Source: Fistulifera solaris
Taxonomy: Eukaryota > Bacillariophyta > Bacillariophyceae > Naviculales > Stauroneidaceae
DNA: 64,000 bases
Direction of reading: 5' to 3'
Assembly (NCBI GenBank): GCA_030295235.1
Contig: AP026141.1
Span: 310,001-374,000 of the forward strand
A program made the translations under genes and the position numbers. Positions 1 through 64,000 of the stretch are shown here, piece by piece. Each line of letters begins with the position of its first letter. Within the stretch, counting starts at the first letter, position 1. A model generated the notes under the pieces. It worked only from the letters and a program-made list of their open reading frames with translations. It had not been told where the DNA came from and did not search any database.

Positions 1-2534
1 GCAACTCGGATGGATCGAAAATCGTCGGCCTGCGACAAGAAAGATTGAGTTGATTTGCACAATACAGTTTGACGTTTTCAGCTCACACAAATACTTACAT
101 GAGAATGGTGTTTCCGTCCAAAACAAGACGAAGACCCAGGGGCTCGTCCATACCGTCAATGCGGTGGGTCTCTCCTCCAAAGGTAGCAAGAAGAGCACCT
201 TCGGCAGTCACAGTGTAGGAAACGTCAATGGCGTTGGAACCAAGCGTGAGGCGGAACGATTCATCCGATGTTCGCTCGACATGGAACGGGTACTTAATGT
301 CTTTGTAGGCCACTTCCACATCGAACGAGTTGAGCGATGGGATGGCGGCAACCGAAACTTGACCTTTCTGGAACGACTCTTTAATTTCTGCAGATACAGT
401 CTCGACATGCTTGAACGCACGGTGCACGGCAGCCGAAACAACCACCAAATGAGGAGGCAACTCAATCTGAACCAACTTCTCGCGGATGATACCATCCAAC
501 CACGAGGTGTCAATCGTGTTCTCAATGAAAGCAGGCGTTTCCAACAGTTGAACCAAGTACTCCACCGTGGTGCGGATTTCACCACGCACTTCCATTTCTT
601 TCAACGCCAAGATAAGGGATCGGCGGGCCGCTTCACGGTTGGGTCCCTTGGCAAACAAGTGACCGAACTGACTGTCCGCAAACTCGTGAATTCCACCGTT
701 GGCGCCGACGCTAAAGTATCCCCAAACGTTGCTAGTGGACTGGAACTTGATGCGCTCAATCGATCCGGATGTGGGCTTGAAACCTTCATCGGGGTTCTCG
801 GCCGTGATACGCGCCGCAATGACGTGCGAGTCAATGGGCTGGTAGTCTTCTTCCATAAAGTCAATCTTATCCGTTCCCCACAAATCTTCGCGTCCGTAGA
901 GCTTGCGAATTTCGGGAATGTTGTACAGCGGAATACCCATGGCAACCTGCAATTGGGTGGCCGGCATGTTGACTCCCGTGATTCCTTCCGTCACCGGGTG
1001 CTCGACTTGCAAACGGGGGTTGAGTTCGAGGAAAAAGTACTTGTCCGTGTCGGCATTGTACAAGTATTCCACGGTACCGGCGCCAATGTAGCCAATGGAC
1101 TGCGTCAATCGTTGGGCGGCACGCTGCATCTCCTTGAAGGTGTCGGGCTTGGCAATGGTCGGAGGACCTTCTTCAAAAATCTTCTGGAAACGACGTTGCG
1201 TCGAGCAGTCACGACCGTTCAAGGCCACGGCGTTCCCATGCTGATCACCGACAATCTGGACTTCCAAGTGACGAGCATTCTTACAGAGCTGCATGACAAA
1301 GATGGGGGATCCAACGACTTCGTTTTGAACTTGAATGTAAGCGTTGCGAAGATCTTTCTCGTTGTCGACAAAACGAATACCCTTTCCACCACCTCCCTCG
1401 GAAGCCTTGATCATGAGACCGTTCTCGTATCCGATGCGTTCGGCGGCTTCCACGGCTTCCTCTACGGTACGGCAGGTAGCTTTCTCAAAAATAGCGTCGG
1501 GAATGGTTCCCTTTTCGTTGAGTTCGGCTTGCAACGGACCATCGTCGGGGCCCCCGTAACTTCCACTCCACGGAATGGAGGGCACATTGGCGGTTTGCGC
1601 CAAAATGTTGGCGGCAATCTTGTCTCCCAATACCGCCATGACCGGAGCGGTGGGTCCAATGAATTTAATGCCCAAAGCGCTCAGGGTTTCGGGCAATTCG
1701 GGCTTTTCGGACGCGTGTCCCCAACCGGGCCAGACGGCATCCACGCCTTGTTCTTGCGCAATCTTGCTAATGACCGCCACATTGGCGTAGTTGTTCAAGT
1801 TCTTGCCACCGGGAACTTCGACAAAGGAATCCGCGAGACGAATGAATTCGGCGTTGGCCTTCAAGTCTTCCGGGGTGGCCATGGCCACAAAGGTAATGGC
1901 GCGTTCGTCCCCGAGCGTCATGTAAGCCCACTGACGCATCGACAGAATCGATTTGGTGGCCGCCATACCGTTGTTCGCAATGAGGACTTTGCGAATGACG
2001 CGGTCACCGCCACGGCTCTTGACGTAATCTTCGAGGGATTTGATGGTCGAGACGCCGCTCGCACTGGTGGCGCTCGACGTTTCGACCGTCGAAAAGAGTG
2101 CGGTATCCATGGGATGAAGTGAGGATTTGTCGGCGCGGATAAGGCCATTCTTCAAAAATGCAGAGGGTGCTGAAAGAAACGAAAGAGGAACAAAGGAATA
2201 GGTTAAAGAGAGGGTCACAAAGAACAAAACAGAACGAACTCGAAACAGAAAAACAAGACAATGATCGACAAGATCCGTCGAGAGCGGCAGTAGAAGGATC
2301 CAGGAATTCTAGGGCACCCAGAGACACAGTCTGCAACAATATATACCTCTGTGTCGAATCAAGTCTGGGAAATCCGTACAAACAATGAGACTATGCCACA
2401 CGCGTCGCTCTCCGAACGTCCTCGGTTGCGACAACAAGGTGCGTCGACTTACAATTTTGCGTAAATGCTGATACACCACTCGCCGCACTCCACAATAAGT
2501 AGAGTGCCGCGGCAGCGTACCCTCGGTGAAACAT
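1..2534 (-). CDS. ACC1: Plastid multidomain acetyl-CoA carboxylase, N-terminal part (runs off the left edge)
   Basis: Homomeric ACCase makes malonyl-CoA for plastid fatty-acid synthesis. Exons on the minus strand: 2534-2453, 2169-99 and 29-1. Introns start GTAAGT and end CAG, and phases match. Exon 1 encodes a signal peptide ending in SGVSAF, the diatom plastid cleavage motif, so I start at ATG 2534 rather than in exon 2. Exon 2 carries the biotin carboxylase domain from about residue 80: IANNGMAATKS, the ATP-grasp glycine loop EGGGGKGIRF, and ELNPRLQVEHPVTEG. The exon 3 fragment reads MPTIFDPSEL, the lead-in to the biotinyl carrier domain; biotin site and carboxyltransferase lie outside the window. 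No frame break seen. The gene diverges from nothing close; its upstream 560 bp hold several ACGTCA motifs. Alternative: a cytosolic isozyme, but the presequence argues against it. Confidence 0.94.
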
Positions 2535-3095
2535 GGTTTCGAACGTAATGTCAAACCTTTGGGTTGTTTTTATGCGACGACGACGATGATGGATTTGATG
2601 GGAAAAAGAGATGAATGGGAAAGATCTCCGAGGAGGAGTGGGAGAGTAGGAGTACGTATGTGGCAGAATTGCATCCATTGCGCCCATCATAGAGCCGTTG
2701 TCTCCGTACTCAACTCTACGTGGACCCTACGAAGGACGGAGAAGTGACGTATTCCGGTTCGAGATGTCATGTTGTGTGAGATCGCCGTCGCGGTTTACGT
2801 CACACTGTCGCGAGACGAGTTGAACGGATGATGTCACCGATTGCCGCGGGTGCGGGGGAGTTTTCGATGGGGGACGCCGACGGCGTCGCTCCGCGTCTCA
2901 AAGCAATAAGTAATCTAACGTCAGGCCACCATCAGTCTTACGTCACTCTTTTCTGCTTCTGACAGTGACCACCAGCTTCACTCACGATCTAGTTCAGTCA
3001 TGTGTCATGGCTATTGTACCAGGTAGTTTTTTATCACTGTTGGATCACAAAAAACATCATGGCTAATGGCAATTGTTATTTTTAAAGCTCTTTTC
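2535..3095. other. Intergenic: ACCase upstream region and histone deacetylase 3' end
   Basis: No coding potential that I can support. The right end is the 3' flank of the deacetylase gene and the left end is the ACCase promoter. It holds the ACGTCA/TGACGT cluster listed separately. Confidence 0.6.
2745..2945. promoter_or_regulatory. Cluster of four CRE-type half sites upstream of ACCase
   Basis: TGACGT at 2745-2750 and ACGTCA at 2797-2802, 2918-2923 and 2940-2945. These are bZIP/CRE-type half sites; in Phaeodactylum similar TGACGT/ACGTCA elements mediate CO2/cAMP control of a carbonic anhydrase promoter. Position 210-410 bp upstream of the ACCase start codon suggests a regulatory role; that is inference from motif density only. 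Confidence 0.35.
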
Positions 3096-6000
3096 CTAGT
3101 CACCAAAACCCTCTTCCTGCATTTTCTTGTACAATTCCTTGTAGTCCACCTGATTGCGTCGGCGCTTTCGGCTTGGTGCATCGGGATCTTCCGGTGCATC
3201 CATTCCTTCCGCCAGAGCGGAGAAATTGGCGCGTCGCGACACTTCCTCCATGGCTCGCAACTGATCGCGCTCGTGCTCCTTCTTTTTCTCCCGTTTCTCA
3301 AACAAATGATGCTCGAAGGTGCTCTCCCAATCGCAATCTTGCGCATCGTACAGTTCGCGAGACTTGCAGCCATCGACCAAGGCTCGCACGTGACTCGCGA
3401 CGGACCGTGCGAACGGTGATACGATGCCGCCGTGAATTTTGTAACCACCCTCGAGGACCGATACAATCCGTCCGTTGCAACAGGTATTGGCAATCTTGAC
3501 CAATTGCTCGGTAATCCATTCGTAATCTTCCTCGACCATGCCGACGTAACCGAAATTCATAGTGTCGCGTCGATGCGCGTCAAATCCGGCGCTGATGAAA
3601 ATAATGTCCGGATCGAATTCCCGCAAGTGCGGGAATATCTTCTGCGATAATTGTCCCGGAGCTCGAGGCGTTGTTTCATACTGCGGGACTGCGGATCACC
3701 GTCCGCCTCGGGGAGTTCCAAACCAATGTTGATAATCTTACAACAGTTGGACTTGGAGTCTTCGCCCATTCGTGTCCAGGTTTGACTGAGAATAAAGTCC
3801 GTCAGGTTGGGATGTTCCACCATGGCCGGATGTGCGATGGCATCTGAAGTGTGCGTCTTGCCCGAAGCTGGATAAAACCAACCGGGTTGATCAAAACCGC
3901 GGTTGCCGTATCCGTGCGTCGACGAGAAGAATACGTTCTGAATGTCCGTCTCATCGAGCCATGGTCGGTACGTACTCTGAGATAGCTCCCCGATCGCGTA
4001 AGGCGTTCGGAACGCGGTTCGTTCCGTGTTGGGAACAAGCTGTCGAATAATTTCCTCGGTTCCGTTCCCGTGGTGAACATCAAAATCGACAATGGCCACG
4101 CGCTGTATCCCTTCGTTCCGATACATACTGCGCGCGTACGCTGCTCCGATCGCCACATTATTGAGCAGACAGAATCCGTGTGAACCACCTTCGGGATCGT
4201 TGGCACATTTGACAATGCCTCTCGGTCCCGCATGATGACCCGGTGGTCGCACCGCACAAAAGGCGTTGCGCAAATCGCCGGCAATGACTTTATCCACCGC
4301 TTCGCACACACTTCCGGCCGCTCTCATGGCCGCCTCAAAACTCCAACGCGATATGGCCGTATCACCATCCAGATGCGCAATGGCGTTTGGATGGTCCGGA
4401 ATGGAAGATGCCAATCGGCTAATGGTCTCGACATAATTGTAATCGTGAACCTGCAACGCGTGGTTAGGAATGCACAACAGCCGATACGACAAATCATAAA
4501 TATATATACTGACCTTTAAAACATCGGATATGGCAACGCGTCGCGCATCTTTTTTCCACAAAAGTGAGCTGAATTCACTGCCCTGTAAAATACCAGTCTC
4601 GGCATCTACCAGCACGTGAAGACGCCGGACGTTTTCTGGCGGCGGGTCAGGGGAGTTTCGGCGAATAGGAGGACATGTCCTGTGCAAGAGACAAAGTTCA
4701 TGACACAAGACCATAGTTTGACCATCCGGGTCGACCAACAGGTCGCGTATAGGAGGAATCGTACCGGTCTCCGGCGGATCTCCGAGGGTTTCCACTAAAT
4801 CATTTGGAATGGACATGCCTTTCTTGTAGGCGACTTGCCCAGGTGTAAACCCCCTTCTATCGACAAGAGTGGTCGACGCGCCTGCTTGTATGAGAAGTCT
4901 AGCGACGGACCAGTTACCTCTCGAACAAGCAACATGCAGCGGAGTCCTGCCCATCACGTTTGTAGCGTCGATTTCGATTCCAGATGATCCCAAAAGAACT
5001 TGTGTCAATAAGGCCTCGGTCGAAGAGTGTGTAGCTGCGTCGCTGTCTTTTTTCAATGATACGGCGGCTGCATCAGTGTTTCCCACGACACCGGGTATTG
5101 TGTGCATGGAACTGACCACGCTACCGTCGGGGTGATGGTGGCTACGAACTTGTCCTGTGGCAAACGCAGACTTACTCAAAGCAGGGTTGTCGATCGTGTC
5201 GTAGCGCGCCGCGGCGTGTAATGCACGGTTGCCTGCCCTATCAGCGCGTGTGTTAAGCGTTGACAATCCTTCTTCGTCGGATAGGATGTAACTAGCTATT
5301 TGCGGCTGATTGAACATGCACGTGAGGTAGAGTGGAGTGTGCAAGGAATCGTCTTTCGCAGTTAAATCAGCTCCGTGTTCATGAAGAGTTACAACGCATT
5401 CATAAGAAAACTGACGATTGGCCAGGACGGCACCCATGCTGATAGCTGTGTGAATAGGCAAGCTCCCATCACAACGAAGACGAAAAGAAGCCCCAGCTTC
5501 GAGCAAGACTTTCACATGATCGAGCTTTCGGGAAAGAATTGCTATATGTAGAGCAGTATTCTCATCTTCGTCGCGCTCGTTTACGTGGACATCAAGATCC
5601 CTCTCCAGTTTCTTCTTAATCTGAACTTCTGTTTTTTCTTCCTTGGCTTTCTGCTGATCCGCCGTGTCATCGATGTCCATGCCGCTAGGGCCTTGACTCC
5701 TTTCTTCACTTTGTTTCTCTTCTGGCTCTTCCGTGTCGTTATTTTGCATTTCCGCATCTGCGCTGACAATGCCTCCTTTCTCGGTGTCCTCATGTTTCTC
5801 AGCTCCTTCGGCCGTCACATTAAGGCTTGGTTTAAAAGGCTGTGGAGAATGACCTATGGCCGCTGCATGCGCTGCAGCGGTCGAATCATTCTCGTCGGAC
5901 GAAGAATCATCGTCGTCTTCATCGTCCTCCTCTTTCCTTTCTCCATCGTCGTCTACTTCGACGTAAAGAAGTTTCTTGAATTTTGAAAATTTGAAAAAAT

Positions 6001-6246
6001 GAAACCGCGAAGAACACGTGTGAGAGGGTGCGACGGTCAGGCACTCTGGAGCTTTGTAAGCTAAACTTTTCGGTGGCATCGGCAGCGTGCGGCGCAACGC
6101 GTCGACAATGCACCGTTTGCACTTACTCGAAGTGTTTCAACGTCTTCAAATTCCACACAATCATGAAGAGGATATCTTCTCTCAATTGCATCGGCAACAT
6201 CTTCGAATGCGTCGTAATCTTCCTCGTCCGAAGAACCATCGCTCAT
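3096..6246 (-). CDS. Ankyrin-repeat class II histone deacetylase
   Basis: Predicted nuclear lysine deacetylase of about 978 residues. Exons 6246-6127, 5974-4514 and 4450-3096; the second intron (63 bp, GTCAGT..CAG) is in frame and could be misread as coding. Order: acidic N-terminus (SSDEEDYDAFEDV, poly-D/E), ankyrin repeats at about residues 175-480 (NTALHIAILSRKLDHVKVLL, GRTPLHVACSRGNWSVARLL), then the deacetylase domain from about 500. Active-site residues are all present: RPPGHHAGP, FDVHHGNGTEE, ISAGFDAH and EGGY. The C-terminus is basic (SRKRRRNQ), a likely nuclear signal. I use ATG 6246 because the longer reading starts at TTG. One frame break at about 3647-3654 (one base short) lies between MKQRLELRD and LSQKIFPHLREF; the exon total then becomes a codon multiple. 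Confidence 0.9.
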
Positions 6247-7019
6247 GGTCGCTGTCGTTCGCTCTCGACCGAATCGGTCCTTTGACAATCGGGGGGCGGA
6301 GTACTATTAACACCTATACACAATCCGATTCAGACGTCTCGACTACAATGTAACATATATTCGAAACGTGCTACGACGTGGAGGTCTTTCGAGGCGGAGA
6401 AATGACGCTTGAGACGGAGGACAGACGATGGTGCCTCAATTATCTCAACGCGGAGGAAAAATGAGTGGATTGGAGAATTCAAACAAATCAGAACCAGCGC
6501 GGAGTGCCACTTCACTATCAACGATATAGTACCTATATATTTTGGATCTCAAACGGAAACGTAAGTCAAAATTTTGTGTGGTCAGAAATCGACAATCGTT
6601 CGTCATCCTGACTGTCTTGCAAAGAGCACTATTGGCACCCTCTACAGTTGCGGCGATAGTGAGGTGATCGTTGCTTCGTCGGTCAGACATCTTACTTGTT
6701 ATCATATACACCGATTTTTGTCGACTAAGTAAAAAACTTGCTACGTTAAATACAGGCCAGCATCTCCCGGTTTCGCTTTTCCAAAGTTATTTCACAGATA
6801 TACTACCGGTATTCAAACAACCGTCACTTAGCAAACAAAGGCAAAGTCACGCCGGCCGTTCTAATTCTTCCCTCAAAACGACGCGTTTGGAACACAAAGA
6901 GACGAAGAACAACAACATTGTGATAGAGACTTGCTTTCTATGATTGTTTCTTGCAATCAAACTCTCAGACATTGGTTGAACGGAAAGAGTGGTTACGATC
7001 GTAAAATCAGTCGTTGAAG
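6247..7019. other. Intergenic, divergent promoter region of deacetylase and kinesin
   Basis: 773 bp. One minus-strand reading frame (6445-6711, about 77 residues from its ATG) has no recognisable domain and I do not call it. Nothing else seen. Confidence 0.5.
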
Positions 7020-10000
7020 ATGAATTCGACGCCAGTCAAAGAGCACTACAGGAACACGCCCAAGAAAACACCACGGGTGGGGCCCGGATCGAAGGCGACC
7101 AGAGAGAACTTACCGAGAAAAGCAAAAGATACGCCTGTAATGGCAAGAAATCAAAATGACAAGGCTGAAGAGGGCATCCAAGGTGAGTCCAGAATGCTAT
7201 TCGTGAGAACGATAGCGAAAAACAATACTTACACTGAATATGTTCGTTCATCTTTGCAGTCGCAATTCGTATGCGCCCATTAAATAAGAAAGAAGCGCAG
7301 TCAAAGCCAATCTGGAAAGTGCTTCCACGTTTCGCTTCCGTCACGCAGATGACCCCCGACGGGCAACCCCTTTCTGAAAGAGTGACCGGTCGTACTTTTT
7401 TCACATACGACAAAGCGTTTCCCGAGACGGCCACGACTCGAGATGTGTACAATGCAATGGCAAAGGAGATCGTAGAGTCGGCAATCACTGGAGTCAACGG
7501 AACTGTATTCGCTTATGGTCAAACAAGCTCTGGTAAAACGTTTACAATGCAAGGATGTGGGACGATTGAGGAAGGACTCAATGGAAACGGCGGCGGTATC
7601 GTTCATATGGCTGCTGCAGATATTTTCCAGAACATTGCGAATCAGCCGAACCGAGTATTTCTTGTCAGAGCCAGCTTTCTAGAAATCTACAACGAAGACG
7701 TTCGCGACTTGCTTTCCAGTGACAACAAAACAATACCGATCAGAGAAGATCCACGTCGTGGAGTGTTTGTGCAGTGCGAAGAGGAAATTGTCAGCAATTT
7801 TGAAGACCTCCTTGGTGTGTTATTTCGTGGAGACAAGTCCCGAAGCTTTGCTTCCACTGCTATGAACGAGAGGTCGTCGCGAAGTCATACAATCCTTAGA
7901 ATCACTATCGAAAGTCGGGAGAAAACGGTAGACGATGCAAGTGGTGAAGACAGTGACGGTGGTGGAGCCGTTTTAGTTTCAACACTGAATCTCGTTGATT
8001 TAGCAGGATCTGAAAGTGTTCGTCACACAGGTGCTACCGGTGAAAGACAGAAAGAGGGTGGTATGATCAATCAAAGGTAAGCTATTTAACAGGCTCTGGC
8101 TTGTAGTGTTCGCCGTGGCATATTGCATTTATCTAATTTGTTTACGACTTGCAGTCTTTTGACCCTGTCGCGAGTGATTGTTGCGCTGGGATCGTCCAAT
8201 CAAACGCATATAAATTTCCGTGATTCGAAATTGACACGTATTCTGCAACCGTCGTTGTCAGGAAACTCGAGGATTTCCTTTATTTGTTGCGCTACGCCTA
8301 CCGAGATGTGTCTGGAAGAAACTCGATCGACTTTGCAATTTGCGGCCCGAGCTAAGCTTGTCAAAACTAATGCCAGAGTCAATGAAGTTCTTGATGATCG
8401 CTCCATCATCAAGAAACTTCAGCGTGAGCTTGAAGAGGCTCGGAGACAGGCGAATGGAGTTGGAGTTGAGCCGGAACATTTGAAAGCGTTGGAGAAAAAA
8501 GCCGCGTCGGCCGGATCGGCTGCACGTGAGGCGGAGGAGAAACTTAAACGTCTTCAAGCATCTATATTGAATAGCGGTTCACTGCTTGGGGAGAAAAAGG
8601 ACGAGAGAACGGTCATTGTTCAAAAACGACGACTCTCGGAGGGGTGTGTGGGCTTGGCTTCTAATCAGACTCCGCAGAAGGCTCTCAGTCAAATTCCCGA
8701 GTCGAATACCGCACCAAGATTGAACAAGAAGGCTCGTGCGCACCTTGTTCTCCGTGTCGAACCAGATACCGAACTGGGGCTTTACAAACAAGCTCTCCTA
8801 GCCAAAAGTTCGAGCTTAAGCAAGGAAAAGAAGGATCTTGCTATGGCTTTAGAGAGTGTCCAGCAAAGAGAAGCTGCACTCGCTGACGCGCTGGCAAAAC
8901 TTGACGTCGTGACGCTTGAGAGGGACGAGCTAAACGAGCAGCTTTCTGGTGCATCAGAGCGTATTGTGGAGTTCCAGCAGAGTATCTCCGAGAAAGAGAC
9001 CTTGCTCCAATCCGGTAACGACCAAATCGAGTCGTTATTTAATCAGCTACAGACTCAGCTTACCGATCGTCGCGACCTCGAACAAGTTGTGGACGTTCTT
9101 CAGTCGGAAAAACTTCAACTTAAGAAGGCCCTCCAAACCGCAATGGACGAGAAGAACCAAGCTGCCGATAGCTATGAGCACGAATGCTCCACATTGAAAA
9201 CTGACTTGGAGAAGCTGACATTCGCCTTTGAGGAAAAATCTGAGCTCGTTGAGACCCTGATGGAAAAGTCTGCAGAGTTGTCGACATGCCTTTCAAAGGA
9301 GGATCATAATCGATCTATCATGACGTTGGAACTGAGTAAATTGAAATCAATGCTTGTCAAGGCCGGGAAAGAGCGTGATGAGTTGCGGAAGCAGCTAGAG
9401 CAGACGAAAGAAGTCAATTTTGATTTGGATGATCGTTTAAACAAACAGTCATGCGATCACGAACAAACGAAGAGTGCCCTTGAGCATACTACAGCAGAGC
9501 TTTCAGATCAAAGAACTAAATGCGCTTCATTGGAGAGTCGCGTCATTAACTTTCAGAAAATCGTAAAAGAGCAAGAGGAGAAGCTTACCGAATCGTCAGT
9601 AACTTTAACCGCAATGTCGAGGGACCTGGATTGCCAAAAGAATCGAACGCCCTGCTTTCGGTGGAAAACAGTACATTAAATGACGAGCTTCGAAAGGTTC
9701 GAGAGGAGAACGGCGTTTTAAAAAGCGACTCTCTTCGACTAGAGCACGGCCTTGAAGAGGCGAATCTCAAGATAGAGAATCTACATGGGCAAGCTAGTGA
9801 CGCTGCACAACTTAAATTGAAATTGGATAGCTTGGTCGGGGATCTCGCTCAGCTGGAGACTGAGAAGACGGATGTTGAGAAGGAGCTTTTACTGGTCTCT
9901 GAAAAGGAGGCAAAGTTGACAGCTGAGTTGTCTCGACTATCCGAAGAAAATGGGTTGTTGCAGTCACAGATTGAAAACGGGAACGTATTGCTAGAAGAAT

Positions 10001-13000
10001 CACGCAATCAAACTTCCTCTCTTACCGACAAACTGACCAAATTGTGCGAAATTTTAGAAGAAAAGAAGAAAGAAAACGAAGATCATGTTAAACGCAAACA
10101 TGAATTGGAATCGCTTCTCGATAATAGTCTCCAGAGGGTTAGTGCCATGGAACGAGAGCAAGAAGATATGATTTCTAAGTCTAAGGCTGAAATTGAGGAG
10201 CTGAAATCGTGCGTAGCAATGCTCGAGACCAACACTTCCTTACTTGTTGAGGAGAAAGAACGCCTTAACAAACAGGTTGTCGATTTCGAAGAGGTGAAAA
10301 ACGAGCTGAAGAATCTAGGCGTTGAATGTGACGAGTACAAGAATCAGGTTTCGCTTCTACGCAACGTCATTTCGGGTCATGTTGCAACATGCCAAAACTC
10401 AGCGAAGACCATCGCTGGACTACAGCTAGAACTTTCGGAAACAAAACAACGCACCAGCGAGCTGCAACACTATGCAGAAACTGCCCACAAAGCAAAGCAG
10501 GAAGTCGACGACCTAACGATTCAGCTTGAAGAATCTAAAGCACTGGTAACGAACTTGGAGAATCAACTTCATGCAACCGACGAAGAAATCGCTCGCACAA
10601 AAGAAGAGCTTTGTACCAGTCAAGCTGAATCGGAGCAGTATCGAAGCGTCATAGCGACACTTGAAGAAGAAGTTTCGAATCGAGCCAAGGAGCTGGAATC
10701 AGTTCGCAATATTGGTGCGGATACTCTAAGATCGTACTCGGAGGAATCGGAAGACAGAATCAAATCGTTGACGATGCAGCTTTCGTCGATCGAGAGCAAC
10801 AAGAAAGAATTGGAGACGGAATTTCATGCCGCAAAAATTAGCCTTCAAGTTTATACTGAGGAAGTTTCAAAGCTTTCCACGGAAATCAATAACTTGAATG
10901 AGCAAATGCTTCAAAGAGATCGGGTGATTGATGATTTGACTCTTCAGGTGAAGTCTGGCGATGAAGCAAAGCAAAGGGTAGTCATCCTGAGTGAAGACTT
11001 AGCGACTTTACAGGATGATTTGGATAGATTGAAAAATCTGCATGCGGCAGCTGAGACGCGCTCCACAGAACTTGATCAAGCAATCAGCGCGAAAGATGAC
11101 GAGCTTATAAATCTCCATGAAATGCTTGAATCCTCAATCGATAGAGAAACGTCGTTTAAACAGAAGCTAAACGACTTGGAGGACGAACTAGCCACGAAAG
11201 AAACCATCCTGACGCAAAGCTTAGAGAGACATCAGCTCGATCGGCGGGAACTTGCCGAGGAGATTGCAAAGTATCAGTCCACTATTGACGAACTACGCGA
11301 AACGTTGAGTCAGAGCAAGTCTTCTTATGAGGACGGCTATTTGAAGGAAATCGAAGAGCTCAAAATGCTGCTGACAAGTTCTAATACAATAGCGGACGAA
11401 GCTCAAGAGAAAATGCGCCAGGCACTTGCCGAGGTGTCGCATAAAAACGAAGAAATTATCTATTTGACAAATAGAGCCGCTGATCTCGAAGAACGCCTTG
11501 AGCATGCTAAATCTATTTACCAAAGTGGCGTTCAACCCAGTAAGGCATTGGAAGAAGCACTGTCAAAGAAGGATGAGCTTCAAAGAGACATCGAACTTAT
11601 GCAAGCGAAGCACTCCAAATTCGAGTCAGACATGATATCCTTGATGAGCGAGGAAAAGCACAGAATTGTTACGGAGGCTGAAGAGAGGATGAAAGAAATC
11701 GAAGGAGAACTTCACACTACTCAAGAGCTTTTGCGACAGAGTGAGAGAGAAGCATATCTAGCGCGGCAGCGTTGTGACGAAATCCATGACCAACTCCATA
11801 CAGCAAGCTCATCATCCGCAGCACTTCTGGTGCAGGTTGGTCAATTGCAATCCGAGAATGAAAGTCTCAAAAAGTCACTTCAAGTTGAAGATGAGGCACG
11901 AAACAGCGAAAAGAAATCTTTGCTGGCAGAAGTGGAGCGTAGAGTGTTCGATTTGGAAACAGAAAAGCAAACCCTGCAAAGGGAGTTGGAACGAGCTGAG
12001 TTTACACGTCAATCCGAAGCGCTAAACTCGAAGGAGCTTCGAATTAAAGTATCAGAGATGGAGATACTTCTTCGAAACGCCACGGTTAAGGCGGAGGCGG
12101 TGAAGGATTTAGAAGCTCGTTTGTCGACTGCCGAAGCGGAGATACTATCCAAAGAGAAAGAACTTCGATCATTGTCGGAGGAGGTGCTGCTCTTGCAACA
12201 GTCTGGAAATGGCAAAGAAGCAGCGGCCGATGTGATTGCGGATCTGAACGAACAAATAAAACTAAAAGACGAACGAATCAAGAAGCTCAAGAAGAGCACA
12301 CTAACAAAAGAGCAGGTCGCAGCCATGAAGAAACTCAAGGTAGGTGCAATACGTAGTATCTGGCCTTTTCGCTAGCCTGGATAACCTCACGAATTGATTT
12401 TCAACCTCTCAGGAGAAGAGCAAGACGGATCAGGAGAGTTTAAAGGCTGCACAACAAAAGATTGCCGAGCTTGAAATGTCGCTTCGATCAACGTCGTCAG
12501 GGGGACGCGGAAAGCACCGAGCTCACTCGGCTGCGTTTCCACATTGAAGCCATTGAAAAGAAACTGCGAAAGTACGCATCGCACTGTCAGCAACTTGAAG
12601 AAGAGCGAGCGCGCTTGACACATGTGCTCCGCGGAGCTAAACTGTCTGATATTGATCCTGAGGATCTTTCGAGGTCGATTGTCAATTTATGCGACAAAGT
12701 TGCGTCGTTGGAAGAGAAATACAAAATGAGCGAGTCGAATCATCACGAGACTAAGATTATTAACCAGCTTCAAGCCCAAAACGCATCTCTTGAAAGTCGT
12801 TTGAAGGAGTCATTGTCGGAAATCAGCAGCGTTCGAGCAGTGGAGCAGCGCCTAAAGGTAGAACTATCCGTATTGCAGCAAGAACAGGAGAAGCTCCGTA
12901 AGTCGCTGAGTGAATCGCGTCACTCGGCCGACTCCCTCATGTCCGACAGTGCTCGAAAGCTACGATTTCTGGAAAAGGAGAATTTACAGCTCATGTCCGA

Positions 13001-13277
13001 CTTGAAGACGATGCGCAAGGATTTACAGAACGCCAATGCTAAGATCTCCATGCTCGAATTGAAACACGCGAATATCCCCACCCCAGCTCCTTCCAGTCTG
13101 CCGAGCCTCTTATCGTACAAATTACCTCCCAAAGCCGAGGTTGCGGCCATGGACAAGGAGAACGAGTCGACCCGCACCAACATCCACGCGCCCAGCCCTG
13201 CGGTCAGCAAACCCTTTAGCCGGCTCCACAATGCGCCAGTGGACGAAGAGAACACCCAAGAGTGTGCTCAGAGTTAG
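7020..13277 (+). CDS. Kinesin with N-terminal motor and giant coiled coil (kinesin-7/CENP-E-like)
   Basis: Plus-end-type microtubule motor, 2,009 residues. Exons 7020-7182, 7260-8076, 8155-12339 and 12413-13277, all GT-AG with matching phases. Motor at about residues 54-400: VAIRMRPLN, P-loop YGQTSSGKTFTMQ, switch I NERSSRSHT, switch II LVDLAGSES, and INQSLLTLSRVIVALG across the exon 2/3 junction. The rest is nearly continuous heptad coiled coil, the layout of CENP-E, which links kinetochores to microtubules. A basic Pro/Arg-rich head precedes the motor. Near the C-terminus MDKENES contains a KEN box, fitting APC/C-dependent turnover (inference). Two frame breaks: about 9630-9632 (one base short) and the G run 12500-12504 (one base extra); with both counted all exons are codon multiples. 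Family assignment below kinesin level is by architecture, not phylogeny. Confidence 0.92.
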
Positions 13278-13547
13278 ATCTGTCTAGCCAAATGAAAGTA
13301 GCTTTATTTACTTTAGATAGTAATTTGTTTTACCACTCGTCGGCTATTACAAGTAGCTTATTTTGTCACGAGGATGACGCTTTGAATCCGTCACGATAGC
13401 TGACCGGTAACAATTTCGCGTAGGTACAGACGTTTTGATCACGACACCGCGTTTATTTATTCGATTGCATCAAAAAGATCTTTTTGCTATCATTCGTCTA
13501 CAATTTATCCTTTCGAGTGCCTTTCTCGTTTCCTTTTGTTTACAAAC

Positions 13548-14676
13548 ATGTCTTACGCTGAACCCGATATTGTTGTCGATTTCGCGGCGGGCGATGAAGT
13601 TGTACCGTTGACCCATAGCACCGTGACGGCCGATCCGTTGCAATCGGGCTTCCTTTGGTACACGCCGCCGATGGCCGCCATTCCGGAGACGCATCAAGAT
13701 TCGGGGGCGACCTGGAGTATTGCCGGACACGATTATCAAGTCTTGGCCATGACGTTGCCTCCGGGAGAACAAGTCGTGACCGAAATCGGGACGTTTGTGT
13801 TTGGGTCTCCCGAATTGCAAACCAAGGTCGATTTGACACTGTGTGCACGGGCGAGTGTGTGGGAAGGTTGTCAACGCATTCTCGGAGGCGAATCGTGTGT
13901 CAAAGTGTTGTTGGTGAATGGAGGTGCCACGGAAGGCTTCGTCGGCATTACTCCCAATTTTCCGGCCAAAATTATGCCTCTTCAAGTACGTATGGATGTA
14001 TATATCTCCTGCTCTGTTCTCGTTGTCGCTCACGCAGTCCGATATTTTTAGTTTGGCAAACATATATCACCCGACACGTCGCTGATTGCACAAAAAGGTG
14101 TTTACTTGTCTCATGTGGGTGACGTGACTGTTGGTACGAAGCATCAGAAGTGTTCCTTTTGAGCTCTGCTGGACTCAATGTCATTTCTTACACTATCTTT
14201 CTCTCACACTCTCTTTAGGCTGCGACATGGATACCTCCCCGATCACGTGCTGTTGTGCGGGCTTGGGTTGTTTTCGACAAAAGATTACCGGAACCACACC
14301 CAGTTTGGCCTTTTTGAATGCGGGCGGGACGATTGTGTACAAACAATTGCACGACCAGGAAACCATTACCGTCGATACGACTTCAATCATTGCCATGGAA
14401 GAGACGGTACAAATGGGCATTGTACCGAATGGACGATGTTGTACCATGGCGTTCGGTGGAGAATGTTGCTTCTCGACGACCTTGACCGGACCGGGAAAAG
14501 TCTTTTGCAGGTGCGTTGTCTGTGTGTGTTGAACTGTGCCGGTGCGCCTGTTCCCTTCTCTCTCACACACTCGAAAGAGCATGAGTTTTTACAAATTTCA
14601 ACAAGCGGTGCAACAAACGGTGGTGGAAGAAAAGGATCGCGGTGGCCCGAATACGGATCTTCTCAATAATTTGTAA
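13548..14676 (+). CDS. AIM24-family protein, paralogue A
   Basis: 302 residues; exons 13548-13985, 14052-14133, 14219-14510 and 14580-14676, phases matching and total an exact codon multiple. AIM24/DUF124-family signature: an N-terminal half with VLAMTLPPGEQVVTEIGTF, FVGITPNFPAKIMPL and IAQKGVYLSHVGDVTV, then a C-terminal half with QKITGTTPSLAFLNAGGT, the VDTTSIIAM strand and TLTGPGKVF. In yeast and bacteria these are beta-prism trimer proteins; the yeast member is mitochondrial inner-membrane associated. Biochemical activity is unknown. No targeting peptide is evident. Cysteine clusters (CDMDTSPITCCCAGLGC) are unusual for the family. Close relatives lie at 15702 and 16929. Confidence 0.85.
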
Positions 14677-14727
14677 GGAACGAAATGAGACGGGAAGAGG
14701 CACAGATGTGTAGCATTCTAATCAAAA

Positions 14728-15249
14728 TTACAAACTATTTATATACTTCCTTTTTGACCACAAAATTCGTGATAATAGCGTTGACACTGTTCTTGCAGAT
14801 TCGACCAGAATCGCCGGAGGCAATTCTTTCCAATTTCCATTTTCTTGCACAAAAGTAAACGGTGGAATGACGGTATCGGCCGGAATGTGCACCTGGGGTG
14901 CCACAATCACAGCATCTTTGAGAATGACGCGTTCCCCCAATCGCACATGATCCCCGATATGACAATAACTGCCAATGGCGGCCGCGTGCGATTGAACGTT
15001 CCGACCGATCCACGTATGCGCTCCGATCGTCACCGGAATGGCGTCTCCAGCGACCGAAGGTGCTTGTATTTGGGAGTGCGATTGAATGTGCGTGAACCGT
15101 CCGATCCGCGTGGCGTGCAACTGAACCCCTTCGTGAAGGATAGAACGTCCTTTCAATTCCATCTGTGCCGCATTCGCCAAGGTCGCTTGTCGACTGATAT
15201 AACAATGACTGGTAGTGGTGACAATGTAAGCGTCGTCATGTTCTGTCAT
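14728..15249 (-). CDS. DCTN5: Dynactin subunit 5 (p25), left-handed beta-helix protein
   Basis: 173 residues, single exon, start ATG 15249. Hexapeptide-repeat left-handed beta helix: YISRQATLANAAQMELKGRS, VTIGAHTWIGRNVQSHAAAI, GSYCHIGDHVRLGERVILKD, followed by IPADTVIPPFTFVQENG, which matches the dynactin p25 ending (ETVVPPFTVFSG). p25 sits at the pointed end of the dynactin filament and helps cargo attachment for cytoplasmic dynein. Length agrees with the animal protein (about 182). It shares a 450-bp upstream region with the second AIM24 paralogue. Other beta-helix families such as gamma carbonic anhydrase lack the PPFT ending; I see no three-His metal site pattern. Confidence 0.85.
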   Translation of the reverse strand: MTEHDDAYIVTTTSHCYISRQATLANAAQMELKGRSILHEGVQLHATRIGRFTHIQSHSQIQAPSVAGDAIPVTIGAHTWIGRNVQSHAAAIGSYCHIGDHVRLGERVILKDAVIVAPQVHIPADTVIPPFTFVQENGNWKELPPAILVESARTVSTLLSRILWSKRKYINSL

Positions 15250-15295
15250 ACTGTAGATTGATAGGAAAAAAGGGACGAAGGATGAATGAATAAAA

Positions 15296-15323
15296 ATGAA
15301 TGAATGAATGAATGAATGAATGA
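15296..15323. repeat. TGAA tetranucleotide microsatellite
   Basis: About seven TGAA units just upstream of the DCTN5 start codon. Confidence 0.8.
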
Positions 15324-15377
15324 TTAACAAAAAGAAAACGGAGATTGCGTTGAAATAATAATATCCTGCCCTTTTTG

Positions 15378-15510
15378 GCACGTGAAAACCCACACTTCCA
15401 GATTTTCTGGGTAAATGAAAACCCAAACTTCCAGATTTTCTGTAGGATTGAAAGACCCCATTCCCAGGTTTTCTGGGGACGTGATAACATCACATCCCCC
15501 GATTTTCTGG
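15378..15510. repeat. Four-copy tandem repeat, period 33-34 bp
   Basis: Four imperfect units, each ending in a GATTTTCTGG-like core. Cores start at 15401, 15434, 15467 and 15501 (spacing 33, 33, 34). The part before each core is a CCCA-rich block such as CCCACACTTCCA. It lies in the shared upstream region of two divergent genes. Confidence 0.75.
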
Positions 15511-15701
15511 CGGAGGAGTACCGCTGTGTGTCAAAAACTTGTCGATATTCTGCTTCGTATATAGCAAAAGAGATCGCACTATGACAAAACACGTTCTCGG
15601 GGCCCGAAAGATCCGCATCGCGATAGCGCAACGACGAAGCCGTAGGATAGCATTCATTCGAATAGCATCGTTGCTTTGCGAATACCTCTAATTATCAAAC
15701 A

Positions 15702-16460
15702 ATGTCTTACTCGAAAAAAGACGAACTCGTCTTGGCCACGACAGGATGGTCGCATTTGCAATTGCCCACCACGCCCGTCTACGCCATTGCCGGACACGAA
15801 AGTCAAATTGTGACGCTGCAATTGAACCAAGTCGGAGACGTCTGTCAGGGCGAACCCGGTACCATGATGTATTTATCGAGCGATATTACACAATCCACGA
15901 CATGTGAAGGATGTCTCGAACGGACGTGTGCGGGAGAAAGTTGTTGCGTCATGCATTTCACCAAATCGGCCGGCGATACGACCCCGAGTTATTGTGCCTT
16001 GACACCGAATTTCCCCACGGCCAAAGTCGTCCCCATTGATTTGAATCAAGTCCAAGGAGTCTTGATTTGTCAACAAGGCGCGTATATGGCATCGTCGGGC
16101 GATGTCCACGTCCAAATGTCGTTGGATTGTAATCTACTGCGATGCTGTTGCGGGGGGATGGGGTTGGTGCGTCAAAAATTGGTGGGGACGGGAACCGTCT
16201 TTTTGGCCGGTACCGGGACCATGCTGCAGAAAATTTTGGAGCCGGACGAAACCATTGTTGTGGATACCAACTGCATCATGGCGTTTGCGGGATCCTGTAC
16301 GATGGATTTGCGCCGGGTCGGCGGTGTCATGGGAATGATTGGTGGCGGGGAAGGGATCTTCAATACGACGATTACGGGTCCGGGACTCGTCGTGGTGCAG
16401 TCGATGAATGAACTCATGTTCAAACAAGCCCTGGTGGCCAATAAATTGTATCGGCGATGA
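15702..16460 (+). CDS. AIM24-family protein, paralogue B (intronless)
   Basis: 252 residues in one open frame. Family features in order: YAIAGHESQIVTLQLNQVGD, GEPGTMMYLSSDI, YCALTPNFPTAKVVPIDLNQ, ICQQGAYMASSGDVHVQM, GLVRQKLVGTGTVFLAGTGT, ETIVVDTNCIMAFAGSC, MIGGGEGIFNTTITGPGLVV. This is the best family match of the three and gives the reference for splicing the others. Cysteine clusters CEGCLERTCAGESCC and NLLRCCCGG sit where paralogues A and C also have Cys. No signal or transit peptide seen. Neighbours A (plus) and C (minus) are relatives, so the locus is a local gene family. Function unknown beyond AIM24-type beta-sandwich fold. Confidence 0.87.
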   Translation: MSYSKKDELVLATTGWSHLQLPTTPVYAIAGHESQIVTLQLNQVGDVCQGEPGTMMYLSSDITQSTTCEGCLERTCAGESCCVMHFTKSAGDTTPSYCALTPNFPTAKVVPIDLNQVQGVLICQQGAYMASSGDVHVQMSLDCNLLRCCCGGMGLVRQKLVGTGTVFLAGTGTMLQKILEPDETIVVDTNCIMAFAGSCTMDLRRVGGVMGMIGGGEGIFNTTITGPGLVVVQSMNELMFKQALVANKLYRR

Positions 16461-16928
16461 GGGGGTGTGTTGTTCAAGCCAAAGTACTGCAATCTTTCGT
16501 GGAGGAGAAACGTAGAATAGTTTGTTACTTACGGCAATCCTTTGTGCGAGAGGAAAGTCGTGCAGTGACTATAGTATTATACTACTACTCCGTAATGTTT
16601 TTTAAAAACTAAAAAAAACAAATCTGTACTACATCGAATCATTTCGAATGGTTGCGCCGTATTGTGGCGTAAAGAACGTTTCCTCCTTTAGGAATACTCG
16701 TGTGGGCACAAACGAATCATGAAAAAAAAAAAAAAAAAAAACAAGAGAGCCGAGCATTGCAAGCAGCGCATCCATCAACAACACAGGGTAGTTGGCAAAG
16801 CGTGTGCGGCTTTATGACTACAGTTATTCAGTCACGGGTCTGGTGACAGATAGTCCGTAATATGTTAGCGCTCCGTCGATCATTCGTTCTCGACGATTCA
16901 TAACGACTATTCTTAACATGCCAGTTAT
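16461..16928. other. Intergenic between convergent AIM24 genes
   Basis: 3' flanks of paralogues B and C. Contains a 20-base A run at 16722-16741. No coding sequence seen. Confidence 0.6.
16722..16741. repeat. A20 homopolymer
   Basis: Uninterrupted run of about 20 A in the convergent 3' region; its exact length may be uncertain given the indel pattern elsewhere in the window. Confidence 0.7.
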
Positions 16929-18077
16929 CTAAGCATCCGTGGGTCCATCGACATTCCCACTATTATTGCTATCCTGTTGTATCACCTTGGGTGGGAACAA
17001 TTTTCGCATCTTGTCAATGCTGAGGGATTGAATCCAGATTTTGCCCGGTCCGGTCACTGCGCGAAAGAAAGAATAGCGTGTTATCACACGGATTACCAAC
17101 AACACTCCACACTACAGTATTCACTCACTCGTGGTGTTGAATATTCCTTCTCCCGCACAACAACACGCCATCCCCGATCCAATGAATTGCACATCCATCG
17201 TGACGGAGGATTCGAAACACAAGATACTATCGGTATCCACTAATATCTTTTCCCCCGCGGCTAAATTCTGAATACAGTGTAAGATACGATGAACCGTATA
17301 GATACGAGGATGACTCTTTCCTTCCTTACGTACTTTTTGTAAGACGGTCCCCATGGCCATCAAAAACGCCCATTCTCCATGACTGAGTGTTTGCACAATC
17401 AAATCGACACCACTGCAACAGACGCCGGCAATGCTTTCGGCGGGATTGAATCCGGCCCCCACATCCGTCACCAATTCCCCGATGGGCACCGTGGAACCGA
17501 GAAAGGAATCGCGCATGGCAATGATTTTTCCCGACGGACAGGAAGGCATATGAATGGGAACAATGACGCCGGGATAATCCGGTGTCAAGGCAACTGCCGA
17601 GAAAAGAGAAGAGTGAGTGAGTGAGTCAATGGATGAAAGGGAACGAAGGATCAAAGTCTCTCTTGTTACTCAACTGTAACCATCGTGCGTCGTGCTTTCA
17701 TTGGTGTAAGTGGCTTGAAACAAGGAACCCCCACCCGCCAATCGCCCAAACGTTTTCCCAAATCCTCCGAATTCGACTTTCATTTTGACGTCGTTGCTCA
17801 TATACGCCATGGCCCCGGCAAAGCACATGACTTGACGTCCCGGTCGTAAGGGAATTTGCACAAACGGTGCATCCGTCCCCAACAATTCGTACACCGGTAA
17901 GCCGTCTGAGTACGTGGGAGGAGGAGGAGGCGACCACAATTCAAATCCGGCCAAGAAGGGTTGCGTGTGGGGTTCTATTGCCGTAGCCAGGGGTACATTG
18001 TTGTTGTCATAATACGCAGAATCATCCTTCTTCGGATCGTTCAAGGCCATGGCAAAGGGAGAAGAATAGTCGGTCAT
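16929..18077 (-). CDS. AIM24-family protein, paralogue C
   Basis: 312 residues; exons 18077-17675, 17593-17335, 17277-17129 and 17056-16929. Total is an exact codon multiple. The 57-bp intron 17278-17334 is in frame. Family blocks: VQIPLRPGRQVMCFAGAMAY, LTPDYPGVIVPI, IIAMRDSFLGSTVPIGELVT, GEWAFLMAMGTVLQK joined to NLAAGEKILVDTDSILCF, CCCAGEGIFNTT joined to MTGPGKIWIQSLSIDKM. The first donor (GTTGAG) is non-standard beyond GT and was chosen because it restores the block before LTPDYPG in line with paralogues A and B. N-terminus is Pro-rich (SPPPPPTYSD). It is on the opposite strand from A and B. Role unknown. Confidence 0.82.
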
Positions 18078-18511
18078 TTTTTATTGATAAATTAGTTGTT
18101 TTTGTATCCAATGTTGAGGGTGATTCTACAATTCCAGATGCTATGCTAGACAGATGCCGATATATGCAATGCAACAAGAGGCTTCTGCGATCTTTTGCGA
18201 AGTAGTGCCACACAAAGAGTAGTCGCACCGATGAATGCCAGTACTTCATACAAATAAATTTGGTACCGCTGCGCTTTGTCGGTACGTATGGTTGTACATC
18301 TTGTTTTATAGTAGAACCTAACACGTTTTACAAATTGAGTGTCGCACCACTACTGACTCCCTCTGCCTCTCGTCGTCCGCGCCGTTTTGTTGTATTGCAA
18401 TGCAACAGTTCATTCTTCTTGTCGAAGAGACCATCATCTTTCCTTTTCTCTTCTTGCATTCTTTATTTTCTCTTCTCTTTCTATTCATTTTACTTATTTT
18501 AGACAGCAAAT
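18078..18511. other. Divergent promoter region of AIM24-C and RBX1
   Basis: 434 bp, no gene. A long pyrimidine-rich stretch (about 18410-18505) leads into the RBX1 start. Confidence 0.55.
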
Positions 18512-19016
18512 ATGGCAGAAGTCGCGGATGTTCCCATGGAAGATGCGGTACGTTAAAGAAAAGCGAGCGCTATCCCGTTGCTGCGGATCCATACTTACTC
18601 CATCTTTTTATTCCTTATAGTCCGAGCAACAACAAGTCCTTTCGAAACCGTCAGCTCCGCGCTTTGAAATTAAGAAATGGAATGCCGTCGCCATGTGGTC
18701 GTGGGATATTTGTGCGGATACGGTACGTGAAAGACTCGTTCTCGAATTCATTTCTCTCTTTCTTTTACTTACACTACTCGTTTAGTGCGCCATTTGTCGC
18801 AACTCGCTCAATGAACCATCCATTGAATATCAAGCGAATCCGTCCCCGACCAATGACAATGGCTTATCGATTGCCTTTGGAAATTGTGGACACGTCTTTC
18901 ACCTGGACTGCATCCAACGGTGGTTGAAAACACGTTCCGTTTGTCCTCTTTGCAACAAGGAATGGGATTTTGCCAAAATTGAACGCATTCCCGGGTACGG
19001 GCAGTTGGGCATTTAA
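18512..19016 (+). CDS. RBX1: RBX1/ROC1 RING-H2 subunit of cullin-RING ubiquitin ligases
   Basis: 122 residues; exons 18512-18547, 18621-18722 and 18786-19016, all GTACGT..AG and in phase. RBX1 binds the cullin C-terminus and recruits the E2. Seen: the cullin-binding strand [20 protein letters not shown], then RING-H2 [38 protein letters not shown] and [11 protein letters not shown]. Animal RBX1 has Asp in the CPLDNREW position; here it is Cys (CPLCNKEW), as in RBX2. The [10 protein letters not shown] context is RBX1-like. The short tail [11 protein letters not shown] is extra compared with animals. Housekeeping gene with no frame breaks. Confidence 0.95.
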
Positions 19017-19127
19017 TGAGAGAGCAGTCGGATGGATAGAGCTATCTTACAGTATGAAAATTGCAATAGCAAATAGTAGTGAGTCTACTCTCATAATAAT
19101 TATGATTCTAAATTTGAACGAATGATT

Positions 19128-20857
19128 TCATTCTGTAGAAGGAGACAGAATACAACGATGAACGGGTGTTCCTTTGATTAGACAAGCCACTTCGGTTTCC
19201 GTCATGGCAGTGCGTGGCAAAAGGGGACGACAAAACCAACCGGGACCTTGGGCACGTTCTCCACCCATGGCGATCCATTGTCGTGTTCGTTGTGTCAATG
19301 ATTCGGATGGGGCTGCAGATATTAGTTCGTCTGGTGATGACTCGTTTAGAACAGGAGTAAATCCGGCTTGTTGACACGCCGTTTGAAACATGTAGACGGC
19401 TACATCTTCACAATTCGATTGCAACCACAACGTTCCGTTGCTAGGAACGAGAACGGTCCGACACAATTGCAGGAGTTCCAAAGACACCATGAAACCATCG
19501 GTCGCGGAACGGGGCAATTGCGTATTACCACTACTGACTGCAAGTCGATAGGGAGTTGGAAATTGAATCAAGATGGTCGCAACATGTCCCGGATACGACT
19601 CCAACACTTGCTGCAAGGCGTGTTCGGCCGTATCGACGACAAACGCCAATCGATTCGATAAATTCCACCGTTTTGCCAATCCGGCCCCGTATCCAATAGT
19701 CACCGCATTGAGATCAATGCCCAAGAAATTACAGTTTTGCCAAGACGAATTGTCGTCTTGGGATGCCAATCCCAGCAAGCAGACCCCCATACCGCACCCC
19801 ACATCGATGACCAAGGGACGATGCGGATCCTCAAACAACTGGAACCAATCGAACTGGTAATGGGTGAGAGTTTCGTCCTGCAGTGCAGTCTCGGAGGATT
19901 TACCAAAATGCCGGGCGGCTTGATGCAAGAACGCCTTGGGTTTCTTTTGTCGAGTCGAAAATTCCCACAACAAAAGAGCACATCCATCGGAATGAAAGGA
20001 CACGACTTCATCGTTGTTGAAAGTCGCCTGTTTGGCCTCGAGACACTCTCGCAACACTTGATTCAGAACAGGATCGTCGCGGATTCCCGTCGCCGCCAAG
20101 CGTTTGGCGATACTCAACACATCTTTGAGACGACACGACGGTCGGGTCCCAAACCGTCGCAATTCTTTGCACACGACTTTGGTGAGCAAGACAAACAAAT
20201 TCTCGTCGGTGACGCCCGCCAAGGCGAACCAAAAGGCGGCATCGGCACCTTTGCGGCCTTGCAAGGCCGCTTCAATGGCGGCCCACGTGGACAAATCGTC
20301 GTGCTGTAACACGGTTGGCCATAGTTGCGTTCGATTTCCCTCTATGAGTGATTGGACGTTCGACCAGGCTTGTAATTGTGCTATCGCTTGTTGCGCCATT
20401 CGATCACGGGCCTCCTGATTTTTGTTAAAGGAAGCAACACTCCCCAAGGCTTGATGCGCCAATTGCAACACGGAAGTCGTCTCGTTGTGAGGAATGTGGT
20501 AAACGACGGACCATTGCGAAACGCCCTGCACCGTATCCGTGACACGGATGGAACAATTAATGGATGTGGGGAGCGATTGGAGGAGATGATCGGCGTACGT
20601 AAAATTTTGCATCTTACGTGCTTGATCGCGTTGTTGTAAAATGGCATCAATCTGTGCGACCGTCGTGGGTGACAAGACGGCTAACGGGTCTTCCAGTATC
20701 ACATCGACAGATTGTTGCAAATATGTAGTTGGCGGCGAAACCGAGAGTGGCGACAAAAGGCACCCGTCAGGCAAGCCGTCAGGAAGAAGCATGACACAAC
20801 GAAGCCAAAAAGCGCCAGTTTGCCTTCCCAAGTGTGACGGCTACGTAGAACTAGCAT
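19128..20857 (-). CDS. TrmB-like SAM-dependent methyltransferase with N-terminal extension, plastid presequence
   Basis: 576 residues if read from ATG 20857 through one frame break at the A run 20755-20758 (one base short); that total is a codon multiple. The N-terminus is a signal peptide ending in CLTGAF, the diatom plastid motif, which only joins the body through the break. Residues about 45-320 are mostly helical with RDQARKMQNFTYADHLLQSL, resembling the C-terminal helical region of cysteinyl-tRNA synthetase. The C-terminal half is a Rossmann methyltransferase: VIDVGCGMGVCLLGLA, FLGIDLNAVTIGYG and IQFPTPYRL, the last in place of the FPDPWPK motif of tRNA m7G46 methyltransferase. Likely a divergent organellar tRNA methyltransferase; substrate not provable from sequence. 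Confidence 0.7.
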
Positions 20858-21179
20858 GGGAATGGTGTCATGATCAAAAGGAATTAGAAATACGGAAGAT
20901 GATAGCAAATACAGAAGGATGTTTATTTTTTTGTTTTCCTTCATTTTTTCGACGGCTCTCGGCGAGTACCGAGTTCGTTATGTCATTCACGAATTGTGTC
21001 GTCTGACCATCGACCGTCTTTGCGCGCTCATACCGCGGCCATCAGTGTTCGCGTCATCGTCGGCATAGAAAGAAAACAGAGATAACGACGACGATGATGA
21101 GCTAGAATCACAAAGAGGAGACGGAAACTGCAAAAGTTCATTGTTTACTTTTCGTGAACCTACTAATATCCAGTCAACA
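20858..21179. other. Divergent promoter region of the methyltransferase and RimM
   Basis: 322 bp without coding potential. Confidence 0.5.
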
Positions 21180-22162
21180 ATGTTTTCTACAAGGTTCGTT
21201 CTGCTGTGGTGGGTTGTGGGTCGCACGACGGCGTTTTTAGCGCCCTATCGTCATCGTTCTTCAAAGACATCTCTCGCTTCCACGCCCCCACGCAAGAAGA
21301 AGAAAAACAATAAATACGAACAATTTTCCAAAGTAAAACAGGATACAGATCCTTTGCAAGAACTGTTGGCCGAATCGGAGCGCAAATTGGCGGCTTTGCA
21401 GTTGGAGCAGCAGCAACAACGCACTGTCCTCCCCATCACTGCAGCACCACCGAAACAATTCCCCGACACGGCCACCATTGATCCGTACGATCCCCGAACC
21501 TTTGGCTATGTCACACTAGGGACCATTCAAGGCGCCCATGGCGTCCAGGGATGGATCAAAGTGAAAATTGCGGACGCGGTGGACGCTGCGCTGATCGAAC
21601 ATAGTTTCACACAACCGGGATGGGTGCACGTGCGACTACCGAACAAACGGGCCCCGCGACCCATTTGGTTGCAACAAGGACGAGCAACGACAGAACAACA
21701 GTATTTGCTGCAATTGCACGATATTGTGGATCGTGAACAAGCCCAAACGTTGCGGGGGGCGACCCTCTATGTGCGGCACGAACAAATTGTGTCCGAAACG
21801 GACGAGGAAGAAGAAGAATACGATGTTTCCGAACTCGTGGGAATGGCAGTGTTTTTGGCCGAAAATTCCGACGCGTACGTGGGAAAAGTATCGGGAATTG
21901 TTTTTGTGAAGATATTTCGTCCATTCCCTTGGGACACGATTTCTTGGAACTCGAATTGCCACGAACCGATTCGGGAATGGCCTCCTATAAAGATGAGTTG
22001 GTCTTGATTCCGTTTGTACCACCCTTGGTGCCGATCGTGGATGTGCAGCAACGACGCATCCACATTGATCCTCCCACAGGATTGTTGGATTTGACCTACG
22101 TGCGGAGTGACAAAGTGCGCGTGAAAGGGTTTCTGCCGGCGAGTCGTACTGCCATGGATTGA
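21180..22162 (+). CDS. rimM: Plastid ribosome maturation factor RimM
   Basis: 327 residues counting one frame break in the T run 21901-21905 (one base short). RimM binds S19 and assists maturation of the 30S head. N-terminus MFSTRFVLLWWVVGRTTAF followed by LAPYRHRSS is a plastid bipartite presequence. RimM N-domain: YVTLGTIQGAHGVQGWIKVK; linker ATLYVRHEQI; C-domain ELVGMAVFLAEN, YVGKVSGIVF and, after the break, IPLGHDFLELELP, with the typical ending VDVQQRRIHIDPPTGLLDL. A Lys/Gln-rich insert (about residues 35-95) separates the presequence from the domain. Ends 28 bp from the convergent ELP1 gene. Confidence 0.87.
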
Positions 22163-22189
22163 AAAAAGAATGATTGGAATGATGATTAT

Positions 22190-25100
22190 TTACAATAAAC
22201 TCGTTTCCGGAATGTATCGAAAAAAGTCCACGATCGTGAGTGGCAGCGACGGTACCATCAACTGATCGACTTCTCGTTCCTGTTCCAAGCGAATCCAGGG
22301 CCGGCCGTCAAAGCCTTCTCTGCGGATACGCGATTCGTAAGCACGACGAGCCGTCTCCTCGGCTTCTTGGCGTTGGGACAACGCGGTGGTAATCGTGGTG
22401 TGGAGTGTACTGTAACGGGTAAAGAAAAATCCGAGCGAGGGTATTTGGCCATTGCGGAACAAGAAACAAATCGTGTCCCCAATGGTCTCGGCATAAAAAG
22501 GATCCAAGCAACTGGAACGGAGTGTTCCCACCAATTCATCTAACTCGGCTTGACTACCCGGTCGAACTTTAGTACTTCCTTTGGTTTTCCTCTTTTTCTT
22601 TTTCTTGAATCCTAGTTGATTGAATTTACTCTTGTGACGATAGTGTTCATCCGCACCCGACAACGAAAAGGTTGTCGTGGTTTTGACGCTGATGACGCTG
22701 GACAAGCTAGCCGAAGTGCCGGTACTGCGCATCGATGCGTTGGAGACGGTGGTCGATGCGGTAGAAAAGAGCGAGCCGTTCTCTTCGTTTTCGAGATTGT
22801 CGACTTCACCCGATGCCACTGCTTCACGACGAATTTGTACTACGGCACCATATCGCTCTAACGTTGTTGGAAATGTCGATGCCTTTTCTTCGAGATCTTC
22901 CATGGTCCTGTGAGCGTACGCTATGACGGCATCCATGACTCGGCGAAGATCGAGTGAATGCTTCACCGATAGTCTCTGTGCCTCCAACCACAATTCGGCT
23001 CGGAGAAGAAACTCAATGGCTCCCGAAACATCGTTACCGTAGTCATACAAAATGGTAGCCGCATCAGTAAGTTTCTGTCGGCGCATCGCTCCGGACTCAC
23101 TTTCCGACGCAAACGACAAATTTTCGGCCATCTCTCCTGCCAAAATCATCTTTCGCTCTTGAGAAAAATCCTCTTCGTTGATGGGTGATATAGAAAGAGA
23201 GTCTTCCAGTCTCGACAGGCCTTTGCCGCAGATTTGGCCCGTTCCACGTCCAGCGGAGTGACAGTGAGAAAGACATTCAGCGCCATGTCAAATTTCTTTT
23301 GTTTCATCAAATCGTCACCAAGTGCCAGCAAAATGGTGCGCGAACTGTGAGGGTCCTGAAAAAGTTCCAAACCTTGTCGATACAGGTCATGCTTTTCGAT
23401 TAATTGCATGCAATCTTCTACAGTGTTTCCCACTTCGGGACATTCGTCCTCGTGATATTTTGCGACTCCCTCCAGATTCTCACCCTCGTGGAGCGACTTT
23501 GCAAGGTTACGGAGCGCTGCATCGTATTTCTCCAATCGCACATCTACTTCATACCTGGCGTAATAAAGAGGAAGCTCGTTGTATCTTTTCAAAAGAGGAA
23601 GGTACACTTTGGGATCCATTTGCGAGTTGCGAGCCACCGCACGGGCCATATCATAGTCGTACAGCCCAAGTGCTCTGTCAAACAGAAGACTGTATTCGGC
23701 CATGAAGGCAAGGTACTGAATGGCGCTTTGAGCCTTATCAGAAAACAAAATTGGTTTGTTTTTGGGTAGTGTCTCACGCTGCCTTTCCGTGTTCTTCTTT
23801 ATAAGGTTCAACGCATCTTCAATTTGAGGCGGATCTTGCTTCGCAAACGTCGAAAGAGTGGGTAAGAGAAAATAGGCATCTTTCACAGGTTTCCCACTGA
23901 CGGTCTTCTCCTGAGCTTCCGCTGTCAACATAGCAGCACGCATGCTTTCGCAGATCAAGTTCACTTTTGAGTAAAATCAAATTCGTTGCAAGTAAATTGG
24001 TTCACGTTTTGAATCCATTTGGGCACCGGATAACGCTCCGATGTCGAATTCCAATTTTGAAGGGAAGATATGAAGAGGTTGAGGTGATCTATGTTGCGGA
24101 CTTGATCAATGAGAATGTGAACGCCCTCTTTCAGAAAAAATGGAGGATCAATGTCCACAATTAGATTGAGATCTACCTTGTGGCGACGCATGAGCTCATA
24201 GGCGGACTTGAACTCCCTCGCCAGCACATTTTTCATGCAGTATCCGAGTACTAATGCCCGCGGGTATATGGCCTCCAGGTTACCTCGGGGCATCTGTAAT
24301 ACGGCAGTCGGTTCTTCGGGTCGAACACAGACAAGACAGGCACCCCGCTCAACATCTCGGGGCTCGTACCCGGTCGAGAGCACGCGTTGGTGTTCTTCCG
24401 ATCCCAGCAGTGGATCAAATGAGGCCAACACCGACAGGTGAACAAACCGAAGTTGAAACTGCGAGTCCGCGGTGACGTAACACAAAAATCCTTGTGGTAC
24501 CGACAAAAGAAGGAAGAAACATTTTCGGCCAGTAGAACATCATGGCAGTACAAACGTCCCTTGAGTGTCTTGCCAACGACCAGCCGGTTGTGTCCATGAT
24601 CATTTTCAGGAACAACTTTACAACCTTCGATCCAATGACACGGTTCTAAGAACGGCTCCACCGTTGCGGGTACAACGTGCCCGTCATCGTATTCATAGAG
24701 GCTGCCATCAATGAGTTCCACCAGTGCACCTGACGCATCGGACCAGGCCGTGATCGTCAAAATGGGCTCGTCTAGAAACAGCAAATCTTGAATGACAGTT
24801 GCTGGAGTCAATCCACCCCAAGTGATCGTAAGTACCACCAAACATTCCTTTCCTTCTTCTTTGGTCACGCATGCTGCAACTACTTCAATCGTCTCCGCAT
24901 CGGCCGACGAAATCACTAAATTCCGCAGAGAACGTAAATCCACCGGACACTCGTCGCCGACGTGAACAGCGTCCGATACAATGGGCGGGTTCCAGCCCAC
25001 CATGGTCCGTCCCACTCCATTGATTTCGTCACGCACGACCATCCACGACCCGTCGACGAGCAACACGACCGCACAGAGCGTTCCGAGCGGACGATTTGCC

Positions 25101-26215
25101 GCGGCCAGTTCCTGAACCGGGTACGGAAACGATAGCGTTGCTTCACTCATCGGGGGTGGTGTGATCGCTCGATCCAAGGGTGTCACTTTCACAGAAGAGC
25201 CATCCACGACGAGAGCGGTACCCGGCCACGCCATCCTACTGGTACACCACTGGACCTGGTATTCCATCCATTGACCTCCCTGTAAAGCCACGAGCAAACG
25301 ACGAGGATTTTCGGGATGAAAGAGAGTTCGAGTGATCAACGATGGAGTGTGGATTTCGCGTTTGAGATACCAATGATAGTTACGGCGATGCCATAATTGT
25401 AGTTTGGACTCGAACACCACGGCCACGAGTTGGGAATCGGCATTCCAACACAGTTCGAGCACGGGACTGGTCCCGTCCGGCAATAGAAATTCTCCATGCC
25501 GCAGTCCATTGGGTTCAAAGAACGCAACCTGTACTTTGTTCCGTCCTTTCGTTTGCAAGGTCGCCAACAATTGCGAACACTGCATTCCGGCCCACGCCAG
25601 TGGTGCTGCCACCAAGCCGGTGACCAATTTGCCACTCCCATCTTCCGTCCGTCCCATTGCTTGAAAGGTGAGGTCCGATGTTTGATAGAACCGGATTTTC
25701 CGAGTCGTATCGTCGTCGCCGCGATCGACACTACTGACGGCACACAATGTCGCATCCGAAGGTCGGATCGCCACATAGACCGAAAAGGCGGGATCGTGCG
25801 GTTGTTCCAAATCCACTTCGGCCAAGACGTGCCATTCGGAATTCATTGTTAATAGGACGGTTCGATCGTCTTCGGTAGTTGTGACCAACACGAGCAATTC
25901 ACCATCCCACGCCGCCGCGCATATTCCGTATTCGAATTCTCCCACCAATTCTCCGCCCGCTGGATTGAGAGCGACGACGGCACCACTTCGACTCAGACAG
26001 ACATAACTGTCCTCTGCAGTCAACACCCGAAACCAATCGTGGTGCGGTGGAGTGACCAAATTTCCGACATCGCCTCGTAACTGACGGTCCGCGTCGTAGA
26101 GATGGCCATCGGCCGTCAAGACAACGACACCGTCCGATGTGTCGCACAAATCGACAATCTCCGCATCCGATGGGATTGAAAAACGTTGTTCTCCTTGTAT
26201 TACGAGATTTTGCAT
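22190..26215 (-). CDS. ELP1: Elongator complex subunit 1 (ELP1/IKI3/IKAP)
   Basis: Scaffold of Elongator, which makes the cm5 modification of wobble uridines in tRNA. 1,342 residues when three single-base breaks are counted (human ELP1 is about 1,330). Seen: N-terminal WD40 propellers with FFEPNGLRHGEFLLPDGT, LCWNADSQLVAVVFESKLQL, RNYHWYLKREIHTPS and LDRAITPPPMSEATLSFPYP; then TPR-like helices PRGNLEAIYPRALVLGYCM, HKVDLNLIVDIDPPFFL, SQMDPKVYLPLLKRYNELPL; C-terminal basic region FKKKKKRKTKGSTK and the dimerisation helices. Breaks lie at A runs 24505-24508, 23973-23976 and 23194-23196, each one base short; each rejoins a conserved block. No introns found. It converges with rimM. Confidence 0.93.
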
Positions 26216-26845
26216 GATATGGTCGAAGGAAATGATGGAAGCAAAGGAATGAATGGATTTTGAGTTTTTTATTCTTTATTTCCGATGCACTTTTTTCGTC
26301 GCCGTGATGGATGGACGCGGTGAAGGTGCAGCATCTACGCTAGAGTTGAGGCTCACTGGTTTCCTCCCTAAACTTCTCCGTGTCGCAGGACGTTCCATTG
26401 ACAGTCACTTTTGCAGTGGGGCTTTACAAGGACGGTTTCACTATCTAACTCTTGACTATGGCTCAACCGAGTATCCTTAGTACTCATTGAGTTTATAGAA
26501 TCTTTCCGATATGCCTTCCTGGCGCAATACTTAGCTTAAGTAACCTAATTACCAACATAGGTAACAAAATTAGATACACGAAGAACGCCTAACTATCCCT
26601 GTAGTAGGGAATTTTTGGGAAACAAAGACACGGCAATCGTACTGTAAACTAACGAGTCGTATAGAGCTTGTTTTGAAAAATTCATTGTCTTCCATTGAAC
26701 GTCGATCCGTCCGATGCGGTGAAATTTTGGTGCACTTCGTCATCCTTCTTGCTGCTCATCTTTTGTTCCGAGTACTTTACCTTTGGGTGGACCGGATATT
26801 GTAGATTGTAACGAGCATTAAAGAGGATCAATCCATTTCAAAAGA
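26216..26845. other. Intergenic, divergent promoter region of ELP1 and the sulfotransferase-like gene
   Basis: 630 bp with no supported gene. A 75-codon plus frame starting near 26253 has no domain and is not called. Confidence 0.5.
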
Positions 26846-28228
26846 ATGAAGAATCAGGCCGAACGGTCGTCACTGGTCGCGGGCCGCTTTTGGTTGTATT
26901 GCTTTGCGATTACCATTACCGTGGCCATGTTCACGGGGCATTATCTCTTGTCGAATTATCGCTTGCAACCGGTAGGGATCCTGTTGGAAGATAGTACGGC
27001 CGAAGAAGCGCCGGTTGTAGTCGAAGAAGCTCCAGAAGCAGCATTACCGGAAGACGCGGAAGTCGCCATTGCAACGCCACCCGCAAAGCCACTCCTCGTA
27101 TTGCACGTCGGACCCGGAAAAACGGCTACCACCACCTTGCAAGTCGATTTGACAAGACCCTCCTATGAGGCGTGTTTGGCGGAAGATGATTATCTGTACG
27201 GAGGACGCTTTTATCTGAAACCATCACAAAATTCGGACGGAAAATGGATGGAAGGACCGGAATCGTTCTCGCCGCCACTGGAGACCTTGCGCGATATCTT
27301 GATACCGGCCAAGGCTCGGAATACCGTTTCGGAATGCAGTCCGACTCGTCCCAAGTGTTGGAAAGCCTTGCAACAACAGATTGACGACTCTGCCGGGGAT
27401 CATCACATTATACTGTCGGATGAACCGTTGGCGCTCCGGTGGACACCAGAGAATGCTAAACTGATGAAAGATGCCTTTCGGGACGTACGGGATATTCTGG
27501 TAGTCATTGGTTATCGAAGGTTCTTTGATTGGTTGCCATCGAGTATCTTTCAACGCAATCGGAAGCGCCTCGTGGATAAACATTGGCCCAGTCGAGGAGA
27601 ACTTGCCATGTTGGATCCACTGTGGCCACTTTTGGGGACATCGGCCGAAGCCTGGAAGGAGCGGCATTATACATTTACCGATTCCTTGGTTCAAGCTACA
27701 CAAGCGGCATCTTTGCCGCATCGCATTCTCAATATGCACGATCCAACAATGACAGTTTCGAGCCAATTCTTTTGTCAAGTACTACCGAGTGCCTCGAGTT
27801 GTTGTCAGCTCGCCGCGAATGCCACTTCTTCCACAATTATGAACATGCGAACCGAAGAACAAGTGCATCAATTGTATTTTGATACCATCACGACGGCGGC
27901 GGCCGCCAAAGGCTGGATCCACAAATCCAAATACAGTCGTCCGCAAATCCGAGAAGCCTTGAAAGAATATTATCACGCTCGTCCATTGAAACAGTGGTCC
28001 TTGTATTGTCCCACGGAACAACAATTGCAACTGCTCTATGATCAATCCTGGCGCATGGAACAAGAACTCATTATTGGGCCGACGGTAGATCCCGAATTTC
28101 GGTATCATTTAGAAGAAGAACATCGTTCCTCCTTTGAAGGCCGCGTGCGGGAGGGCGCTTTTGTCAACTCGATCTCAAGGCGTCTCTCGAAACCTTTCGT
28201 GACTTTTTTTCGCAAATATTCCAAATGA
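26846..28228 (+). CDS. Type II membrane sulfotransferase-like protein
   Basis: 460 residues, single exon. A short basic head is followed by one membrane segment (about residues 18-37, WLYCFAITITVAMFTGHYLL), giving Golgi type II topology. A Glu/Ala/Pro stem follows. The globular part opens with LLVLHVGPGKTATTTLQVDL, matching the 5'-phosphosulfate-binding P-loop of sulfotransferases (HVGxxKTGTTxLQ). A later segment DILVVIGYRRFFDWLPSSIF fits the 3'-phosphate strand-helix with its Arg and Ser. The likely reaction is PAPS-dependent sulfation of a glycan or protein in the Golgi; acceptor unknown. Diatom extracellular polymers are often sulfated, but the link is inference. No frame break. Confidence 0.66.
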   Translation: MKNQAERSSLVAGRFWLYCFAITITVAMFTGHYLLSNYRLQPVGILLEDSTAEEAPVVVEEAPEAALPEDAEVAIATPPAKPLLVLHVGPGKTATTTLQVDLTRPSYEACLAEDDYLYGGRFYLKPSQNSDGKWMEGPESFSPPLETLRDILIPAKARNTVSECSPTRPKCWKALQQQIDDSAGDHHIILSDEPLALRWTPENAKLMKDAFRDVRDILVVIGYRRFFDWLPSSIFQRNRKRLVDKHWPSRGELAMLDPLWPLLGTSAEAWKERHYTFTDSLVQATQAASLPHRILNMHDPTMTVSSQFFCQVLPSASSCCQLAANATSSTIMNMRTEEQVHQLYFDTITTAAAAKGWIHKSKYSRPQIREALKEYYHARPLKQWSLYCPTEQQLQLLYDQSWRMEQELIIGPTVDPEFRYHLEEEHRSSFEGRVREGAFVNSISRRLSKPFVTFFRKYSK

Positions 28229-28496
28229 GCGCTTGTATATATATACCGCTGGTTGTTATCCTTTATTTTGTTAAATGTTTTTATTAGAATTGCATATTTA
28301 TGTCTTGTTGACTGTCGAGATAGACTTTGAGACAACTAGATTAAAGTAATTATACTATTTTATTGACAACCCCTACGGAACGATTTTTCGAACATAACAA
28401 GAAGATCAAGCTACTGCATACGACAAAGATCACGATGGTAAAATTCGTTCATTCTGTGATTCCTCTATGAAAAACTTATTATCGAAAGGTGACTTA
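28229..28496. other. Convergent 3' intergenic stretch
   Basis: 268 bp of 3' flanks of the sulfotransferase-like gene and DUF6824 gene 1. AT-rich, nothing else seen. Confidence 0.5.
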
Positions 28497-29282
28497 TTAT
28501 AACCAGCGTCCAAAATCAAGGGGGTTCGAGTTGACCGAGGCTAAAATCTGCTCCAACGAAATATGAGGGACGGGAGGAGCGTGGAGCTGTTGCAACAAGA
28601 GACGTCGCAATGCCACCTTTCGTTCAATCTCGTGTTTCAACAATAGATTCGCCGCATCCGAGTACGCCTGCAGTTCACTGAGCGCACTCAAATGCAGATT
28701 ATTGTTGGCGATATTGTTGGTCGGCACGGGAGAACCCAATTGCGCCAATCCACTCGCCGCGGCCTCCAAATCCAGTCGCATGCGTTTCTTGATCGGTGCG
28801 GGAGAATTTTCGCGAGAAGATTCCGCGGAGGAATATTCACGACGTTTGCTGTCACGCATCACTTCGTAATACGGCAACACGTCCGGAGTTCGTTCGCGCA
28901 AACACTGCGAGGCCTTCTCTTGCGCTTTCTTGTCACACACTTCAATCCAGTCCAATTTGCTTTCATCCGCGCGTTGCAAAAATCGTCCCGGTGGATCCAG
29001 TTGCTTCCACATGTGCACCAATTCCCGAGCGACCTTGGGTTTGTCGACTTTCGAGGAAGCCAAATAACGCATTTTGTGTTGGTTCACGAGCTTGCGGAAC
29101 TGAATGTTCCCCACGTGATTGTACGTTCCCAAACCGCGTCCCAAAATCACGTCATGTTCTCCGAGCGGACGCGTTCCGTTCAATACGCGGCCTTCGACCA
29201 AGAAACCACGACGGCTTTGCGATTTCATTCCGGCGTCGTCTTGCGGTGCTTGAGAAGACAGGATAGTGTTGGAATCGAGCAT
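28497..29282 (-). CDS. DUF6824-domain protein, gene 1
   Basis: 261 residues, intronless, ATG 29282. DUF6824 domain at about residues 40-145: EHDVILGRGLGTYNHVGNIQ, FRKLVNQHKMRYLASSKVDK, PKVARELVHMWKQLDPPGRF, KKAQEKASQCLRERTPDVLP. The domain is common and expanded in diatoms; its conserved basic and aromatic residues have led to the idea of DNA binding, which is unproven. After it comes RREYSSAESSRENSPAPIKK and a helical tail with LLLKHEIERKVALRRLLLQQ, a possible dimer helix. PIKKRMRL may be a nuclear signal. Its paralogue lies 1.95 kb away on the other strand, head to head. Confidence 0.84.
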   Translation of the reverse strand: MLDSNTILSSQAPQDDAGMKSQSRRGFLVEGRVLNGTRPLGEHDVILGRGLGTYNHVGNIQFRKLVNQHKMRYLASSKVDKPKVARELVHMWKQLDPPGRFLQRADESKLDWIEVCDKKAQEKASQCLRERTPDVLPYYEVMRDSKRREYSSAESSRENSPAPIKKRMRLDLEAAASGLAQLGSPVPTNNIANNNLHLSALSELQAYSDAANLLLKHEIERKVALRRLLLQQLHAPPVPHISLEQILASVNSNPLDFGRWL

Positions 29283-31232
29283 GTTTTGAAACCAAACGCC
29301 AAAGAGAAAACGGCTGCCAAAATGTAAGATCCGTTCGTTGAAAAAGCGGCGGTGATTGCTATCAAAAGGCCTTTTTGCGAACCCGCCATCCGAGCGAACG
29401 TCACCTCGCCGCCAACGGATTCACGCATCCGCTACTGACATTACTACTGACAACAACGCCCAGTCCTTCCGATGAGGGAATCCAAATTACTTCAATCGTT
29501 AAAGTAGTTAGACACGTTTTAGTACCAGACCCACATAAGACACACACGATTTACGATTCGACATGGCGACCTTAAACCGAATGACTACTTCTTGTATGAT
29601 ACCACAATCATCCCCATTTGAACTTTTAATTATTTATGTCTCTATGTACTTTATGCAAATCGTGAATCGTACGTACAACGTACATTCCTCAATGAAGAAA
29701 ATTTGAACAACAGAAAACAGAACAACGCGAAGAAGATATACTTTTCACTAATACTAAGATACTAACTACAGTTTCGAAATTCGAAATTCGAAATTCGAAA
29801 TGCAGAAGAGAACCGCTGTCGCTGAGCGCTGAGTAAATTTTTGTGGACTTTAAGACTCGATACGTAATGTACAACTGTTTCAAGTTTCAAAAGGATTCAC
29901 TACCTTGCCACTTGCCACTACGGCTCGGTGTCGCGTGCGTTGAACCCCGAGTGCCCGAGGCCCGAGGCCCGAGGTGTGTCGTCCAAAATCCAAAATCCGA
30001 ACAATCCAAATTTGAATCACTTGTTGCTTGTTGCTTTTGTTTTTGGAACGTAATTCCTGGCGCCGGGCGCCGGCCTTATTGCTACGTATGTCGGAATCGC
30101 GGATGGCGGATTGCGGAGAGCTTGGAGGTTATTGTATAGAGCGTTCCAGTAGAACTCCTTCTCGCATCGTTCCAGGAGCTACGACTACGAACGTACGAAG
30201 TACGAAGCAAGAATCAGATGAGTCGGTGACGTTGTATGTCGCTGCCACGGTCCATGTCGAACACTCGTCTTTGTACTGTCGTTGACCAGAGAAGCGGAAA
30301 AGCTTCTTCTGTGCCAGGTGACCTGTGCAACAGGCTCTTTTTTTCTCCGTGCGCGATTCAATCGGGATACAGGACTGAAACCCCTTTGCTATTCAGAACC
30401 TTATTGTAAAAAGCGCTGGGACGGAACAAGGACGGAACGTCAGACGAAAATGAAAACATAACACTAAGATTAGGATTAAAAACAAGGCTCTCGACCCCTC
30501 GCTTCGAATCTAGCTAGAGGTAATGCAATTTGAGTTTGGTTCTTCACTTATCGAGGACTAATCATCATTTACGATCTACCAAGAAAGAAGACGCATGTAA
30601 GCACGGATGTAAGGGCATTGATAAGCCGAACTATGATATAGATCGCCTTTTACCTCTAGCACCATCGACGCGTTTTCTTTTTACATTATAATCGTTCTCG
30701 TATTCATAGGCTCGTAGGAACAAAATAGAAAGGAAGCACAGTAACTCTCTAGTAGTCAGATTTGAAAAATAAATTTACCATTCCCGACAGCGCACTAAAG
30801 AAGAGATCATGGGTCGCCCCCCTTAGTTTATTCGCGGCAGCGCATCTTTCGCCTCTCCGTTGTACAGGCTATGCCACAGTACAATGTCCGAAGTCCCTCC
30901 GCTTAACGCAAACCAACGCCCAACGAAACACCGTGGCCGAAAAGTCCACCGCACCGGAACTCGACTATGATTGAAGTAGTAGGATGAGAAATCGACGCGG
31001 ATTTTGGGTACTTTTGCGTGAGAGCTTTCTCTTTGCAGATTTTCCATCCGAGAGAATGACCGTCGTTTCTGTGCGACCAAAACCATGTTGTTGACAAGAA
31101 ACGAACGAGCACCTGGATAATAACAATCAATAGTATTATCATTCATCTCCTTCGTTCCTCTTTCTCTCCTTCTATAATCTCCTCAAGAAAAGGCGACTTT
31201 CTCCTTGCGGTTAGAGAAAGGAGAGCCTGTAC
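29283..31232. other. Large intergenic region between two divergent DUF6824 genes
   Basis: 1.95 kb. I find no gene I can support on either strand. It contains a TCGAAAT heptamer array (29774-29801) and a short GC-rich CCCGAGG array near 29945-29972. It is long for this gene-dense window. Confidence 0.5.
29774..29801. repeat. TCGAAAT heptamer array, four units
   Basis: Four perfect head-to-tail TCGAAAT units; the junctions create TTCGAA palindromes. Confidence 0.85.
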
Positions 31233-33199
31233 ATGTCCGTGCAAATTGACGTTGCCAACTCGCAACGAAAGATGAGCCGCCCATTGTCTCCGGAAGCGGA
31301 TTTATCGAACAATTCCGAAGACGAACTCGATTTGCACGGAGAGGCCATTGTTGCTCCTACATCTCATGATGTATTGCTCGGGAGGTACGTCGCGAGTGAA
31401 TGAAGCAAGAAGGAAACAAAACGACAAATTTGGACGCCTTCTTTTCCCCAATTGCACTTCAACAATTACTCACCCTGTATTTCTTCGCACCCTCCCTTCT
31501 TTCTCACTTTAATAACCCGTATCTTTCTCTCTTTATTCATTCACTAACTTCTTTACAGAGGCGGTGGAACCAACAATCACAGCGGCAACATTAAATTCCG
31601 TCAACTCGTTAACGAACACAAGATCCGGTATTTGGCCTGCAGTAAAGTCGATAAACCCAAAGTCGCCCGCGATGTCGTCGAATTGTGGAAGAAAATGACA
31701 CCACCGGGTCGATTCTTGGCCCGAGAAACAAAAAAGGGGTCGTCGATGAAAGCGCCCGACAATGTATGGTACGAAGTCGCCGATAAGAAGGCTCGAGAAA
31801 AGGCTTCGCAATGCTTACGAGAACGGACACCGGATGTGTTGCCGTATATCAAGCAACTGCGGGAACAGCAAGATGCGATTACGGAAAAGGGGGTTTCTAT
31901 GGTGCAGCATCAACTGCAGATGCAGCAACAACGACAAGAGCAGTATCCGGTGCAGATGGTGGGTTCCATGGGGAAATGGTGATGATGCAGCAGCTGCCCC
32001 AGCAGCAGTATTCCATGGACGGCATGACAGCCGTGCGACGGACCTCCTTGCCGGAACCGCAGCACCAGCAATCGCTGGCCATGGTAACTCCCAGCCCGAC
32101 TGGCTACTTGCAACAGCGTTCCGTGTCGATCGGACCGCCGTTGCAACAGCAACGTTCCATGTCCTTGGGACACGGAATACCATCTTCCAATGGTGCCACC
32201 GTTTATTTGAGTAACAACGGAGCTATACAACAGATGCCACCCGGTCGTTATCATGTTGTACAAAACGGGGAAGTGACCCCACAAACGGTCGTTTCTCAAG
32301 AATATCATCATCCACAAATGATGCCAGGACAACAAACCCATTTCGTGATACAGTCCGCGCCACCATCCCAGCAACAAGTCCTTTCGATGCAACAGATGCC
32401 CTTTCAACAACCGCAAATGATGGCGCGGATGTCGCAGCCGATGATGCCACAGCAAATGCAGCAACCCCAAATGCCACCACCATCTCAAATGATGATGACA
32501 TCCCAAATGCCGGGACAAATACTTCCCGGACAACAAAACGCGGTGACCGCCAATTCCTTATTTGCAGAAGAACCGGAACCGTATTCGGTACAAAGTGATC
32601 CTTTGTTCTCCATGCACATCGCGACGCCCAGTCGCCAGAAGGGTCCGGAAAAAACGACGGAAGAAACGAAAACGAAAGAATCACGAAGGAAAGGGAAGAG
32701 TCCTCCTTCTACCAAGACGGCATTGAAGTCCGAACGCCGCGCCCCCGATCGCACCGCCACCGCCGCTTCCCTCATGTCGATTGGGACCGATATCGATGCG
32801 GGTGGCGAACTGACCATTGAAGAATACCGCAAACAGTTGCAGCAGTATTTGGAAAACAATAATAATAATCAAGCGAATGACGACGATGACAACAATTCGG
32901 ATCTTGAAGATGATTGGGAAAAAGAACGGGAAAAGAATTTGCGGGAATCGCGGGGCGTCGGACGGAACGTGTCGGGCATGTCGTTTGTTTCCTCGAAAAC
33001 GGCCAAGAGTGGACAATCGATGGTGTCGGGGATTTCCAGTGGGATCTTTTCGACGGACCTTTCGGCCGACATGAGCGATGACAAGAATAAAGGAAATAGT
33101 TTGAACAATTCGAATCGATCCTTGTGCAGCAATCTGTCGCTGATGTCGGAATTGACGGATCTTTCGGAAAATATTGACAATTTGACACTGGATGATTGA
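31233..33199 (+). CDS. DUF6824-domain protein, gene 2, Gln/Met-rich
   Basis: 597 residues; exons 31233-31384 and 31559-33199 with a GTACGT..CAG intron inside the domain (LLG to RGGG). DUF6824 domain: SHDVLLG joined to RGGGTNNHSGNIKFRQ, YLACSKVDKPKVARDVVELW, KKAREKASQCLRERTPDVLP. A frame break at the G run 31970-31973 (one base short) lies just after it. The middle is rich in Gln, Met and Pro (QQPQMMARMSQPMMPQQMQQ), like an activation domain. The C-terminus is acidic and Ser/Asn-rich with NNNNNQANDDDDNNSDLEDD and ends in LTDLSENIDNLTLDD. Role as a nuclear regulator is inference. Gene 1 lacks the intron and the Gln-rich part. Confidence 0.85.
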
Positions 33200-33516
33200 G
33201 TTGTTTTGTTATTTGGAGGCTCTTTTATATGATTTGAATCAATTAGACACATCTTATTTTGATTTGGTTAAGTCTTTGTAAGAATGAATAGCGTCGCACT
33301 ATATTCAAAGCGTTCGTAGAAATCCTAGGCCTAACATAGCTAGCACGAGGACGGTCGACGGACGTGTCATTTTTATTGGCTTCTCGCTTCTCGCGCCGCC
33401 GTCCACGAGTCACGTTTGCACCGCATTATTGCTTGGCTGCATTGCATTGCATTGCATTGCAATACAGAGGAAGTCGTTTCCTTCACACAGCGCCCTGCTC
33501 TTCCTCTTATTGTATC
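33200..33516. other. Intergenic upstream of the J-domain gene
   Basis: 317 bp without a gene. Contains a GCATT pentamer array at about 33438-33461. Confidence 0.5.
33438..33461. repeat. GCATT pentamer microsatellite
   Basis: About five GCATT units 55 bp upstream of the J-domain gene start. Confidence 0.8.
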
Positions 33517-35614
33517 ATGTCATTAACCACACGTCTTTTTTGTACTGGTCGCACCGGCCGTCCTTCCACCGGCGGATGCGGTCGACCGTGAATTTTATGA
33601 GATTTTGGGTCTACCGCGTCAAGCTACTTTGGAAGAAATTAAAAAAGCCTATCGACAGAAATCACTCGCATTGCATCCCGACAAAGTCGCCCAACGGCGC
33701 GACACGAATGCAGCCGCGGCCGCGGCGGAATATGAGCTCGTGCAAGAAGCGTACGCGGCGCTCCACGAGCATCGACCACTTTATCATGCCGTGCAGTGTT
33801 CCGTCGCACGGTATCGATTCTTCCAATCGGGGGCGTCGCACAATCCCGCCGCCTTGTACGAACAGTTGACGCAAGCGTCGTGTTGGAATCGGACCAAATT
33901 GGTGATGGTAGCGGTGTTATTTGGCTTCCTGCTGTTGTTGCAACCCATTTTAGTGGCGGCCAAAGTCAATGCGGTAGTCCGTCACGAAAATAATAAGCAA
34001 GACGAGGATCCCATTTTGGATGTGTCGTGGATGGTCTTGTTGATTCCGTGGTGGTTATTGAATGCAATCTATTGGCTCCTGATGGTCGCACTGTTGGTTT
34101 TGGAAAGCACCAAAGCCCTAGCGGCCGTCATCGGACAAACGTGTTGGATCGTGGGATGCATCTTACTGGCGTTGGCCTGGGATGATCCACCCACGAATAA
34201 CTGGCACAAAGTGGCGATTCCATTTTATTTGTGGCAAATTACTCACATTGTGACGGCTGTCTTTGACATTCGTGATATCCGAACGGACAATGATCGAATG
34301 ATTTCACCGGAGCAGTTACAAGAAGTGGCGGGCACTGACGCGACGGAAGAGGATTTGATGGAATTGGCGCAAGACTATATTGTTGTTACGGTCGATCATG
34401 CTGAAGTGGCGGCGGCCATTCATCTAATTAATACGACCAGCGAAGAATCCTTGACGAATGCCGAAATTGAAGAATTGAAGATTCACATGTCACCCGAGTA
34501 CCAAAGGAACGAACAAATCATTCAATATCATACGGAGCAGATCGCCAAACATTGTTTGGTCGACTTGCCCTTCATTGCGCTCGTAGCGAGTCAATTGGAT
34601 GGAAACATTGATACGTCCTGGTGGGTGGTCTTTTTGCCCCTTTTGATCTATTTGGGGGGCAAGTTGGTGCAGTCGTTTTGCACTTGTTGTTTCGCGTTGA
34701 GTCCGGATCCGGGGGTCATTTTGGTTGGTGATGATGAAGTTGCGAACCCAGAGGGTCCCGAAGACGAGAAGGCTAACGAGGACAAAGCCACAGCGGACGA
34801 TAATAACGAAAAAGCTGCTGCCAGTGCTTTGAACGACGGAACTATGCCCTCGCATCAAGATGCCCTGTCGAACGATCACGTAACGAATGGGGTCGCTACA
34901 TTGACGAAAACGGAAGAAAGCTTAGAAAAGATTGAGGATCTGCCAAAGAGCCTTGCCGAAGAAGAACCGTCCACGACATTCGCTGATGCATCCGGGGACA
35001 TTGAAGACTTTAACGTGCGAAGCGAGACACCAGCCGAGGGCGAGACCACGGCCGAGGAAAGCAAAGCGGATGGGCCGAAGATCGACGAGGAAACGTATCG
35101 CGCGTGGCAGTCGGCGTATGCGAGAGCCGAGGAAAGTGAACTGGAAAAGCAAGCCAAAGCACACTCGACATGTTGCCTTGTATCGTTTCAGCTCATTATG
35201 GTTTGTTTGGTGGTTGGCAAGTTAGACGAGGACTACGAAGCCGATGGCGACATTAGTTACAATTCATTTTGGATATTGTTCCCTATCTTCCTGATCGTTG
35301 GTCTGCTTCTGCTCTGCTTCTCATGCCTGATCTACGGCGCGGGGTCGGAAGGTGCCCACGCCGGTGGGGCTAAGCCAAACAATGTTGAAAGTGGAAATGC
35401 TGACACGAGTGGAAAGGAAGAAAACAAAAGCCCGACTATATTTGTACCTCCTCCGCCGCTTTCGGAAAACAGCACAGAAAACAAACGAGCCGATACTACA
35501 CTACATCCTGAGTCACTCGATAGCCAGGCAACTACGGATGAAACGACCAACGATGAGAACAAAACGAATCTTGGGGATGTAGAATCGAAAGAAGACATGA
35601 ACGATCTCGACTGA
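33517..35614 (+). CDS. J-domain protein fused to a TMEM185A-like multipass membrane region
   Basis: 698 residues if the T run 33536-33541 is one base too long; this joins a hydrophobic leader (ATG 33517, VLVAPAVLPPADA) to the J domain. J domain: FYEILGLPRQATLEEIKKAY, then SLALHPDK with the HPD motif needed to stimulate Hsp70. About seven membrane segments follow, including LVMVAVLFGFLLLLQPILVA and MVLLIPWWLLNAIYWLLMVA. Two segments, SQLDGNIDTSWWVVFLPLLI and ISYNSFWILFPIFLIVGLLL, look like the paired repeats of TMEM185A (LDG..WWVVFxPL). A long acidic Glu/Ala/Thr-rich loop lies between them. Probable ER or vesicle membrane co-chaperone; the TMEM185 assignment is by eye. Alternative start: downstream of the break, losing the leader. 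Confidence 0.8.
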
Positions 35615-36043
35615 TCGTTTTTGCTCCCGCCTGGATCCGCCGCTTTGTTTGATTGCCAATATTGCAACAAGAGGGCCTGTGCACATTGTACTTGCCGCTC
35701 ACGCGTACTGTTCGATCATCCTCTGATTGCTTCGCCACGACGAGCACAGGTCTTCTAAACCTTAGTATTTTCATTTGTATATTTCGCATGCCTTATTTGT
35801 CTAGAGCAAGAGACTCGCTAACTTGGTACTGTACGTTAGTCAAAGTAGCATGCGTAAGAATTCAAGCAAGTGAACTCGTGACAAAGTAATGTTGAATTAT
35901 CCAGTAGACAAGCTACACAGTTGCAAGCCTGGTCACGAATAATAATCGTGTCTATCTATAAGCTTAAAGAAGAAACGAGATGACCTGTATCTTTTGGAGC
36001 TATTCAAATGCAACTTCTTACAGAGAGATAACCTGGCCACCCC
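35615..36043. other. Convergent 3' intergenic stretch
   Basis: 429 bp between the J-domain gene and the FCP gene. No feature seen. Confidence 0.5.
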
Positions 36044-36708
36044 TTAGACAGTAGGGTATCCCAAAAAGGCGTTCAGAACGTAAGGCTCACCGGTCAAAGT
36101 TTCGTGAACCATGAGTCCCAAGATACCCATTTGAGCAGCACGTCCGTTGTTCAATTCGATAGCACGCTTCTCTAGCTTTTCTTCCTCCGAAGCATTCCAC
36201 TTGAACATACCGTTACGAAGATCACCAGGGAATTCCGCCTTACCCGCTCGATCTGTCATGATACCGACCTCCAACGCACCGACAATGGCGACTGTTACGG
36301 CCAAGCCGGCCGGAGGGATCGCCGTCAGTGCTTTCAGTCCCGACGGGTACTCTTCGCAGCCAGGGAAGCGGTATCCGGCCGTGGTGACCATGTGGCCGAC
36401 TATTGGGAAGAAACAAAATTGGATGAGGATCGATCGGCAAACAAGATTTGGAAAGTTCCTTCTTCAGGTTACTTACCAATAGCATTCATGGCAATGCGAC
36501 CATGCTTGATTTCAGCGTATCGAAGTTTGTTGAACTTTTCTTGATCCGCTTCATCCAAGAAACCCAACGGGTCCCAAAAGTCGAGGGGAGGCTGAACGCC
36601 AAGCTCGTTTTCGAAAGAAGCCGAAAGAGCAGACGCCTTAGTGGCTTGCTGAGCAGGAGCGAAGGCGGCAACGCCGGAAAGAGCAGCTAGGGCGGCAATG
36701 GTCTTCAT
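36044..36708 (-). CDS. Fucoxanthin-chlorophyll a/c light-harvesting protein (Lhcf type)
   Basis: 195 residues; exons 36708-36477 and 36399-36044, GTAAGT..TAG, phase 1. Plastid presequence MKTIAALAALSGVAAF with APAQQ after the cleavage point, close to the textbook ASAFAP motif. Mature part: SFENELGVQPPLDFWDPLGF, helix 1 KLRYAEIKHGRIAMNAIVGH with the Glu/Arg and His chlorophyll ligands, helix 2 GLAVTVAIVGALEVGIM, and helix 3 KRAIELNNGRAAQMGILGLM with its Glu, Asn and Arg. Ends in the typical short hydrophobic tail. It is a thylakoid antenna protein binding chlorophyll a/c and fucoxanthin. Length is usual for Lhcf. Single gene here, no tandem copy. Confidence 0.95.
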
Positions 36709-37324
36709 GGTGGATCTTGGTTGAGAAAAAAGTGCGCATTCCATTATCACGGTATATCCATCGCGTGTTTTCTCGCTAAGGATACCCCTTCAACCAAGCA
36801 ATGAATAGTGGTACGACATAGTGATCAACAGGATTATGACTTATGACAACGGAGTACAAAGCGACGGATTTAGCTACTTGTAGCGGCATAGTCGTAATTC
36901 ACCTGGTATTCCAACTTTCAATCGTTTTTCCCAATTCCCGAATGAATAGGACCGAGGACCGAGGGTAACTTACAAGTTACAAGATAAACACTTCTAGCCT
37001 TCCAGCTTGGTCATCGATTAGTACTTTGTCTCCTCGGATGCAGTCAAGTTTGTCACAAGCATTACTGTCTACCAATTCGGCAGCTACATCATTCGAGATG
37101 GCAACCTAGATTGTTCTTTTTAAGCAAGTACGAATGCGATAAATCATTGCAAAGGGCTAATACACAACTGACCAAAAGAGCTTCAACTTAGAAACAGAAA
37201 TGCGTGCTGTATGAGATAACGTTGTCTTATGATGAGATGATCTCGTTCTATATAAACTATGGTACGACAGGAAGGCATTTAACGGCCCTTCCATTCTATG
37301 AAATTCTGTGTGGTATGTGTATGT
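36709..37324. other. FCP promoter region and intergenic stretch
   Basis: 616 bp. No coding sequence supported. The part next to the FCP start is likely its light-regulated promoter; I see no diagnostic motif. Confidence 0.5.
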
Positions 37325-38245
37325 TCAGGAGCATTGAGAGCTGGTAGCAACGGGCCATTTTCCGCCAAAACAACCAGATACTTCTTCGACTGTGCCGTCT
37401 CGGTAGGTCAGAGAAAAAGAAGTCGCCCCCGATTGTCCATCCAACTTGGTGCCCCAAGTGGCGCCATTGACCCGGCTCAAATTGTAGCGCTTTCCTCCCA
37501 GAGTCATGGAGACGGCTCGGACACCTTCGTGTCCACCGGCTACCAAAACTTTGGTGTAATACGCGTTGTCACCGGTCAGTACTACCACGGTGGGCGGTGT
37601 ATAAATGCAATCGACTCGTTTGAAGTAAACAGGAAAGATACCACCAACGGCGTTTCCCGTAATTTCCTCAAATACCTCCGGCTGGCAGTCAAAGCCCATA
37701 ATATCGCCATGGTTGATCACTTGGATGGTGGCTTTTCCGGCCCGGCCAACATTGGTGGCCTTTTCTCCCGTGTACGTTAATTCGTAGCAGCTGCCACAAT
37801 CGAGACCGTCTTGGAACATGGCGATCGGAACCGCACAGACTCGTGTGCCATTGAATGCGTACGGCTCTAACCAGCTACTGCCCTTGGCAATGGAGGGGTC
37901 CTGTGTCAGTTGACAAGAGCCTGGTGGTATGGCGTATCCGGGCGTCTGCCATCTTGTTAAGAGTCCTTTGGCTGAAGAGCAGAAGAATCATATGTCAGCG
38001 TCCAAAGTGCGCAGAAAGCTATGAAATGACCCGCGACCGAGAGACTTACTGGTACCAGCAGGAATACTGATTTCATCTTGTCCAGGGACGCTGTTGCCTG
38101 TATCGTTGTCGGAATTACTCGTATCGTCGTCGCGAGTGCTGGTCAACCCGCAGGCGCCTTGGAGCCATCGCTCCGCATGACATTGAGGCAAGCCGAACAG
38201 CAAGAAAGCCAAGGCTGCGTTTAAGAGTCGGTTTGTTCTCGTCAT
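37325..38245 (-). CDS. Secreted expansin-like protein
   Basis: 280 residues; exons 38245-38050 and 37971-37325, GTAAGT..CAG, phase 1, total a codon multiple. Signal peptide LLNAALAFLLFGLPQCHA. A Ser/Asp linker is followed by a double-psi beta barrel: YAFNGTRVCAVPIAMFQDGL, DCGSCYELTYTGEKATNVGR, KATIQVINHGDIMGFDCQPE and VFEEITGNAVGGIFPVYFKR. The order Cys-Gly-Ser-Cys-Tyr, GFD (HFD in plants) and G-I-xP-V-x-x-x-R-V-x-C is expansin-type. A second beta-sandwich follows (VVVLTGDNAYYTKVLVAGGH, GQSGATSFSLTYRDG), as in expansin domain 2. Expansins loosen cellulose networks without cleaving them. A cell-wall cellulose target is not obvious in a diatom, so the role is open. GH45 or barwin-only proteins are alternatives, but the two-domain layout favours expansin. 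Confidence 0.75.
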
Positions 38246-39568
38246 GATGGAATATTAATGGAGAAGTTATGAAAGGATTGGAAGGATGGGATAATGATTA
38301 TTATTTTATGATGACGAAGGTCGATCATTGTTGCCGTGGGGGAAGAATCAGTCGAAAAAATGAAGGGTTGTGTTGGGCTTTTGTATTTCGTTAACAAGTG
38401 GCGGTCGAATGACCTCCCCGTAAACTTTCAAAGAGAAACAGTGCTTCGCGTTGTCCGGTTGTATGCGAAAAACAGTGCGAACAACGGTCGAATCAATCTT
38501 GAACTCGGTGTTGAATGGAGAGTTGATCGTGGTCCGACAAATAAGCCCACCGCCTTTTTACTTATGCCCTGCCAGCGGAAAACACTCTGGTTCGGAACCC
38601 GAATGCGGACCATAACCCCGCCGATCACGAATCACGAATGAGCCAGAACGTTTGCCTATGTTTTTTATTGATGGAAAGACACGGACTAAGTTATACTTTC
38701 TAGTTTTGACAACAGCAAGCCATTGCAGCTAGCAAATCGCAATGCATCCCATCTAGAGACAAAAATCAATAGAAGATCTTGTGAGAGAAAGTGAAGCGAA
38801 AATAGATGGTTTCCGTTGCAACCCACATTTTTCCCTTTCGTCCTAAACATCGCATTTGCAACTGCATCGATGAAAGTGATGAAACTTTTTGATTAAGTTC
38901 ATCAAGATCATTATTATTGAAAGTGACGATGCAGCGAACTCGCGGTGTCAGATGTTCGGAGTGCGATTTGTGACAATGCAAAAGCTTCGCATCCAAAAGA
39001 TAATAGTTGTTGGATTTTACAACGGACTGAAAAACCATTTATTACGCAAGGATTCGAACTCCCAGCAATAGAACAAAACCTGGTAAATGATTATTATTTG
39101 TGTTTACGACGGGTTATTTCCTTGGTTTACGATTGTTAGTTGCATCCGTGACAGGATTTTATGATGACTCCTCGGGTTCTCGGGTTTCATTGAGTACAGA
39201 ACGTGTTCTTTACTCAACACGTTATAAATACTACTGTCTACTGTATGTAATTGACAGTACTTTGACTGTGGTTCGGCTGCTTAAGTAGTTCAAAGCCTTT
39301 GCGACAGCCTTCGGACACACTCTTCGCCATACTCAACGCTCAACGCATTTACGACGCGCCGGTTGCACGGTCTGACGCACTTCTCGCGGCCCGAACATGT
39401 TCTTACTTCCATTTTACATTTTACTCGATCAACATTCTGTGGACTTCAAGCATCACTTGCTGCGTCTTGTCTTACCCTTTTTCAATTAGAATTCACACAC
39501 TCGAGAAAAGTTTAAATTCCAAAGTATATTAGCACCTCGGGATTGGGGCGCGAAACACCACAAATAAA
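38246..39568. other. Intergenic region, 1.3 kb
   Basis: No gene I can support. A plus-strand frame at 38336-38641 has no ATG at its start and no domain. A tRNA-like T-arm string near 39047-39065 was examined and rejected. Confidence 0.45.
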
Positions 39569-40545
39569 ATGAGAACATTCAGCACAATATCAGTGATGCT
39601 CGCGATCGGCCTGCCGAGCGCGTACGCCTTCTCGCTAGGACGAGTGATAGTCAACTATTATTATTATTACAAGGCCTCGAAAGACGGCAAAACGCCATAC
39701 AACCGCTCTCGTCAACACCCAGCACAGAAAGTACAAACGTCCGAGGCGACACTGCCGGCAACCCGCAATTTCCTCAACCACAACCGGCGGATGTGGGGTT
39801 AGCCGACCGATCTCCGCCACCCGAGGTAGATGTGGAACCCACCAAAAAGATTTGGAATGTGGCATCACCCGTGACGGTTCAGGGACGATCCCTGAAAACG
39901 TGGGCGTTTCCCGATCGCGACATTGATAAGGTTCATTTGGTGATGAAAACCGACGGTCGACCGTTGCTCGCCAACGTAGATTTATGGCAGGGGCCACGGA
40001 ATACGCCGCAACGAATCAGTGTCTATACCGAAGACGGAGATGTTCGTCCCTTTTCGGCACTGATCGCTACGACGGGAATTGGGTCGAACGTCGTTCGCGT
40101 CGTGAATGCGGCCACATTGGAATTTCCCCTCAAAGCCTGCATAGTCCCCAGCACCGCTGGCGGACCGTTACCGGCGATGCAACTCCAATCACCGATCGTG
40201 ATCCAGGGAGGTTCCTTACGGACATGGTCGTTCGAGGCACCGACGAAAAGTGTCATGGTATTGATCAAAACCGATGGTCGACCGATGAATGCCCGCATCG
40301 AATTATTGCAGGGTCCCAATACCATCAAGCAAGTCATGGAGCTGTATACGGAGGATGGTGTCGAACGTCCATTTTTCGCGGTCATGGAGACTCCGGGAAC
40401 GGGGAACGTTGTGCGCGTTGTCAATACAGCTCCCATGGAATTTCCGCTCACCGCCAGCGTCGAGCCCTTCGAGACGGAAGTTCCCGGTGCCGGGCTTCCG
40501 CAAAACGGGATCTTGGGCGGGAATATTCCCAAAGTACAATGGTGA
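39569..40545 (+). CDS. Plastid-targeted protein with two tandem beta-rich domains, unknown function
   Basis: 325 residues counting one frame break at the A run 39689-39692 (one base short). Presequence MRTFSTISVMLAIGLPSAYAF ends in the AYAF plastid motif. The mature protein has a Pro/Gln linker (QFPQPQPADV) and two copies of a domain of about 95 residues. Copy 1: VQGRSLKTWAFPDRDIDKVH, MKTDGRPLLANVDLWQGP, YTEDGDVRPFSALIATTG, NVVRVVNAATLEFPL. Copy 2: IQGGSLRTWSFEAPTKSVMV, IKTDGRPMNARIELLQGP, YTEDGVERPFFAVMETPG, NVVRVVNTAPMEFPL. I do not recognise a named family. The pattern (W-x-F start, L-x-GP-x, Y-x-E-D-G-x-x-R-PF) suggests a compact beta-sandwich. Function unknown. Confidence 0.72.
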
Positions 40546-40762
40546 TGAATGAAACTTTATTCAATGTTCGGGGATAGACTCGTTGCATGAAGATAGCGTG
40601 TGTCCAATATAAGTAGTAGTAATTATATATCTATGCGTTTCGGCTCAAGTTAGTTGCGGTTGTTGTTCGTTGAAGAAAATTGAGTCTACAAAAGGCTTGC
40701 TCTAAGTAAATACTTGAATGAATTGAAGTCTTACACTTTGTGTGATCTGTCAAAGAGGGCGC

Positions 40763-41311
40763 TCAAGGTAGTAATGTCAGGAGAAGATCCTTGATATCGT
40801 CCTTACTCAATCCTTGGAGCGAAATGATTTCCACGGCTTTCTCTTTGAGTTTCTCGTACGACAGTTTACCGGATGATAACGTTTCGTCCAACAACAAAAC
40901 TTCCATGGGAGGACGGTTGAAAAGTGACATTAAGTCTTTTTCGGTAGACGACCGGGTGATAGCTTGCAATCGTTTGTCTCCGCCTTTTTCGTTCCGTAGC
41001 TTTTCCCATTCCTCTTTGTCTTCCAATAGTCGATCCAATTCATTGGTAAAATGCGGATGCGTCGCCGTTGATTTGACGAGAACCGCCGCTTGATACGGAT
41101 TGGTTCTTCGTTTGACGGCTAAATACGTTTGGCAGCATTTTTGGCAGTCATTTGGCTGGGGTAACAAGTCACATGTCGAACACGCCAGCCGCATCGGATC
41201 AAATCCCTTGGAACGACATTCACGAACATCGAGCCTTCTGTCAGGGTCGGCGGCAGAGCCGAAGTGAATAGAAGTTGCCAAAACACAAAATAAAATCAGG
41301 AAAGTTAACAT
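40763..41311 (-). CDS. Selenoprotein F (Sep15)-like protein without the redox motif
   Basis: 182 residues, single exon, start ATG 41311 (the longer frame begins at TTG). Signal peptide LTFLILFCVLATSIHFGSAA. The Cys-rich UGGT-binding domain of Sep15 is clear: CRSKGFDPMRLACSTCDLLP, then DCQKCCQTYL. In Sep15 a thioredoxin-like domain with CxU/CxC follows; here the aligned stretch reads YQAAVLVKSTATHPHFTNEL with no Cys or Sec, and no in-frame TGA. A Lys/Glu-rich helical insert and LMSLFNRPPMEVLLLDET follow. Probably an ER-lumen partner of the glycoprotein folding sensor that lost oxidoreductase function; this is inference. It could also be a separate Sep15-like subfamily. Confidence 0.74.
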   Translation of the reverse strand: MLTFLILFCVLATSIHFGSAADPDRRLDVRECRSKGFDPMRLACSTCDLLPQPNDCQKCCQTYLAVKRRTNPYQAAVLVKSTATHPHFTNELDRLLEDKEEWEKLRNEKGGDKRLQAITRSSTEKDLMSLFNRPPMEVLLLDETLSSGKLSYEKLKEKAVEIISLQGLSKDDIKDLLLTLLP

Positions 41312-41634
41312 TGCTGCAAGGCAATAATGATGCTTTGCGGTAAGATAGACTGATAGCAAGTTGATTGTCGATGAGAGAGCTGACTAATAATAAATAATGA
41401 TTGATGAAGTTATTCTTTTATTGTTGTTGCAAATGTCGTCTCCATGTTGTCTGTTACTCCGTATTATTCTTGATGATGTTGTTGAGGGCTAATATCAAGC
41501 AAAAAGTAGTCGATCTCCCGACTCAATCCGCTCTCAATCCCGCCACTGGTAAACAACAAAAATGCCATTATCTGCGCCCAAGACAAAGAACGCGTCAAGG
41601 CGTTTGTTTGTAATTTTTACAGTAGTCTAGCAAT
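41312..41634. other. Intergenic between two minus-strand genes
   Basis: 323 bp; upstream region of the Sep15-like gene and 3' flank of the next gene. Nothing else seen. Confidence 0.5.
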
Positions 41635-43109
41635 CTAGCTTCTTTTGTCTGTTAAATCCTCGAGTTGTTGCTCAATTTCTTGGAGTCTCTTTTCTGCCGA
41701 AACCCGATACTCTTTCAAAACTTCTAATGACTCTTCTACGCTTTGACTTGGTGCCGTTTGTTGTTGAACCAAAATTGGTTTTTCCTTCTTCGGCTCAGGT
41801 CTCCAATCCGGATCCCATTTTACTTGACCATCAGATTCTTCTAATAAATAACCCACTGGCCGCTGCATCGCGCTTCAAATTATGATCTCGCGCCGCCTTT
41901 TCAATCGCATAAATGCAATCACCGAGTTGGCCCCCGGCCTCCAATGCATCCACGAGCGCATCGTACGCTGGTTTGTATTCGCGCATCATTAATGTGGCTT
42001 GTAACGCACCCCATCTCGCTTGATTCTTAATGGCGGCCGCATCCCACGTCGTTGTCCCTCGTTGGTTCCCATTCAGTCGACTCAAAAGGCTACCAACGCC
42101 ATTTCATCACCGGCGCCTCCATCGGCACGTCCAAATTGATCGGCTTCGGCGGCAATCCCGGCCATTACTATAATGGAGTAGCGATCAATCAAGGCACGCG
42201 TCAAGCGTTGACCGCCGCTATTGATGGCTTTGGACAATTCCGGATCAAAGAACGAAGTCCCCGCGGTCACTTGTCGGGACTCGAACCGCCGATCTTGCAA
42301 GGCCGCCCAGGCCGATAAGACGATACCTTCCACCGGGCATCCGAGCAAGTAGGCCGCAAACAAGTGATTGGCTTCGTGTTTTAGAATTTTTGTTGGACAC
42401 CCGGACTGAAGAGTTTGAGGTACGTTTCAAAGATTGCCCCATTCAGTAAGATGCGATCCAGGACGGCACCCAAGAGAGTCAGAAGCACCAAGGCATTGAA
42501 ATCGATGCCACTGGCGAGACTAGCCAAAGCCTCCACGGTCGCCGTCAAGACGCCCGCAATCCAGATCGTGTTGGTGGCTTGGGGAGTCAGTGCCTGCATC
42601 GGCAAACCCAGAATTTCTTCCATGACGGGCGGTGGTATACTGTGACTTCCTGCCGTCATGGTTGAAACCGCCCCGTAGAGTTGTAAATGATTCTGGTCAC
42701 GTAATGTTTGGTACATGGCCGTCATTTCATTCCGGGCCGCCGATTCGAGGGGAAAATCGGCCCTCAAATTTTCGGTATTTTCTTCCGCATTCCGCGTTCG
42801 TTCTTCAATGGCGGTGAATATTTTATTCCAGCGGTCTTTGGTTAAAAGTGTATCGGGATGTTGTTGTAGATACGTGACGGCTTCGCGTAGTTTGACCTGA
42901 TCTAACAGAGAATCGAAGTGACTGGCATCGTTGGTGCTTTGTAAGACGAATAGCGACGACGACGACGACGACGACGATATCCTCCTTGCATGTCCCGATC
43001 CACCCTGCTTACGCGATGATATTGTCGAGTAATAGTGCTTGCGACCGACAAAAGCAGAGGAACTATGCAGTAGTGAGAGTGAGAAAATTATGGTCGATGA
43101 ATATCGCAT
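41635..43109 (-). CDS. Plastid membrane protein with M41-like HExxH motif
   Basis: 491 residues if three single-base breaks are counted (T run 42387-42391 short, A run 42084-42087 short, one extra base near 41858-41861); total is then a codon multiple. Presequence with SLLHSSSAF (plastid motif), then a poly-Ser tract from an AGC/CGT-type triplet run (42955-42977). The middle has two membrane segments ([38 protein letters not shown]). After the first break comes [20 protein letters not shown], an HExxH zinc-protease-like motif, then [20 protein letters not shown], similar to plant chloroplast proteins related to FtsH/M41 peptidases that lack the AAA domain. A C-terminal helix [16 protein letters not shown] ends it. 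Protease activity is possible but not shown. Confidence 0.74.
42955..42977. repeat. Trinucleotide repeat coding poly-Ser
   Basis: GAC-type triplet run within the presequence region of the HExxH gene; encodes about eight Ser on the minus strand. Confidence 0.8.
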
Positions 43110-43806
43110 GGTGAAAGAGTGGGTCGATGATAATTCGGTTTTGTTATTTGTGCGTTTGCTGTGCCGTCCACGACACAGAAGACTTCTGAATGAGGTTATG
43201 GAATGAATGCTGACTATCTTTCACGACAGAAAAGAAATGCATACATTTGTCAACAGCAACGCATTCCCTCTCCATTTTCATCGTCGCGAACGCGCATTTT
43301 CTCGTTGTATCGTGTGACGTGGTTTTAGTGTTTGCGTGGTTTCTGTGTCAGTCACGTTTCGCAACAGGACGAATGATAACTTACATGAAACATCATTCAT
43401 CATCATTCATCATCGTCATCATCATGATGTTAAAACACCGATCTCTTTCGTCAATAATTCTCGTCAAGAATATCTAGTCACTTTGAATGTGCTTACACAT
43501 TCAAATGACTCCGTGTACAGCATCGTGAAGTCGCTAGAGTTCAAAAGTGAAAAGTTGGTATTGACAATCATTTAGACCTATAGTAGATCACTATTATTTT
43601 TAGAGAGTATGATGGGGAGATCAGCTTGCACAATGAATTTTTCACTTTGCATATACATCGATAGCTTGTCATCATTTTATGAACGGCAGAATGAGACGGA
43701 AGAGATGGATAGACTTGTTCGTAATCGTGATAGGGCGGCCTGCACCTTTGTGTAATATGAAGCCACGCCATGTGTTGAAATACAGAAAGATCTTTTACTT
43801 TGTTCA
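43110..43806. other. Intergenic region with CAT/ATC microsatellite
   Basis: 697 bp, no supported gene. Holds a CATCATT-type repeat at about 43388-43428. Confidence 0.5.
43388..43428. repeat. Imperfect CATCAT(T) microsatellite
   Basis: About 40 bp of CAT/CATT units with one CGT interruption. Confidence 0.75.
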
Positions 43807-44468
43807 TCATGACGACTCTTCCATGAGTCGGGCTCGAGCTTGCGCGTTTTCTTCGATATACGATTGATATTCTTCGTAAAAGTCTTCCCAGTTGTCGCGT
43901 TTCAAACATTCCTCGACCGTGTCTTGTAATTTGCGACGAAAATACGGTCCTCCTCCCGCAAAGGATGCCACACAATGCGATCCCCGATAAATGTGCAAAA
44001 GGGAAAACTCGTCACACCCAAGGACCGCAATTGGTCACTGGAAAAATCCTCCGTGGCCTCCAAACGCACAAATTGAATTTGCTCATAGGTTTTTCTCAAC
44101 AGTTTGAATGGAATACTCATGCGCTGACAGGTTTTACAATAATGGGCATGAAATTTGACGACCGTCAATTGTTGGGTGTCGCGTTGGGCGTCGATGATGC
44201 GACAAAACGACTCTCGTGTGTGGAGACTCCAGACGGGTCCTGTAATGAATTCTTTTTCTTTCAATGAGTCTTTTCGACTGTGTAACTCGTCCAATGTGAC
44301 GAGCGGTGTGCGCGTCTGTTTCTCAAAGGATACCGCGGTGGTATTGGTTCCGATGACCATTGTGGCGGCGAGTGCAGTAGTCCTTCGGGTCTGTGGTGTT
44401 GTTGCGAGCCATGAGACAACGTCCGGAATCATCCAACTTAGTAATAATACAATACGAGCAACAATCAT
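43807..44468 (-). CDS. Thioredoxin-fold protein, probably plastid
   Basis: 220 residues counting one frame break at the A run 43997-44000 (one base short). N-terminal hydrophobic segment IVARIVLLLSWMIPDVVSWL followed by a Thr/Arg-rich stretch looks like a bipartite presequence; the aromatic residue at the cut is Trp rather than Phe. Thioredoxin fold: QLTVVKFHAHYCKTCQRMSI with a CxxC (CKTC), then IQFVRLEATEDF, the cis-Pro loop GVTSFPF, and after the break LHIYRGSHCVASFAGGG. A charged helix (DNWEDFYEEYQSYIEENAQA) ends it. Similar single-domain thioredoxin-like proteins occur in chloroplasts of plants. Redox partner unknown. Confidence 0.76.
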
Positions 44469-44990
44469 TGTTGATTGTTGATGCCTTTGTCACTTTTTCC
44501 CTTATGCAGTAACTGCTAGTAGTGAAGGGCGCAGAGTATATAATACGACGTATGGGAAGAATGCGTTCGATTTTGCGGACGCTTTCATCGGCCATCGGCC
44601 CGCGTTTGATTGGCGACGATGGCGGCCACCAAAATCGGCGTTTCTCGTCTTCTTGTTCCTCGGCAGAATGCGGGTTCCAAGTACAGTTTACGGCTATACA
44701 GTGAAATCTCTTATGGTGTCGCTCCGAATTGAATCACTTATCAACTAAAAATGCTGCCTTTACTGAACAGAGCATATCTATCGTGTCCCGCCTACTTCGT
44801 GTCTCGAGCAAGTAGATTGTGACACAGATTTGACACGCAACGACAAAAAGACGCGAGGCACCTCGTCACCCGACAAAAGATGCGAGAAAGATAACGATGA
44901 TGATTCATTCAACCTGAAAGAGGACGAAACGAGACGACGTTGTAATCTAACAAAAACATAACTGTGAGAAAGAGAGAAGAAATACTCACA
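44469..44990. other. Divergent promoter region of the thioredoxin-like and lumen genes
   Basis: 522 bp with no gene I can support. Confidence 0.5.
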
Positions 44991-45692
44991 ATGAGATTCA
45001 CATTGTTTCATGTTGCCGTGCTCATCGGTGGTTCCTCCGTGACGACTTCCTTTGTACTCCACAACAACCACCCGGTTGTTACTTCTACGAGTCTATCGGC
45101 GTCTCGTCGTGACTTTCTCACGACCGCTTCGTCCCTACTACTTGTTAAAGGAGCCGTTCCCGCACACGCCGAATTGGATTTTGATCGGGTCCAAGATTTG
45201 CTCAAGGACACTCCGGCCGGTGCCGAAATTTACAAGCCCGCTCCGAAACGACCCACGTATTTGGCGGAACCGACGGAAGAATTCCGACAAAACGAAAAGA
45301 AAGCGAGTGATTTCAAGCGGGAACAACTGAAAGTGAAAGGACAATTCATGGCCTTGTTGCAAAAATTGCAAGACGATCCGAACGATGAAACGACCTTGGC
45401 GAATGATTTGGATGAATTGCGTCGTTTGGTTCGTAAAGGAGGTGGTTTGCCTTTGGGAATTACGAAAGAAGAAGTCGTCAAACAAGTGCGTCGTCGTAAG
45501 GCCCGCAAGTTCTGGCCCGTGAATGTGGAAATTGCGTAAGTTGTCCGGTCCGTGAATTTAGTAGCGAAAGGAAAAGGTTTCTCATTCTTGATCCTCTATT
45601 ACAGGTACCAGGATTTGCTAGCGGAAATTGCTTATCAACAGAGCCCCAACACGGATCCAGGAAGTGCCATGGGTGGGAAAACATTCATTTAA
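44991..45692 (+). CDS. Thylakoid-lumen protein with TAT-type tripartite targeting, unknown function
   Basis: 210 residues; exons 44991-45535 and 45605-45692, GTAAGT..CAG, phase 2, exact codon multiple. Three targeting parts in order: signal peptide MRFTLFHVAVLIGGSSVTTS with Phe next, a Ser/Thr-rich transit region, and a twin-Arg lumen signal SRRDFLTTASSLLLVKGAVP ending AHA before ELDF. The mature part is helical and charged: FDRVQDLLKDTPAGAEIYKP, RREQ-type Lys-rich helices, GGGLPLGITKEEVVKQVRRR, and YQDLLAEIAYQQSPNTDPGS. Length and helical content resemble PsbQ-like extrinsic proteins of photosystem II, but I cannot confirm that. Confidence 0.76.
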
Positions 45693-45813
45693 TGCTAATA
45701 GTAATAAGCTAGATGACTAAAAGGTTATAAAATGCTATTGGAGTAGCCTAATAGCTTTGGGAAAGGTGCTGATGTTACATTGTCAGGCATAACTTGCGTG
45801 AAAAGGATTGTCG

Positions 45814-47366
45814 TCATGTGATGAATGAATCGTTTTCTGGAACCGTGAAAAGAACCGAAGGAATTGTGGTCTCATCAGTTTCCTCCGGTGCTTCGGCATC
45901 GGCCATGGTGCGGCGCAAAGGTGCGTCGAAGAGCGAATAGTATCCCATAGTCAACAATGTAATGATCAACAACAAAATCGAATCACCACGAATATCACTC
46001 GCGGCCCACGGAATTTGGGGTACTAGTTCGTAATCTTGACGCGCCGCCAATTCGGCGATCGGAACCAACAACGCGGAGATTAGATTGCCCCCAATTTGTT
46101 GCACCGACTCGACGGCCGTCTCATCACCGGGATAGGTGACATCGACCGCCAGTTCGGCATTTATCGGTTGTATGGATCCAACGGTAAGACCCAATCCGAA
46201 TAAACTGAGAAGTAGCAGTATGGGTTCTTTCCCAATGGCATGTTCCGTCAAGCCCAAAGGAATCACAAACAACGATGACAATACCAAACACGCCATGGTC
46301 ACTTTCTTGTATTCTCGGGTCCGATCCACGTATCCACCGATTAATATACCACCTACAAGGATGGCCAATTCGAATCCAGCCCCCGCCAAATCGATTTGCA
46401 ATTGACCGGTAATGCCGCCGCGTTTCATGACTTCATCAATGAAGGCACCGACCACATTGGTGATACTGATCGAACAGATGAATGCGACGAGCGCGTGGGT
46501 GAAGCCTTTCGTGGCAAAAAAAGGTTTGGATCGATTCCAAAAGGGCGGCTCTTTTTCACCCTTTCGTTTCTTTTCCAATTCCGACAAGGATGGAGGAATG
46601 GGTGGATCATCGGCAAACTGCAGCAGGGTTCCGCCCGTGACCAACGTACACAAAACCGCAATCAAACCAAAGTAATTCTCTAATCCTACGGGACTGGTGG
46701 CCATCATTCCACCGACCAAGAATGCAGTGGCGATCCCGATTTGGTTAAAATTCAAAGCAATGGCGGTACTGGTGGCTCGTTCCGAGGAAGCAAACCATTT
46801 GGCCGACAACAATGGCGGCGTACATTGAAAGAAGGGTTGGGCGGCTCCCACCAGTACAGTGCCCGCCACAAAGAAAGAATAACTCATCAAGCTGTTGCCT
46901 TCCAAAAGGGCAAGAACGAAATACCACTCCGGCACCAACATCCTACGGTCATCAATAGCGCCGCACATTGAATGACACGTTGGAGACCGAATTTGGCCAC
47001 GGTATCGGTCACGAGAAAGGAACTGGCGACGTTGGTAAACAAGAAGATATCAATAATGGACGCGGCCGAATGATGAAAGGTTTCTTCGTAAATGCCGGGT
47101 GTAGCCGCCACGGAAAAACAAATCCAATCCGACAAGAGTGCCAAGGCCGCCAAGTATCCCAATTGAATCCATCGTTGGGGATAGACTCGTGGTTGTACGT
47201 CGTCGAGTTCTGGATGGTTGACGGCGAAGGACGGTCGCTGAAAATAAGGAACATGCGTCTTGCTACGCGGAACTTCTACGAGCTTTCGTTTGCCATTCAA
47301 AACAAAGCCATGCGAGTCGAAAAGCAACGCCACCAACGCCAAGAAACGCACTTGTTTGTGTCTCAT
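45814..47366 (-). CDS. Major facilitator transporter, FLVCR-like
   Basis: 517 residues counting one frame break at the A run 46904-46907 (one base short); start ATG 47366 (the longer reading begins at TTG). The N-terminus LALVALLFDSHGFVLNGKRK could be a plastid presequence. First transmembrane part: RWIQLGYLAALALLSDWICF and ASSFLVTDTVAKFGLQRVIQ. After the break: FFVAGTVLVGAAQPFFQCTP, AKWFASSERATSTAIALNFN, QIGIATAFLVGG, a hydrophilic loop (PPIPPSLSELEKKRKGEKEP), then six more segments. The WFxxxERAT..A..NQxG pattern is that of the FLVCR family, which moves choline, ethanolamine or haem in animals. Substrate here unknown. Confidence 0.77.
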
Positions 47367-47651
47367 TCCGTCAAAGCAACACGCGGCGAACAAAAGTGTC
47401 GACAGATCGTAACGTTCTAGCCTCTCTTTCGAGGCCTCTTTTTTCTATCGACTCCTCTACAAGAATACCCCACGGCAATGTACTACTTTGGTAATTCTGG
47501 GAGATATTGGCTGGACGATAGGAGAAGATAGAATAGTCGATTACTTATTGGCGTTTCTTGCTCCGCAATGGCATCCTTCGTTTTTTCTTTTTTCGTCACG
47601 GCAGGATTCTGACACGCGCGATGTTGCTGCGACAAACATAAGGCCTATTTA

Positions 47652-47659
47652 TGACGTCA
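47652..47659. promoter_or_regulatory. CRE palindrome TGACGTCA
   Basis: Full bZIP-type palindrome 18 bp before the micro-ORF ATG. A related module with the same palindrome lies at 49235-49242. Confidence 0.4.
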
Positions 47660-47676
47660 CAAAGGGAAAGCGACGA

Positions 47677-47860
47677 ATGAATCAACGAAAGGTAAAATGG
47701 CACAACGTGGACCATTGACAATAATTCATCGGCATGATTTAATAGTAATCTGTCTTTGTTCCGACAGCGCAAGCGCCAATTGTCGGAAGCTGACGAGCGG
47801 CTTTCGCCACACTGCTCCATCATGAGTGCGGATGATCGTGATGCGATCCTATCGCAATAA
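47677..47860 (+). CDS. Possible 35-residue micro-ORF across one intron
   Basis: Exons 47677-47691 and 47768-47860 joined by a GTAAAA..CAG intron in phase 0 give MNQRK then RKRQLSEADERLSPHCSIMS and ADDRDAILSQ, stop. The splice sites are acceptable and the second exon reads like a real protein end, with charged helical content. There is no family match and the donor is weak. It may instead be the end of a longer transcript, or chance. Confidence 0.22.
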
Positions 47861-47988
47861 GTCCCGCAGTCTCGTTCGTCGCGTCCGAGTCGAATGAACT
47901 ACTAAAGATTAATGCATCAATCCTACCATAAATTTTACGACGGAAAAATAATGCTGTTGTTTCATTCAGAATGACTAATTTACCCCAG

Positions 47989-48608
47989 TTAGCTGTTTAG
48001 TCTCCTCGTTTGCGGAGGAGCTTCCCCTTGTTCGTCTTTTTTATTCTTTTTACCCTTCTTCGACTTCTTCTTGTCTTTCTTCGTTTTCTGTTTGTCCTTC
48101 TTCTTCTCTTGGGCATCTTCGATCAGTAGAGGTCCTTCTGTAACAAGGCAGTCAACCTCACGCACATGTTCAATGCGGTAATTGTATGCATCATGGATGT
48201 ATCGGGAGTCCAAATCCATGGACAAATATGTAGGATGAAAGAAACCGTCATCGTTCACCTCCATGGAACACGAGTTTGCTCCCTCGGTGGGGCAACCCTG
48301 GATGCATTTCTCTTTGTAAAGGTTCCAAAAGTCGTCGAGCGTCTGCAAGTCACCATAGCGTCCATCGTCGTACGAATACGGTTGGCCAAACAAAACGGTA
48401 CGGTTGTTGGGCGGTTCCATCACGAGCCCCACAAAAGTGAACGAAAATGTGTAACAGGGAGGAGGGCTCCATTGGGCATAGGCCTCGTCATACGCCACGG
48501 CGGTCGTTTCCCAATCGACACACGGTTCATGGACCCAGTCCTCGGCCTGTGCCACGAAGGCCATACTGAAAAAAGTGCAAAGAGCGACAAGAGGTTCATA
48601 CGGCTCAT
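47989..48608 (-). CDS. Secreted protein with Lys-rich tail, unknown function
   Basis: 206 residues counting one frame break at the A run 48569-48574 (one base short), which joins the signal peptide (ATG 48608, MNLLSLFALF then SMAFVAQA) to the body. Body of about 140 residues with six Cys: HEPCVDWETTAVAYDEAYAQ, PPPCYTFSFTFVGLVMEPPN, FWNLYKEKCIQGCPTEGANS, CSMEVNDDGFFHPTYLSMDL. The tail is almost pure Lys (KDKQKTKKDKKKSKKGKKNK) and ends TRRLNS. No family recognised. Polycationic secreted proteins can act in silica deposition in diatoms, but nothing here proves it. Confidence 0.66.
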
Positions 48609-49374
48609 GGTGTTTGGGAAAAACTTCAATTTCGGTTCGGTCGGATACTTGTGTTCACTCGAAGATCGGGAAAAATGAGAAGATCAAAATGTGAGGGGGG
48701 AGAAAACGTGCCAGCCATTTTTTCTTTTTTCTCACGTCATCAATGCTGTATGCGGCTTTCTTCATTCTTTTTATTCGCGTTTCGTGTCGGATCTGTACTA
48801 TATCGTCGTATAGTGAGGACTTATAAGTCGTGATTCATTCCTCGATTTACGGATCTTTATGGAGTCTGTTGTTACATAGGTCGGAGAACAATAATCTCGA
48901 GTCGTTGTTAGTTGTTATAAGTCGTTAGTCGTGACTCATGCTTCGAATTTATAGAAGAAGGGCGTTGCTACGAGGAGTGAGAAGTGAGAAGAGGGAGAGA
49001 ACACAGAATTGTATTCATCACTCGCCAACCCGACTCAATTGGTCGTCACAAGTTCAGTCGTGTCCGATCAGTTGCTATGTATGAATTATGAATCCTAGCT
49101 GTCAGTGCATCCTTCTATTCCCGGGGCCCTGTTTGCAAAATGGCAAAACGAGGACACCATCAAGCATTCCTTTTCTACTCGACACGATTCGTTCTGAAAC
49201 GCGCGACGATGTTGCGACCTGTACAGGATCGAGATGACGTCACAGAGTGTTTGAACAAAGTCAAACTATATGGCTAGGATGATTCATCTCAATGCAGTCC
49301 AGTTCCAAAACATAGACAAAATATTGATATAGAGTAGCAAAACTAATTCATTTCGTTATTCTCTCTAGTATTTG
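48609..49374. other. Intergenic region, 766 bp
   Basis: No supported gene. Contains ACGTCA at 48734-48739 and TGACGTCA at 49235-49242. Confidence 0.5.
49235..49242. promoter_or_regulatory. CRE palindrome TGACGTCA in a module shared with 47.6 kb
   Basis: The flank ACGCGCG..GATGTTG..CGAC about 20-40 bp before the palindrome, and CACAGAG after it, resemble the copy at 47611-47664. Likely a shared promoter element; function inferred only. Confidence 0.35.
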
Positions 49375-50523
49375 TTACTCCACCATGGCCGACTCTTTCG
49401 CTTCGACGAGTTTCTTGTTGCCATCCTTGCGAATGCGGTTGCGACTGAACATGGTCGTGTAGGGATCATATTCCTGACCTTCTTTCGCGATGCGATTGTA
49501 ATGCTCTTGCAACGTAATGGTTCCGTACTTTTCGGCGGGATCTGTCGTGAGCATATCTTCGACCGCATAGTATTTTCCGATGCGACCCGTTTCGGCCGCA
49601 TTTTCCAATTTTTCACTGCCGGTAATATCGGCCAAAAATTGCAACGTATTAATGACAACATCAAAGATCCATACGGGGGCAAACGCAAAATTGGGTTCCA
49701 TACCCGTCGCCTTGAACAACATTTCACCCTGCATTTTCATCGTCAAGGGTTCATCGGGGCCACCCAAATTGATGATCCGTTGGTGTCGTGATTTGTCCGT
49801 GACACAATCCAGCAGATAAGTCGCGAGATCGGATTCGGCAATGGGATTGCACCGGGTGACTTCGCCATCGCCAAAGGCCACGTAGGGAGCTCCACTTTGC
49901 ACGACTTCCAATTGACCCGACACGGACTTGAAAAAGGCCGTCGGTCGCACAATACTCCACGTCATATCGGTTTGTTCCTGTAGAGCGGCTTCAAACTTGA
50001 GTTTGGCCTGTTGGAATTGCAACCAGGGATTTTTGACGCAAAAGGCCGACAGCAGGACGAAATGGCCGGCCCCGACGGCCCGACCGGCTTCCAAACAATT
50101 GAGCGTGGCTTGATAATCAATCAAATAGGCGTCTTTCTTGATGCCGGAACGACTCGCGAGACAACTCACGATGGCATCAATTTTGTTGTGCTGGGAAGTA
50201 ATGTCGGCAAATACTTTTTGCAGATCGGCTTCGTCCGTCACATCGCATTTCACAATTTCGGCGCCTTCGAAGAACGGACCAAAGGACGCTTGTCCTTCTT
50301 TGGTTTCTAATTTTTGGGGATCTCTGACCAGGGCGTAGGTTTTGTATCCTTGACGAACCGCTTCGCGGACGCACGATTTGCCAATGTAACCCGTGGCGCC
50401 CGCAATGATGGCGGTTTTCTCGGCCGCCAATAATTGCGTAGGGAGACGACTGGTTGTTGTTGTGAGGGGAGCGAAACCTGCCGCCACCGAAAGGGAGAGA
50501 AATAACGTAATCAATCGCAACAT
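49375..50523 (-). CDS. DVR: Divinyl chlorophyllide a 8-vinyl reductase
   Basis: 382 residues, single exon, no frame break. Reduces the 8-vinyl group of divinyl chlorophyllide to make monovinyl chlorophyll, using NADPH. Plastid presequence [17 protein letters not shown] followed by APL. Rossmann motif [20 protein letters not shown]; then the block typical of plant-type [100 protein letters not shown] and [17 protein letters not shown]. The similarity extends over the full length, so the assignment is firm. It is the ferredoxin-independent (plant) form rather than the cyanobacterial F-DVR. Confidence 0.93.
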
Positions 50524-50896
50524 GATGGAAGAAGAAGAGAAATACGAATGAATGATGCAAGCAATATCTCTTTCCTATTTGCCAACGTAGGCGATGCTAT
50601 GTTGCGAATGTGAAGGAGCGAAGAAAAAATAAGGCGCGGGCCGACGATCGATCCAAGTTCAACATGTCTCGTGACTCGTGACTGAATCTATGTCGATGTC
50701 CGATGTCATACTAATGCTAATTGACGCACTGGTAATACACTATGGTTAAGAGTGTTAACGGACCAAGGATGTTTTTTAGTTGAGAATCAAATGCGATGCG
50801 ACATTTGTTTTCGACAAGTAAGGTCTCGTTTGGATGATGCTTTTATTTTTGTTTCGCACGAGATGAATGATCTTCACATTGTAATCACAAGCAAGT
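50524..50896. other. Divergent promoter region of DVR and the glycosyltransferase-like gene
   Basis: 373 bp with no gene. Confidence 0.5.
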
Positions 50897-53485
50897 ATGG
50901 CCACAATCACGCAGCGCAACTCAAGATGGAAACAAAAGAGAAAATTTCGGGCAATATTGTGTGTGCTAGCACTATTGGCGGTTTTTATGGTGCTGAAAAC
51001 CGACCCGGCGTCGCCTCGCATGATCCTTCTGTTGGAATATGATGAGACTCGAGTCACAGCCGCAGAGCCCGCAACCGTAGAATACCCCTCAACACCTTCT
51101 ACTCTACCAATCACGAAATCATCCATACTACAATTCACAAATGCCGGAGTGGATGTTTCTGACCCGACGTTATGGGACGGTGACGATTTGCAGGGCGACA
51201 GTGCGACGGCCACCGTCATGGGGATGGCGACGACCTATCCGTTGAGTGTGTATCAACAATTTGTCGGATCATTACGGAAAACCGGCTATAGGGGTCATAT
51301 CATTTTGGGGGTTTCGATGGATACGAATCAGACGATCTTGGACTATCTCGCGGTTCGCAATGTGACGGTGAAATTCATTCAACCGGGGCCTTGTACGTAT
51401 CTCCAACCCGCGGATGTCGCCGACGATATTTTCAAAAAGACCGTCTGTGATATCCATTATCCGGACATTAAAGTGCGATGGAGTCGTTTTCCGTTACAGG
51501 CGGATTGGTTGAAGGAGTGTACGACATGCACCGGTCCAGTATTGACCATGGACGTCCGTGATTCCATCTTCCAACAAGATCCCTTTGGTCCCGGTTCACC
51601 GGTCATACGAGGCTTGCACGTATTTGAAGAAGATCCGACGCAAACTACCTTGCATTGGTTGACCCGATGGCCCATTCAAGAATGTCAGGGACTCACATTC
51701 GAACAACCCATGCTCTGTTCCGGCACCACGGTAGGGACACGCCGAGCGATGCTCAAATATTTCGAAGTCATGTATGCGGAAATGAAAGTATGGATTGCCG
51801 ATGAAAAATGTCGTTTCAACATTGATGGAGATGATCAAAGGTAGGTGGTTGGCGCGTCGTTCCTTTCCATTAAGAATATCTATCTCACCTTCATCCAACA
51901 AAAGCATTCACAACTATTTATTTTACACGGGACAATTGCCGTTTGCCCAAGCCATCAAGAACCGATCGGGTGGTATTGTGAATACGGTGGGGAAAATTGG
52001 GGCCGATTTGCGCAAAAAGTACCTGCAGTATTTGCAAAATGTTCACCACCTGAGTCTTTCGGACGCCGCGCAACATCCCTACGAGGGTGCTTCCGAAACC
52101 ACCTGGATTTCGCCGGCCTTCCATTTGACAAACGAAAAAGGTCAATTCATTGAATATGATGGTTCTGTGTCTCGTGTCGTCCATCAGTTTGACCGCTTTG
52201 GACTTCCTTACTTAACGTGGCTCTATCAGCAAGACTTTGTTAAAGATGAGATACCGACGCACAATTCACAACTGAAGGGCAGTCAACAAGAACCGTTGAA
52301 TGTAGAAAGGGAAGCGAGCGCACACAGAACGGTGACGGAGACGGGCGTTGCTGTTTCAGATCCACAGCTCTGGGAGGGCGAGGATTTACAAGGAGATAGC
52401 TCTACGGCAACAGTGATGGGAATGGCGACTGGTTACCCGTTAAGTGTCTATCAGCGCTTTGTGGGTACACTTCGCAAGACCGGTTATAAAGGTAGAATCA
52501 TTCTAGGGGTGGCCCCGGATGTCTCGCCCGATATACTCGACTATTTCCAGACGCGGAATGTTACACCCAAAATCTTACACTGGTCAAACTGCACGTATCG
52601 GAAAATTGAGAGCAAGGAAGATATTTTTGGCAAGACCACTTGTGAAGAACACTATCCTGACATTAAGATCCGTTGGAGTCGCTTTCCGTTGCAGGCGGAT
52701 TGGTTACGGGAATGTATCGAGTGCACGGGTCCCGTGTTGGTAACCGATGTTCGGGACACGTATTTTCAACAAGATCCCTTTGGCCCCGGATCTCCCCTCG
52801 TCCAAGGCCTGCAAGTCTTTGAAGAGCATCCCAGTCAAACAACGGATCATTGGATCACCGATGGGCCTATTTCTAGATGCAAAGGAATGAAATTGAGGAA
52901 TAAGCCTATGCTTTGCTCCGGTACTTCCGTCGGCACACGGATCGCTATGTTAAAATATCTGGAGATCATGTACGAAGAAATGAAAGTATGGATCTCGGAC
53001 GAAAAGTGCCGTTTCGATATGGACGGCGATGATCAAAGGTAAGTCCTCGTGGTCGTTCGCATGCTTCGGCACTCCGCGCTGACCCTGTTCGTCTACCCAG
53101 CATTCACAATTACTTGTACTACACGGGGCAACTACCATTTGCGCAAGCCATGGCGTACCGTTCCGGTGGTATTGTGACGACGGTGGGCAAATTAGGTGCT
53201 ATGGTCGTCAAAGCGCACGCGAGTCATTTTTTGGAGACGAACGGATGGGAGAAAGGGCGTGCGATGTGGCAGCCCTTCCCCGGTGCGACCTCTACCAACT
53301 GGGTCGGGGACGCTTACAACTTGACCGAGAATTTGACGGACGCGCAAGGATTCTTTCTTGAGAACGATGGGTCACGGTCTCGAGTGATTCATCAATGGGA
53401 TCGATTTGGCCGACCACTGGTGAATCTCTGGATGGACAGGAATCCTTACTTTCGAGATGATGTTCCTGTGGCGGGAAAAAGATAG
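50897..53485 (+). CDS. Type II membrane protein with two fused glycosyltransferase-like domains
   Basis: 820 residues; exons 50897-51840, 51905-53038 and 53101-53485, GT-AG introns of 64 and 62 bp, phase 2 both. One N-terminal membrane segment (RAILCVLALLAVFMVL) suggests Golgi type II topology. Domain 1: GDDLQGDSATATVMGMATTY, LSVYQQFVGSLRKTGYRGHI, VRWSRFPLQADWLKECTTCT, TMDVRDSIFQQDPFGPGSP. Domain 2 repeats the order: GEDLQGDSSTATVMGMATGY, IRWSRFPLQADWLRECIECT, VTDVRDTYFQQDPFGPGSP. The DVRD..FQ.DPF element resembles the metal-binding DxD site of nucleotide-sugar transferases. Both introns interrupt the same spot, between GDDQ and SIHNYL, in each domain. The linker is PTHNSQLKGSQQEPLNVE. Sugar and acceptor unknown. 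Confidence 0.72.
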
Positions 53486-53827
53486 TTAAAAAGTATTTTT
53501 CGCTACAGAATCCGCGCAGTAGACGGATAATGGAAATCGAATGTTGAATTACGCAGTTAAGTGTGTATTAGCTTGAACAGTGTATTTTATTGTGGGTAAA
53601 AATTGATAGCTCATGAGATACTAGCTAGTTTTTCTAGATCAAAGGCACAACGTCTCCTTAGTTTCGATGATGGTCTGTACTTGGTCGGTTTCACCTGCAT
53701 TTTGGAACGACAATAAAAAACACGTTGCAGTTTTGGCGTTCTGCTATTTTTCGTCATTCATTCGCATTATTCATTTTCCATAGTCAGGTTCTCTTGGTGC
53801 TAATCCTATTCACAATAGAAATTGATC
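53486..53827. other. Intergenic
   Basis: 342 bp between two plus-strand genes; 3' flank and E2 promoter. No feature seen. Confidence 0.5.
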
Positions 53828-54870
53828 ATGAGAAACCAAACAGGCGAAAAGGAGTCTTCTCGGCGGTGCCGACGGGCGAGCACTCTCGCAGTGATCGTTG
53901 CGCTTCTCTGTCATCAATGCCACGGCGAATCCTCCTCGGGTTTGCCCAAGGAACGTTCGCTCCCGAAAACGACAATCATTGCTCATGGAAATCATACTAC
54001 TACTCCACGCAACAAGAAAAAGAAATCATCCAAGTCGTTGAAATCGAGTTCCCAACGACAAGGTATTTTGCGTATACAGAGAGAATGGCGTGACGCCATC
54101 AAGAACGGCATGGCGTTTGATTGGATGCAAGGAACACCGCGCGGCAAGACGGCAGCAGCCTCGCATATATGGCTGGGTCCTCTCGGCTCGTCGTTGTTAA
54201 TTTGGCATTTTTCTATCACGGGCGTCCCCGGTTCTGTCTTTGAACGCGGTGTCTATCATGGTCGCATTGTCTTGCCACCCGATTATCCCAGTACACCGCC
54301 CCGCGTCATGATGTTGACGCCGTCGGGACGATTTTTGCCCGGTGTGGATATTTGTCTCTCGGCGTCGCATTATCATCCCGAAACGTGGCAACCGAATGCC
54401 TGGAATTTACGGACGTTGGTCGAGTCGTTGCGGTTGCACATGTGCACGACGGCCAAGGAAATTGGTGGATTGAATGATTCGTACGAGAAGCGATTGGAGT
54501 ATGCGCAGGCCAGTCGGGAATGGACATATGTCATGGAACACAAGCAACAACGAATTATTATTGATCATGGTCGGATGATAGAAAAGGGTATTTTCCCATG
54601 TCAGAAGAACGGAATGTTCTTGAAGACAATGACGATGGCAATGAACTTGATATCACTGACCTTCCAGAATTGGACATCGATGCAAAAGAAACTTTCGATC
54701 TGCTTTTGAAAGAACTTAGTGGTAAGCCGAACCGACGTGAAAAGACGGAGTACTTGGTGATCGATTCAAGTAAAGGCGTTCTGCATGTTATCCGTCGAAC
54801 TCTTACCAGTCCTTTGCGGATGGGCATATTGATCTTTCTCCTCATATTTTTCTATTTGAACCTGAAGTGA
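53828..54870 (+). CDS. Tail-anchored ubiquitin-conjugating enzyme (UBE2J/UBC6 type) with an N-terminal signal-like peptide
   Basis: 347 residues counting one frame break in the T run 54591-54594 (one base short). E2 core: RIQREWRDAIKNGM, WHFSITGVPGSVFERGVYHG, IVLPPDYPSTPPRVMMLTPS, then GRFLPGVDICLSASHYHPET with the active-site Cys in the UBC6-type context (CLS.S..HPETW) and no HPN motif. The C-terminus is a single hydrophobic anchor RMGILIFLLIFFYLNL with a one-residue tail, typical of ERAD E2 enzymes. The N-terminus adds ASTLAVIVALLCHQCHG, a signal-peptide-like stretch, then a basic Ser/Thr/Lys region (RNKKKKSSKSLKSSSQR). There is no Phe after the cut, which in diatoms fits targeting to the periplastidal compartment, where the SELMA preprotein translocon uses an E2. 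That location is inference. Confidence 0.88.
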
Positions 54871-55403
54871 CGAGTTGCAACACAAAGAATATCTGATGAA
54901 TAGAACGAATGACTTAGTCAGCTTTTGACTAGTTCGCGTAGACAACGTGCAGAAGTCGTAGGTTTCCTCTACACGATGAAGTCACATTCGATCGGAACTA
55001 ATAAGCGGCTATGCAGTCGGATTCGAAGTTTGATTGGCTTCTTGTTATTAAACTAAGCTCTAGCATTGAGCTCAAGAAAAGGCCGAAACGAAAAGGCCAT
55101 TCGCCAGTCGTAATCGTTGAGTCACAAATAACTTCAAACGTCACGTGAGTATCCGTTTTAAAGTAGTTCTCAATGGTATCTATATACTGTAGCCAAGAGT
55201 GTAGTAGCCATCACTTTTCCTCGCGCATGCCATCACCCATCACAAAAAAATGAAAAAGAACATCCGAAAATCGGAAGAATCGCAAAGCATCCATCGTCTT
55301 CTGATTGATGTCTTTGGCAGCATTTGAAGAATTCAATTGTGATTCTTATTCATTCCCTTGGTCTCATAATCCAGGACTTCATCGCGAAGCAACCACATTC
55401 ATC
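54871..55403. other. Intergenic
   Basis: 533 bp with no supported gene. Confidence 0.5.
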
Positions 55404-56380
55404 ATGAAACTTGCCTTTATCGTCATCTCCTTCTCTGCCTGCTTCGCCGAAGCCTTCTTGGTGCAGGTCAAACCGATGCCGGCCATTGCCGAAATTGTCA
55501 AGTCACAAGAAGGAAAGCATCTCGAGTTCAGCCTCACCATCGATAAGGGTTCCAAGAAGACGGATCGTGCGACTTCTATGTCTCTGCAAGGTCTCAAACT
55601 GACTCTGGGGCACGAAAAGGCAACAACGACGCGTCTCCCGGGGGCGAATGGTCCTACTCCTCAACTTTCCAGTGGGGCACGAAAGGCTGGCATCGATGAG
55701 CAGCCTTTCTTTGTCAACATGGATGGTACTCAGACTGTCACGGTAGAAGACGGGTGTTGGGAGGTCGTTTGGAAAGATACAAGTCCTCACGGATTTCTGT
55801 TCTGTGGCTTGAATTTGCCCACGAAGGTATGCGTTTAATGATGTTTGTCGAGTGATGACCCACTGATGACTTCTTTGCTCACAATTCAGTTTGTCTTAAC
55901 GGCCCTTTAGGTAGCTCGAAATGGAGTTTCGCTCCCGGTCGGGCATATTTATCTATGTCATCACATCTGGTCGCGTGACACTCTTCGAAAGGCTCAAGAA
56001 CGCCGACGAAAGGCAGAAGAAAAAGGCCAACGAGTGCCTCTATCAGAGAAAAGAAGCCGTTCTGAGAATGCAAGGAACCAACAATTTGTTTGAAAAGGCC
56101 AAGTTGTACCGGATTGCTCTTGCCGCTCTCGAAGATTACTCGACATCTGGGGTGACCATGTTGAACCATGTCCCATCCAGTGATGACGTAATTGATCTCG
56201 GCAATGATTTTGTCATGTCCAAAAAGGGAACAATACTCACCATGGGAAATGCATCTTTTCTAGAAGTTGACAAAAGATTGTGGGAAGTACATTCCTTCGT
56301 ATTCCGGTTTAGACGAGTTCTTCGAGCACAATGCCAACGGGCCCCGCCATCTTGTCTTGTTCAAGTTTCATGTCTCTTAA
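55404..56380 (+). CDS. Plastid-targeted protein of unknown function
   Basis: 296 residues; exons 55404-55826 and 55911-56380, GTATGC..TAG, phase 0. Two frame breaks in exon 2, at the A runs 56020-56024 and 56272-56275 (each one base extra); with both counted the total is a codon multiple. Presequence KLAFIVISFSACFAEAF (plastid motif). Body: GKHLEFSLTIDKGSKKTDRA, DGTQTVTVEDGCWEVVWKDT, SPHGFLFCGLNLPTK joined to VARNGVSLPVGHIYLCHHIW, then a charged helical part QERRRKAEEKANECLYQRKE, LYRIALAALEDYS, ending GLDEFFEHNANGPRHLVLFK. I do not recognise a family. The C-terminal block is conserved-looking and only appears when the second break is counted. Confidence 0.66.
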
Positions 56381-56598
56381 CAATTTCGCCCTTTGAGAGC
56401 GATCATCGACTCGTACAGTCCAACGAAGCAGCCATACCAATTCTCATGATTGTACGAAACATCACGAAAATTACCACAGTCGATTTCAGTGTTCATCATC
56501 AACGCAACGTCTCTAGAGTCAATCGCACTTCACTTCACACATTGCTAGAAATAATATAGCGTTTTTACTTACATTTACACTCCCATCTTGTTACATAG

Positions 56599-59500
56599 CT
56601 AACCATTAACTACTAGCATTCTCTCTTTCTCTTCCGCCGCCATCTTTTCGAACCTCTGTCTGACGTCGGCATCGCATTCCTTCCACATTGTGGCAATACG
56701 CTTCGACGCCTCCCCGAAAGGCAGTTTCTCGCCAGTTTTTTCGTCGATCATCTGAGGACGAACTTCTTTGCAAAAATAACATGTAGGCCGACGGAGATCT
56801 CACTGTTGCTATTTTGTTGTTTGCGAACTCTTCTGCTGTGGCACTCTTCGAATGCACCTCTTGTTGTAGAGCGGTGCGCTCACCAGTGCCGGATCTGTTT
56901 CCTTGACTGTGTTGCTGCATTTCGCGGTCGTACCTCTTTTGTCTTCTTCCGCTAGTTTTTCGTATTCCGAACGATCAGGTGTTACGGCCCAAAGTCGCGC
57001 CAACTCTTTGGAAATATCTCCGAGTTTACGGCCCTCTGTCGCGACTTCTGGTCGTTTCGCCGCACAAAAGTGCAGGTATGCTGAAAGTGGCCGCTTTGGC
57101 CCTTCATTAATTTTTGTTAATGACATCGTCATTCTCCTTGTTGGTTGCGAACCCTTTGATTCATTTAAAATCTTTTGACAGTCTTGTTCCCATCGCGCTC
57201 TCGCTTGAATGTATTCTTCCTTTGCCGTAGCGGCAAGCTCCAGATATATTTCTCTGTCGCTATCACCAAGCTCGGCCCACAATTTCGCCAGCTTTTTCGA
57301 TATCTCACCAAGCTTTGCCGTTGTCTCGGTGACTTCTCGTCTCTTTGCTGCACAAAAATGTAAATAAGCGGATAATGGTCGTTTCGGAGCTGTAGGCAGC
57401 ACAATACCCTTTGTCTTGCTGACTTTTGAAGATTTTCCGCCAGCACTTGTGCCATCCTTTTCTTTTATCAGATCCCAAGCCAAATCTAAAGGGATGCCCG
57501 ATGGATTTCCAGCATACTCAGCTGGTAGTTTGGCGTTAACTTTTTCCAATTTAGATAATTGCCGTATCGTCCTTTTTTGACTGCGACAACGTGCCCGTCC
57601 TTTTCGCCGAGCTCTGCAATTACTCCACGACTGCTTTTCGATTTTCCATTTATAATACCGTCCGTTACGACTCGAATTGCAACGTCGGTATCGACGGAAA
57701 GGACGTCGCCATCTTTTGGATCTAAAGAGACAAAAGAGTTGTTGTACTTGAGATAAGGTCCGTATGGTCCTATTGATGCCGTAATGGGCAAGTCCTCAAG
57801 TGTGCACACAGTTCGGGGTAGACTAACGTACCCCACCGCTTCTTCAAAAGTCAAACCAAGCATCTGGCTCAAATCCATATCTTCCGCGTCAGGATTCAAA
57901 TCGTCCAAGTCGCGCATTATTGCTTTTTGTCGAGGAAGTGAGTGCGTTGAGGAGTCCTCATCGTCGCCCAATTGCAGGTATGCCCCAAATCTGCCTGTTT
58001 TCAGGTAAATAGGTTTTCCGTTGTCAGGATGGTTGCCAAGTAAAAGTCCACCACCCTGACGTGCTGATAGAAGTGCTTTGAGAACCGAAGGGGTGATTGT
58101 CGACAAATCTGCGGCCATTCCTGCCGGTAGGGGCGCCGATGAAGGTTTGTCCGATCCATTTTGTGAAGCAAGCTGTACGTATGGACCCCATGGCCCAACA
58201 AATAAGCCCACGTCCTCTGTACCTTGCTCGCCATTGTCAACAAGAAGATTAGGTAAACGAGCTCTTCTTGCGTCATCCGCGGTCACCGTTTCGTCGATCC
58301 GCTTGACTTGGGCAGCCAGACCATTATCGCCGGCATAAAACTCATTTAAGTACTGTTTCCTATCCTCTTCTGAGTCAATCTCTCCTGAAGCAATCTGATC
58401 GAGCCGTTCCTCCATGCGCGCTGTGAAATCAGGATCGACATACGAAGGGCAGTGTTTTTCCAGAAGTGTGCACACAATAAAGGCTGTTAAGGACGGGACC
58501 ATGGGACCTCGAGCACCGCCACCAGTGAACTCATCTCCTCCAGCGGCCCTTACCGCACTGATGGCTGGGCCGCTGACCACCTTACGACTATTCCGAGGTG
58601 GCGAACTGGATGATGCAGGGCTGCCCACGTATGCACGATCACGCAAGATTTGAATAGTACTCGCGTAAGTACTTGGGCGGCCAACGCCGAGGGCCTCTAA
58701 TTCCTTTACGAAACTTGCTTCAGTATATCGTGGTGGAGGTTGAGTCTGATGATTGACAGCTGTCAAGTTGTGAGCTTGAATTTTTGACCCCTTTGAATTG
58801 GAGGCAATTGACCGTCGTCATCGTCATTGTTGTCGTCGACACGACCATAGGCTCGAGTGAATCCAGGATCCAACACAACGCTCCCGCTGGCACGAAAGTT
58901 AACGATCAAGCCGTCCTCCATGATACCTTCAATAATTGCAGTTGTTTGATTGGTTATTAGTGGAGGCATTCGACACGCAAGCGTTCTCCGATAAATAACT
59001 TGATAAAGTGAGCGTTCTACCTCTGACAGAGACAAATCGAGAAGGTCCGGTGCAATAAATCGTCCATCTGGTTGAATTGCGGGTCTGATTGCTTCATGGG
59101 CTTCCTGAGCAAACTTCGAGTCCTTTTTTCTTTTTCTTTGCAGCCTTATCGCTTCTGGAAACATGCTGATCAATTCCAAATTCATTAATGACGGTTTCTC
59201 TGATTACCGATTCAACGTCATCTGACAAGTGTGCAGAATCAGTGCGCATGTAAGATATTAAACCTTGTTCGTATAAACGTTGGGCTGCCCGCATCGTCTG
59301 CTGCACAGATAGCCCTAACCTTCTGACAGCGTCTTGTTGTAAAGTACTAGTTTTGTACGGCTCTGGTGGACTCGTTTGTCGAGGACGAGATTCGACCGTC
59401 TTAACTGCCCATTCGGAGGCATCCATCCATTCATGAACCCAGTTACTGGCGTTATCGATGTGAAGATGTATCCTTGACTCGTTTTCTAGATCTTTTGCAG

Positions 59501-60410
59501 AATTCGCAACTGGTGTTTCGCCGATCGACACTAGCTTTGCGTTGATTTGATTTTGGCTCTCATCAATGAATACGCCTGAAATGGATGCGTAATCTACAGA
59601 CTGAAACATCAAGCGTTCCCGCTCGCGCTGAACCGTCAATGCCATCCCAACGGACTGAACACGCCCAGCTGACAACCCAGGGGCGATCTTCTTCCATAGT
59701 ACTGGACTAACAGTGAAACCAGCGAGTCTGTCTAGTATTCTACGGGTCTCTTGAGCACGAACCAGGTGCGGATTGACATTTGTCGGCTTTTCTACTGCAG
59801 CAGAAATGGCGGTCGGCGTAATCTCTGTAAAGGTCACTCGTTCCATTTGCACATTCGGGTCCAGTACTTGTGTCAAATGCCACGCCATGGCTTCTCCCTC
59901 CCGATCAGGATCGGTGGCTAACAAAACCCTTTCTGCACTTGATGCGGCAGATCGCAATTGCGAAACAATTTTCTCTTTGCCCGGAATCAAAACATAGGAT
60001 GGTAAGTACGCTGCATTTCTCAAGTCAACCCCCGCCACCGGATACGGAAAATCGCCCTGATCATCGTTGACCTTTTTCTGTGACAAATCCCGAATGTGCC
60101 CCATACATGATAATACCTGGTAATCAAACGGCAAGCCTTTGTCTTCGACATACTTTGACAAGATCTTGGCTATCGTATTGCACTTGCTGGGTGACTCCAC
60201 AATAAGCAAACGGTACGGTCTCTCCTTTGTTCGCACAGAAGTGCTACTTTTACGGGCGTTTGCAAACAGAATAGTGACTGCATTACCAGGCAAACGGTAG
60301 GCCGTTCGGGCGAAAAATATTCTCGGCTGGTGAAAACTTGCTACCATGACAGCCGTATGTATCATCATGGTGAAGAAAAGGACGAATGCGCGGGAAATTA
60401 GGTATGCCAT
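56599..60410 (-). CDS. topA: Plastid DNA topoisomerase I (type IA) fused to three HMG boxes
   Basis: 1,270 residues counting five single-base breaks (59124-59129 extra, 58765-58766 short, 57541-57545 short, about 56933-56936 short, 56772-56776 extra); total then a codon multiple. Relaxes negatively supercoiled DNA through a 5'-phosphotyrosyl link. Presequence MMIHTAVMVASF followed by HQPR is plastid-type. TOPRIM: LLIVESPSKCNTIAK and LLATDPDREGEAMAWHL. Catalytic Tyr in LISYMRTDSAHLS. Then QTQPPPRYTEASFVKELEAL and GVGRPSTYA, followed by C-terminal repeats (GPWGPYVQL, GRFGAYLQLG, GPYGPYLKY, GRYGNYLNW) and NAKLPAEYAGNPSGIPLDLA. Beyond the usual end come three HMG boxes: PKRPLSAYLHFCAAKRREVT, PKRPLSAYLHFCAAKRPEVA and RSPSAYMLFCKEVRPQMIDE. 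No stop or splice boundary separates them. Bacterial enzymes end in zinc fingers, so the tail is new to me. Confidence 0.92.
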
Positions 60411-60689
60411 GAATTTAAATCGAGCGTGAAAGTCTAATAATTCGAATCAGGATTTGCCTTGGCTTTCAGTGATTTCATGGTCAAATTACTTGGGCATGGA
60501 ATGCAAAGGAAAATAATAATGGCTCGTCTCTTGCATAGCAATTATACTGCGCATCCGATGAACGCGATGATAACCGAGCGACGAGCGACGACAGGCGACG
60601 GGCCGCACGTCATCCGTCGAAAAGGTGATGTGCATCACTAAAACCTAGACTACAGCCTATAGCTCATTAAGCATGTAGAATGTAGACTA

Positions 60690-60713
60690 ACATATAACAT
60701 ATAACATATAACA
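60690..60713. repeat. ACATATA heptamer array
   Basis: Three to four units of a 7-bp A/T-rich motif. Confidence 0.75.
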
Positions 60714-60900
60714 TGTGAGATTACTTTTACATCCTATCTTTCTTAAGAGCCAGGTGATAACCGAGGATCGATCAGCACCAAAGCACCAAATTCGTTATAG
60801 AAAGTGGTTGCCTAAGGTGATTCAGATGTCCAGTGGGAGCTGGAAGTATCATTATTTTGAGCGCTGGGAAACGGGCAGGGATAATCTGTGAAGGAGTACA

Positions 60901-61140
60901 GTGCGGTAGTTACTGGGGGCTGTGGTGACTTGAGAATAGGTGGACTTGCTGGAATTGCTGTGCGTAAACACAGTGGTTGTTACTGGGGGCTGACATTGCT
61001 TTTTTATCTTGAGTAGTGCGGGGAAAGCATGCTAGGAAAATCGAGACTGGGGAGAGGCTGTGCGGAAACACAATGGTGTGTACTGGGGTCTGACAATGCT
61101 TTATTTCTTGAGTAAGTTGCAGGGGAAAGCGTGAACTAGG
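60901..61140. repeat. Imperfect tandem repeat, period about 100 bp
   Basis: Two clear copies, 60959-61034 and 61058-61140: each runs CTGTGCG(T/G)AAACACA, then TACTGGGG(G/T)CTGACA, TTCTTGAGTA-like and GGGGAAAGC. A third, more decayed start (TTACTGGGGGCTG) is at about 60911. Copies differ by several indels and substitutions. No coding frame runs through it. Confidence 0.7.
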
Positions 61141-61993
61141 AGATCAATGGGAGAGTTATTTGTTCGGGAAACTGGGCTGGTGACAATCGTGGTGTTCTGG
61201 TGAAAGGGCGTAGAAAATGTACTGGAATCTGTGTAGAAACTTGACGGAATTTTGGTCATCTTGGGGGTGAAAGGGATTCTTGGGTAATCCTTCTCGGAGC
61301 ATATTCAGCATCAAAATATCAAGGGACAAATACACAATAACAATGGGGAAAAGAAGAGCAAGGGAAAATCGCTTGGAGGCGAAACTGGCGGAGAAACGGG
61401 CATTTGAATGGTTCGCCTTGGGTGCGGTCATTCTGCCGTAGAACATGTACTGGATTTTACGTGGACGACGAAAAATTTTCGTCAAAACTTGGGATGAAGA
61501 GAACTTGAGTAAACCCGTCCGGTCCGGGAAGCCAATGGAGTCAAAAGATCAGGAATTATAATGATTATAACATGCAAGTTAAAAATCGAAGCAGGAAGAT
61601 AGAACGTGGGTAAATAAAATGAACATGAGAAAACCGGCTCGGACGGGTGACTGACCAAAGTAAATGTAGACTAACAATCTACCGAGTAAGAGCCTTTCTT
61701 TTTAAAAAGCTGCTAGCCAAAAGCGATAACGATTTGGCGGTTCTATAGCTTATTGTAAAATGTCTGTCTCACGATTTCTCAATTTTGCCGAGTTGCCCTC
61801 GAGATGAATGTCTCTCTAAAAGGATCAATTCAGTACACTCAGTGCTCGTTCCAGTTTAAAGTTGCAACCCTGTGGTATCGAGATCCTTTTTGGTGATAAA
61901 AACACTCCCTGTCCCTCCTTATTTGGGCACTTTCACAAAGATGCGCTGCCAAAGCTTTCGATCTATCACCCAGAACGTTAAGTAAAAGTCTCG

Positions 61994-62572
61994 CTAGCCT
62001 GAACCTCGTTTGCTTCTTTTCGTTCGTCGAGGGGCTGGGGTTGATTCCTCATTTTGAGGCTCTACTTCATCCGGGGGCCGTTCCTTTCGCTTCACACCTT
62101 TCGACTCCCTAGAATCATCTTTCGAATCGCCACCTCCTTCACCTCTTCTGACACTGCTCCTTCTGCTAGTCTCTTTTTCATCCGTTTGATCTTCGTTTTG
62201 CCGTTTCTTTTCCCGAGCATTATCCAAACTCACATACGGTATCGATTTGTACTGGGGTATCCCAACGCTACTACTCGACATCCATTTGTAATCCGCCGGC
62301 ATGCGCCGTACTTGCGTCACCGCGGCGGGTGCTTCGAGTCGCACATCCAAAAATGCATCCCAGCCTTTGAAAATGTTCGCGTGCGATGTGGTTTCCTCGA
62401 AATACGCTTCTTCTCCCTTGTGAATTTGTCGTTGAATTTCTTGCAGTGCCTTGCACGTCTGGATCAGAGTACCTTCAATATCTTCCCCGGGCCACGACGG
62501 TTCCGGAATTTGGTGCGCACGGCGCAGGACTTTGGGAAGGATCTTTCCCGAGCACGTGTTCTTGCGAGACAT
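61994..62572 (-). CDS. EAF6: EAF6-type subunit of histone acetyltransferase complexes
   Basis: 192 residues, single exon, start ATG 62572 (the longer reading begins upstream of an in-frame non-ATG codon). EAF6/MEAF6 is a small helical subunit shared by NuA4 and NuA3-type acetyltransferase complexes in the nucleus. Seen at about residues 35-75: LIQTCKALQEIQRQIHKGEE, then AYFEETTSHANIFKGWDAFL, matching the EAF6 pattern (coiled helix, then E..Y.E....GNI..GWD). The C-terminal half is disordered, with SRRSSVRRGEGGGDSKDD and a basic end APRRTKRSKRGSG, a probable nuclear signal. Its length (192) is a little more than yeast (113). Confidence 0.8.
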   Translation of the reverse strand: MSRKNTCSGKILPKVLRRAHQIPEPSWPGEDIEGTLIQTCKALQEIQRQIHKGEEAYFEETTSHANIFKGWDAFLDVRLEAPAAVTQVRRMPADYKWMSSSSVGIPQYKSIPYVSLDNAREKKRQNEDQTDEKETSRRSSVRRGEGGGDSKDDSRESKGVKRKERPPDEVEPQNEESTPAPRRTKRSKRGSG

Positions 62573-63126
62573 GCGATGATGATTGTTCTTGAGAAACACA
62601 GGCAACCAGCCGAAAACGTAGGAGATCGCACTCTTTGAGGTGTGAAAACGGTACTACTGAACGGGTTATTTGTGTGTTTAATATTCGGATCGGTGATAAC
62701 TTGTAGCAATAATGATGCTCTCCATTGCAAGCAAATAAAAGCGCATCGCGCGAGCAGAGCAGCGGAGAGTGAACCTCCGGGTTCCCTTCCAGTTTCATTG
62801 CTCGTTGGTCGTCCGTCGTCCGATCTCCAAGCTCCAAGCTCACCACAAACTTCCACGTGGAGAAATTTTCGTCTGCTGCATGCCAGTTAACATAACCCTT
62901 ACCGTAGAAGAAACAACGTAGAGAATGCGCGTCAAAGTTCAAGTGGAAGTTGTTCTTTTCCTCCGTTTGGGGCGTCAAACGTGATGTTGCGATTGATCGC
63001 ATCGAAGTCGAACGTAGAATAACAATCTTATCCATAAGAAGAGCATCACTGAACGAAGAAGTGAAGATAATTCTCGATAGAGACCTGGCAGTCGCATAGA
63101 ACGATAAAGTTGTTGAGAACCTTAGA
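62573..63126. other. Divergent promoter region of EAF6 and the nucleotide-sugar transporter
   Basis: 554 bp without a supported gene. Confidence 0.5.
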
Positions 63127-64000
63127 ATGATGGATGCTTCCGACACGACAAAGCAGTCGGATGCAACTCCTGGATTGTGGCGACTTGCCTTTTGTGCTAC
63201 AGGGATCTGTGCTTGCTATCTATACTATGGACTCTTGTTTGAAAATCTCTTTCAGCCGGGAGAACACGCACTTGGTGCTACCTTTGTACTCATGACGCAA
63301 AAGTATTACAAACTCGATGGTAGCTTTTGGGTGGAAAAAGTTTAAAGACAGCTCCTCGGTCGCCTCTCCAGCGACGAAAGACGCCTTGCCGCATCGCTTT
63401 CTATTCGCAGCAACTGCCTGCTACGTTACCGCTATGGCGTGTAGTAATGAAGCGGTGCGATACGTTTCGTATCCCGTCGCTGTTTTGGCCAAATCTTGTA
63501 AACTGATTCCTACCATGGTCGTCGGACAGTTTGTCGAAGGTCGGCTATACAGTCAAACCGAGTGGATGGCGGCATTATCGATATCGGCCGGAATTGTTTT
63601 GTTTCATATGACGCGGATGGAAGTAGCAATCCATCATGATGATCAACCCAAACCAACCGCGACTTACGGCATGCTGTTGCTGTTCGTGAGTTTAACGGTA
63701 CGTGCCCAGCTGCATCGTAGTTAATAGTGCTTATCATAAAGACTCGACTCACGTTGTAGCTCCTGCAGATGGATGGTCTTTTAGCTTCGTGTCAGAACTT
63801 TCTCAAGAAAAAGAGACCCAATTTACGACCTCCCGATGCCATCGAGACGATGCTATGGATGAATCTATACGCGATTGTTTACTTGGTACCACTCACGGTA
63901 ATGTCCGGACAATTGGATATGGAAGCACTTCTATCTATGTGGTATAAGATTGCGGCGCTCAATATGACTGTAGCGGCGGGCCAAGTCTTTATTTTTCTTA
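63127..64000 (+). CDS. SLC35B1: SLC35B1/HUT1-type nucleotide-sugar (ATP/ADP or UDP-sugar) transporter, 5' part
   Basis: Gene runs off the right edge. Exons in window: 63127-63697 and 63769-64000, donor GTACGT, acceptor CTGCAG, phase 0. One frame break at the A run 63299-63302 (one base extra) joins LGATFVLMTQ to SITNSMVAFGWKKF. ER-membrane drug/metabolite superfamily carrier. Features matching HUT1: ATGICACYLYYGLLFENLFQ, ACSNEAVRYVSYPVAVLAKS, CKLIPTMVVGQFVEGRLYSQ, WMAALSISAGIVLFHMTR, YGMLLLFVSLT joined to MDGLLASCQNFLKKK, and MLWMNLYAIVYLVPLTVMSG. The KSCKLIPTM element is diagnostic. A nearby acceptor eight bases upstream (TAG) would add LLQ; I prefer the CAG because it gives SLTMDGL as in relatives. 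Confidence 0.86.

Follow-up and report, generated by a model that had tools for sequence, protein, structure and literature searches.

The window analysed here is a 64,000-nucleotide stretch of the Fistulifera solaris genome (C38:310001-374000), drawn from an assembly of 51.7 Mb and 61 contigs in which many genes are present in contig pairs. On its minus strand we found a 3.8 kb coding stretch (60410..56599), opening with an ATG at 60410-60408 and closing with a TAG stop at 56601-56599. As read on this contig, a Toprim domain comes first, followed by a type IA topoisomerase core, then by the TopA repeats and finally by three HMG boxes, and the reading passes through three frames. A second copy on contig C39 (L021 5661-1842) shows the same layout, and the frame breaks were placed by aligning the two copies. 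In window positions, and in the order in which they are read, the features are:

60213..60410, minus strand: presequence (residues 1-66), with a hydrophobic stretch, VAS/F at residues 23-26 and then a basic segment free of acidic residues
59820..60209, minus strand: Toprim domain (residues 68-197), carrying VESPSK and DPDREGE (PF01751; unbroken frame 67.8 bits, stitched protein 65.8 bits)
58575..59774, minus strand: type IA core (residues 213-612) with GLSAGRVQS and YMRTDS (PF01131, 333.3 bits), crossing breaks 1 and 2
59124..59129, minus strand: frame break 1, an A6 run with one base too many, in C38 only
58781..58785, minus strand: frame break 2, an A5 run (A6 in C39), in C38 only
57448..58502, minus strand: TopA C-terminal region (residues ~637-988) with Toprim_C_rpt repeats (PF13368, four stretches in the frame-0 piece and three in the stitched protein)
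57541..57545, minus strand: frame break 3, an A5 run where the reading passes from the topoisomerase frame to that of the HMG boxes, common to C39
57187..57387, minus strand: HMG box 1 (PF00505, 56.4 bits; C38:367187-367387)
56897..57099, minus strand: HMG box 2 (PF00505, 36.8 bits for 56935-57099; the end of the box was set by hand), containing break 4
56937..56940, minus strand: frame break 4, an A4 run inside HMG box 2, common to C39
56602..56800, minus strand: HMG box 3 to the C-terminus (PF00505, 35.3 bits in the frame-2 piece), containing break 5
56772..56776, minus strand: frame break 5, a T5 run inside HMG box 3, common to C39

Once the run lengths are changed at the breaks, each copy yields a protein in a single frame, of 1270 residues in C38 and 1273 in C39. 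Five Pfam families score above cut-off on the stitched C38 protein, including Toprim, Topoisom_bac (PF01131), Toprim_C_rpt (97.8 bits) and HMG_box, which reaches 132.8 bits over three tandem stretches against a cut-off of 25.4. The unbroken pieces taken alone score 163, 60 and 89 bits with Topoisom_bac, 68 with Toprim, 87 with Toprim_C_rpt, and 88 (boxes 1 and 2) and 35 (box 3) with HMG_box; the sixth such piece, in frame 1, has no Pfam match. The coordinates of the first-pass annotation are borne out, along with its Toprim domain, Topoisom_bac core with YMRTDS, C-terminal repeats and three HMG boxes. Its proposal of a topoisomerase–HMG fusion destined for the plastid is upheld as regards the domains and the type of presequence, provided that the breaks are consensus errors, and both copies have the fusion. 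Its remarks on a single open unit, on zinc fingers and on a recent duplication are not upheld. A literal single reading frame is ruled out, the reading occupying three frames with five breaks in single-base runs.

We take C38 and C39 to be homeologs, and PMC7859220 describes F. solaris as allodiploid. The two contigs are not colinear throughout: window positions 26422-41229 and 13485-18078 are inverted relative to C39. The C39 copy has six breaks, three of which match breaks 3-5 of C38 and three of which are its own. The three shared breaks differ in direction, two being one base short and one a base long. Introns behind the frame changes are ruled out, as there is no extra sequence and every break amounts to one base in a run. 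We then counted single-base homopolymer indels that distinguish the homeologs, taking runs of at least 4 bases with a local identity no lower than 0.75, wherever the window and C39 align in one and the same direction. There were 4 in the 3.8 kb of the TopA-HMG gene against 16 in 28.0 kb of the other window ORFs, or 3 against 9 at a local identity of 0.85 or more. The rate in the gene is thus about twice that of the background, which consists of stop-to-stop ORFs at least 180 residues long, the TopA-HMG gene left out and not all of them proven genes. The phase of substitutions further reveals conserved coding stretches with a frame change in one homeolog alone, e.g., near 3694 and 46838. In both TOP3-like pairs and in the HU pair, described below, one copy is intact and the other broken. 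Separately, single-base indels between the homeologs were seen within long window ORFs at 3644, 10072, 46905 and other positions. The companion F. pelliculosa assembly carries ONT in its name, according to PMC12159174. The breaks in the TopA-HMG gene are probably due to assembly error, as homopolymer indels also break further long ORFs in the window; frame breaks being common in the assembly, they are best read as consensus errors. Thus, we infer that the five single-base breaks of C38 and the six of C39 are assembly errors. The shared breaks are the weak point of this reading: as errors they would need a cause in the sequence context or cross-polishing between the copies, and we found proof of neither. 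Any protein derived from this assembly is worth checking for run-length errors.

The topoisomerase part is of the bacterial type. The TIGR01051 (topA_bact) model scores 584.9 bits on the stitched TopA part against an equivalog cut-off of 456.4, and stays under that cut-off on single unbroken pieces (360.4 bits on the first). DPDREGE and YMRTDS, which we take to be the catalytic acidic motif of the Toprim domain and the motif of the active-site tyrosine, are both present in the unbroken first frame. Matches to type IA enzymes occur at six places in the genome, forming three homeolog pairs; testing one copy of each of the other two pairs showed that on C13 to be TOP3-alpha-like and that on C6 to be TOP3-beta-like. 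TopA-HMG is thus the only bacterial-type TopA found in the F. solaris genome. Matches were present in 95 of the 98 cyanobacterial genomes sampled, the best at 275 bits and 46% identity. The best PDB chain scored 228 bits and the one Nitrospira genome 192 bits; to the extent that scores from separate searches can be compared, this suggests a cyanobacterial affinity of the diatom TopA. The cyanobacterial TopAs (TIGR01051) share the core, the motifs and the Toprim_C_rpt repeats with the diatom protein, and 30 of them align to it at 35-38% identity from residue 68 or slightly earlier to residues 962-1002. Three bacterial TopAs were found in genome_contigs, and phage records gave 40 TopA relatives, all 40 below 60% identity. 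The red alga Cyanidioschyzon merolae offers a close parallel: PMC3914683 describes its CMI252C as a plastid type IA TopA of cyanobacterial origin, localised to the plastid by GFP, and relates the enzyme of green plants to alpha-proteobacterial homologs.

What follows the last TopA repeat differs between the diatom and the cyanobacteria. In 29 of the 30 cyanobacterial TopAs we found a Lys/Ser/Thr-rich stretch past the last repeat; the remaining one, L052, is cut at that point. The cyanobacterial loci end 1.5 kb from the match, leaving by subtraction 5-42 unseen residues in 26 of the 30 and 68-72 in four, one of which, L043, is complete in L033 and ends in a K/S/T tail. Strictly speaking, these incomplete ends leave room for an HMG box in three of the TopAs, while the other 27 have none. 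Thus, the HMG boxes occupy the place of a basic tail, and not that of zinc fingers as had been proposed. A cyanobacterial donor of the HMG tail is unsupported: HMG_box was detected in one of 98 genomes, at a borderline 25.1 bits and with one stop inside the match. The nearest HMG paralog in the F. solaris genome beyond the homeolog is so distant (39.9 bits, 31% identity) that it identifies no donor. Boxes 1 and 2 do share their start, PKRPLSAYLHFCAAKR, as noted at the first pass. In each copy, however, the 16 residues concerned are all identical while only 3 of the 16 codons are, which points to an old duplication under constraint rather than the recent one first suggested. Over their length boxes 1 and 2 are 53-54% identical, and box 3 is 35-41% identical to both.

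With pI values of 9.1 and 9.3 the HMG part is basic, and the best solved-structure matches of boxes 1-2 are HMGB1 (E 2.3e-15) and TFAM (E 8.2e-12). In helix 1, SAY is followed by L in boxes 1 and 2 and by M in box 3 (boxes 2 and 3 placed by motif); the L of box 1, presumably the residue that wedges into DNA, aligns with the L of TFAM SSYLRF. An AlphaFold model of boxes 1-2, computed from a two-row alignment only, is mostly helical, but its mean pLDDT of 46.4 is too low for use. HMGB1 and TFAM/Abf2 likewise carry tandem HMG boxes, but the diatom tail departs from them in being fused to an enzyme, in having three boxes, in lacking an acidic tail and in its association with a plastid-type presequence. 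PMC13108849 names Abf2 in yeast and TFAM in mammals as packagers of mitochondrial DNA. Other clusters of three HMG_box matches lie at C40:387235-387777, C41:354688-355230, C27:267139-267941 and C29:251984-252786 of the same genome, none with a type IA topoisomerase match nearby.

As annotated earlier, the N-terminus appears to be of the plastid type; it has a hydrophobic signal-like segment followed by VAS/F. Residue counts show no acidic residues at positions 26-60 in either copy and a net charge of +7 over 26-65. MVASFHQPR is identical between the homeologs, although the presequence as a whole evolves fast (Ka/Ks 0.63). PMC4329603 gives as criteria for import into diatom plastids a signal peptide, F at +1 (W, Y and L being allowed too), and a transit peptide with few acidic residues and a net positive charge; judged by eye and by residue counts, the presequence appears to fit them. 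An HU-family gene elsewhere in the nuclear genome (G000:C9:1195512-1195778; L029, ORF from 1222, 185 aa) also has a plastid-type presequence, MRLSLVLVAVCLSVADAFVRG, with the motif VADA/F. It is separate from TopA-HMG, and its homeolog on C10 is frame-shifted. The HU fold is unrelated to the HMG box. HU-like proteins are among the plastid nucleoid proteins of algae covered in PMC4154389; in F. solaris the HU-like protein comes from its own gene. This separate gene implies that plastid packaging need not depend on the HMG tail, which is more likely a guide for the topoisomerase than the sole packer. With the best sampled TopAs being cyanobacterial and the C. merolae enzyme plastid-localised, a role of TopA-HMG in the plastid nucleoid is, by analogy, plausible.

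The evidence tying the topoisomerase to the HMG boxes comes from homology across the junction, from the position of start codons, from the pattern of substitutions and from the matching layout of the homeolog. An HMM of the 30 cyanobacterial TopAs (L043, L045-L073) matches the stitched protein up to model position 864 of 866 with 650.8 bits; staying in the topoisomerase frame until its stop codon, the match ends at 824 with 634.3 bits, a loss of 16.5 bits. On the stitched protein, the best Toprim_C_rpt match (residues 937-988) straddles break 3 at 957/958. Neither copy has an in-frame ATG ahead of box 1 in the HMG frame, the first being that of MTMS between boxes 1 and 2 in both, and thus, barring an unseen spliced exon, box 1 is readable only from upstream. 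Together, the TopA homology running over the break and the lack of an ATG before box 1 tie the boxes to TopA. Between the homeologs, Ka/Ks rises from 0.085 ahead of break 3 to 0.415 past it, where 38.5 of 208.8 synonymous and 60.5 of 730.2 nonsynonymous sites have changed (Fisher p = 6e-5) and third positions account for 48 of the 99 changes (p = 0.006). Synonymous and nonsynonymous changes also differ for the three boxes combined (p = 0.001), for box 3 alone (Ka/Ks 0.19, p = 0.009) and for box 2 (p = 0.047), whereas the constraint on box 1 alone is not significant (p = 0.26). Purifying selection therefore acts on both the TopA part and the part after break 3, and it is weaker on the latter.

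Thus, the fusion is very probably real, and an architecture of TopA plus HMG boxes behind a plastid-type presequence, present in both homeologs, is well supported when the breaks are taken as consensus errors. We regard it as probable that the locus encodes one nuclear product of ~1270 residues, a cyanobacterial-like type IA plastid DNA topoisomerase I with three eukaryotic HMG boxes. Were the breaks real, the topoisomerase would end at the frame-0 stop at 57488-57486 and the HMG part would be a dead or separate remnant, as might be suspected from the occurrence of the break at 57541-57545 and the two later ones in both homeologs, and from the weaker constraint on the HMG part. However, inactivation shared from before the homeolog split predicts a Ka/Ks near 1 and not the value found after break 3. 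Box 3, reached only after most if not all of the shared breaks, is itself constrained, and the homology across the junction and the ATG-less box 1 point the same way, leaving the remnant quite improbable. Alternatively, at least one shared break could be real, with the frame restored by programmed frameshifting or by slippage during transcription; one gene would then give both a short TopA and a long TopA-HMG. The breaks are indeed conserved and lie in A/T runs, and the one between the domains would yield TopA with and without the tail. Yet there are three sites with opposite directions, all of which must shift, and the breaks confined to one homeolog (two in C38, three in C39 and others in the window) look alike and are best read as errors. 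Moreover, the run at 57541-57545 and the bases upstream of it presumably do not form, in the frame concerned, a slippery heptamer of the standard kind. We consider such recoding highly improbable, the remotest of the alternatives weighed here.

Accepting the fused protein, we envisage that the bipartite presequence would import TopA-HMG into the plastid, where the enzyme would relax negatively supercoiled DNA. The tail, if it behaves like HMGB and TFAM, would bind DNA without strong sequence preference and favour bent or crossed DNA, which may keep the enzyme on the nucleoid DNA and help to bend and compact it. By gaining three HMG boxes in the diatom lineage, plastid topoisomerase I might then have become a relaxase and an architectural protein in one chain, a counterpart of TFAM through which a single protein would control both compaction and superhelicity; we put this forward tentatively, as a possibility somewhat short of even. 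HMG boxes also contact proteins, and the fusion could be real and plastid-targeted with its boxes contacting proteins or RNA instead of bending DNA, a part that tails or SWIB domains may play in other TopAs. The C-terminal regions of TopAs vary, and the C. trachomatis TopA bears a C-terminal SWIB domain, the exact role of which is described as unsettled in PMC12445093. Against such a role in the diatom speak the basic character of the HMG part and the L or M after SAY, presumably the wedge position, and we consider it unlikely.

Among the open-licence papers listed for the subject, those on diatoms and plastid nucleoids included, we found no description of a topoisomerase–HMG box fusion in titles or abstract openings; the passages on HMG and topoisomerase in PMC4154389 and PMC13108849 contain no such fusion. 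The initial claim that there is no described equivalent agrees with this literature, F. solaris being the only diatom genome covered. Scans of viral_contigs with three queries confirmed no relatives of the fusion, and none of the HMG part were found among plasmids; as these collections contain viral, plasmid or prokaryotic sequence, they do not show that algae lack the fusion. TopA-HMG very probably has an unusual architecture and is most likely a plastid TopA whose tail is HMGB-like: DNA-bending HMG boxes, known from the packaging of nuclear and mitochondrial DNA, appear from their sequence to be joined to a bacterial-type enzyme that untwists chloroplast DNA. Links between DNA architecture and topology usually run between separate proteins. 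If our reading is true, an endosymbiont-type enzyme with an acquired eukaryotic chromatin module would be working inside the plastid, and the fused form would let one gene serve to test how bending proteins steer a topoisomerase. It would also open access to the plastid nucleoid of diatoms, about which little is known and in which an HU-like protein is likely to be found too. The nearest analogue that we found is the chlamydial TopA-SWIB (PMC12445093), in which the TopA C-terminus likewise carries a domain of eukaryotic chromatin proteins; it differs in being bacterial and in having SWIB rather than HMG. Residues 1-986, the stitched TopA part, score 351 bits with the corresponding model, NF004966, which is below its cut-off of 868.
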